From the NCBI GenBank assembly GCA_021817785.1, contig JAKAFY010000012.1, positions 1 through 47,642 of the forward strand: 47,642 nucleotides of DNA, given 5' to 3'. Positions 1-47,642 of the stretch are shown in pieces. The DNA is from a bacterium (GTDB lineage: Bacteria; Patescibacteriota; Microgenomatia; UBA10105; UBA927). A program made the position numbers and the translations under genes. The stretch's first letter is position 1; every line of letters starts with the position of its first letter. Under the pieces are notes generated by a model, which worked only from the letters and a program-made list of their open reading frames with translations, was not told where the DNA came from and did no database searches.

Positions 1-685
1 ACAGATTTGCCGCGTCTTCGATCGTCGATTTGAGCGACGCAATGCGCGGGCGTATTGACGTACTCCCGATGTGGTCCGGATACCGGCTGGGATCTATCAT
101 ATCCAGCTCGGTGCGCATGATATCGATGGACTTGGCCATGTCGTTAATTTTCGGAGTCAGCGCCGTCATGGTTTTTACCGCCGTCTGAATACGCTCGTCT
201 GCCGTACCCAATACGAATTTTCCGCCTTTTTTGAATCCCAACAAGTCCGCATTCGGCTCGATGGCCTCTACCGCTTTGTCGGCAGCATCAAGCGCGGCAA
301 ATCCCGCTTTGATGGCATGCGATCCGTCCATCACGTACGAACCCAGGAATGGCACATACTGAAGCGGCATGATTTTGTTGTATTCCGCGGCAAGGTCGGT
401 AAACGCAACCCGCGTCTTTCCCAGGCCGTCCTTGGTCGCTGCCAAATCCTGATTTTTCAAAGCAACAGCCGTTTGCCGGCCGATGGCCGCGACAGCCTGT
501 CCTTTGGCGATGACTCCCCGAAGCGGGAGCAGCAATATACCGATGACCGCAATACCCACCAGTACGATTCCCAGGGGGATCAATATATATTTCGGAGAAA
601 ATGATTGTTTCGCACGCATAGGCGGCACGGGTGACGATGTATCCACAGATATTTTTTTCAACTCATCTGGCGGCATAGTATCCAT
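1..685 (-). CDS. DUF4012-like membrane-anchored protein, N-terminal part (truncated by window edge)
   Basis: Reverse-strand open frame absent from the ORF track because it runs off the edge; starts MDTMPPDELKKISVDTSSPVPPMRAKQSFSPKYILIPLGIVLVGIAVIGILLLPLRGVIAKGQAVAAIGRQTAVALKNQDLAATKDGLGKTRVAF, a single TM followed by a helical region, typical of DUF4012 proteins. Confidence 0.75.
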   Translation of the reverse strand, partial: MDTMPPDELKKISVDTSSPVPPMRAKQSFSPKYILIPLGIVLVGIAVIGILLLPLRGVIAKGQAVAAIGRQTAVALKNQDLAATKDGLGKTRVAFTDLAAEYNKIMPLQYVPFLGSYVMDGSHAIKAGFAALDAADKAVEAIEPNADLLGFKKGGKFVLGTADERIQTAVKTMTALTPKINDMAKSIDIMRTELDMIDPSRYPDHIGSTSIRPRIASLKSTIEDAANL

Positions 686-720
686 TGTGCCGTGAGACGG
701 AATACTTGTCAATACTATTT

Positions 721-1389
721 TTACACCGCTCCCTTACCGGAAATCATCGCCCACGGGCTTTTGAACATGATCATGAGGTCGAGGAGCAGGGATTTTTTCT
801 GCACGTAGTCCGCATCGAGTTTGATCCGCTTGTCAAAGTTCACTTCGCTTCTGCCGGATACCTGCCAGTGTCCCGTAATGCCGGGACGCGCCGACAGCAC
901 GATCTTTACCAGGTCTTTTGTGTGCGGATATTTCCGCTGCTGCTCTACCAATTCGTCGGAATAATACGGACGCGGACCGACCAGACTCATATCTCCCTGC
1001 AATACATTCAGAAACTGGGGCAATTCATCCAATGAATGCCTGCGGATAAAATGCCCGACGCGGGTGACCCGCGGGTCGTCGTGCAGTTTATAGCTATTGC
1101 GCTTATATTCCTGATACAGTGAGCGCAATGTGGGATCGGTACGAAGCTTCGTATGCGCGTTTACGATCATGGAACGGAATTTATACAGCTTAAACGGTTT
1201 TCCGTCTTTTCCGACACGCTCCGGCGTATCCGCAAACACCGGTCCCGGGCTGTCCAGCACGATGGCACAAGCAACCAGGATACCGATAGGGAGAAACAAT
1301 ACCATGAGGAATATGCTGCCCACCATGTCTATCAAACGCTTACTGATGCGGTACCAATTCCCATCCATAATATTAGGTGAGGTGGTCAT
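721..1389 (-). CDS. Undecaprenyl-phosphate sugar phosphotransferase (monotopic phosphoglycosyl transferase, bacterial sugar transferase family)
   Basis: [70 protein letters not shown] motifs. Confidence 0.95.
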
Positions 1390-2458
1390 GTTCTGTGCCG
1401 TGCATGCTCTCGACCAGCTTTTTCACCTTGGGGACGGATGTTTTTTTGCAGACCAGCAGGACATCATCGGTGTTTACGACCAGCATACCGTCTACGTCGA
1501 TCGTTACCACTAATTGTTTTTTGTTATAGTTATATACCAGACTATCCACCGTATCTTCGAGCCGGACGTCTCCCTGCGTCACGTTTTTATCGTCGCTGTC
1601 TTCCAGCGCTTCTTTCAGGGCTTCCCATGCGCCGATATCGCTCCACTCGATGTTTTCCATAACGACAAAGGCGTCGCTCGGGTTCAGCTTTTCCAATATC
1701 GCATTGTCAAAATTTATTTTATCGAGCGTGGGATAGATGCGGTCCAGCACCGACTCAAACGCTTCGGTTTGCCACGCGTCTGCTATACGGGTAATATCGC
1801 GTGCGAGATTCGGCGCGAATTTCGTATAGAGAGACCACAAAAATTTCGGGGTGGTGACAAAATACCCCAAATTCCATCCGTGATGACGGTCTTCCATGTA
1901 TTGTTTCGCCGTTTCGACGTCCGGCCGATAATGCGCATCCACAAATTCATAAAACTCTACGCCGTTTACCGTTTGTACTGCCTTGCCAAACTGGATGTAT
2001 CCTAAATTTTCACTGGGAAACCGCGGCTTTTGCGTCACGAATACGAGTTTATCGGGATTCTTGGTAATTACCTCTCCGGCCGTGGTCAGTAATTTGCGGA
2101 ACAATGCCTCTTTTTTTACCAGATGATCGCTCCATAGGATGGCTATCGGCTCCGTGGGAGCTTCTTTCATAAGCAAAGCGGCCATAAGGCCCACTGCCGG
2201 CCCTACGTCACGCACCTGCGGTTCACCGATGACATGCCGCGGGGGAAGCTGATCCAGCTGTTCCTGCACGATAGACACGTAGGGCTTGCCGGTCGACACA
2301 TATATATTTTCCCACGTAAAATCCGGCTGAAGCCTGCCGGCCGCCAACTGCAACGTCGACAGATTACTGATAATTTTTTCAAACTGCTTGGGAGATTTTT
2401 TCCGCGAAAGCGGCCATAGCCTTGTTCCTACTCCACCGGCAAATATAATTGCTTTCAT
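1373..2458 (-). CDS. manC: Mannose-1-phosphate guanylyltransferase (no C-terminal PMI cupin domain)
   Basis: MKAIIFAGGVGTRLWPLSRKKSPKQF signature and WSDHLV; 361 aa. Confidence 0.9.
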   Translation of the reverse strand: MKAIIFAGGVGTRLWPLSRKKSPKQFEKIISNLSTLQLAAGRLQPDFTWENIYVSTGKPYVSIVQEQLDQLPPRHVIGEPQVRDVGPAVGLMAALLMKEAPTEPIAILWSDHLVKKEALFRKLLTTAGEVITKNPDKLVFVTQKPRFPSENLGYIQFGKAVQTVNGVEFYEFVDAHYRPDVETAKQYMEDRHHGWNLGYFVTTPKFLWSLYTKFAPNLARDITRIADAWQTEAFESVLDRIYPTLDKINFDNAILEKLNPSDAFVVMENIEWSDIGAWEALKEALEDSDDKNVTQGDVRLEDTVDSLVYNYNKKQLVVTIDVDGMLVVNTDDVLLVCKKTSVPKVKKLVESMHGTEHDHLT

Positions 2459-3600
2459 GTTCGTTCCTCCCTGCCTGCGTGTGCAGGCGTTACCAATCGG
2501 TCTACCAATAATTTCATGCGCATTGCGAACTGTTGTTCGTGCATGAGGGCGCTCTGTTCTCTGCAGGATGCAGAAGAAAATGTTTTCCTGCCAAAAGCCT
2601 CTACGGCACGAATCACTGCTTCCGGCGTCTGCTCGTCGAATAATACACCGGTTACATTGTCTTTGACAATCTCGGAAACTCCGCTCTGACGATAGGCAAT
2701 CACCGGCTTGCCGATTGCCTGTGCTTCTGCCGCAACCAATCCGAAATCTTCATCCGCAGCAAATACGAATGCGCGGCATTCCCCATAATATCGGACGAGT
2801 TCAGAATCTGTCAAATGACGGTCGATAAACGTAATGGTTTTTCCGGCGAGATGCTTGAGCTCTCTTTTTTGCCTGCCGTCGCCGATAATGACCAGCGGTA
2901 ATCCGAGGGTGTTAAATGCACGGACGAGAATATCAACCCGTTTATAGCTTACCAATCTGGAAACCGTAAGAAAATATCCCTGTGTATTATTTTCTGTGAA
3001 CGGTGAACGGTGAACGGTGAACTTTTTCTCGTTTACCGGAGGATATATAACATCGACAACATTGCGATGATAATACCCTTCTATACGATCTTTCACCCGA
3101 TTGGATATTGCAATGTAATAATCAGGTCGTGAAGACGCGATCAGATCCCACCGCCGCAGGAGCGGACCAAGCCACGTGAGAAGTATGCGGGCGACACCGC
3201 TTATGATGCCGAGCCCGGGCTGGGCGCGGTACTGTTCGTACCCGCTCCAGAGATACCGTGTCGGCGTCAGACAATAACAGATATGCACGGTGCCGGGCTT
3301 GGTAATGATATTTTTCGCTTCGGCGCTCGTTATCGAAATCACGGCATCGTAGGCATCAAAATTGAATGTCTCAAACGCCATGGGCGTAAGCATCGCTAGG
3401 GATTCGTGCATGCGGTTGGCAAACGGCAGGTGTTGGAGAAATGACGTGCGTACGGAAAATACATCCGCCCATGTGGCACGTTTCGGATCATACACCGCGG
3501 TATAAAGCGGCGCATCCGGCCATATACGGTGAAGTGCCAAAAGCACCCGCTCCGCACCTCCCCATTTGTTTACCCGATCATAGACGAGCGCTACGTTCAT
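2455..3600 (-). CDS. GT4 family glycosyltransferase (WbaZ-like)
   Basis: ORF extends to 3738, but the conserved start is MNVALVYDRVNKWGGAERVLLALHRIWPDAPLYTAVYD at 3600; YFLTVSRLVSYKRVDILVRAF and ADEDFGLVAAEAQAIGKPVIAY motifs. Confidence 0.9.
   Translation of the reverse strand: MNVALVYDRVNKWGGAERVLLALHRIWPDAPLYTAVYDPKRATWADVFSVRTSFLQHLPFANRMHESLAMLTPMAFETFNFDAYDAVISITSAEAKNIITKPGTVHICYCLTPTRYLWSGYEQYRAQPGLGIISGVARILLTWLGPLLRRWDLIASSRPDYYIAISNRVKDRIEGYYHRNVVDVIYPPVNEKKFTVHRSPFTENNTQGYFLTVSRLVSYKRVDILVRAFNTLGLPLVIIGDGRQKRELKHLAGKTITFIDRHLTDSELVRYYGECRAFVFAADEDFGLVAAEAQAIGKPVIAYRQSGVSEIVKDNVTGVLFDEQTPEAVIRAVEAFGRKTFSSASCREQSALMHEQQFAMRMKLLVDRLVTPAHAGREERT
2996..3022. repeat. Short heptamer tract (ggtgaac)x3.9 inside GT4 gene
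   Basis: gtgaac ggtgaac ggtgaac ggtgaac; encodes FTVHRSPFT at the linker between GT-B domains. Confidence 0.85.
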
Positions 3601-4648
3601 AGATATTGAGTGTCTGTTCGGCCATCCGGCGCCATGAATACGACAAAAGCATGTTGCGGCCGGCGACACCGGGACGTGGGATGTTGCCGAGTGCCGCCCG
3701 GATACTTGCGGAATCATTCGGATCAAAATATGTGGCATGGTCGCCTACTATTTCATGAAAAATTGCGATATCCGAAACCAGCACGGGGCATCCGAACGAC
3801 AACGCTTCAAGCGCCGGCAATCCGAATCCCTCCATAAGAGACGGAAATACGAATGCTGTGGCATTGCGGTACAAATTAGCCAGCTCGGTATCGTCCGCAG
3901 GTCCGAAAAAGAACACGTTTTCGCTCCGCACACGTGTACGCAGTCTCCGGTAGAAAAAGTCGTCATTGCCGACAAGTACTAATTTCCTTTTTTCTTTCGT
4001 TACGGCATCTATGAGCATCTCCAGATTTTTATGCGGGTAGGCGTTTCCGACATACAAAAGATATGGATCCTTTATGAGTCGCTTCGCGCCGGATAGCGGA
4101 CCGCTGATGTGAGCCAATGTAGTATCCACTCCTTCATACGTTACCGTGATCTTGTCATCTGCTATGTGAAAATGATCGATCACCTCGCGTTTTGTCGTTT
4201 CCGACACGGCTATGACATGCCGCGCATTCCGAAGCCCCACAAAAAGCTCCAGCCAATACCCCAGCCGTTTCAGCTGATACAGCGGCAACGGCAGCGTGGT
4301 GGCCTTCCCGGTATTAAAATGGAGTATGGTCAGGTCATGGATCGTGACAATCATGGCGCCGCGGTACAGTATCGGAGGATTATGGTACGGGATATGGACA
4401 AGGTCCAATGTTTCCTTGGCAAACAGTTTCGGCATAACCCACTGTTCCCTTAGGGTGTGCCACGACACGTCGGCACATACTTTCGTCCACCGGGCATTCG
4501 GAAGCACGAACGACGCATAACTTTTTTTCCGCAAAAATATGACGTACTCGTTTGTCCTGTCGATGTCGGAAAGATTACCCAGCAGGTTCCTGATATACCG
4601 CCCGACTCCGGTTTCTTCCAATAATCGTGCATCTATACCTATCTTCAT
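3578..4648 (-). CDS. GT4 family glycosyltransferase
   Basis: MKIGIDARLLEETGVGRYIRNLL; TIHDLTILHF; YLLYVGNAYPHKNLEMLIDA; PSLMEGFGLPALEALSFGCPVLVSD. Confidence 0.93.
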   Translation of the reverse strand: MKIGIDARLLEETGVGRYIRNLLGNLSDIDRTNEYVIFLRKKSYASFVLPNARWTKVCADVSWHTLREQWVMPKLFAKETLDLVHIPYHNPPILYRGAMIVTIHDLTILHFNTGKATTLPLPLYQLKRLGYWLELFVGLRNARHVIAVSETTKREVIDHFHIADDKITVTYEGVDTTLAHISGPLSGAKRLIKDPYLLYVGNAYPHKNLEMLIDAVTKEKRKLVLVGNDDFFYRRLRTRVRSENVFFFGPADDTELANLYRNATAFVFPSLMEGFGLPALEALSFGCPVLVSDIAIFHEIVGDHATYFDPNDSASIRAALGNIPRPGVAGRNMLLSYSWRRMAEQTLNIYERSARL

Positions 4649-4653
4649 ATGCG

Positions 4654-5592
4654 TTACAGAGAAAATTTCTCAAGAAAGAACAGTCGCGTCGCATAGACTG
4701 CATTTACGATCCACGTGAGTATACCGGGGTACGTTTTTTCATAATGCTTGGTATAAAATAACCAATTGTATTTTTGGAAATATATTTCCGTCGTTACGCG
4801 GCGTTTTTTAAACGGATTAGCCCTGCCGCTTTGTTTCTTTTTATGAAGCATGGTTACCGCCGGGTTAAACCATATGTCCCACCCTGCCTGCCGTATGCGA
4901 TAACACCAGTCTATATCCTCCCCGTACATAAAATAATCCTCATCCAACAACCCTACCTCCCGTATCACCTCGTTCCGCACCAGAAAAAAAGCACCGACGA
5001 TACAGTCTACTGTGTGAGCCGAGGAAAGGTCCTTGTATCCCTGGTGATACTCGCCGAACAGTTTTGTGCGGGGAAATAATTTTTCCAGTTTACTAAGATA
5101 GGTAAACGCAACCCATGGCGTCGGAAACCCCCGATGACACGCAGGATCCATCGAACCGTCTGCAAGTAAAAGTTTGCACGTTGAAGCCCCTGCCTTCGGA
5201 TGGCGATCCATAAACCGGATCATGGCCGCTAGGGTATCCGGGGGCATTTCCGTATCGGTATTCAAAAGCAACACGTATCTCCCGCGTGCGTTGCGGATGC
5301 CGGGATTATTCCCTGCGGCGAATCCCAGATTTTTCTTATTATCGATGATACGAACGTCGGGAAACGATTCCCGGATCATGTCCAGGCTGTTGTCCGACGA
5401 CCCGTTATCGCAGACGATCACTTCCATCGTGTATGCCTCCAACCGGGAAGCATACAGCGTCGTAAGACACATCCGTGTCAGCTCCCTCGTATTATAGTTG
5501 AGGATGACCACAGACAGATCTATCGCATGATGTGCCGATGACGGTTTCATAATTTTTTTCTTATCGGTGCGCATGTTTCCAGACGTCACCAA
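4654..5592 (-). CDS. GT2 family glycosyltransferase (rhamnosyltransferase-like)
   Basis: LSVVILNYNTRELTRMCL; VCDNGSSDNS; LNTDTEMPPD; MYGEDIDWCYRIRQAGW. Confidence 0.92.
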   Translation of the reverse strand: MVTSGNMRTDKKKIMKPSSAHHAIDLSVVILNYNTRELTRMCLTTLYASRLEAYTMEVIVCDNGSSDNSLDMIRESFPDVRIIDNKKNLGFAAGNNPGIRNARGRYVLLLNTDTEMPPDTLAAMIRFMDRHPKAGASTCKLLLADGSMDPACHRGFPTPWVAFTYLSKLEKLFPRTKLFGEYHQGYKDLSSAHTVDCIVGAFFLVRNEVIREVGLLDEDYFMYGEDIDWCYRIRQAGWDIWFNPAVTMLHKKKQSGRANPFKKRRVTTEIYFQKYNWLFYTKHYEKTYPGILTWIVNAVYATRLFFLEKFSL

Positions 5593-6739
5593 GTTCGCGC
5601 GCTATAATATCCCAGGTATAGTTTTTCTCTACGAGTCGCCGCGCTTCACGGGATATGCGTTCCCGCACCTTCGCATGTTCCCAGATATCGGTCACCGCGT
5701 CCACATACTCGTTGGTCGTGCGCGCCTCCAGATAATGGACATCCGGCTCCGCCAGAAGCCCCGCCATGCCGTGCGCGCTGGTTACTATCGGCAATCCGCT
5801 CGCCATGGCTTCCAGCATTTTATACTTGGTGCCTCCTGCAATCGCATGCGGAGCAAGCAGGACGTCCGCATCGTGATATACAGCCGTGATATCCAAAACA
5901 TCGTTTTGGATACGTCCTCCGAGCGCCTGCACCCGGGAAACGATTTCCGACGGGATATGCCGGCCGGCAATCGTCAGCTCTGCATGAGGATGTTTCCTCA
6001 GGATAGCAGGCCAGATTGTCCGGACCAATTCATCTGCTGCCTGCCGGTTCGGAAGCCACCGAAAATTTCCCACAAATACCGCCCGTTTCCGGCTGATTGT
6101 CGGCGGCGGCTGGAATTGAAACATAGACAAATCGACGCCGTTCGGTACGACTGCAACGTCGTGGCTCAGGTAGGTTTCTATGATAGTTGCATCATCAGTC
6201 GATACGGCGGTCACGGCAGCGGCCCTGCGCCATACCGTTCGCTCCCAGGAAAAAAGCTTCCCCACATCCCATGAAAGTAGCGGCCGGAGCAGTGGCAAAC
6301 GGAACGTGGCGACATACCGCTCGTACACCGAGTATTCGATATTGTGTTCCGATACGACGACCGGTATGGACGTATGCGGCAACGACGGCCAGACATAAAA
6401 CGGCTCCAGATGGATACGGTCATACCGGTCCGCGGCAAGTATTTTTTGCAAAAGCAACCGCATCCTGGCGTTATCGTAGGTCGCGAGCAAAAACGGAAAC
6501 GAAGAACACGCTGTACCCAGAATATATTTGGGTTGCCAGGCGTACCCGCGGTGTACCATATAGACCCGCTTGCAAAATCCGAGATCGGATACATACGCCC
6601 GTTCCCGTTCGTCCCGGATAAATGATACCAGGGTAATCTCATGCTGTTTGGACAGCCGCTTCAAAAGCTGGTATATGCGGATTTGACCGCCGGAATGCAA
6701 TGGATACGGCAATACTGCGGAAACAAAAAGGATATTCAT
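5561..6739 (-). CDS. GT4 family glycosyltransferase
   Basis: Likely start MNILFVSAVLPYPLHSGGQIRIYQLL (ORF extends to 6754); AVFVGNFRWLPNRQAADELV; ADVLLAPHAIAGGTKYKMLEAMASGLPIV. Confidence 0.9.
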   Translation of the reverse strand: MNILFVSAVLPYPLHSGGQIRIYQLLKRLSKQHEITLVSFIRDERERAYVSDLGFCKRVYMVHRGYAWQPKYILGTACSSFPFLLATYDNARMRLLLQKILAADRYDRIHLEPFYVWPSLPHTSIPVVVSEHNIEYSVYERYVATFRLPLLRPLLSWDVGKLFSWERTVWRRAAAVTAVSTDDATIIETYLSHDVAVVPNGVDLSMFQFQPPPTISRKRAVFVGNFRWLPNRQAADELVRTIWPAILRKHPHAELTIAGRHIPSEIVSRVQALGGRIQNDVLDITAVYHDADVLLAPHAIAGGTKYKMLEAMASGLPIVTSAHGMAGLLAEPDVHYLEARTTNEYVDAVTDIWEHAKVRERISREARRLVEKNYTWDIIARELGDVWKHAHR

Positions 6740-6754
6740 ACGTCCCGACTGCAA

Positions 6755-8224
6755 CTACTTTGTATTCTTTACCACCGTTTTTGGTTTCGTGAGGTCTATG
6801 ATGGCAAAGGTCTTGTTTCGTACGAGAACGGTGTATTGCTCCGCGAGTGTTTTTGTTTCCCAATCGTTATCCGTCGGGGATACGGTGACGTACGCCGTTG
6901 CCCCCATGGCAATTTTTTTATCGATATCAAACCCTAACGGCCATCCCTGACGGTGGGTAGCGTACAAAAACGTGGTATCGCCGTTATACGGAGCTATGAC
7001 TTTGGCGTTTTTGGGTAATAGTTTGTCAGCTGCTGTTCCCGCTTCGATGATTTCCGGGTGATTGATCCAGTAATACGATCGGATCGTATACCAGGAAAAT
7101 GCGACCATGAATGCGATACACGTGCCTGCCATGACCACTGCCATCGGCCGGGAAAAAACTTTATGTGTCACCATGAACACGATGCCTTTTGCGACATATA
7201 TCGACACGATCGGCAAAAGGAGTATCTGGTAATAATCGTGCTGGACGTTGCCTGCCGCAAATACGATAAGATACAGAAGACTTCCGACCGTTAGCCACCG
7301 GAGCGTCCACCCTTCCCGTTTCCCTCCGGGCAGTATGAGGCCCAGTACGAACGGAACGACCCCCCAATACCCGAGGATCAGATTTGCAATCCGTTGGGAG
7401 AACAGCCAGTAAAACCATGCGCCTTTAAACCGGATATCCCCTTTGTTAAAGAGCCAGTCAGATGCAGGTATTCCTTCGGGAAACTGCAGAATCCAGTGCC
7501 GCCACCACAAAAACGGCGAGAGCGACAAGGCGGCGTAGAGAAAACTCCGGACAATAAACTCTTTGGAAAACCCGTATTTTTTCCACAAAAGATACGGCAC
7601 CGGGATAAGTAAAAACCCGGCCGTCGGCTTGACGAGCACTGCCAGCGCGGAACTTATGATGCTTATGATAAACAGCCATGCATCTTCCGGCGGGCGTTTT
7701 TCCCCGTGATCCGACAGCCGTACCAGACAATACAGACTTGCCACCGAAAAAAATACCGCCAGGGGCTCGGCCAGCGTCACGCGGCCGTAATACACGCTAT
7801 ACGGCAATATTGCATAGATGACACCGGTGAGCACTCCGGTAAACGGGCTTATGAGCAGCGAAATCATGAGCGTCAGAAGTATTGCAGCGCCGGACGACGC
7901 TACTATCGTCGTTATCCGGAGCCATCCGTCCAGCGATATGCGGGACGAAATATGACTCAAACCTACCGCAATCATCTGATAAACCGGGAATTCCACCATC
8001 CTCCAACCCATCGGGTTGTCTTTGCCGGACTGGATGTTCGACAAATCTTCATACCGTGGGTGCAACGGATCCATGCCGAATTGCACGAAATACCGGGCGA
8101 CCGCAGCCGTGTCGACCTGCCGGAAACTATGCCAATCCGCTATCGGGCCGTTGAATTTATACAAACGGACGGCCACCGAAACGGCAAAAATCAATATAAG
8201 TGACACAACGGTATATTTTTTCAT
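6755..8224 (-). CDS. GT39/ArnT-like multi-membrane glycosyltransferase
   Basis: DWHSFRQVDTAAVARYF GT-C motif, YSVYYGRVTLAEPLAVFF, about 11 hydrophobic segments. Confidence 0.85.
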   Translation of the reverse strand: MKKYTVVSLILIFAVSVAVRLYKFNGPIADWHSFRQVDTAAVARYFVQFGMDPLHPRYEDLSNIQSGKDNPMGWRMVEFPVYQMIAVGLSHISSRISLDGWLRITTIVASSGAAILLTLMISLLISPFTGVLTGVIYAILPYSVYYGRVTLAEPLAVFFSVASLYCLVRLSDHGEKRPPEDAWLFIISIISSALAVLVKPTAGFLLIPVPYLLWKKYGFSKEFIVRSFLYAALSLSPFLWWRHWILQFPEGIPASDWLFNKGDIRFKGAWFYWLFSQRIANLILGYWGVVPFVLGLILPGGKREGWTLRWLTVGSLLYLIVFAAGNVQHDYYQILLLPIVSIYVAKGIVFMVTHKVFSRPMAVVMAGTCIAFMVAFSWYTIRSYYWINHPEIIEAGTAADKLLPKNAKVIAPYNGDTTFLYATHRQGWPLGFDIDKKIAMGATAYVTVSPTDNDWETKTLAEQYTVLVRNKTFAIIDLTKPKTVVKNTK

Positions 8225-11200
8225 TGTATCGTTGGCGGCGGTTTTATGACCGCAGTCACGGATCCGTCTGCCGCAAACAGGAACACTTTCTGTGTCTTCG
8301 AATTATACTGCACGGCATTCAGTGCGGACGGAACGTCCGGCCACATGTAGACGTGGGCATTCGGATTTCTGAACACAAACCACACAGCATCAGGCAACCC
8401 CACCGGGAATACCCACGCTTCCCCGTGGCGGATCGGTACGGATACAAAATGAAATTGCATAGGCTGAACTGCCCAATAATCCTCATACGAGGATTCCATG
8501 GAAATTACAAACCGCTTGACCTGTTCTCCTGCTTCATGCCAGTCCCCCTGAAGTTGTTGCAGCACTACCATCTGATACAGGCCGAATACTCCTACGAGGA
8601 TCGACATGATCAGTACTGCGATGGTGCGGCCGCTTTCCGATAGGAATATGTAGGCTTTATTGGCAACATAGACCAATAGAAAAACAAATCCGATCGATGC
8701 CAGATACCCATACCGCGACGCGATATTCCCGAGACCCAAAAACGGCGCCAGCGCGATTACCGAAAATCCTACGGAAAATACCACCAACGCCCGTTCCTGC
8801 AACGGTATATACCGGAACACCCTTCGCCCCGCCAGATACAGCGCATATGCCGCCCCCGCACAGATAATAAATGCAAACAACAGGTGCGCTTGCAGCACCC
8901 CGCGGATTACCGTATCTATCCGGATGCCGAACGGCCCCAACACGGTCATCAGAAAATATCCGAGAAAATTTCCTGCCGCGTTTAACGGAAATTTTATGAT
9001 GTTATAACTGTAATCCCCGCTGAACCAATGGCTGTGCGAAACAAACCGGACGACTGCATATAGCGGAAGCGGAAGGAACAGCCACCAGTGCATGGCAAAT
9101 TTTTTATCCCGGCCCATGGTCCAAAGATACAATACGCACAAAAACGGCGTCACAATACCAAGTTCATGGAATAACAGGGACAATACCGAAAACGCGAGGG
9201 CTGCTGCCATATAGATACCCTTTCGGTTTTCCGTCCATGCGATATAACTTAATACACTCAACAAGATACATACCGAAGTAAACAGAAATCCCGTCGCGGA
9301 GACCCAGAATATAACCTCCGCAAATCCGCTGAGCAGAAGAAACACAAACGCGCTGATGACCGAAAGAAGTTTTGTACGGAATATTTTTTTCGCAAGGAAA
9401 TATACGAGCACGCTGACCATAAAATGAAGAAACAATGAAACCGTGTGATACGCGGTTTGGTTCAGCCAAAAAAATTGATACATCGCCTGGAAATACACTT
9501 TTGTCCCGGGCCGGTAAAAAAATCCGTCCGACTGGGTAAAAAACCGCACGACCGCACCGATGTCAACGGACTTGGCCGCCCAACGGAACCAGGTAAAGTC
9601 GTCGCCGACGAAATAATTCGTAAGTACCGGGGAAAACAAGACAAACGTCGTAAGAAGCAGATACACCGCGACTGCATACGATGACGTGATGATACCGATC
9701 AGCCGCTGTGATACACGGGGTGTTCCGGGCTTATATAAAGCAAGGAAGCCAAGCGACACTCCCAGAAGCAGCCACAGCGAAAATGCCACCTTGGACGCCT
9801 CAAAAACGTCTATAAACACGGCGTTAATCGCAAGTCCCACCACTCCCGCGACGATACCAAGTACGAAGCTTTTTACCGGTTTTGAATCGACGCTCGGCAG
9901 GGCGTTTTTGATATACATGCCGGCAATCACAAAGATGATGACAAACGCGATCAATCCCAACATCCCCGTTTCCGCGAGCATCCGAAGATAACTGTTGTCT
10001 ACCGCGAGACTGACCGACCCGTATCCGCTCCCCAGCAGAATATTCCGCTTGAACGCCGCAACTGCATTGGGCCACTCCCCCTGGAATCTCGTGGTAAACG
10101 ACAAATCATATGCGAATGTTTTTTTCACGATATACGGGCCGTTGATCACAAATACCTGGGCGGCGCTTGTGGCGGTTTTCTCTCTTGGTTCATACAAAAA
10201 TTGATTTATTTTTTTTACCACCGGCGAAAGCGTAAGGTTTATATACCCCGTCCCGGAGGGCAAATCCTCCCCGGTGGGAGAGACAGGGCTATATAACAGC
10301 ATCTTGTCAGAAAGCAATGCATACGGAATATCAAATGATGCGGATACGCTGGCCGCTGTCGATATGTCGTCTATGTTTTTCGAGAATTGCTGCCGGACGA
10401 CTTTGTCTTTGAAATATGTTTTCGGGACTTGGGATACCTGGCCGATGGGATTTCCGGTGGCCGTATCGACCAAAATATCCACCTGTGTGAGCGTGCTTCC
10501 GAACCGCTGGACCAGACCGGGAGAATGGCTGAGGACAAGAAATGCGCCGATTATCGCGACGGGTATCGCATACAGCACAAGCTTTTTTTTCTGAAACAAC
10601 AGCACCAACCCAAGCGCCACGATCAGTCCGAACGCCGAAATCCTCGACACCGTAAGCATCAGGACATACGTTCCCAATACAACACAGAGCCCAAACAGTC
10701 CGCGTACGATGACATTCGTATACCCGAACATCAGACTCACGATGATCGGCAATACGAGCACCAGATATGCAGCCAGGTCATAATGTCCGCCGAACGTCGA
10801 GGAAATGCGTGCCTGGGAGAAAGCGTCAGCGCGACACCCTTTGCCACTTCTTCATTCATGGTCAAATATGCAGGGAACCCCATATAGCGTTGTCCGATGC
10901 CATACAGGCTGATTGCCAAAATGGTCAGCGTCAGTACACCGACGACAACGTGCAGGAACCGCTTGTCCTTTACGGACGTAAACGCGACGAAAAACAAACT
11001 GATGTATTCGATCCGGCGCACCAGGCTGAGGAATGCCACGTTTGAAAATATGTTCGCGACGGTAGGAAATATCAGAAGGACCCCCTGCAACGTAGCCAGC
11101 ACCCCGACCAGCCAGAACGACAATATGGGAATGGTAAGCGGGGTGACCAGCGATATCTTCCGCCGTAATACCAGGAAGCCCCAGGCCAACAGGATGCCCA

Positions 11201-11369
11201 AAACCAGAAAGTCTTCAACCCGGACGTACACCCAGGTATGGACGACGTTCACTAACGGCAGCTTCGGGTACAACGGAATAAACGCTATCAAAAACAGCGT
11301 CGATGCCGCCATACCCCATTGCCTACACCAGTTGATAAGCTTCCGCATAGGTTTCTTTAAGATAGGCAT
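8221..11369 (-). pseudogene. O-antigen ligase/Wzy-like membrane protein fused to a C-terminal GT-C-like membrane region, interrupted by an apparent 1-nt frameshift near 10815-10817
   Basis: N-terminal part in ORF 10737-11369 (VYVRVEDFLVLGILLAW...) ends ...VALTLSPRHAFPRRS; the alternative frame reads QARISSTFGGHYDLAAYLVLVLPI and continues into ORF 8221-10761; C-terminal part has NYFVGDDFTWFRWA and FFYRPGTKVYFQAMYQFFWLNQTAYHTVSLFLHF. Confidence 0.8.
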
Positions 11370-12189
11370 TACCGGTGAGCATGCCCACAGCCCAGCTGAT
11401 AACTGCCTTTATTTTCAGCATCCACCGCAGTATGCCAAGCGAAACACGCGACGCGTGTTTTGTGTACAGATAGATATAACCGCGATAGATCTGTAACACG
11501 GGTCCTTTCCGTTTATTGGTAGAACTCCCGCTCCCTAAGTGTACGACAAGACTCCGGGGATAGAAATAGGTGGCATACCCTTTCTTTTTCGCGCGGTATA
11601 AAAGATCAATTTCTTCCATGTACATAAATATGTTTTCATCAAACAACAAGTCGTTCATAAACAGCCGTTTTGGCGCCATGATCGCTGCTCCGGATATCCA
11701 GTCAACCTTGCGTACATGATTGGGAGACCACCGGGTGATCCCCAGTCTATCCCCCTTCAGAAACAATGCGGCAAACACAACCGGTAACGAAAAAAACGGG
11801 CCGCATGAGGTTTGGGCACTGCGGTCGAGATTTAAAAGTTTCGGCCCGACAAAGGCGTTCGGGTGCTGGCGGGCGAATGCAAAAAGCTTGCCGAGCGCAT
11901 GGTTTAAAACGACAGTATCGGAATTCAAGAGCAGAATATATTCCCCTTTGGCTGCGCGTATACCCTGGTTATTTGCCCGTCCGAATCCGATATTTTCATC
12001 ATTGAAGATCGTTTTCACCGACGGAAATTTTTTGGCGAGCATCTCCCGCGTTCCGTCCGTGGATACATTGTCGATAAGCAGTATTTCCCAGGTAAGCTTC
12101 GTCTGTTTCAGGCTGCGTATGACGCTTCCCAAACAATCTTCGGTAAGTTTTTTGGTATTGAAACTGATGATGATGACGGATAGATCCAT
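11323..12189 (-). CDS. GT2 family glycosyltransferase
   Basis: LSVIIISFNTKKLTEDCL; LLIDNVSTDGT; LLLNSDTVV; FMYMEEIDLLYRAKKKGY. Confidence 0.92.
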   Translation of the reverse strand: MDLSVIIISFNTKKLTEDCLGSVIRSLKQTKLTWEILLIDNVSTDGTREMLAKKFPSVKTIFNDENIGFGRANNQGIRAAKGEYILLLNSDTVVLNHALGKLFAFARQHPNAFVGPKLLNLDRSAQTSCGPFFSLPVVFAALFLKGDRLGITRWSPNHVRKVDWISGAAIMAPKRLFMNDLLFDENIFMYMEEIDLLYRAKKKGYATYFYPRSLVVHLGSGSSTNKRKGPVLQIYRGYIYLYTKHASRVSLGILRWMLKIKAVISWAVGMLTGNAYLKETYAEAYQLV

Positions 12190-12213
12190 ACGTATAACCG
12201 GATGTAATCGGTG

Positions 12214-12813
12214 TTACTGGAAAAGACGGGCGAATTTCAGCGTATAGGTGAGATCTTTCGTGCGGTTTTTTATAAATACGGCGGGTACTCCGCCCACGAC
12301 CGTAAACGGTGCGACGTCTTTGGTTACGACGGCCCCGGAAGCCACCACCGCGCCTTTCCCGATATGAACCCCGGGCAATATCGTCACCCGGGAAGCGATA
12401 ACTGCGTAATCGTCTATAACAACCGGCGCCCCTGTTTCCGCAAAATCCGGGGAATCGACATCATGCTCCATCGTATAGATGCGTACTTCGCCTGCGATCG
12501 AGACATTATTCCCGATCGTCAGCGGACGCGTGTGTCTGCCTGACAACTGTTGTACATAACTCGAAAATCTGCTTTCTCCTTTTTCGATCACGCGTTTGCG
12601 CCTGCCGTCCAAAAACGCATCGTTGCCGATAATCGTATTGTGCCCGATTGCGACGCCTGCCGGATTGTTAAACTCCGCCCGCCAGTGGATGGAGCTGTCA
12701 CGGCCGATGCGTACTCCGAATACCACGCGATACAACAACAGCCGTATTGTATGGCTGGGGATATATCCGGAAAGCGTACAAAGATATACCCAGAAATCGA
12801 TAAGCGCTCTCAT
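12214..12813 (-). CDS. LbH (hexapeptide repeat) O-acyltransferase, WcaF-like
   Basis: IGRDSSIHWRAEFNNPAGVAIGHNTIIGNDAFLDGR; VTILPGVHIGKGAVVASGAVVTKDVAPFTVVGGVPAVFIK. Confidence 0.9.
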   Translation of the reverse strand: MRALIDFWVYLCTLSGYIPSHTIRLLLYRVVFGVRIGRDSSIHWRAEFNNPAGVAIGHNTIIGNDAFLDGRRKRVIEKGESRFSSYVQQLSGRHTRPLTIGNNVSIAGEVRIYTMEHDVDSPDFAETGAPVVIDDYAVIASRVTILPGVHIGKGAVVASGAVVTKDVAPFTVVGGVPAVFIKNRTKDLTYTLKFARLFQ

Positions 12814-13940
12814 GCGTTTCCTCCCCGTCCGACGTAGGATAGCACGTCTAGTACAGTGTCTGCGGCTTTGTCCCAGGTAAATTGTTTCGCGAGTTTTTTG
12901 CCGAGTGCGATTCGTGCCGATTCTTCTTTTGTTCCTTTTTCCCGGATAGCCTGCAGCAGTCCGTCGGCAATGCTTTTGGTATCCGACGGGTCAACGTATA
13001 TGCCGCTTTTTCCGGCTATTTCGGGCAGGCTTGACGTTTTGCTTACCACAACCGGAGTCCCGTGTGCCATAGCCTCCAGCACGGGCAAGCCAAATCCTTC
13101 GTACAGGCTGGGAAGCGCAAAAAATTCTGCGCGCTCGTAGAGGGCCGGAAGCGCATCGTCAGGGACGAAGTCCAGAAACTGTACCCTGCCGGAAACGCCG
13201 CACCGGTTTGGAGCAGTCAGGATATCCTCATAGAGCCAGCCCTTTTTCCCGACAATCACCAGGGATATGTCCCGGTCGGGTAGCGCGGAAAATGCTTCGA
13301 TGAGGCGGACATAATTTTTGCGCGGCTGGATTGTTCCGACGGAGAGGATATATCGTTTGGGCAGTGAGGTAAGCGTCGATTTTTTCCCCATAGATTTTTT
13401 GGTATCTACCGAGTCGGACAGCGCCGGATACGCCACCACGATACGATCCTTTGGCACATGGTAGGCTTCTATTATAGCATTTTTCGAAAACTCGCTGATC
13501 GTAATAATAGTGCGTGCATGAGAAACGGAATATGCCGTCCCGTGGATGAGCTTATGCAGATCCTGCGGCCGGAATAACTCGGGATACAACAGGTAGGAAA
13601 CGTCCATAATCGCCATTACCTTGGGCACGGAAACAAACCGGGGAATATAGTGTGTCGGAGAGAATACGACGTCCGCCTGCGGCATGTCGGCCTGCAGCGC
13701 CATCGGCAAAGCCCAAAACGTCCAGAAGTTTTTCGGTTTTCGGAGGACATAGTGCCAGCGGGATGTGCGCTTGGGCATATGCGGCTTCGGTGCGTCCGGC
13801 ACATACACGCGTACAGAGTCAAACGGCGTGTTACCTGCCTCCACCCGTGCGTAGATATGCGTCAAAAGTTCCAGTGCATACCGGCCCACTCCTACCCGGG
13901 CGTCCGCGTTGGCTTCATAGCCGTCTATTGCAAGTATCAT
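12810..13940 (-). CDS. GT4 family glycosyltransferase
   Basis: MILAIDGYEANADARVGVGRYALELL; YILSVGTIQPRKNYVRLIEAF; PSLYEGFGLPVLEAMAHGTPVVVSKTSSLPEIAG. Confidence 0.94.
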   Translation of the reverse strand: MILAIDGYEANADARVGVGRYALELLTHIYARVEAGNTPFDSVRVYVPDAPKPHMPKRTSRWHYVLRKPKNFWTFWALPMALQADMPQADVVFSPTHYIPRFVSVPKVMAIMDVSYLLYPELFRPQDLHKLIHGTAYSVSHARTIITISEFSKNAIIEAYHVPKDRIVVAYPALSDSVDTKKSMGKKSTLTSLPKRYILSVGTIQPRKNYVRLIEAFSALPDRDISLVIVGKKGWLYEDILTAPNRCGVSGRVQFLDFVPDDALPALYERAEFFALPSLYEGFGLPVLEAMAHGTPVVVSKTSSLPEIAGKSGIYVDPSDTKSIADGLLQAIREKGTKEESARIALGKKLAKQFTWDKAADTVLDVLSYVGRGGNA

Positions 13941-13952
13941 ATGCCGCTGTAA

Positions 13953-14525
13953 TTATATCCCCGGATATACGACCCGGAGTTTGTTGTTTGCTATGCCCAG
14001 TAATGTGTGGGCATCCCGTTTTGTCGCCTCGGAATCACAAAAAAACGCGTGGCACACGTGTGCTGCACGTTTTAGCCTGCGCGTTTGGATCGTCACTATG
14101 TTTGCCGATACGGTTCCTTTGGCATAATCGACTTCCGTTACGTCGTGCGATTCTCTGGGATACCGTAATACGCTCAGGTCATGTATGGTCGTCACTCCTT
14201 TTGCGTGGATAAGCGGGGGTTGTGTCCAGTCACTTGACCAAAATATGTCAACGGGACCGGTAAACCATTCGACCGGGAGAATATGCCACCGATTCCAAAG
14301 CACATCAAGAATGGTTGGGGGGATCGGAACCGTCACCAGCCGCACGCGGCCGCCGAGCGACGCGGCAAAGGATGTAAAAACGTCGCGCCGCCGCAACGAC
14401 GCTCCGAATACTATATATTCGTTCTGTGTATCCTTGGCAAGGATTGCGGCAATAAGACGGCGCACATAGGCAGACACGCCGGTACCCTCATACACGATCT
14501 GGCTTATGTCTATGGCTATCTTCAT
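13953..14525 (-). pseudogene. GT4-like N-terminal half only (C-terminal nucleotide-sugar-binding domain absent)
   Basis: MKIAIDISQIVYEGTGVSAYVRRLI ... VTTIHDLSVLRYP ... NKLRVVYPGI then TAA; next gene starts 12 nt downstream. Confidence 0.75.
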
Positions 14526-15508
14526 GCGTATCCTTTAGGATGACTCGTATGCCATTTCATGGCGGATGTAACGATTGAGCCAATATCCGAATGCGCAGGC
14601 TTCCAGCCGAATTCTTTCATGATTTTTGCGGGATCGGCCACCAGAATGGGCGGGTCCCCTGCTCTTCGTCCTGCTTCTGTCACCGGAAAGGCATGTCCTG
14701 CAGCACGCGTAATTTCAGCAACGACTTCCCGAACGCTCGTTCCCGTACCGGTACCTACGTTGTATACATCCGACGGGTGCCCAGAGATTAACGCCTCCAG
14801 TACTTTTATGTGTGCGTCACACAAATCTTCGATGTGGATATAATCCCGAAGTGCCGATCCGTCGGGTGTTTCGTAATCCGTGCCGAATATCGAAAAATGC
14901 GCGCGCAAGCCAAGCGCAGCCTGACAGGCCAATGATATAAGGTGCGTTTCCGGGGTATGAGACTCCCCGTGCAATCCGTCCAGGCTTGCGCCGGCGGCGT
15001 TGAAATACCGCAGGGCAATGCTTTTTATCCCGTATGAGCGGTCATATACCCGAAGCAACTCCTCAAACGCCCATTTCGACAATCCATACGGGGAGACCGG
15101 CTGTTTCCGATGGTCTTCCGAAATCGGAACGGTAAGCGGATTTCCGTATACGGCGGCGGTCGAAGAAAAAATAATAGGCTTCACTCCTGCTTCACGCATG
15201 CACTGCAGCAGGGTTACGGGTCCGATAACATTGTTTTTCATGTACTTTATGGGAAACCGGACGGATTCTTCGACCTGGAGATATCCTGCAAAATGCATCA
15301 CGCCGTCGATATGATGGTCGGAGAATAGTTTTTTGACCACCGTTTCATCCGCGACATTTCCCACGACAAGCGGCGCTTCGGCAGGAAGTGACTCTTTGTG
15401 TCCGTACTCCATGCTGTCGAGCACCACTGCTTCGTACCCGCGTGCAATAAGCATGCGTGTCATGTGACTGCCTATATACCCGGCGCCGCCGGTCACGAGT
15501 ATTTTCAT
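14522..15508 (-). CDS. galE: UDP-glucose 4-epimerase
   Basis: Likely start MKILVTGGAGYIGSHMTRMLIARGYEAVVLDSMEYGH; FSSTAAVYGNP; SPYGLSKWAFEELL; ALRYFNAAGA. Confidence 0.93.
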   Translation of the reverse strand: MKILVTGGAGYIGSHMTRMLIARGYEAVVLDSMEYGHKESLPAEAPLVVGNVADETVVKKLFSDHHIDGVMHFAGYLQVEESVRFPIKYMKNNVIGPVTLLQCMREAGVKPIIFSSTAAVYGNPLTVPISEDHRKQPVSPYGLSKWAFEELLRVYDRSYGIKSIALRYFNAAGASLDGLHGESHTPETHLISLACQAALGLRAHFSIFGTDYETPDGSALRDYIHIEDLCDAHIKVLEALISGHPSDVYNVGTGTGTSVREVVAEITRAAGHAFPVTEAGRRAGDPPILVADPAKIMKEFGWKPAHSDIGSIVTSAMKWHTSHPKGYA

Positions 15509-15578
15509 AAGAGTATCCGTTTTCTGTAAATTCTTTCTTGCTATGAACCGTGAACGTGTATTACTGTGAGCGTCTCTT

Positions 15579-15800
15579 CTATTGTACCGTATGAGGGTTA
15601 CGGAGAGAAATAAGGATATACGAAAGGAAGAAGGCCGCAGCATACCATGTCAGCCGCTCCGCGGTAAAAAATATGTGGAGCGCAAATAATGGGATTGCCA
15701 ATACGAGACAGACGAGGCCCGTCCACACAAGCATCTTTGGCTTTCGCATCCACAGCAACACGATATACAGAATGAAAAAAATAATATCCTGGAATTTCAT
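15579..15800 (-). CDS. Small hydrophobic protein, 73 aa, two or three predicted TM segments
   Basis: MKFQDIIFFILYIVLLWMRKPKMLVWTGLVCLVLAIPLFALHIFFTAERLTWYAAAFFLSYILISL; hydrophobic periodicity, co-directional with neighbours. Confidence 0.55.
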   Translation of the reverse strand: MKFQDIIFFILYIVLLWMRKPKMLVWTGLVCLVLAIPLFALHIFFTAERLTWYAAAFFLSYILISLRNPHTVQ

Positions 15801-15810
15801 GAATAAAGCC

Positions 15811-15957
15811 GTTACCTGTTACCTATCACCTGTTACCTGACACCTGTTACCTGACACTTGATACTTGATACCCGTCACTCGCTACTCGCTGCTCGCTACT
15901 CTCTACTCGGTACTCGTCACTCGCTACTCGGTGCTCGCTACTCTCTACCCGCTACCT
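15811..15957. repeat. Degenerate heptanucleotide minisatellite, 21 in-phase 7-bp units
   Basis: gttacct gttacct atcacct gttacct gacacct gttacct gacactt gatactt gataccc gtcactc gctactc gctgctc gctactc tctactc ggtactc gtcactc gctactc ggtgctc gctactc tctaccc gctacct; position 5 is C in every unit; no indels. Confidence 0.95.
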
Positions 15958-16891
15958 GTTTATAATATTCTATCGTCTGTTTCAGTCCGTCATCTACGGA
16001 AACGGCAGGTTCCCATCCGAGCAGTTTTTTCGCTTTCGTAATGTCCGGTTTTCGCTGCGTGGGGTCATCGACCGGCAGACGTACATGGACAATCTCCGAC
16101 GACGATCCGGTCATATGTTTTATTTTTTCGGCAAAGTCGATCATCGTATATTCCTCGGGGTTACCGATGTTTACCACTTCGCCCGTTGTGTTATCCGTTT
16201 CCATAAGGCGGATAAGTCCTGCGACCATATCGCGTACGAAACAAAACGAACGCGTCTGTTTCCCGTCTCCGTATACCGTCAGCGGTTTGCCGGCCAGAGC
16301 CTGATTGATGAAATTCGATACGACTCTGCCGTCTGTGGGGCGCATTCGGGAGCCATAGGTGTTAAAAATGCGGGCTATGCGGCCGTCCACTCCATGATGT
16401 TTTACGTATAACATCGTTATCATTTCCCCGAACCGCTTGGACTCGTCATAGCAACTACGCACGCCGTTGGGATTCACATTTCCCCAATAGGTTTCTTTCT
16501 GCGGATGTTCCTTGGGGTCACCGTATACTTCGCTCGTGGACGTAAAAAGAAATTTAGCGCCGTGTGCTTTGGCGACCTTTAGCATTCCCCTTGTTCCGAC
16601 CGAGTTGACCAAAGCGGTTTCTTCCGGATATTTCTGATAATCGGGAACCGATGCCGGCGACGCCAAATGGTACAAAAAATGGATCGGCCCGACGACGGGT
16701 AGTTCCTGCGTTACATCATGACGGATATAGGCAAACTTCGGATTCTTTTTCGCTTCGGTGAGATTATCTTCATTGCCCGTGATCAGGTTATCGATCGCAA
16801 ATACCTTATATCCTTTCAAAAGCAACGCATCGACCAGGTGACTGCCGATAAATCCGGCTCCTCCGGTGACGACTGCACAGACGTTATCCAT
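15938..16891 (-). CDS. UDP-glucuronate decarboxylase-like SDR (UXS type)
   Basis: Likely start MDNVCAVVTGGAGFIGSHLVDALLLKGYKVFAIDNL; STSEVYGDPKEHPQKETYWGNVNPNGVRSCYDESKRFGE; ARIFNTYGSRMRPTDGRVVSNF. Confidence 0.85.
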   Translation of the reverse strand: MDNVCAVVTGGAGFIGSHLVDALLLKGYKVFAIDNLITGNEDNLTEAKKNPKFAYIRHDVTQELPVVGPIHFLYHLASPASVPDYQKYPEETALVNSVGTRGMLKVAKAHGAKFLFTSTSEVYGDPKEHPQKETYWGNVNPNGVRSCYDESKRFGEMITMLYVKHHGVDGRIARIFNTYGSRMRPTDGRVVSNFINQALAGKPLTVYGDGKQTRSFCFVRDMVAGLIRLMETDNTTGEVVNIGNPEEYTMIDFAEKIKHMTGSSSEIVHVRLPVDDPTQRKPDITKAKKLLGWEPAVSVDDGLKQTIEYYKQVAGRE

Positions 16892-16914
16892 ATATATTGT
16901 ATTATAGCGGTCTT

Positions 16915-18465
16915 TTATGGCCGGACAATCCCCAAACGGCCAAGCTGCTGCCACGTGTCCGCAGAAATGTTCTGCATACGCGTCCGACGGACATATAAAC
17001 AACCGGGTTTTCCTAAACTGAGAAACTGGACATACGTAGCGCGCACGTCTTCCGGAAGACGGTTATATGACGTCTGCAATGCCGGACAACTGTAGTACAC
17101 ATCCGGGGGTGTTTGAGAAAACATGGTAGCCCGTAATGCCTGGTATCGCGGTATCCCCGCTTCAACCGGTATATAAAGACTCATCGGGTAGGAGGACTGC
17201 CGATGCGATTCCCAATAAATAATGTCGTCCCACATATCCAGAAAGAGCGTGTCGGTCGGCCGGGAAATTAGACGGATAGCCTCGGCGTACTGTGTATATT
17301 TGGCATATTGACTGGCAAACTCGCTCTGTCGGTCTATCCGTTCCCAGACAAACGCCCGCGGTGAAAAAACCGCTCCCGCGGTAAAGACGGCAAACAGAAG
17401 AATCAACGCATTCCTAATCTGCGTATTTCGTATCGACGTCAAAAAAAGTACGGTGACCATGATAAACAGCGCATACCACAAAAGCAGGTGAAACGCGTCA
17501 AAATACATATGTCCCGGCGGCACTGTACGTATTCCGGAAAGCATCAGGACCACAAATAGGATGCCCGCCTGAATCAGGGATTTCCGCTCCCGCCACCAGC
17601 AAATAAACGCGGACCAAAATAACACGCCCAAACCGATTTCTATAAAGCGCAGATAACTCCATACCCCCGAAATAAATAGGGTGAGCGGGTACAAGAGGGA
17701 GCGCGCGAGCGAAGAAAACAGTGTTCCTCCCCCGATTACGGCGCCCGCCGCAGGCATATTGATCACCACTACCTGATAGAGGTATTCGCCCACGGGAAGA
17801 AATGCGAACGGCAGGAGAACAGTCGCGAGCGCGGTTGCCCCAGCCCAACGCGCCATATGAAGTTTCCGTTCCCGCCAAAGAAGGGACACCAGCAATACAA
17901 TTGCCACGGGCGCGTACGGTTCCCGCATCCATATGACGAAACTGCAGCTTATTGCGGCTATATAGAGGTCAGCCGGTGATATTTTTTTCAACCCGAACGA
18001 ATCCCACAGCACCCCGGCAAGATACACGACGGGATACACGATGAACGCCTCGCCGATGAACTGATATCCGTACATGTAAAATTTCGTTCCTTCATACAAC
18101 AGCAGAAATAACGCCGCAGACAATCCAAAACGCCACAACAAAAATATTCCCATACCCAACGCGTAGGCAGTCACAAAAAGCCGGTGATACAGCACGAGAT
18201 GATATATATCGGCAGGGTGCGTTATCTGCTGGATGGCGGCACTTATATATGCCAGCGTCGGCTGGTGATTAAAAAATATCTGGTTATATAATGTTTTTCC
18301 GGAATTGATGAAGTATCCGGCAGCATAGTTGATACATTCATCCCCGCATCCGAATGCGCCGATGCGCACATACAAGCGGAACGAAACGAAGGAAAAAATA
18401 CATAGGTATAGGACGGCAAGCAATGGAAATAACGGGAATTTTCCGTTATGTGGTATGCGTTTCAT
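16915..18465 (-). CDS. Multi-membrane GT-C-like glycosyltransferase
   Basis: 516 aa, CGDECINYAAGYFINSGKTLYNQIFFNHQPTLAYISAAIQ N-terminal GT-C-like loop, many TM segments. Confidence 0.75.
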   Translation of the reverse strand: MKRIPHNGKFPLFPLLAVLYLCIFSFVSFRLYVRIGAFGCGDECINYAAGYFINSGKTLYNQIFFNHQPTLAYISAAIQQITHPADIYHLVLYHRLFVTAYALGMGIFLLWRFGLSAALFLLLYEGTKFYMYGYQFIGEAFIVYPVVYLAGVLWDSFGLKKISPADLYIAAISCSFVIWMREPYAPVAIVLLVSLLWRERKLHMARWAGATALATVLLPFAFLPVGEYLYQVVVINMPAAGAVIGGGTLFSSLARSLLYPLTLFISGVWSYLRFIEIGLGVLFWSAFICWWRERKSLIQAGILFVVLMLSGIRTVPPGHMYFDAFHLLLWYALFIMVTVLFLTSIRNTQIRNALILLFAVFTAGAVFSPRAFVWERIDRQSEFASQYAKYTQYAEAIRLISRPTDTLFLDMWDDIIYWESHRQSSYPMSLYIPVEAGIPRYQALRATMFSQTPPDVYYSCPALQTSYNRLPEDVRATYVQFLSLGKPGCLYVRRTRMQNISADTWQQLGRLGIVRP

Positions 18466-18553
18466 AGAAAATAAAACGATGATGCTATACTACCCATAGC
18501 TTTTTTGTTCCGTATGCACTTCGCATAGTAGCATATTCGGTTATTGTATATTT

Positions 18554-18582
18554 TTTACAAGTGCGGACAGTTTTGATATAGT
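18554..18582 (+). promoter_or_regulatory. Candidate sigma70-type promoter for the plus-strand island: TTTACA-N17-TATAGT
   Basis: -35 TTTACA 18554-18559, 17-nt spacer, -10 TATAGT 18577-18582, 26 nt before ATG at 18609, in the divergent intergenic region. Confidence 0.6.
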
Positions 18583-18608
18583 ACGGCAGCGAATATTTAT
18601 AGCTCAGT

Positions 18609-19592
18609 ATGCGGACGCAAAAAAAAGACATTCTTATTACCGTTTCCTTAGTCGTCCATAACCAAGGAACTCTTCTTTCACACGCCGTCAAAGAAATCAC
18701 GGACACATTACGTAAAACATATCGTTTTTTTGAAATTCTCGTCATAGATAACGGCTCGACAGATCACACCTATCAAACCGTCAGTGAACTATTGCAACAC
18801 AATCATCATGTACGCGCCCTTATTTTATCGAAACAGTACGACGCTGAGATCGGATATATGGCTGTCCTGGACAACTGCATCGGGGACTTCGTTATACTTA
18901 TGGACATTGCATCAGACCCACCCGCCTTTATTCCTACACTTATACATACTGCTCAACGGGGGTACGATATCGTAAAGACTAAAAAATCCGAACGGGACAC
19001 TTCGCACAGAATGCCTCTACTCGAAAGGGTATATCGATCTCTCTATCGAAACATATTACATTACGAAGCGCCCACGGACACATCAGATTTTATAATATTT
19101 AGCAGACGCGCCGTCAATTCCCTCACGTTGTTTCGGAATAAACACAGATATCTCCACTACCTGAATTCAGTTATTGGATTCCCCCAGTGTACCCTTACTT
19201 ATACGCCACGTAAAAATAGATCATCGGACCGTCGCGTCAAAAACAATATAGCGGCAGCGTATCGATTTTTTGATATGATCATTTCCAATTCGACATTGCC
19301 CCTGCGTTTTGCTGCCTTTGTGGGAGTAACCGCAAGTTTTTTGAGTCTTTTATATCTTCTGTATACGCTCATTGTCGTTCTCGTAAAGAAAAAATTAGCC
19401 GAAGGGTGGCTCACAACTTCCGTATTAAATGCGAGTATGTTTTTCCTGCTTTTTATTATCCTGACGATTCTTTCCGAATATATCGACCGGATTATCCATG
19501 AAACGAAAGAACAACCAACGTATATCATCGCTGAAGAGCTTTCACAGGGAACAGTAGCGGATATAAAGCAACGGGTAAACGTACAGCGCTAA
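18609..19592 (+). CDS. GtrB/DPM1-like GT2 glycosyltransferase with two C-terminal TM segments; atypical DxD region
   Basis: LVVHNQGTLLSHAVKEI; ILVIDNGSTDHT; ILSKQYDAEIGY; FVILMDIASDPPAFIP; C-terminal hydrophobic pair. Confidence 0.8.
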   Translation: MRTQKKDILITVSLVVHNQGTLLSHAVKEITDTLRKTYRFFEILVIDNGSTDHTYQTVSELLQHNHHVRALILSKQYDAEIGYMAVLDNCIGDFVILMDIASDPPAFIPTLIHTAQRGYDIVKTKKSERDTSHRMPLLERVYRSLYRNILHYEAPTDTSDFIIFSRRAVNSLTLFRNKHRYLHYLNSVIGFPQCTLTYTPRKNRSSDRRVKNNIAAAYRFFDMIISNSTLPLRFAAFVGVTASFLSLLYLLYTLIVVLVKKKLAEGWLTTSVLNASMFFLLFIILTILSEYIDRIIHETKEQPTYIIAEELSQGTVADIKQRVNVQR

Positions 19593-19600
19593 CATAACGT

Positions 19601-20371
19601 ATGAAAACTGCCTTGATTGGCTACACCGGATTTGTCGGATCTCAACTCAGCACTCAATACGGATTTTCCGATGTATATAATTCAAAAAATATAGACAGTA
19701 TTCGCGATAAAACATATGACCTGATCGTCTGCGCGGCGGCTCCCGGTGCGAAGTGGCGTGCGAATATGTTTCCTTCCGAGGACATCGCCGCGATTCGGTC
19801 ACTTCTTAAGCATGTCGGACATGTCCGCGCCGAACTATGCATCCTTATCTCAACTGTCGACGTGTATCCTGATCCGGTAAACGTCACGGAACAAACGACC
19901 ATTTTGGCAGACCGATTACTTCCCTACGGGAAACACCGGTTATATCTTGAATCACAAATACAGCAAATATTTCCCAAGCATCTGATCGTCAGATTACCGG
20001 GATTATTCGGAACCGGTTTGAAAAAAAATTTTATATACGACCTCATACACAACAATACAGATCTCTTTCCCTCGCCGGAAAGCACATTTCAGTACTATCC
20101 CACAGCACGTCTTTGGCATGACATTGCACTGATGCGTGATCGGAAACTTTCTCTGGTGAATTTTGCGACGGAGCCCATCCGCGTTTCCGACCTTGTGCGC
20201 TACTGTTTATCCGCACCCCTCTCCAAACGCGTGAATTCCCCGCCCATACAGTATGATATGCATACGATATATGCCACGTTCTTTCATCGAAAAGGAAATT
20301 ATATATACTCTGCACGCCAACTGCTTCCGATGATAAAAACCTTTATCCTGAGGGAAAAAAATACCGCATGA
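19601..20371 (+). CDS. SDR-family NAD-dependent epimerase/reductase-like protein
   Basis: MKTALIGYTGFVGSQL Rossmann motif; LISTVDVYPDP; LPYGKHRLYLES (YxxxK); IVRLPGLFG. Confidence 0.75.
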   Translation: MKTALIGYTGFVGSQLSTQYGFSDVYNSKNIDSIRDKTYDLIVCAAAPGAKWRANMFPSEDIAAIRSLLKHVGHVRAELCILISTVDVYPDPVNVTEQTTILADRLLPYGKHRLYLESQIQQIFPKHLIVRLPGLFGTGLKKNFIYDLIHNNTDLFPSPESTFQYYPTARLWHDIALMRDRKLSLVNFATEPIRVSDLVRYCLSAPLSKRVNSPPIQYDMHTIYATFFHRKGNYIYSARQLLPMIKTFILREKNTA

Positions 20372-21186
20372 AACTCTCCATATCCAATCTTGCCTGGCGC
20401 AAAGAAGAACAAGACAAAGCGGCAGATATACTCGCACGTATGAATCTTCGGGGCATTGAAATCGCCCCTGCGGAAATTTGGGCCGATCCGTCCCGATTCG
20501 GACAGCTCTCCGTGTCATCACTCGCACGATATTGGTACAAATATCATATAGCAGTCGTTTCACTACAGGGGATATTGTTTGCCAAACCAGAATTCAATCT
20601 GTTCGGCGATTCCCAAATGCGACGGGATTTGTATTCGTATTGTACCCGCATGATACACCTCGCATGTTCGTTGGGCGCACGAATCATTGTATTCGGGTCT
20701 CCAAAAAACAAACAACGAGGCATAGTACCCTACGATGAAGCTGTTTCCATAGCAGGCGATTTCTTTACGAGGCTTGGAAACGTCGCAAAGGAGGACGGCG
20801 TATATATATGCCTTGAACCTACCCCGACGGTGTATCATACCGACTTTCTCACGACTACGAAAGAAACTTTGGATTTTTTACGCTCGGTACATCATCCGTA
20901 TATACGGTTGAACCTAGACACATCATCGCTCGCGCTTACAAAAGAACATATCCATGATGTTATTCGGCTCGCAGCACCCTATATAAAACATGTACATATA
21001 AGCGAAACAGATTTTGGCCCGATCAGACACGGACAAATTCCCCACAAAGAGGTTGCCAAAGCGCTTTGTGATATCGGATATTCAGATTGGCTCAACATAG
21101 AAATGATCCGTGCCGACGCAATGTCAAATATATCCGCTATCCGTTCCGCGATACAATATGTACAGACTGTATACAGCTCTCTATGA
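20368..21186 (+). CDS. Sugar phosphate isomerase/epimerase-like TIM barrel protein
   Basis: MKLSISNLAWRKEEQDKAADILARMNLRGIEIAPAEIW; ICLEPTPTVYHTDFLT; LNLDTSSLALTKEHIHDVI; IKHVHISETDFGPI; WLNIEM. Confidence 0.85.
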   Translation: MKLSISNLAWRKEEQDKAADILARMNLRGIEIAPAEIWADPSRFGQLSVSSLARYWYKYHIAVVSLQGILFAKPEFNLFGDSQMRRDLYSYCTRMIHLACSLGARIIVFGSPKNKQRGIVPYDEAVSIAGDFFTRLGNVAKEDGVYICLEPTPTVYHTDFLTTTKETLDFLRSVHHPYIRLNLDTSSLALTKEHIHDVIRLAAPYIKHVHISETDFGPIRHGQIPHKEVAKALCDIGYSDWLNIEMIRADAMSNISAIRSAIQYVQTVYSSL

Positions 21187-21971
21187 ATATACCTAAAACC
21201 TGGGACTTGCCTTCCTACACAATTGAAGAGTTCCAGTCCAAGCAGTCAACCTACTGCATCGTCATTCCCGTCGTAAACGAGGGAAAGGTGTTTACCAAAC
21301 AGGTGCGGATGATACATGAGAGGGTTCCGTATATTGATATTATTATCGTAGACGGAGGCAGCACCGACGGGTCAACGGCCGCCTCCAAACTCCGCGTTTC
21401 TGGCGTTTCAGCGCTTCTTGTCAAGCTGGGCAATGGCCGACTTAGCAGCCAGTTGCGTTTAGGATACGCATACGCACTTGTCCGCGGATACACCGGCATC
21501 ATCACCATAGACGGCAATGGAAAGGATGATCCGCGTGATATACAAAAATTTATCAAAGCCCTAGATGATGGATATGATTTTGTGCAGGGTTCACGGTTTA
21601 TCCATGGCGGAAAGGCCATCAACACACCGTTTGAACGCTGGTTTGCCATCCGTGCCATACACGCCCCGTTTATTTCTGCAGTTTCAGGGTTTCATTTCAC
21701 CGATACAACCAATGGATTTCGAGGATATTCCAGACGATTGCTAACGGACACGCGCATACAGCCGTTCAGAGGCATATTTGTTACGTATGAACTATTGGCA
21801 TACCTGTCTATCCGCGCTCCAAAAATCGGTCTGAAAACCATTGAAATACCGGTAACACGCAGATATCCGCCCGGCAAAGTACCGACGAAAATAGATGCAT
21901 GGGGGAAAATACATCTTATTTGGATTTTAGTATTAGCTGTCCTGGGCATGTACGATCCTTCAGAAAAATAA
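21183..21971 (+). CDS. GT2 family glycosyltransferase (DPM1-like)
   Basis: Likely start MNIPKTWDLPSYTIEEFQSKQSTYCIVIPVVNEG; IIIVDGGSTDGST; IITIDGNGKDDPRDI; NGFRGYSRRLL. Confidence 0.87.
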   Translation: MNIPKTWDLPSYTIEEFQSKQSTYCIVIPVVNEGKVFTKQVRMIHERVPYIDIIIVDGGSTDGSTAASKLRVSGVSALLVKLGNGRLSSQLRLGYAYALVRGYTGIITIDGNGKDDPRDIQKFIKALDDGYDFVQGSRFIHGGKAINTPFERWFAIRAIHAPFISAVSGFHFTDTTNGFRGYSRRLLTDTRIQPFRGIFVTYELLAYLSIRAPKIGLKTIEIPVTRRYPPGKVPTKIDAWGKIHLIWILVLAVLGMYDPSEK

Positions 21972-23057
21972 TCTGCTAAGAACCGCATATATATCGTAAA
22001 TATTGTCGATCTTTCCGCCCATGACGACGTGATGATTTTTGAGAGCATAGTCTTTTCTGAATAATATCGGCCGTCCATCATCGATTTCGTTTTCCATCAA
22101 AAGTGTTTTTGCTGCATACAGGGATGTTTTGTGAGAAATCGCTCCGAGACTTGGCATATATCGTTGTGCATCGTTTTTCATGTATAGAAAATTTGATGTT
22201 GGCGCACTATGCGATGTGAGTGATGAGGTATCAAAAAACGTATCGTGGGGTGTATATCGTACGTGCGTAAAACTGTAACATTTTCTTGCAGGAAACGGCA
22301 AAATGGAAAAAAACGGTCCGTCCATCACTGTTACTCCTATGTGTCGGAGCGCGTGCGGCACGTCTATCAGAGCGACTTCGGTATATTCGTACTTGAACGG
22401 CAGTTCAGGCATGCCTGACTGACGAAGGATTTTGTTTATACCGGCGTACGAACAATTAAACACATGCGTTGCTCGGACACGGTTTCCAGTGCCCATAGAT
22501 ATTTCCAAAAGCTTTCCATCCTGGTTAATCCCGATGACTTCCTGACGGAACCGCACCGTGATGGCGTTGTGTTTTAGCCGTCCGGCAAGAATCGCAACAA
22601 GTTTTTTGGCATCAAATACGGATTCTTCCACCTCAAATACCTGTTCGATCATGCGCGGATTAAATAATGCCCGGTACGCAGGGCTTGCAGGATGTAGCGG
22701 AATATCTACCCTCCGGCAGAAAGATATAAATTGGCTAGCTGTGGTCTGGGAGTTATGAGACGATATCGCATACAGTTTTGTAAACGTTCCATGAATACAA
22801 CCCGGAAAATCCCGGATAAATTTTTGATAATTTACGTGCGAACGCGATGCTGTGACGATGCTTCGCGGATAATGATATCCATTATGCACCCGTGCTTGAT
22901 TTATAAACGATGCTTCTGTAAACAATGTTGACGTTTTCTCCAAAACAACAATACGTTTAAAGTATCGTTTCAGAAACAACGCAATACAGACTCCATATAA
23001 CCCCCCACCAATTATGGCAACGTCATACGCAGGTGCTTTCATATTAGTTGTCGGCAT
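21960..23057 (-). CDS. FAD-dependent oxidoreductase (DAO family)
   Basis: YDVAIIGGGLYGVCIALFLKRYFKRIVVLEK dinucleotide-binding motif; INQARVHNGYHYPRS. Confidence 0.87.
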   Translation of the reverse strand: MPTTNMKAPAYDVAIIGGGLYGVCIALFLKRYFKRIVVLEKTSTLFTEASFINQARVHNGYHYPRSIVTASRSHVNYQKFIRDFPGCIHGTFTKLYAISSHNSQTTASQFISFCRRVDIPLHPASPAYRALFNPRMIEQVFEVEESVFDAKKLVAILAGRLKHNAITVRFRQEVIGINQDGKLLEISMGTGNRVRATHVFNCSYAGINKILRQSGMPELPFKYEYTEVALIDVPHALRHIGVTVMDGPFFSILPFPARKCYSFTHVRYTPHDTFFDTSSLTSHSAPTSNFLYMKNDAQRYMPSLGAISHKTSLYAAKTLLMENEIDDGRPILFRKDYALKNHHVVMGGKIDNIYDIYAVLSRLFF

Positions 23058-23069
23058 TTTGCCACACGA

Positions 23070-23098
23070 ACTGTATCATCACTTGTAAACAATCGCAA
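23070..23098 (-). promoter_or_regulatory. Candidate promoter for FAD oxidoreductase: TTGCGA-N17-TACAGT
   Basis: -35 at 23093-23098, -10 at 23070-23075 on minus strand; -10 ends 12 nt upstream of ATG at 23057. Confidence 0.4.
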
Positions 23099-23110
23099 AT
23101 TTGTTATAGT
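23083..23110 (+). promoter_or_regulatory. Candidate promoter for plus-strand GT-C gene: TTGTAA-N16-TATAGT
   Basis: -35 23083-23088, -10 23105-23110, 12 nt upstream of ATG at 23123. Confidence 0.5.
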
Positions 23111-23122
23111 CGATACGGCCGT

Positions 23123-25261
23123 ATGCATATACGTTTGAAATCCATTATCCGCTTCCTGTTGCCGTATATCCTCATTGTCATTCTGGGTATTGCCGGGACC
23201 GGATTGCTCACTGCGAGTGAAGGAGTGCATGGCTCCCCCTACGTCAATCAGCCGGGGAATATAAGTCCTATAGATGAAGGGGAGCAGCTTGAATGGGCAT
23301 ATCGTGTACTTCACGGGCAGGTTCCATATCGCGATTTCTGGATGCTGTATACACCATTACGCTCATACCTCATTGCCGGCTCTATGATGCTTTTCGGTCA
23401 GTCCATATTCGTGGAGCGCGTATATTTTGCCGCATTACCTCTTTTGGGATTTATCGCGCTATTTGCATTACTTCGGTATCTTACGCGTAATACCTATCTG
23501 TCTATCATCGTGACGATGCTCGCCATCTCCAGTCACAGCATCGGAGAACGCAACAGCGTATTTATCATGGCCATGTATGCGTTTGTCCGATCATTGTCCG
23601 GCATCGGAGAGGCAGGGTTACCCAAAAAATTCCGTGTGAACGGCAGGTTGCTACTCATAGCCGGCCTGTTGTCAGCACTTTCATTCTGGATGTCCCAGGA
23701 ATTCGGTATATATGCATTCATAGGATCCGCGGCAAGCTTATGTGTATTATGGTGTATCAATAAAACTCCCGTACGACAAATTTTCATTCATAGTAAAGCA
23801 TATATAGCCGGACTGCTGATCGGAATACTGCCGTATACAGGGTATTTAGTTATACAGGGAGCGTTCCCTTCTTTTGTTCGATTTGTATTCACTGACTTTT
23901 CCACTGGCCCTATTGCGACGTTGTGGTCGGAACCACTTCCGTCATTATTCATTTTGCCGGCAGATAGGTGGTTTACGCCGGGCGGATACCTCTATATGCC
24001 CACCATACAGTCTTACGCCCTGATTGCCGTACTCGTTATAACGATGGCGTTTTCACTCATATATGTCTGGAAGCATAAACATGCTACGTCGCTCTGGCCG
24101 GTGATAATTATTACGATGTTCGGATTGCCAAATCTGCGCGGCCTTCTGTATTCTCAGTCCGCAGATCGCCGCGCCGGATTGTATGTGTTTTTATTTCTTG
24201 TCGTAGCACTATATATGTATATCCTGCCGAAAATACGCAACACATTGGTTCCATTTGGGTATATCCTGATTGTCTGCGCTGTCACATTTTTTAGCTGGTA
24301 TGCAGTATCCATCAGCTCGCTCAACACATACGGCAATGAACTGGCGGATCTTTTATCCCTGAGACATAGGCCTCAGGGTATACTGCTCGACCAGCCGAGA
24401 GTAAATATACGCATGTATCCGACAACGATAGACAACGCGTATGGGAAATATATGGAGATAGTTCCAAACGAATCACGTGTAAAAGATCTGATGCAGGTGT
24501 TACAAATAGATGCTTCCCTAAAACATTCAATGCAAACAGATTATGATGCTTCGTTTCGTTCACTAGGAGACATGATACGATCGGTAAACCTGACGGAATC
24601 GCGCATCGCCCGTCACGATATGACGCTTCAAAACCAATTAGAACGCATCACTCATACAAGCGCGGATCTATCGGATACGACAAATTTTGCACTAACCAAT
24701 ATACGCGCCTATGTTCAAACTGAAAAACAATATCGTGATACATTATGGCAGGATTCAAGTTCCGACGATGGAGCATGGTTTCAAACGCAAAAACAATTAA
24801 AGGCAGCTTCAGAGGTACTGAGTATCCTCGAACAATTGAATCAATACTATGCGTATATAGAATCCAATGTGACCATGGCAGTAATGCAACAGGATGTACA
24901 GGCGGTGAGCGCGGATCTTCAAAACGCGGCGTTTTTAGCAACGGGGAGCGCAACGTATGCATACGGATATCCCCTGCCATCGGTCGCTCTTTTTATCGCG
25001 GACAGATTGAATCCGACCAAATTTTCCCCCATGCTTTCCAATATTTCTCTCAGTCAGCAGAGTGAAATGATAAAAGATCTTTCTTTACATATTCCATGTC
25101 ATCTCATTCAGTGGCGGACATTCGGAGACAAAACATTTACCACTACGGAATATTTACCACGGCTTGTGCAGTTTATAGACGGGGAGTTCAAACCCGCGTA
25201 TGGACTACATTCCTCACAAATGGAGCTCTCTTCGTGTCGGACAGAACATCTGTCACAATAG
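23123..25261 (+). CDS. Multi-membrane GT-C-like glycosyltransferase with large soluble helical insertion
   Basis: Likely start MHIRLKSIIRFLLPYILIVILGIAGTG; SPIDEGEQLEWAYRVLHGQVPYRDFWMLYTPLRSYL; C-terminal ALFIADRLNPTKFSP. Confidence 0.8.
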   Translation: MHIRLKSIIRFLLPYILIVILGIAGTGLLTASEGVHGSPYVNQPGNISPIDEGEQLEWAYRVLHGQVPYRDFWMLYTPLRSYLIAGSMMLFGQSIFVERVYFAALPLLGFIALFALLRYLTRNTYLSIIVTMLAISSHSIGERNSVFIMAMYAFVRSLSGIGEAGLPKKFRVNGRLLLIAGLLSALSFWMSQEFGIYAFIGSAASLCVLWCINKTPVRQIFIHSKAYIAGLLIGILPYTGYLVIQGAFPSFVRFVFTDFSTGPIATLWSEPLPSLFILPADRWFTPGGYLYMPTIQSYALIAVLVITMAFSLIYVWKHKHATSLWPVIIITMFGLPNLRGLLYSQSADRRAGLYVFLFLVVALYMYILPKIRNTLVPFGYILIVCAVTFFSWYAVSISSLNTYGNELADLLSLRHRPQGILLDQPRVNIRMYPTTIDNAYGKYMEIVPNESRVKDLMQVLQIDASLKHSMQTDYDASFRSLGDMIRSVNLTESRIARHDMTLQNQLERITHTSADLSDTTNFALTNIRAYVQTEKQYRDTLWQDSSSDDGAWFQTQKQLKAASEVLSILEQLNQYYAYIESNVTMAVMQQDVQAVSADLQNAAFLATGSATYAYGYPLPSVALFIADRLNPTKFSPMLSNISLSQQSEMIKDLSLHIPCHLIQWRTFGDKTFTTTEYLPRLVQFIDGEFKPAYGLHSSQMELSSCRTEHLSQ

Positions 25262-28231
25262 CGGCGATACTGCCTGAAATAAATCGTCTGAAAATTTTCC
25301 CTGTACGTTCAGCTTTGGGTGCAGGCCGTCCATGAGATCCTCAGCGGTAAACCAGTCAAATGAATCAACATATGGTATCTGATACTTCGCGGCGAGCGTC
25401 CGTATCGCAGCATTAAAGGTTTGTATTTTATACACCGGTATCCAGTCATTTCTATACAGAAGACCGACTGCGATAATTTTCGTGCGTGGACTCCCTGCGC
25501 GTATACCAAGAAGCAGCGTTTCATAATTTTTTTGAAACTCATCAACGGGCACCCCGTGTCCTACGTCATTGGTCCCCAACGCTATAACGAGTAGATCGGG
25601 CTTGTAGCGTACAATATCCTGCTGATACCGCATTAACGCAGAATCCCAATCCGGTACGTCGGAAACTGACGATCCAAAAATAGATGCATTATGAAGCTGA
25701 TATCCCAAACGGTCTGCAAATGCATACACCGCGTTCATATGACCAAAAGATACCTCGATCGAATCGCCCAATATCGCGAGCGTTTTGGATGGAACATGGG
25801 AAGCCGGAGAAATGATAGCTGTACGATCTGTGGTGATAGCCGAAATTGCAGCGTCACACGGTGATAGCGATCCGGCACACCAGTGACGGATACGTATGTC
25901 GTACGTTTTCTGAGGATCCAGGACGTGAGCCGGAACCGCAAGTGTCGTATCGTGCATGGGGGTAACCATCGTATAGGATGTACCTCCGACAAATACATCT
26001 ATCCCCTGAATACCTGCTTCGTTATTCGGACTGGATGCGACGATGGCAAGTGTACTGCTTCCGTGCAGGCGGAATTGCGCTTCAGCTCCACCATACCGCG
26101 AAACTTCCTTTATCCCCGGTATGACCGGATCCTGAAGCCTCATCCATTCTTGTGACCACCAGATATGTTTATCTGCACTGATATCTTTTGTACGTATAGG
26201 AGATCGCCAAAATACACGGCCTAAAACGGCAGCAATTACGATAAAGAGGAGTAATCGCTGCGGGCCGTTCATCCTTCTTCTTAGCAATAGCAGACCGATA
26301 ACAAGAAGGAATAGCAGCGTAGCTAAAGAAATATAAACTCCGACGTCCAATGTTTTCTCACCCGAGAAATAGACAGTTACCTGTGCGGTCGTATTCGTAT
26401 CCAGGGGAAACTCCATGAGATTATCTTTGGTCCGCACCGGTGAGATATTTTTCGTTCCATCCCAAAGTTTCCAATTCGGATCATAACTTTGCGAAAATGC
26501 TATTGACACGGGTCTGTATGTGGCAGTGATATCTATGGTATACGCTGTAGGGTTTATTATATGGTGCACAAGTATTTCCCTCGTGCCATTTTGGAGTGTG
26601 GTATAAAATAATCCACTTCGATCGGTAAACGTGTATACGTCGATATCTTTGTATTGCTTCATTTTTTCCAGATACGGCACGGTATCTAATACATGGGTGA
26701 CCGAAGCACGAAGCGACGCATCGTAAGTTCTGTTCGGAACAAAAATTTCCCCGGTAACGTCAGTCGGGACGATCACGTACTGCACTGCGAGATTCTTCAA
26801 TGTTTCTACAGCTTTTGGGTCCTCCAATGCGTGCGTAATTTCCAAAATGTCGGTCGTATGAAATACATCGCGCGCGTCGACGATGGGATGCTGTTCGGAC
26901 TGATACACAAAACGGTTCCGCCACGGCACCGCCAGGGTCCTGCTGAATTTCTGGCTCGCGTATATAGTCCCCGCTAACTCATCATATTCCGAAGGAACGA
27001 CGGTTCGGTGAAACGTTCCGGAAAGGCCACCGGTAACCGATGGCCAAATCAACACAAGCCAAAATATAACACCCACGGCAATACCGTAGTATTTTTTTAC
27101 CTTTAATCGGTTAATGAGCGCGCCCAAAGAATACGGTATCAGGATGGCATAGGAAAGGGAGATATATAAATAAAATTTTGTCGGATCGCGGAATCCGCTG
27201 AAAAAAGGCACGTGGACAAACATCCAGGAATATAGTCCGGAAAAGGGCGGATTTACTCCTTTTGCGAGAAATGCCCCGAGTATACCGAGTGCCGCAAAAT
27301 AAAGGAAAGATTTTCGCATAATGGAATCGGTTTTTCTGTTCGGCAACAGCAATAATGATCCGAATGCAACGAGGGGAAGAACTAAAAACTTAGGTTCCAT
27401 AAAATAGGTTTTGCCGAATATATTCTCCGGCCAATTTGGGTGCAGGAACGAAAGTGTTTTGGAAAACTCCGCCCAACTGAGAAACGATAACCAACCGGGA
27501 TTATCGTATCCAGCTGGCAAAGCTGAGGAATGGGAAAAAAAGAATGGCACCAGCCAAAAACTATGAAGTCCTGCAACGATGACTGCCGGAATAACGCTGA
27601 ACCGTATATACCGCATCCACTCCTTATTTGGCGTAACCATCACTACATACGAAGCTAAATATACAGCAGTCAGCAAACTAAACCGCAGGTCAAATAGCAA
27701 CAGAAACGCCATGGCACCCGTAAACCAAACTGGCTTTCTCTGTATAAATGTAATGATCACGAGTGGCGTAAGCGCATATGCCATCATCAGTCCAACCTGC
27801 CCGCCTCCGGACAGCATCAGCACATAGGTGTTTGACATATAGATAATCACCCCGATAGATGCCAGCACCCGATCCTTTAGGAACGACCTGCAAAATATAT
27901 AGGACGATACGATTCCCAATATCAAAAATGGCCAGTAGAACAATAAGCGGTATGCAATATTCCATGGTATATGCAACAAAAAAACAATACTTCTCACTCC
28001 GGCGGCAAGATACATGTTGAGGTTTAACACTGCGTATGTCACTCCTCCCAATCCGTTTCCGAGTATATGGCTCCATGCATATGGGCGCCAAAGAAAATCT
28101 CCCAGGGCCATCGGATACAAAAATGGAAAATCCGTGGCACTCAGCACTCCTTTGGAAAACCAATTCCGGTAAAGAAAAAATATAATGCTGATGATACCAG
28201 CAGGGACGATATGATTCCGTATAAATTTCAT
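25253..28231 (-). CDS. Large membrane protein (AftD/DUF3367-YfhO-like GT-C) fused to C-terminal SGNH/GDSL hydrolase domain
   Basis: N-terminal multi-TM region with [23 protein letters not shown]-terminal [25 protein letters not shown] ... [14 protein letters not shown] ... [18 protein letters not shown]. Confidence 0.85.
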
Positions 28232-28875
28232 GTCCTTCGTTTGATGACTTTAGCGGGATTTCCTACGGCTACTGCGTACGGAGGAACGTCTTTCGTCACT
28301 ACGGATCCTGCCCCGATTACCGCACCGTCTCCAACGGTGACGCCGGGAAGTATGATTGCATGAGCGCCTATCCACACGTCTGAACCAATGTGCACCGGTT
28401 TGCGAGTATAACCCTGGGAACGTATGGCGACGTCTTTATCCTGAATTCTGTGGTTAAAATCGGTGATGAAACTATATGCGGAGAGCTGAGTATTGTCCCC
28501 TATCGTAATATGCTGTTGAGCGGTGATAAACGCCCCGTTGTCTATCAATACATTTTTGCCTATTTCCATTCTGCCATCAAATCCGGCAGTAATTCTCGTG
28601 CCATAGCCAATACGAGAACCCGCCCGCATGGAAATCGCATGTTTTTTGCTTTCAAAAAGTTCGGTACGCCCCGCGAATATAACCCCCAATTCTATGTCAT
28701 ATCCCCGGAGCCGATACCATGTGGCCAACAGATATGACCGTACAAAACCGAACGCCAGGGACATGCCGTGGAGAGCCGTCTCCAACATGCCTTTTCGTCC
28801 TATCGCCTGCAGAAATATATTCATGGTTGTTTGCCGTGCCGCAACGACCGGATTGATAAAATCACAGCGACCCAC
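28228..28875 (-). CDS. LbH O-acyltransferase (maltose/galactoside acetyltransferase-like)
   Basis: [106 protein letters not shown]; an internal start ([12 protein letters not shown] at 28824) is possible. Confidence 0.92.
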
Positions 28876-29219
28876 AAAAGAAAGTACACGAAATTTCCCA
28901 TTCGCTCTGCCAGTGCATCATTGCCGAAGAGAGTAACGACGAATGCGCAGGTAAATAATGCCATAATCAGGGATAGGACGTGAGTAAATTTCAGCTGCAG
29001 TAAACCTATACCGGCGATAAGTACGCAAAACACGGCTATATCCGTCCCAAATACCAGATTTATGTATGGCAGCCTGGTCAAAACTGCGGCACCAACCGCA
29101 AAAACGGCGAGCAATTCCAGCCTCCAAAATTTTGTCCGCACGTACTTCCATGCGGGAACAAACACGGTATCGTGCAAAAACAATCCATACGTATCTACCT
29201 GCTTCAAAGATTTATTCAT
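28821..29219 (-). CDS. Small uncharacterised membrane protein, 132 aa
   Basis: [57 protein letters not shown]...; hydrophobic segments, overlaps both neighbours. Confidence 0.6.
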
Positions 29220-32200
29220 GATGTTTGTGTTTGTTGATTTGTAACGCCAATACAATCGCAAGCAGGATAATCCCTCCTACACTTACCACGATACCCCGGT
29301 AATATAATATCTGAGGATAATATTCTAATACCATATCGCCGGTAGCGGTAGAATCGACATACCAGGCGTTTGCAAACCCGTATATGCGGAAGTGATGTGA
29401 ATCGTACGTTTGATCGTCCACCCAAAACGCTTTTGTCCAGGGCATAGGCTGGTACTTCATCAGACCGGCGGAATACAGCCGCCATCCCGGATTGAACCGC
29501 TCGTTAAACACCACTATGTTCGGCCACCGACCTGTGGTATGAATCAAATATTTCGTACTGTTTATTCTCGTATATGTAAGCTCGGTAAGAGGGGAAGAAA
29601 TTTTCGATTGGGCCTCCGGTATAAAATATACGCTGGGCTGTATACGTTCTTCTACACTGACCTGCTTCATAAGCCCAACAACGTCCTCCGATCCTACCGA
29701 ACAGATATATAATGTTGCGCCCGTATCTCCGTCGGAACCATCAAAATAATACCTTTTCACTCGCTCGTTCTTCTGAGATTCCAGGTCAAACGCGTCACTT
29801 GGCGCGGTATATCCCGACAGAGACGAAGGGTCTTGCCGCGTGACGACGTTCTGCTTCTTCAAAAACATACGTATTCCTTTGGTAATTTCCTCTGTCTTTA
29901 ACGTAATCTCGTATTTTTGTTGCCAGTCAAAATTCTGGATATCTGCCGCAGCGCACTGCTGTCCCAACACGGGGTAATTTTCGATATCCGTACGGATCTG
30001 CCCGATGCGGTTTGTCGGAGCAGAAAATAATACGGTTAACGCGGAGGCGTCCGAGACATCAAATGTTCCTAGCATGATTTTATTTCCCGATACCACAGGC
30101 TTTATCGCATATGGTCGGCCGTCAATTTCAAGACTTGACGGGACACGCATAGGATGACCCAATGTTCCTGCATCCAGATATAGTTGAGCCCGTGCCATCC
30201 CCTGCGGCACTTGGTATACTTTTTCGTCGGTCCATTCGGTGCCCGAAAGAAACTCATGAATGCGCTGTGAGATAGGGTGTAGTGTCTCCAAAATTCTGGA
30301 CAGCTCTTTATGCACATATGGTTGGTGCTCGTCACGTACTGATCCGTTGTTATTATAAATACCGGAAAACAGTGCTTCTTCGTACGTCACATAATTCCTA
30401 ATCGTTTCCAGATACCTAAAGTCTATGAACGTACGACCAGACAGGTCCAGGGACGGGTCGATCTCATTCCAGTAACGGGTGAGCGTATCGGCAGTCTCAT
30501 GTATGGCGTCCAGATTTTCATCCTGATCGATCAGTTTTTTAAGTTCCAGTGAACGAGTCAGTGATAGTCCTAATCTGTTGCCGGCAAGCTCCCTGGGACT
30601 TAAAGCCGGATTTTCCAAATTCCGCTCCCTCCAGGACTTTATAAAATAGAAAAATGACCCGGGTAATAATCGTACTGCCGGCATCACTGGATCGGTGATT
30701 TTCCCTTCCAAAACGCACGACGCACACGGCGCGGCCGATATCATGCCTGGAACCGGTATACGGGGGGACGCATCCGAAAGATACGGTGTGGCCAAATCGG
30801 CTTCCCGTACCATGTTATTTGAGTCCCCCATCAACGCTCCTACCATGTCTGTATCGTTTCCGATATATTTTGTGAGTGCATCCAGACCAAATATTCTGCC
30901 GGAGAATTTTTTATCGGGGGGCAAATGGTAGACGCTCCAAAGCCCGCTGCTCCATACGCGTTTCGTCCCCGGAAGGCGTTCTATTGCGGTTAAAAAGTTT
31001 TTGGGGTTTTCGGAAGGTAACCAGTCCAGCGTGTAATTGGCATCTCCCCGATACAGTACATACTGTGTTTGTAAAAGCGACGCGAGTTGTGCAGCGGAGA
31101 AAGTATTCCCCGCGAGCAGTTCCTGATACAGTCGGTCTACATAGCTCATCTCAATCGGATTCATGGCGGCGACATTTTCCAGGACGGGTTTATCCGTTAC
31201 AAGGTTTATCAGGCTATATGGTGCAAAAAAGTTCCAGGTATATACTTCTGTTTTCCAAATGGAATTGAGACGCGGGACAATAAAAAGCCGCTCATCGGAT
31301 GAAAGATGTGCATCACTCCAGGATTTAAACTGCGTAACGTATTCCGGTATCTTTAACGAAAGCGTGAGTGGCTTGGCCCAAATAAAAAAATTCGGAGTGA
31401 AATATGGAAAATGGTAAGACAATACCAGGATAACGACACCGAATGCAATCAGTGCTTGTTTATAGGGTTTCAGGCGTGCCGCGAGAAAATTTATCGTATA
31501 CGAAATAAGCAGTGCGTACGAAAAATACAATGCAGGAATGAATTTATATTGCGCGGAGCGGAAAATAGAAAATCCCGGCACATAGTCCACTAAAAATCCC
31601 ATAAGAAATCCGAGGGGTTTATGGGTACCTGCGGAAAAAAATATTGCCATAAGGGAGACAAGTACAAAAAATATAATGTATTTTTTCTCTTTACTTTTTC
31701 CGACCAGAAAGAGCGAAACATATGCCGTGACAGGAAACAGGAAACTGATAAGAATAAGAACCGGATTCTGTAGAAAGAAAGCGGCATAGCTGTGATGCAC
31801 GTTGTTATACCAATCCGGAAATCCCTGAAGTCGAAATAGGTTAATCATGCTGGTATATCCGCTTACGGAATCCAGCCATGCCTTCGCCCCGCTTAATACG
31901 ACCTGAGTCGCAACGCTGGAATGATAATTGATGAATGCAAAAGACATGAACGGCAGGATCCAATAGGCATTTAAAATAAGTGAAAGCACAAAACTCCATG
32001 CCGCTACACCCATGATACGTTTAATCACCGAACGGACAGTGCCTTCGCTGCTCTGAACTATCGGAAAATAGAGCGTGGCCACAGAAAGAATGACCAGCAA
32101 TCCGCCGAAAAGCGGTAAGCTGAGCCCTCCCCCGGCACTGAACAGAAACAGCGTAACTGCCATACATAGTCCTGCCCATGTCACCGACATTTCCCCAGTG

Positions 32201-32700
32201 ATACACCGAATATAAAATGATGCAATAAAAGGAAGCGCTGTATAAGCGGAAAATGTTGTTCCTGCCCCCTGACGCCAGAGCGCTAACAAAAAGAAATTGA
32301 CGCTATACAATACGGCAGCCAGTAATGGAAAATACCGATAGGAAAAATGCTTTCTGAACGAGTATGCGAAATAATACATGGAAACTCCCATCAGAAAAAA
32401 CCAAAAAATAAACGTCGCTTTCTGCGCATCAAAGACGGATAACCCCAAGAGCCTAAACCCCGCTTCTACTCCGTGTATGGTAATACTACCCATATCGAAC
32501 GAATAATCGCGTCCAAATGGCTCCTGTCCGTTCCAGGTAAATAATCTTGATTTGAAATTTTCCACTATGTTGATGGGATAAGCGGCATCCTGACTCGTAA
32601 TCATGTATCCCTTTGGAAACCAGAGAAGGGGGATGAGAGAGAGCAAAAATAATATACAAATATCACAAACAGGCCGTAACCATGTATTCTTTATTTTCAT
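29212..32700 (-). CDS. Giant membrane protein, AftD/DUF3367-like (alpha-arabinofuranosyltransferase-like GT-C), 1162 aa
   Basis: GYMITSQDAAYPINIVENFKSRLFTWNGQEPFGRDYSFDMGSITIHG; multi-TM N-terminal half, large extracytoplasmic part, C-terminal TM; paralogous layout to 25253-28231. Confidence 0.75.
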   Translation of the reverse strand: MKIKNTWLRPVCDICILFLLSLIPLLWFPKGYMITSQDAAYPINIVENFKSRLFTWNGQEPFGRDYSFDMGSITIHGVEAGFRLLGLSVFDAQKATFIFWFFLMGVSMYYFAYSFRKHFSYRYFPLLAAVLYSVNFFLLALWRQGAGTTFSAYTALPFIASFYIRCITGEMSVTWAGLCMAVTLFLFSAGGGLSLPLFGGLLVILSVATLYFPIVQSSEGTVRSVIKRIMGVAAWSFVLSLILNAYWILPFMSFAFINYHSSVATQVVLSGAKAWLDSVSGYTSMINLFRLQGFPDWYNNVHHSYAAFFLQNPVLILISFLFPVTAYVSLFLVGKSKEKKYIIFFVLVSLMAIFFSAGTHKPLGFLMGFLVDYVPGFSIFRSAQYKFIPALYFSYALLISYTINFLAARLKPYKQALIAFGVVILVLSYHFPYFTPNFFIWAKPLTLSLKIPEYVTQFKSWSDAHLSSDERLFIVPRLNSIWKTEVYTWNFFAPYSLINLVTDKPVLENVAAMNPIEMSYVDRLYQELLAGNTFSAAQLASLLQTQYVLYRGDANYTLDWLPSENPKNFLTAIERLPGTKRVWSSGLWSVYHLPPDKKFSGRIFGLDALTKYIGNDTDMVGALMGDSNNMVREADLATPYLSDASPRIPVPGMISAAPCASCVLEGKITDPVMPAVRLLPGSFFYFIKSWRERNLENPALSPRELAGNRLGLSLTRSLELKKLIDQDENLDAIHETADTLTRYWNEIDPSLDLSGRTFIDFRYLETIRNYVTYEEALFSGIYNNNGSVRDEHQPYVHKELSRILETLHPISQRIHEFLSGTEWTDEKVYQVPQGMARAQLYLDAGTLGHPMRVPSSLEIDGRPYAIKPVVSGNKIMLGTFDVSDASALTVLFSAPTNRIGQIRTDIENYPVLGQQCAAADIQNFDWQQKYEITLKTEEITKGIRMFLKKQNVVTRQDPSSLSGYTAPSDAFDLESQKNERVKRYYFDGSDGDTGATLYICSVGSEDVVGLMKQVSVEERIQPSVYFIPEAQSKISSPLTELTYTRINSTKYLIHTTGRWPNIVVFNERFNPGWRLYSAGLMKYQPMPWTKAFWVDDQTYDSHHFRIYGFANAWYVDSTATGDMVLEYYPQILYYRGIVVSVGGIILLAIVLALQINKHKHHE

Positions 32701-32749
32701 AAGCTCTTGTTAAACCAATGTGTACTTACAACAGTACCTCTCTGCGTTA

Positions 32750-34012
32750 TTAGTGATTTTCGTTTTTTTTGAGCTCATGCATTCGGCGGAATGCATGAAT
32801 AAACTGATTTTCCCACGTATTCGTACGGGCGAATTTTATTGCGTTGGTACGAAGTTTATTATACAGGTTTCTGTCGGAAAAAATGTGTGAAATTGCAGCA
32901 GCAAAATCATCCGGATTATCCGGACATACGATAGCAGCTCTCTTGTCAGCCACCTCTTTCCCAAGCGGCGGCACCGTTGAGCTTACCACGGGCAGTCCTG
33001 AAGCGCAGTACGCACGAATTTTCCCCGCGTCACCGTAATATCTCGGGGAGCCCGGTATCGCACGATACGGTGCGAGTCCTATCCCGCACGTCCGCATAAT
33101 TTTTGCCATATCGGCAGCCCGCGGAACAAAACCATGATGTATGACCGCTTTTTGAAGTCCCAACGACTGTATTCGCGGGATAAGCCAAGCGAAACTCTTC
33201 GGGCTGCCGCCAATCATATGCAGCATGGCATCTGGATAGTTCTTACGGACTAATGACAGAGCCTCTATCGCGACATCAGGACCGTTTTCCGGTCCTACGG
33301 TTCCCATAAAGACAAGTGCGTGCGGATGGATGCCGGATGCCGGATGTACCTTTATCTGATCTGGAAATAATCCGTTTGCTACATGGATTACCGGAGCAGA
33401 CTTTTTGGCATCCAAACCTGCGGAAATACGAGCCGGCTGCATAGCCAGCGATACGTCCCAGATAAAATCCGCGTGCGTGGCGGCATACCGGTCAAGCCAC
33501 AAATACACCGCATTAAACACCAAATTTGCATACCGGTTCGGCGAATAGTCGGACACGTAATATATGACTTTTTTTACCTTACCGAATTTCCGAAGGACGA
33601 TGCCTGCTATCGCATTGATGCTTTCTACACCGATAAGGTAGTCAAACGTCCCCGTTTCCCGGCATGCTTCATCGATGACGGATAAAAAATCGCGGATTTT
33701 AAATGTTATGACCGTCGCCGGCCGGTTCGTCCATACAAGCAACGGCTTCATAGCGCGCACAAACCACGAAGAACGGTACGGTGTACACTGGGTATTTCCG
33801 TTTGTGTACGCTTCTATCCGGGGCATGACGTCTTTTCCTCCCGGCACCAGCTGATCTATAAGGACAAGTTTTCGAATCCTTGGAACCAAAAAGTCCCGTA
33901 ACGGTTCCACGCTGCCGTTGGTAGGCAAGCGTTTTCCGTTTTCCCATGCGGAAAACGTGGCAAAAAGAACGGAAGACGAGGGATGGAGTAATACTTTATC
34001 GCTTTTTTTCAT
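32750..34012 (-). CDS. GT4-like glycosyltransferase
   Basis: Likely start MKKSDKVLLHPSSSVLFATF; YLIGVESINAIAGIVLRKF; VIYYVSDYSPNRY; ALVFMGTVGPENGPDVAIEAL; GKIRAYCASGLPVVSS. Confidence 0.85.
   Translation of the reverse strand: MKKSDKVLLHPSSSVLFATFSAWENGKRLPTNGSVEPLRDFLVPRIRKLVLIDQLVPGGKDVMPRIEAYTNGNTQCTPYRSSWFVRAMKPLLVWTNRPATVITFKIRDFLSVIDEACRETGTFDYLIGVESINAIAGIVLRKFGKVKKVIYYVSDYSPNRYANLVFNAVYLWLDRYAATHADFIWDVSLAMQPARISAGLDAKKSAPVIHVANGLFPDQIKVHPASGIHPHALVFMGTVGPENGPDVAIEALSLVRKNYPDAMLHMIGGSPKSFAWLIPRIQSLGLQKAVIHHGFVPRAADMAKIMRTCGIGLAPYRAIPGSPRYYGDAGKIRAYCASGLPVVSSTVPPLGKEVADKRAAIVCPDNPDDFAAAISHIFSDRNLYNKLRTNAIKFARTNTWENQFIHAFRRMHELKKNENH
33328..33346. repeat. Short heptamer tract (ggatgcc)x2.7 inside GT4 gene
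   Basis: ggatgcc ggatgcc ggatg at the linker coding region (KVHPASGIHPHAL). Confidence 0.65.
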
Positions 34013-34820
34013 GAAGAAGTCTCCCCCGGGCTTCTTCCACCATAGCACGTATGCCATTTTCCAACGCTATAGTCGGCAGCCAACCCGGTACGCGGCCCAT
34101 ATTATCAGACGGCAGCGGATCATGTCCTTTTTTCGTTCCGGGAAGCACCGTTGCGCCTGTTAGCGCAGCAATCATTTCCGCGATATCGATAATCCGGACA
34201 AATTCATAACTACTCGCATCATATACCGTCCGGCGCAGCCCCGTGGCGTTTGCGGCCATATGAAATGCATTGGATAAATCGGTAATATGCGTAAATTGCC
34301 GCCATTCAGCGCCGTCGGTCATCATCGAAATTTTTTTGGTTTTCAGCGCCTGATAGATGAAATCGGAAATCACGTGGCTTTTGATGTCTTCCCCCTCCAT
34401 ATACCCGTATGCATTCCATACGCGGATACACCTGCCGCCCAAAAGCCCGGTCCATACTTCTCCCAGACGCTTAGTCACACCATAGACCGTATCGACTTCT
34501 TCCGATAATTGACTGGACACAAAAAGAAAATCTTTTTTGGCTGCGCCGACCTGGTCAAACACATTTTTCATGAGAAGGAGATTCCAGTCCAGCTGATTTT
34601 TCTGAAGCTTGGGCTCATAGAGGTATTTTGATCCCCCGACATCCCACGCCAGGAAATATACCTTGTCAACGTCAGTAAGCGGAAGCGTGGCAAAGCGGGC
34701 GTCTTCTTTTTCTCCCCGCTTGATATCAAAATGGATGACGCTTTCCCCTTTTGCCTCAAGAAACCGGCAAAACGGGGTTCCGATAAATCCATCCGAACCG
34801 ATGACGAGATTGGTTTTCAT
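33996..34820 (-). CDS. NAD-dependent epimerase/dehydratase (SDR)
   Basis: MKTNLVIGSDGFIGTPFCRFLEAKGESVIHFDIKRG; FVSSQLSEEVDTVYGVTKRLGE; RVWNAYGYMEGED. Confidence 0.85.
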   Translation of the reverse strand: MKTNLVIGSDGFIGTPFCRFLEAKGESVIHFDIKRGEKEDARFATLPLTDVDKVYFLAWDVGGSKYLYEPKLQKNQLDWNLLLMKNVFDQVGAAKKDFLFVSSQLSEEVDTVYGVTKRLGEVWTGLLGGRCIRVWNAYGYMEGEDIKSHVISDFIYQALKTKKISMMTDGAEWRQFTHITDLSNAFHMAANATGLRRTVYDASSYEFVRIIDIAEMIAALTGATVLPGTKKGHDPLPSDNMGRVPGWLPTIALENGIRAMVEEARGRLLHEKKR

Positions 34821-35815
34821 GTGTCTTTTCTTTTCGCTTTCACCTGTTCGTTAATCCATGCATACGTCTTCGTGAGCCCGTCGTATAACGTTCCGGTTGG
34901 CTCCCACTTGAGCGTTTTCCGTATAAGCCGGTTGTCGGACGAGCGCCCTCTGACTCCCAACGGGCCTTTGACATGTTGTATCTTCATCTTCTTGCCTGCG
35001 ATCTTCATCACCATGGCAGCGAGTTCATTTATGCTCACCATTTCTTCGGAGCCGATATTTACGGGGCCGGTAAATTTCGACTTCATCAGCGTTCTCACGC
35101 CGTCCAGACATTCATCAATATAAAGATATGACCGGGTTTGTTTACCGTCTCCCCACATTTCTATTGTGCCGCCGTCTTTTGCTTGTGCGACCTTTCTGCA
35201 CATGGCAGCCGGAGATTTTTCTTTCCCGTTATTCCAGCTACCTTCGGGCCCGAATATATTATGGAAGCGCGCAATATGCACATTCATGCCGTAATTCCGC
35301 TTATAGGCAAGATAGAGGCGCTCGCTAAACAGTTTTTCCCATCCGTATTCGCTATCAGGACCCGCCGGGTATGCGGAGTCTTCCGCAAGATTCGGGTGGT
35401 TGGGATCCATCTGGTTCCGCTCCGGATAGATGCATGCAGATGAAGAAAAGAAAATATTTTTGATGTTTGCCAACCTGCCGAAATGAAGCGCATTGAGGTT
35501 TATCTGGGCCGAGTTATGCATGACATCCGCGTCATGTTCGCCGGTGAAGATGTATCCCGCTCCACCCATGTCCGCGGCGAGCTGATACACCTCATCGAAC
35601 GGTTTACTAAATACTTTTTGACAAAATTTCTGATCGCGCAGATCGCCAACCATAAAATCATCTGCCGCAGTACGGGAATATAACGGGCGCTTTATGTCAG
35701 CACCTCTCACCCAATATCCTTCTTTCTTTAAACGCTTGACGAGGTGACTGCCGATAAATCCCCCGGCGCCACACACAAGTGCGATTTTTATATGCTTCTT
35801 CGATTTTATATTCAT
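34817..35815 (-). CDS. GDP-mannose 3,5-epimerase-like SDR
   Basis: ALVCGAGGFIGSHLVKRLKKEGYWVRGADIKRP; QLAADMGGAGYIF; SSSACIYPE; GWEKLFSERLYLAYKRNYGMNVHIARFHNIFGPEGSWNNGKEKSPAAMCRKVAQA; WGDGKQTRSYLYIDECLDG. Confidence 0.87.
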   Translation of the reverse strand: MNIKSKKHIKIALVCGAGGFIGSHLVKRLKKEGYWVRGADIKRPLYSRTAADDFMVGDLRDQKFCQKVFSKPFDEVYQLAADMGGAGYIFTGEHDADVMHNSAQINLNALHFGRLANIKNIFFSSSACIYPERNQMDPNHPNLAEDSAYPAGPDSEYGWEKLFSERLYLAYKRNYGMNVHIARFHNIFGPEGSWNNGKEKSPAAMCRKVAQAKDGGTIEMWGDGKQTRSYLYIDECLDGVRTLMKSKFTGPVNIGSEEMVSINELAAMVMKIAGKKMKIQHVKGPLGVRGRSSDNRLIRKTLKWEPTGTLYDGLTKTYAWINEQVKAKRKDT

Positions 35816-35864
35816 AAGAAAACACTGAATATCTTACTAAAATCACGCGCGGATGTAAATAAAA

Positions 35865-36539
35865 TTACAGTGTCTTAACACAGATCAGATGACGGGCATA
35901 TTGATATCGGGTTGCGATAAATGGCTGAAATAATATGTGAAACATAAAAATAATGTTATTGAAAGGACCAATAGACACCAGCAGCTTACGCATGATCGGA
36001 TTTTGATCATACAACGTAAGTCCCTGGCCTACGACCCGGTACCCTCGTTTCTGAAAATCATCCGCATACCACTCGGACAAATGTTCCTGGTGTGCGTTTC
36101 CTTCATATGCATGCTGTTCGCAGGCACCCATCGGTATAACGATCACGACTTTCTCGCTGGCGGCTTTTTCCATACGCGCCAATAATTTTATGCCATCGCT
36201 TTTTTTGAGATGTTCCAATACAAACATACTCACGACTATGTCAAAATGTTTTTTCTCGTACGGAAAGAGTCTGACATCTTTTCTAACGACCGTCGTATAT
36301 ACTCCGGTGTTGCGTGCTGCCTGAACGGAGGGAGGGAAGATATCGACGCCCGTGATATCGAGGTGGCGTCCCTGAGCCAGGATATACATCGGCACCCCGT
36401 TTCCGCATCCGACATCCAGAATTTTTTTCCGGACTCCGAGTTCTTTGCGCACCATATATAAATAACTTCCCGGTATTCTTGCACTTAAAGAGCAGATAAA
36501 TTCCTGCATACCGGTCATGGAGGGAGGGTGATATTTCAT
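35865..36539 (-). CDS. Class I SAM-dependent methyltransferase
   Basis: KKILDVGCGNGVPMYILAQGRHLDITGVDIFPPSVQAA; KHFDIVVSMFVLEHL. Confidence 0.9.
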   Translation of the reverse strand: MKYHPPSMTGMQEFICSLSARIPGSYLYMVRKELGVRKKILDVGCGNGVPMYILAQGRHLDITGVDIFPPSVQAARNTGVYTTVVRKDVRLFPYEKKHFDIVVSMFVLEHLKKSDGIKLLARMEKAASEKVVIVIPMGACEQHAYEGNAHQEHLSEWYADDFQKRGYRVVGQGLTLYDQNPIMRKLLVSIGPFNNIIFMFHILFQPFIATRYQYARHLICVKTL

Positions 36540-37741
36540 ATGGTGGTAGATGAAAAAAGTCTGTCAAAGGCGCACATATAATGCGTTCTCTTATCAAAGA
36601 ACCGAGGAATTTTTGCCACATTTTTTATCATAGTCCTGTACGTTTTTTTTGATGTCAGTATATCTTTCAGCCCGTTGTATATATCGGTTTGATTATACCG
36701 GAGCACATATCCTGCATTGTATTTCTGAATATATGTCGCTAGCGACGGCATATTTCCTTTGGATCCCGTAAGTATAACAGGCAATCCGCAAGAAATGTAA
36801 TTGGTAATTTTAGACGATTGACCGTATGCTAAATTTTTATATACACGGGGATTATACAAACAAACACCAACCGAAGATCCTGATACAATCTTCAGTATGG
36901 CATCATTATCCGCTATATAGCCCTTGTATTCAATAAAGTCTGCAATACCCTCGCGGGTATACTGATCTTGAAATCTCCGTGCTAACGCTCCTGACCCGAT
37001 AATAACCAATCGTAAATCAGGCATAATTTTTATCAGTCGCTTAAAAACTTTGTACAACATATCGTACCCGTGTTCTTTCGCTATGGAACCGAGAAAAACG
37101 ATGCGTCGCTTTTTTTTGCGTTCATCCATCTTTCCTGAAAACGGCACGATAGGAATCGGAACGTAGGAGTATTTACGCATCAGTGCTTTAGATGCCTCCT
37201 TAATATATATTTCGCTCATTACCCAAATCGCGTGATTCATATACCGGGCGATCAGGTCAGACAGATAGGTCACGAGACCAAAAAGGTCATTTGTATTCCT
37301 CTCAATTTTATCCTCAGCATAATATACCGTCTTCACTGATTTGTTGATCAAACGATATACCGACGCCAAGGCCCCGTTGAGCGGCCCGACACCGATGACA
37401 ACATCGTAGGTCCTGTGTCCGACGGCGTAATATACGAAAAAACCGCAGATCGAAATATAGTTGATAATAAATTGCGTCCGACGAAGAAAAGCGTTTGCGA
37501 CGTATTGCGAAAAAGGTTCGCGTATTCTATACCGTTCCCGGAATATGCGTGTGTTTCCTACCGACACCTGAATGAAAGGGAGGGCTTTATCGATCTGAAT
37601 ACTGGTTTTTATCATATCGACGGAATGAGCGTGCTGTAGCAGAAATTTCGATACATGATAGGTCGGCGTATCAAATCTGCCGATGATTAATATGTGTTTT
37701 GTCCGAAGCAGTTCGAGCGCATGATGAGACGGGGGCGTCAT
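36536..37741 (-). CDS. GT4-like glycosyltransferase
   Basis: VVIGVGPLNGALASVYRLI; TVYYAEDKIERN; RIVFLGSIAKEHGYDMLYKVF; SKITNYISCGLPVILT. Confidence 0.82.
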   Translation of the reverse strand: MTPPSHHALELLRTKHILIIGRFDTPTYHVSKFLLQHAHSVDMIKTSIQIDKALPFIQVSVGNTRIFRERYRIREPFSQYVANAFLRRTQFIINYISICGFFVYYAVGHRTYDVVIGVGPLNGALASVYRLINKSVKTVYYAEDKIERNTNDLFGLVTYLSDLIARYMNHAIWVMSEIYIKEASKALMRKYSYVPIPIVPFSGKMDERKKKRRIVFLGSIAKEHGYDMLYKVFKRLIKIMPDLRLVIIGSGALARRFQDQYTREGIADFIEYKGYIADNDAILKIVSGSSVGVCLYNPRVYKNLAYGQSSKITNYISCGLPVILTGSKGNMPSLATYIQKYNAGYVLRYNQTDIYNGLKDILTSKKTYRTMIKNVAKIPRFFDKRTHYMCAFDRLFSSTTI

Positions 37742-37749
37742 AAAGCGGA

Positions 37750-38886
37750 TTAAAACAGTCTCCGGTTAAAATCACTGAGGTTTTGCCGCATAACACTGCC
37801 TAGTCCGATAATAAGCTTTACTACCTTTTCAGATACGTTCATCTGTGTATATGCGGAAGGTATCGATCTGTCTGCATGAAAACCCCGCACTGCGACATCC
37901 ATGCCGCTGATAATGGATTCGGGGTTATGTCCGGATAGAACAATTGTTCCCTGATCAAACGCCTCCGGGCGCTCCGAGCTATTGCGAAGCTGAACCGCCG
38001 GAAAACGTAATATAGCTGATTCCTCCTGTATGGTACCGCTATCGGAAAGCACACAATATGCATGTTTCTGCAGCTGACAATAATCAAAAAATCCAAATGC
38101 ATCAAGATACACAATCTTTTTTGATAACGGTATGCGAAAATGCGAAATACGGTCTTTGGTCCTCGGATGAACCGAGAAAATGACGGGCAGGGAGGAACGC
38201 GCGTCGATATCCACAATTGCTTTCAGTATACGGCGCAGAACATGTTCATCATCTACGTTCTCCTCCCGATGCAGACTGACCACAATATATTTCTGAGGCG
38301 TGAGTTTATGCTTAGAAAGCATGGAGGACGCGTTGATATCCGGCAAATAATGCGTGAGTACTTCCGCCATGGGAGAACCGGTTACATAAATTCTGCCTGC
38401 ATGAAGCCCCTCTCCCAACAAATTTAGCCTGCTTTGCTCTGTATATGCCAGATTGATATCGCTTATATGATCAATAATTCTTCTGTTAATCTCTTCGGGA
38501 ACATTTTCGTCAAAACATCTGTTTCCTGCCTCCATATGAAAAATCGGAATTTTCATGCGCTTAGCCATAATGGTCGAAAGGCAGCTGTTGGTATCTCCTA
38601 ATACAAGTACAGCATCGGGCTTCTCCTGCATAAATACTTTTTCGATTCCGACAAATATACGCCCGATCTGGGATGCGAGCGTTGGCATTCCTTCAAGGTG
38701 CAACGTGTAGTCGGGTTTACGAAGCCGTAGCTCTTTAAAAAATAACTCGTTGAGATTTTTCGTATAATTCTGTTTCGTGTTTATAAGAATATGATTAGTA
38801 AAGGAATCCAGGGATGGAATCACCCGCGAAAGTTTTATAATCTCCGGACGGGTCCCAACGATGGTAATTACTTTTAGTTTCTTCAT
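37750..38886 (-). CDS. UDP-N-acetylglucosamine 2-epimerase family (WecB/CapG/WbvD-like)
   Basis: KVITIVGTRPEIIKLSRVI; LGDTNSCLSTIMAKRMKIPIFHMEAGNRCFDENVPEEINRRIIDHISDINLAYTE; LSDSGTIQEESAILRFPAVQLRNSSERPEAFDQG. Confidence 0.93.
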   Translation of the reverse strand: MKKLKVITIVGTRPEIIKLSRVIPSLDSFTNHILINTKQNYTKNLNELFFKELRLRKPDYTLHLEGMPTLASQIGRIFVGIEKVFMQEKPDAVLVLGDTNSCLSTIMAKRMKIPIFHMEAGNRCFDENVPEEINRRIIDHISDINLAYTEQSRLNLLGEGLHAGRIYVTGSPMAEVLTHYLPDINASSMLSKHKLTPQKYIVVSLHREENVDDEHVLRRILKAIVDIDARSSLPVIFSVHPRTKDRISHFRIPLSKKIVYLDAFGFFDYCQLQKHAYCVLSDSGTIQEESAILRFPAVQLRNSSERPEAFDQGTIVLSGHNPESIISGMDVAVRGFHADRSIPSAYTQMNVSEKVVKLIIGLGSVMRQNLSDFNRRLF

Positions 38887-38892
38887 AGAACG

Positions 38893-39762
38893 CTAATAAT
38901 ACTTTTTTAATTCCCGTATCTGATCAGCTATAGGAGGAATGATGTCTCCAAATACAGCGAATTGCTTTGTATACGGTACGAGGGTTTTGTCGCTCACATA
39001 ATCAGCTTTTTTCACAATGTGCACGTCTTTGCCAAAGACTCTTTGAAAGAGACGCAGGAGTTCATACTTACTCAGTGTATCTCCCGTAATCTGGAGTACC
39101 GGTGCATCAAAGTGTAAATTATCGATGATAATACGCGCAATAACCCTGCCGATACAAAGAGACGTGACGCCGTTCCACAGAGCTGACGAATAGCCTGAAA
39201 CCTGTTTATCCTGCACCGCTAAGAACCAATCCAATAAATTTTTTTGAGAATGAAGCTCACGGCCGATTACGGATGTTCGGATTGTCACATGAGGCCGCCG
39301 GGTAACTTCTCCTAAATATTTTGATTTCCCGTAGTCGGAGTCGTCATCCGGTATGTCTGTTTCTGTGTAGTTTCCCCGTTTGCCGCTAAAGACACAATCC
39401 GTACTCATATGGATCAAACGGGCTCCCGACGTATCGCATACACGGGCTAATACCTGCGGAAAAACGGAATTTATATTGTATAGTTTTTTTATCGTCTTCA
39501 AATCATCGGACGGTTTTATCATTCCGATACAATTCACAACGTGTGTAGGGCGGAATTTTTGTATGAGATATGTTGCATCCTGAAGCGGATGGTTTTGTAT
39601 CGTAAATTGTTCCACCTGACCCGATCGTAATTCCATTCCCCGCGTGTCCTGGGATACCGTCGCTATAAAATGAAGTCCTAATTCAGAAAATATCTTATAT
39701 ACGCCGTTCCCGATCATGCCTCCGGCCCCAAGCAAAAGTATTTTCATAGTTACTCTATCCAC
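38893..39762 (-). CDS. RmlD-like 4-keto-sugar-nucleotide reductase (WbvR-like)
   Basis: MKILLLGAGGMIGNGVYKIFSELG; VVNCIGMIKPSDD; HMSTDCVFSGKRGNYTETDIPDDDSDYGKSKYLGE; RTSVIGRELHSQKNLLDWFLAVQDKQVSGYSSALWNGVT (ORF in-frame M at 39747 is an alternative start). Confidence 0.88.
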   Translation of the reverse strand: MDRVTMKILLLGAGGMIGNGVYKIFSELGLHFIATVSQDTRGMELRSGQVEQFTIQNHPLQDATYLIQKFRPTHVVNCIGMIKPSDDLKTIKKLYNINSVFPQVLARVCDTSGARLIHMSTDCVFSGKRGNYTETDIPDDDSDYGKSKYLGEVTRRPHVTIRTSVIGRELHSQKNLLDWFLAVQDKQVSGYSSALWNGVTSLCIGRVIARIIIDNLHFDAPVLQITGDTLSKYELLRLFQRVFGKDVHIVKKADYVSDKTLVPYTKQFAVFGDIIPPIADQIRELKKYY

Positions 39763-40760
39763 TTTGTCTTCTTGAGGACAGTACGCAGCTCATTTTTTGT
39801 CATTCGTTTCGTATTGTCCGACGCATAGCGCAATGCTCCGATACGCATAAGTTGGCGGTATTTTTTCGTCACTGCAGGAATGGTGATTTGGGGAAGGATA
39901 ATGTAGTAGTCTCCGACTGCCACCGTGCGTTCCGATTCATGATCACTTACCAGAAGTTCATGAATTTTTTCTCCCGGACGGATACCGGTTATAACGATAC
40001 CCCCCTTTCCATTGGAAACATCCTCAACTAACACTTCTGCGAGGTCCATGATCGTATGTGCGGGCATTTGACGCACGAACACTTCCCCTCCTACACCATG
40101 CTCCAGCGCGAACAAGACGAGTTTCACGCTTTCCTGCAGTGTTAAGAGAAATCTAGTCATGTCAGGGTGTGTTACCGTAAGGGGTTTTCCTTTTGCAAGC
40201 AGAGACAAAAAATACGGAACGACGGACCCCCGGGATCCAAGCACATTGCCGTAGCGCGTTGATATAAAGGCGGTCCGGGTACCGGTATCGTAAAGATTCG
40301 CCGTGGTTATCAGCCGCTCCTGTAGCGCTTTTGCCATTCCGTATGCATTGATAGGCTCTACGGCTTTATCTGTGGAGAGCGCCACGACTTTAATCACATT
40401 GTTGTCCCGTGCTGCCTCTATGATATTCTGAGCTCCGATCACATTCGTCTTTATCCCTTCCCATACGTTATATTCCACTTCGGTAATCCATTTGAGGGCG
40501 GCTGCATGAATGACATAATCTACCCCCCGCATCGCTTCACTTACGCTTCTCAAATCACGGATATCCCCGAGAATGTACCGTATGCGGTCGTCCTGCAACT
40601 CCAGACGCATCGCACCCTGCTTGTCTTCGTCGCGGCTGAATACTATGACTTCTTTCGGATCATATTGCAGTATTTCACTTATGAACATTCTGCCGAAAGA
40701 TCCGGTTCCTCCGGTAACCATAATCCGTTTTCCCGAAAGTATATGTTTGGATTTTTGCAT
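39750..40760 (-). CDS. CapE/FlaA1-like UDP-GlcNAc 4,6-dehydratase (5-epimerising type likely)
   Basis: LSGKRIMVTGGTGSFGRMFISEILQYDPKEVIVFSRDE; VIHAAALKWITEVEYNVWEGIKTNVIGAQNII; STDKAVEPINAYGMAKALQE; RYGNVLGSRGSVVPYF. Confidence 0.92.
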   Translation of the reverse strand: MQKSKHILSGKRIMVTGGTGSFGRMFISEILQYDPKEVIVFSRDEDKQGAMRLELQDDRIRYILGDIRDLRSVSEAMRGVDYVIHAAALKWITEVEYNVWEGIKTNVIGAQNIIEAARDNNVIKVVALSTDKAVEPINAYGMAKALQERLITTANLYDTGTRTAFISTRYGNVLGSRGSVVPYFLSLLAKGKPLTVTHPDMTRFLLTLQESVKLVLFALEHGVGGEVFVRQMPAHTIMDLAEVLVEDVSNGKGGIVITGIRPGEKIHELLVSDHESERTVAVGDYYIILPQITIPAVTKKYRQLMRIGALRYASDNTKRMTKNELRTVLKKTKWIE

Positions 40761-40780
40761 ACTCGATATAATAGCACACC

Positions 40781-41653
40781 CTACGGGCGCGTGTGCAGAA
40801 CAAGTTCGCGTAAACCCTTTTCTAATGTCACCTGGGGCTGCCAGCGGAAAATCCGCCGTGCCTTGGAGGAATCTGAGCGCAATACCCGTAAGGAATCATC
40901 GGTCACGTCTGTATTGCGAATCATGATATCGCGACCTGCTATGCGCTGTAGGGTATGTGCAAGTTCATTGAGCGTAACTGCCTCTTCGCCTGATACATTA
41001 TATATGCCATTTTGAGTATCGGTACCTGATAATGCCTCCATGATAAGCTGCGTCACATCCGTAACGTGCACAAAATCCCGCACCTGCTCCCCGTCTCCAT
41101 ACACGACAATCGTGCCGGAAGATCGCAATGATTCGATCATTCCAAAAATTACTCCCTGACTCATGCCGTTCCCGTAAATATTTGTGGGACGCAGCATGAC
41201 ATACGGCAAATCGTACACGCGGTGAAAATACTCTACAATATCTTCCCCAGATTTTTTTGACAATCCGTATGTGGTATTTGGAAGGAGCAAATCATTTTCA
41301 CGGAATGATTTTTTGTCGGCGGATCCGTACACTGCCGACGAAGACATGTGAATGACTTTTTTTATTTTCGCTTGTGCCGCTGCCTGAAGCAGATGGTATA
41401 CGGAAAGGACATTCAGATCATATTGCAGCCGGAACGGGGGTTTATACCTGCCTATTAAGTTGATAAGGACATCGGCTCCGGATAAAAAAGGTTCCAGGCC
41501 CTGACCCGTTACCGTATCGCCGATGAATATCGGGATTTTATAAGTGGAGGGGGCTGTATGAACAAGCATGCGAACAGAAACCCCGCGTTCTTGTAACGCA
41601 CTGAGTATGTGCTGTCCGACAAAACCAGTCCCACCGGTCACTGCGACGATCAT
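40781..41653 (-). CDS. NAD-dependent epimerase/dehydratase (SDR)
   Basis: MIVAVTGGTGFVGQHILSALQERG; MSSSAVYGSADKKS; TTYGLSKKSGEDI; RPTNIYGNGMSQGVI; YGDGEQVRDFVHVTD. Confidence 0.88.
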   Translation of the reverse strand: MIVAVTGGTGFVGQHILSALQERGVSVRMLVHTAPSTYKIPIFIGDTVTGQGLEPFLSGADVLINLIGRYKPPFRLQYDLNVLSVYHLLQAAAQAKIKKVIHMSSSAVYGSADKKSFRENDLLLPNTTYGLSKKSGEDIVEYFHRVYDLPYVMLRPTNIYGNGMSQGVIFGMIESLRSSGTIVVYGDGEQVRDFVHVTDVTQLIMEALSGTDTQNGIYNVSGEEAVTLNELAHTLQRIAGRDIMIRNTDVTDDSLRVLRSDSSKARRIFRWQPQVTLEKGLRELVLHTRP

Positions 41654-42771
41654 ACTAATTTACGAAATGGCACTGCTATCATTGTATCAAAATCAAATAC
41701 CTTCGCGGCTCGGAGAGCATTTTTTACATAGCGGTTATAATTTTTAGTATCCAGGATTTTTTTCAGCGCGGGATATAATGTATCTTTCCGGATTTTTATT
41801 ATTTCGCCCGCGTGATAGGTATCCACGACGCGTGCCGTTTCCACAACGTCGGTGGTAACAACCGGCAGTCCGCATGCTAAGTATTCACGTATTTTCATGG
41901 AATCGCCGAAATAATTAGTTTCATGCATACCGGTGTATAAGGCAATGCCTACGCCGCTTGTTTTCAAAAGATTGATTACATCGGTATGTGATAATTGCCC
42001 TAAAAAATGAATCGTTTGCGTGAGTTTTCGATGCGCCACTTGCTGGCGCAGTGCATTCATATATGCACCTTCCCCCACTATCTCCAACCGTAATTTCGGA
42101 TATGTTCGTCGGAGATGATCCACAGCATCTATCATAAATGTATAATCCATCGTCGGAACGATATTTCCTACCATAACCAGTTGCTGCGGATGTTTTGTAT
42201 CGTCGCGGATATGGCCGGTAACGCGCAGACTCGGACTGTTTGGTACGTGGTATATATTTCCCAACCGGACAGACTGTTGTTTTCTAATTTGCATTATCGC
42301 CTGCGATACACACCACACCTGATCCGCACGGAGCGCCACAAAACGATCTATAGCGTGATAGACGTAATTTACCAACGCATTTTTAAACCGTTGCGTAGTA
42401 TAGTCCGGCGTATAATATACGATAGTTGATACCCACCTCAAGTACTTTCCCAATACACCGGAGAGTGCATTCAATGGATCCACACCGATATATATCGGTT
42501 TTTCCGAGCGCAGAGCAAAGCATACGCGCATATTCGTAACCAATTCAGCAAAGGAATGTATGCCGAAAAATGGCCAAAATTGTGTGGGTGTCACCGGCAG
42601 ACTGCCGTACCGTTCTATCCGGGTAGCACCGATTCCTACTATCGGATGTTTCACAAATACATACGGAATTTTATGAAACGAAAGATATTCAGCTACGGAA
42701 TGAGCCGGCCCATGAGTATCGGTGGTTGGAGAGGTAAACACGCTGTGTGTCGCAAGCACAATGGGTCTCAT
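41650..42771 (-). CDS. GT4-like glycosyltransferase
   Basis: IYIGVDPLNALSGVLGKYLRWVSTIVYYTPDYTTQRF; QLVMVGNIVPTMDYTFMIDAV; MKIREYLACGLPVVTTD. Confidence 0.85.
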   Translation of the reverse strand: MRPIVLATHSVFTSPTTDTHGPAHSVAEYLSFHKIPYVFVKHPIVGIGATRIERYGSLPVTPTQFWPFFGIHSFAELVTNMRVCFALRSEKPIYIGVDPLNALSGVLGKYLRWVSTIVYYTPDYTTQRFKNALVNYVYHAIDRFVALRADQVWCVSQAIMQIRKQQSVRLGNIYHVPNSPSLRVTGHIRDDTKHPQQLVMVGNIVPTMDYTFMIDAVDHLRRTYPKLRLEIVGEGAYMNALRQQVAHRKLTQTIHFLGQLSHTDVINLLKTSGVGIALYTGMHETNYFGDSMKIREYLACGLPVVTTDVVETARVVDTYHAGEIIKIRKDTLYPALKKILDTKNYNRYVKNALRAAKVFDFDTMIAVPFRKLV

Positions 42772-43340
42772 ACGCGCGATTCCTCATCTGCGTTGAGTTT
42801 CCGAATGATCTTCGCAGGAACACCGGCCACAATACAGTGTGACGGTACATCCTTCACCACAACTGCATTTGCGCCGATATATGCCTGGTTTCCGATACGC
42901 ACTGAACCGACTATTCGTGCTCCGGCAAAAACAGTGACATGATCTCCGAGCGACGGTGCTCCGTTATCGGCACCCACACCCTTTCTGCCAAGTGTCAGCG
43001 GACCATCAAGCGTCAAATAGTCTCCGGCAACCGCATTTTCGGTAAATGAAATCCCGCGATTATGGACATAGAGGCCTGTGCCGATTTTTACCCTTGGTGA
43101 GATATCAATACTATATATATAGTAGGTCAGAATAAAGTATCCGGGGTACAGGAGCGCCCCGAGTAATGCAAAAAGGATATTGGATTCGTAAAGAAAATAT
43201 CGCTCAAAACGGTACATCACTGAAAAATGCATTCCGGGGTTTCTAAATAATACCGCCAGAAATAGCAAAGGATTCATACGGGTATGTAATCCGGTATATC
43301 GTTTCCAATCCTTCCAAATTGCTATAAATACATGCGTCAT
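42768..43340 (-). CDS. Serine acetyltransferase-like LbH acyltransferase
   Basis: ISPRVKIGTGLYVHNRGISFTENAVAGDYLTLDGPLTLG; LGDHVTVFAGARIVGSVRIGNQAYIGANAVVVKDVPSHCIVAGVPAKIIRKL. Confidence 0.9.
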   Translation of the reverse strand: MTHVFIAIWKDWKRYTGLHTRMNPLLFLAVLFRNPGMHFSVMYRFERYFLYESNILFALLGALLYPGYFILTYYIYSIDISPRVKIGTGLYVHNRGISFTENAVAGDYLTLDGPLTLGRKGVGADNGAPSLGDHVTVFAGARIVGSVRIGNQAYIGANAVVVKDVPSHCIVAGVPAKIIRKLNADEESRV

Positions 43341-43353
43341 ATCTATCGCCGTG

Positions 43354-44190
43354 TTATGTTTTATGTAATAGTGAATACATCATGCCCAACATACCTCCCG
43401 TGTATTCTACGCACCGCATGGTAACAAAAAGAACGGTATTACCGGGGTGCCGCAAAAATACTTTCCAGTTACGTAGATACGACAATTTAATAGGATTATA
43501 ACTCGCAAACCAGGATTTCGGCCGCTTTTTTAGGTAGTTATACATTTCCCTGCCATACATAAATCGTTTTTTGTACAGCTTTATGATGGAGAGCTTTCCT
43601 TCATTATGCCGCACGATACGTTTGGTTCTGCCGATCGTATATCCCTTTTCTAACATTTTTTGCGTGAGATCTATGTCATCTCCACCCGCTCCGAGGGACA
43701 AATCAAACCCGCCGATATCGTCCCATGCTTTTTTCGTAAAAAACCGTGGGCTTTCAACCGACATATCCCCCCAATATGTGCGGCGTTCAAATTGTTTGGC
43801 GCGCGCCCACATGCCTTCTCCGAAAGAGTCCTCGGGAAGAATAACTGCGCCGAATCCTTTTTTACAAAGCGACACTGCTTCTCTGATAAGCCCTTTGGGT
43901 AACTCCATGTCCGCATCAAGCCAGTAGACATACTCCCCTTCCGCACGACCCATTCCATAATTTCTCTTATGCGGCGCATCAAAAATACCGGAGGTCACTT
44001 TTGGCATATATATCAACACTTTGCACCGGTATTTTTTTGCCAAGTGCAACGTACTATCTGAGGAATTGCCATCCACAATAATTGTTTCTATGGATGTATA
44101 GGATTGACGTTTGATACTCGCAAGCGTATTTTCCAAAAATATGCCGGAATTTTTTGTAGGAATAACAATGGAAACAAGTCCTCGCTTCAT
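43354..44190 (-). CDS. GT2 family glycosyltransferase
   Basis: LVSIVIPTKNSGIFLENTLASIKRQSYTSIETIIVDGNSSDST; YWLDADMELPKGL; GAGGDDIDLTQKMLEKGY. Confidence 0.93.
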   Translation of the reverse strand: MKRGLVSIVIPTKNSGIFLENTLASIKRQSYTSIETIIVDGNSSDSTLHLAKKYRCKVLIYMPKVTSGIFDAPHKRNYGMGRAEGEYVYWLDADMELPKGLIREAVSLCKKGFGAVILPEDSFGEGMWARAKQFERRTYWGDMSVESPRFFTKKAWDDIGGFDLSLGAGGDDIDLTQKMLEKGYTIGRTKRIVRHNEGKLSIIKLYKKRFMYGREMYNYLKKRPKSWFASYNPIKLSYLRNWKVFLRHPGNTVLFVTMRCVEYTGGMLGMMYSLLHKT

Positions 44191-45305
44191 ACGTGAGGAT
44201 TATTATACACCAAAGATTTTTCCAGTAATGCATGACTCAAACGGATTGCATCTGGCCAACGAAGCGTGCCACTCCATGCATGTGCATCAGTTTGCATTCG
44301 CCGATAGACACGCTGATTTCCGTATATCCGTATTACGTTTTTAGCAATATCAGAGGGGAGAAATGTCCTGACTATCACTCCGGTCTTACCGTCTTTTACC
44401 GTATCGGTCAGGCCGCCAGCTCCGTAGGCTATGGAGGGCGTCCAACTACTGGCCGCCTCCAATACAACCAGTCCCCATCCTTCCTTGACCGAAGTATGGA
44501 GCAGAAAATGAGCCTGTCCGAGAAGATCCATTTTTTTCCGCTCAGACACTCTCCCATACCAGACGACATGATCGCTGATGTGAAGCGAGACAGATAATCC
44601 GCGTAGCATAGACAGATATGACGCATCACCCGCTCCTACTATCCACAATTCCGCGGCAGGGTATTCTTTCAGAATATCCGCAAATGCGATCAGGATATCT
44701 TCCACTTTCTTCATCTGGACAATCCGCCCCACAGATATGCACGTCAGGTCTGCATTCTTTGTAGGCCTATTGGACAACGGGGGCGTTGCTACGGGACACG
44801 GGATAGCCACACAATGATCCCGGGGAATTCCGGCGTGCACCAATTCATCCACCGTAGAGTCCGCATCAGTCCATACCCTATGGTTTCGGTACAATCGTAT
44901 ATACCATGACTCGAGTGCTTTACCTACCATACTGATAGGAAAGGGATACATAGCATCCCATATTACCCCAGCAATTTCGTGGAGAAATAGTATGGTTGGC
45001 GTACGTGCATAAAGAACGGTAAAAAAAGGAATCCCGTGCACCTCATCTATGATGACATCATATTTTTTCGAGTGAAAAAAATAATATACCATAGCGAACA
45101 AAAACACGCTTATCACATTACCCTGCCGGACTATATGAACCCCATCGAGCATTTCTTCGCGCTCCGCACCGGGGAACATCGAAGAAAACCAGGTCACCCG
45201 GTCTCCCATATGCACCCAACCCTTCGCGTGTTCATGCGTTACGTACTCTGCCCCTCCTGAGCGAGGATGGCGCGGGTCTCTCCAGTTGAGGATAAGAATG
45301 TTCAT
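44187..45305 (-). CDS. GT4 family glycosyltransferase
   Basis: Likely start MNILILNWRDPRHPRSGGAEYVTHEHAKGWV; TCISVGRIVQMKKVEDILIAFADI; HTSVKEGWGLVVLEAASSWTPSIAYGAGGLTDTVKDGKTG. Confidence 0.93.
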   Translation of the reverse strand: MNILILNWRDPRHPRSGGAEYVTHEHAKGWVHMGDRVTWFSSMFPGAEREEMLDGVHIVRQGNVISVFLFAMVYYFFHSKKYDVIIDEVHGIPFFTVLYARTPTILFLHEIAGVIWDAMYPFPISMVGKALESWYIRLYRNHRVWTDADSTVDELVHAGIPRDHCVAIPCPVATPPLSNRPTKNADLTCISVGRIVQMKKVEDILIAFADILKEYPAAELWIVGAGDASYLSMLRGLSVSLHISDHVVWYGRVSERKKMDLLGQAHFLLHTSVKEGWGLVVLEAASSWTPSIAYGAGGLTDTVKDGKTGVIVRTFLPSDIAKNVIRIYGNQRVYRRMQTDAHAWSGTLRWPDAIRLSHALLEKSLVYNNPHV

Positions 45306-45313
45306 ATGCTGTG

Positions 45314-46339
45314 CTATAAAAATATGGAGGTATTTTCCATAACCCACTGATACAATTTGATAATACCTTCTTCAACACTAACCTTTGGCTCCCATCCAAA
45401 TTCATTTTTGGCCTTCCGAATATCCGCCACAAAAATCTTCTGGTCTCCCGGGCGCCAATTACGGTTACGTATCGGTATTTTTTTACCAAAAAGTTTTTCT
45501 AAAAGCGGACCGAATTCGGCCCAGATTGAAAGCGTGTTACCCGGTCCGCCACCGATATTATATATGCCTCCCCGGGTTTTATTGCCCGCACGGATGGCCA
45601 TATCGTACGCACGGATAAGATCGTCGATGTACAGAAGATCCCGCACTTGTTTGCCGTCTCCGTAGATTGATAATTTTTTTCCAAAGATCGTGGCAATGAT
45701 AAACCATGCAACCCATCCCTGGTCTTCGACACCGAATTGTCTCGGTCCATAAATACAGGACTGACGCATCACAACAGTGTCTAAGCCGTACATTCGACTG
45801 TAGTCATGAACATATTGATCTGCCGTGCCCTTTGAGCAGCCGTACGGAGAATAAAAATCCAACTGCTGCAATTCATTCACGCCGTGCGGCAATGTCTCAT
45901 ACACATACCGGCTCTGCTTCTCTATCACAGGCACGGCATACATGCTGCCATAGACTTTATTGGTTGACGCATAAATAAATTTTGCACGGCTTTTTGCAGC
46001 TCTTAAAGCTTCCAATACAGTGAGCGTTCCGAGTGCGTTAGCGATAAAGTCCATGCGCGGATCGGCAACGGACGTCGTGACCGCTACCTGCCCCGCCAAA
46101 TGAAGGATCGCGTCCGCGTGCTGCAAAAAAGGTATCAGTGTTCCGACATCCGCAGCGTTGGCGACGTCTCCGCGAAGGAACGTGAGACTACCGCCCAGAC
46201 CTTTAAGCCACAATAGATTTTTATCCGCTCCCCTACGCGAAAGATTATCGAAAATGACCACGTCCGCGTGCCGGGAAAGATAATACGAAGCGGCATTGCT
46301 GCCGATAAATCCGGCTCCGCCGGTGATGACGATGCGCAT
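45314..46339 (-). CDS. CDP-paratose 2-epimerase (TyvE)-like SDR
   Basis: MRIVITGGAGFIGSNAASYYLSRHADVVIFDNLSRRGADKNLLWL; YASTNKVYGSM; RQSCIYGPRQFGVEDQGWVAWF; YGDGKQVRDLLYIDDLI. Confidence 0.88.
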   Translation of the reverse strand: MRIVITGGAGFIGSNAASYYLSRHADVVIFDNLSRRGADKNLLWLKGLGGSLTFLRGDVANAADVGTLIPFLQHADAILHLAGQVAVTTSVADPRMDFIANALGTLTVLEALRAAKSRAKFIYASTNKVYGSMYAVPVIEKQSRYVYETLPHGVNELQQLDFYSPYGCSKGTADQYVHDYSRMYGLDTVVMRQSCIYGPRQFGVEDQGWVAWFIIATIFGKKLSIYGDGKQVRDLLYIDDLIRAYDMAIRAGNKTRGGIYNIGGGPGNTLSIWAEFGPLLEKLFGKKIPIRNRNWRPGDQKIFVADIRKAKNEFGWEPKVSVEEGIIKLYQWVMENTSIFL

Positions 46340-46346
46340 AGATAGA

Positions 46347-47150
46347 TTACGGAATGGAAACGTTAAAATTCAATTCTTTATCAAACCGCCATTTCCGTTT
46401 ATTGAGATTATCGTAATAACGAAGAACACGCAGCCGATAAAACACCGCGAGCGTATCCCACAGCATATTGCGTATCACTCTCCACACGGAAAGAGATGTG
46501 ATACTGGACGCGCCTGTAAAATCCAATTCGATCGGAGATTCATATATTCTCGTATATCCCAAATGGTATGCGACAGCCAATATTTCGATATCAAACGCAA
46601 ATTCCTTTACGACCAGTCTCGGTAATACATCCTCCAGCACGCGCCTGCGGTACAATTTCATTCCGACCTGCGTATCGCGGATATTGAGCCCGAACAGAAG
46701 ATGGGTCAGCTGCTGATACCCCCAGGAAAGAATTTTGCGCGCCAACGGGTACTGTACTTTCGATACCGGATGTCGTTTGCTTCCGACGATGATATCCGCG
46801 TTATACCACGTAAAATGTTCGAGCATCATGGAAAGTCCGCGCTCACTGACATCTCCTCCGGCATCAAGAAATCCGATGATATCCCCATGACTTTTTGCCA
46901 TACCAAACCGCACGGCATACCCTTTTCCGTGATTGGTCTTATATCCAGTGACGATAAGGCGTGCTGAATGAACTTTACCAGCTTCTTCCAAACTCCGATC
47001 GTCGGTTCCGTCCACGACAACGATGAGTTCATAGGGAGTGGACAGCAATTCTAACTCAGCAAGAATATTTTGTATCTGGCGGCGGATAGTCCGTTCCTGT
47101 TTATATACCGGAATGATAAGGGATAATAATTTAATGTTTTTGGAGTGCAT
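46347..47150 (-). CDS. GT2 family glycosyltransferase (DPG/DPM-synthase-like)
   Basis: LSLIIPVYKQERTIRRQIQNILAEL; YELIVVVDGTDDRS; GKGYAVRFGMAKSHGDIIGFLDAGGDVS; DTQVGMKLYRRRVLEDVLPRLVVKEFAFDIEILAVA. Confidence 0.92.
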   Translation of the reverse strand: MHSKNIKLLSLIIPVYKQERTIRRQIQNILAELELLSTPYELIVVVDGTDDRSLEEAGKVHSARLIVTGYKTNHGKGYAVRFGMAKSHGDIIGFLDAGGDVSERGLSMMLEHFTWYNADIIVGSKRHPVSKVQYPLARKILSWGYQQLTHLLFGLNIRDTQVGMKLYRRRVLEDVLPRLVVKEFAFDIEILAVAYHLGYTRIYESPIELDFTGASSITSLSVWRVIRNMLWDTLAVFYRLRVLRYYDNLNKRKWRFDKELNFNVSIP

Positions 47151-47642
47151 GGCGATAGTATACCAAAAGCGACAAAACAAGTACGGCGGCTATCGCAATA
47201 TTGGTCCAGATTACCATGGCAATACTCTGATGAAACATACTCAAAAGCACGTCCTGCAATATTGCAGCCCCAATTAGGATCATCCATACTGCAGTTTTGC
47301 CAAGACCCATAAGTGCCATAACAATCGTATAGGCTATCGTATAAAACGAACTGAATATACCGAATATCCCCAGATATGGAGAGGCGGCGACAAAGGCGGA
47401 TCCGTACAAGAGTTGCAGAGAAAATACGGGCAACAGGAAAAAACCAGCCGTGATCGTCAAGGACAGCGCTGCCACAATACCGACCGATCCGTAGACTAAG
47501 CTTTGCGTATGTTTTCCGGTAGCCGACCGTTCCGTCACTACCGGTAATAGTACATACATGATCGAACTGCTGGCAAAAAATATGATTTTCCCCATTGTTG
47601 ACAGAGCGCCGTACCAACCCGAAGCCAACTCAGGGAGGAAGT
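47131..47642 (-). CDS. Oligosaccharide flippase (Wzx/MATE-type), C-terminal part (truncated by window edge)
   Basis: FLPELASGWYGALSTMGKIIFFASSSIMYVLLPVVTERSATGKHTQSLVYGSVGIVAALSLTITAGFFLLPVFSLQLLYGSAFV; frame open to the edge. Confidence 0.85.
   Translation of the reverse strand, partial: FLPELASGWYGALSTMGKIIFFASSSIMYVLLPVVTERSATGKHTQSLVYGSVGIVAALSLTITAGFFLLPVFSLQLLYGSAFVAASPYLGIFGIFSSFYTIAYTIVMALMGLGKTAVWMILIGAAILQDVLLSMFHQSIAMVIWTNIAIAAVLVLSLLVYYRHALQKH

Follow-up and report, generated by a model that had tools for sequence, protein, structure and literature searches.

Wzy and WaaL proteins form one superfamily (PF04932; CAZy clan GT-C1) and are themselves GT-C glycosyltransferases (subclass GT-CB). 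WaaL possesses an acceptor-activating His, and mostly Asp or Glu is found there in the polymerases of clan GT-C1 and in SEDS proteins; the polymerases of the clan are defined by this Asp/Glu together with one or two conserved Arg (PMC10920833). The subclass GT-CA includes the families GT39 (PMT), GT83 (ArnT), GT66 (OST), GT57 and GT53. In the three-component Gtr systems (GT136), a GT-C enzyme decorates an undecaprenyl-linked polysaccharide at the outer face from a lipid-linked donor (PMC11127046). Both kinds of component that we describe below are already known. In the systems described, the polymerization of a polysaccharide and its extracytoplasmic decoration are the work of separate proteins, for which reason little is understood of how the two are coordinated.

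We analyzed a gene that joins two such modules in a single chain. It lies in a stretch of 47,642 nucleotides (the window), which is one contig of a genome assembly of 1.28 Mb (38 contigs; 96.7% complete) from the Microgenomatia, tiny uncultured bacteria of the Candidate Phyla Radiation. Our main reading, to which we assign a probability of roughly 0.6, is that the gene encodes one polytopic protein in which two extracytoplasmic glycosyltransferases serve the same surface-polysaccharide pathway, the N-terminal half (N-half) polymerizing and the C-terminal half (C-half) adding a sugar. This arrangement would share with the Gtr systems the decoration at the outer face by a GT-C enzyme with a lipid-linked donor, but the GT-C enzyme of those systems is a separate protein that acts after polymerization (PMC11127046), whereas here it would be part of one chain with a polymerase-like module.

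In the window, the gene appears as two overlapping frames on the minus strand (8221-10761, 846 aa, and 10737-11369, 210 aa). To judge from the alignments, both frames are one gene split by a single frameshift inside the N-half: the residues on either side of the break align to intact relatives and the conserved residues are retained on both sides. The break, at approximately 10,800-10,860, is located about 1 kb away from the junction of the two halves and represents either a sequencing or assembly error or a recent mutation. A single stop-free frame then spans both modules from about 10,803 to 8,224 (stop at 8221). A sequence-only reading of this DNA had claimed that the same frame continues without a stop into a second module once the frameshift is corrected, and intact single-frame orthologs bear this out. 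The features are listed in Table 1.

Table 1. Position of the fused gene, its modules and candidate catalytic residues, and its neighbors in the window.
Feature	Position	Strand	Profile positions or source
Conserved glycan operon	721..17002	-	
Downstream gene, PMT-type GT-C (PF02366/PF13231), 4-nt overlap with the fusion	6755..8224	-	
C-half, 493 aa and stop: GT-C module (probable GT-CA), without Pfam family	8221..9702	-	
Invariant Asp-Asp of GDDFTW in the first outer loop of the C-half; candidate for a catalytic or metal site	9598..9603	-	
N-half, second part: Wzy/WaaL-like, continued; holds the long outer loop and the motifs TTRFQGEW and AVDNSYLRML	9703..10803	-	A3 positions 170-538
Codon for the Asp of AVDNSY, which by motif corresponds to the acceptor-activating His of WaaL	9997..9999	-	PMC10920833
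Frameshift region within the N-half; relatives have intact copies	10800..10860	-	
N-half, first part: Wzy/WaaL-like, 184 aa, ends ...ALTLSP	10818..11369	-	A3 profile positions 1-178
Alternative start of the N-half first part (MRKLINW..)	11348	-	
Gene overlapping the fusion on its upstream side: a GT2 glycosyltransferase that belongs to the conserved operon	11323..12189	-	

The same reading had placed the N-half among Wzy/WaaL-type proteins, as a ligase or polymerase, and PF04932 (Wzy_C) is indeed found there. The window scores 38.9 bits in the genome search, which includes neighboring stretches in frame (cut-off 31.7), and 30.3 bits by hmmscan, slightly below that cut-off. Of 17 relatives, 14 match the family with an E-value of 0.01 or below; its signal is weak in single members and often falls under the cut-off. 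The model and the hydropathy profile predict 12 transmembrane helices, with an outer loop of 179 aa between TM9 and TM10. The N-half resembles the Wzy/WaaL superfamily by its similarity to PF04932, its 12 predicted helices, its long outer loop near the C-terminal end and its conserved outer-side Arg and Asp. It differs in being extended covalently by another entire GT-C enzyme (about 490 aa), and it has no established membership in any of the CAZy families GT119-GT135. The full-length model of an intact ortholog reaches moderate confidence only (mean pLDDT 75.5; pTM 0.71) and matches WaaL (7TPG; probability 0.99; TM 0.55 over the target), a match that ranks behind a series of GT-C matches also given by the C-half alone. 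A sequence search of the N-half against the PDB returned nothing useful, and its profile, when aligned by hhalign to WaaL of E. coli, gave no significant match.

Five residues of the N-half are invariant in its alignment (A3): R181, R236, R422, D452 and R457, of which R422 and D452 sit on the outer loop. D452 and the invariant Arg fit the pattern of clan GT-C1 polymerases, an equivalence judged by motif position only. At the acceptor motif position (AVDNSYLRMLGE), Asp is present in 51 of the 51 pattern-matched members of the window's type (type C), and the related types A and B described below present TDN. The acceptor His of WaaL (GT121; His-313 of 7TPG) is absent, and Asp replaces it in all A-, B- and C-type members that were inspected, the two residues being matched by motif position rather than by a residue-level structural alignment. 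The other PF04932 proteins of the same genome present His at this position in six of seven cases; these paralogs and most A and B members escaped the regular expression for the acceptor motif and were read by eye. Because Asp, not His, occupies the acceptor motif position, the N-half is likelier to be a polymerase than a ligase; between the two roles initially proposed, polymerase is the better fit. It is conceivable that the N-half is nevertheless a true WaaL-like ligase, which would transfer a finished glycan to a protein or lipid acceptor while the GT-C half caps or decorates it: PF04932 includes ligases and the predicted fold matches WaaL. We regard this as unlikely in view of the contrast between the Asp of all members inspected and the His of the paralogs, and of the finding of no further polymerase candidate among the operon genes scanned.

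The GT-C-like character that had been claimed for the C-half was upheld by structure prediction. The AlphaFold2 model, built from 18 sequences, presents a pLDDT of 88.0 and a pTM of 0.89, and each of its 25 best Foldseek matches in the PDB is either a GT-C enzyme or a subunit resembling one (E from 2.3e-4; probability 0.96-1.00; TM 0.31-0.50 over the query). These include the oligosaccharyltransferase subunits STT3, AglB and PglB, which rank at the top, as well as ALG9, AftA, DPY19 and Pmt4 (these four at probability 0.99-1.00), AftB and a GPI-transamidase subunit. The C-half is thus predicted to adopt a GT-C fold, and it is probably a GT-CA enzyme because most of the solved matches belong to this subclass (scheme cited in PMC10920833). 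The fusion would then join a GT-CB to a GT-CA enzyme, which we consider probable. D34 and D35 (GDDFTW, first outer loop), W38, R64, P65 and E129 are invariant in the 18 sequences, as are the GFFYRP motif and several Arg. Like GT-CA glycosyltransferases, the C-half presents this predicted fold, an acidic pair in the first outer loop and a predicted active site at the outer face. Unlike them, it is fused to a Wzy-type protein and lacks a match in Pfam (none in the 18 C-halves, PMT and PMT_2, PF02366/PF13231, included), in NCBIfam and in a sequence search of the PDB. Alignment of the two C-modules by hhalign (A2, the C-half, against A4, the PMT alignment) gave a probability of 61% (E of 8e-5 over 182 columns), which is suggestive only of a remote homology between the C-half and the PMT module. 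Its sequence does not reveal the donor of the C-half, which might be a lipid diphosphate, as in the oligosaccharyltransferases among its best structural matches.

Those top-ranking matches raise the question of whether the C-half behaves as an oligosaccharyltransferase and transfers the polymer of the N-half en bloc to a protein or another surface acceptor, in which case polymerization would be coupled to attachment. We find this improbable: the WWDYG motif of oligosaccharyltransferases (GT66) is missing in 18 of 18 C-halves, which led us to reject membership in that family; enzymes using lipid-monophosphate sugars (ALG9, AftA, DPY19 and Pmt4) match as well; and two LCP-type ligases of the genome could attach the polymer. 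The linker between the halves is predicted to be cytoplasmic and the first loop of the C-half to lie outside, such that both active sites would face outward. Membrane enzyme complexes often contain an inactive partner, and one module here might be catalytically inert and serve as a membrane scaffold or substrate-binding partner of the other. In both halves, however, the residues that are candidates for catalysis vary little or not at all, also in the frameshifted copy of the window, which makes this very unlikely.

The fusion is present in many relatives of the window's genome. Within the same order, the C-half was matched in 21 of 27 genomes, and a single frame of 1003-1097 aa was found in 16 of them besides the window. 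When the search was conducted across the class (374 genomes), 66 genomes presented a strong match to the C-half profile and 58 of these matches fell in single frames of 943-1104 aa. Of the eight shorter matches, six are cut off at contig edges, one is the frameshifted copy of the window and one comes from a genome (G124) in which the N-half and the first 47 C-half positions are in one frame and the remainder in another. We rejected the latter as a split gene pair, since its break is a frameshift inside the C-half, away from the junction; another candidate for separate genes (G041) was rejected as a contig edge. Among 61 named GTDB loci, which were obtained with an alignment-based scan of genome contigs (a single-sequence scan gave no match), both half-profiles were detected in one ORF in every untruncated locus. 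No homolog of the window's type with its halves as separate genes was observed in the class sample or in the 61 GTDB loci. Across 380 genomes sampled from the whole phylum, the fusion of the window's type was confined to the same class. Relatives of the C-half that stand alone (E of 1e-10 to 1e-30; about 450-650 aa) presented no A3-like Wzy gene close by in seven stretches (L147-L153), and thus no split ancestor of the fusion was found. All 56 loci measured have 68, 69 or 70 aa between FEASK, the last motif of the N-half, and the DDFTW of the C-half, a linker of nearly invariant length. The fusion is real and conserved across the clade, far beyond what is expected by chance. The frameshift of the window's copy could have hinted at two adjoining genes merged by an assembly or frameshift artefact, but this has next to no chance of being correct, as the frameshift is remote from the junction, inside the N-half, and the gene is in one frame in dozens of independent assemblies; the single-frame relatives led us to reject an artefact at the junction.

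The operon around the gene encodes, in order, a PF02397 sugar-phosphate transferase, an NTP transferase, two GT4, a GT2, a GT4, a PMT, the fusion, a GT2, a hexapeptide acetyltransferase, a GT4, a GT4 fragment and two NDP-sugar epimerase/dehydratases. Most of the 61 loci have homologs of these genes around the fusion (a PMT in 54 loci, a hexapeptide transferase and GT4_12810 in 55 each). Elsewhere, the genome contains three Wzx-like, two LCP, one GtrA/DPMS-type and 19 PMT_2 matches, and the Wzx-like, LCP and GtrA/DPMS-type genes are in line with our main reading. The PMT-type gene directly downstream corresponds to the module that is joined to the Wzy protein in other families.

Searching with the N-half identified homologs in 198 of 233 genomes of the class, which fall into two size classes. 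Most families sampled are of type A (L159-L176 and L188, a few of these incomplete), which encodes a free-standing Wzy protein of about 460-580 aa and has the PMT as the next gene. In four families (f2, f5, f23 and f24), Wzy and PMT make up a single protein (type B; 1039-1117 aa): Pfam detects PF04932 and PF13231 in one chain, the C-terminal part shares 39-45% identity with the PMT downstream of the window's fusion, and no second PMT gene lies beside it. Type C, to which the window belongs, has the other GT-C module fused and keeps the PMT gene separately. The C-type members form one clade in the Wzy tree (100/98), as do the B-type members (97/96) if one sequence cut by a contig end (L163) is counted as B; the B-type is also one clade in the PMT tree (100/98). 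The Wzy-PMT fusions of these other Microgenomatia families (L177-L187 and L190) are similar to the window's fusion in occupying the same Wzy slot of the same operon, in their Wzy-then-GT-C order and in size, but their C-module is the operon's own PMT_2-type GT-C, whereas that of the window is without Pfam family. Because the C-modules differ, types B and C represent two independent fusion events. A fusion that arose twice in the same operon slot, each time with a different GT-C module, argues more strongly than any other available evidence that the two activities belong together.

We further analyzed the inheritance of the fused gene. Across 55 loci, the pairwise divergence of the N-half is strongly correlated with that of the C-half (r = 0.92), against r = 0.27-0.45 between either half and eight flanking genes; five pairs of flanking genes gave r = 0.50-0.76 among themselves. 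These correlations indicate that, at the level of sequence divergence, both halves are inherited as one unit, and the whole fused gene was probably swapped between lineages as a cassette, which is the simplest reading. In one locus of the same genus (L101), the flanks are 61-86% identical to the window and the three parts of the fused gene 49, 38 and 31%; in a locus of Levyibacteriota (L062), the flanks are 39-67% identical and the parts of the fused gene 59, 54 and 45%. Alternatively, ancient paralogy followed by differential loss may account for these patterns. An exchange of polymerase genes between lineages is what occurs in serotype switching.

Taken with our main reading of a polymerase joined to a sugar transferase, these observations suggest the following pathway. 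The cytoplasmic GT2/GT4 enzymes of the operon would assemble the repeat unit on undecaprenyl diphosphate and a Wzx-like flippase would move it to the outer face. There, the N-half (GT-CB fold, Wzy-type, Asp variant) would link repeat units bound to undecaprenyl diphosphate, and the C-half (probable GT-CA fold, GDDFTW) would move a sugar borne by polyprenyl phosphate onto the same repeat unit or the growing chain. The short cytoplasmic linker of fixed length would keep both catalytic sites at one membrane face, allowing decoration during polymerization, and LCP-type or other enzymes would attach the finished glycan. Coupled polymerization and sugar transfer is the best inference, and the substrates, the order of the steps and the activity of either half are part of that inference; the coupling is backed by the second independent fusion, the fixed length of the linker and the co-inheritance of the halves.

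We found no description of the one-chain fusion, its two origins or its unit inheritance in the open-access literature on the fusion and on CPR surface glycans, a search that left subscription papers and Pfam architecture listings outside its scope. More tentatively, and at somewhat worse than even odds, the gene could encode a bifunctional polymerase and decorating transferase that evolved twice with different GT-C partners and is exchanged as a serotype-like cassette, resetting the exposed polysaccharide while the remaining operon stays in place. A natural one-chain fusion constitutes a defined object for structural work and reconstitution, and the second fusion in the same slot argues that both partners work together. 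The lasting joining of a predicted polymerase and a probable sugar transferase, heritable as one gene, suggests that their reactions are physically coupled. Finally, these results describe a core surface-glycan operon of the Microgenomatia, whose surfaces are barely known, and in which one gene varies as a unit.

The conserved glycan operon retains a half-length GT4 glycosyltransferase gene. We observed that homologs of this 190-aa fragment measure 168-249 aa in most of the loci seen that share the window's type of fusion, with the PMT gene separate, and 380-398 aa in several loci where Wzy stands alone beside a PMT gene or is fused to PMT. The plus-strand block encodes two GT2 proteins, a protein that matches epimerases weakly, a TIM-barrel protein resembling xylose isomerase and a 737-aa protein without Pfam match. 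The 992-aa GDSL/SGNH protein and the 1162-aa protein are near neighbours.

Further features of the window
Feature	Positions	Strand	Remarks
GT4 fragment, 190 aa	13953-14525	-	PF13439 acceptor half only
Plus-strand gene block	18609-21971 and 23048-25261	+	surrounding glycan region otherwise minus-strand
992-aa protein	25253-28231	-	C-terminal GDSL/SGNH hydrolase domain
1162-aa protein	29212-32700	-	no Pfam matches

The window's own genome (G000) contains 19 PMT_2-type GT-C matches within 1.28 Mb; nine of these are found on a single contig (G000:C18), where they are adjoined by a 391-aa GtrA/DPMS-type gene. Elsewhere in the class, one genome of family f9 (G157:C1) carries a pair of Wzy genes (L188 and L189) separated by about 13 kb, one of 562 aa and the other of 1238 aa, the C-terminal extension of the latter matching neither GT-C module.

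A second frameshifted fused gene was identified in the single-contig genome G124 (L144; G124:C1:415000-430000), the frameshift lying at about 6833-6903 of L144, directly past the GDDFTW motif. Error, gene inactivation or phase variation may account for this frameshift and the one in the window.
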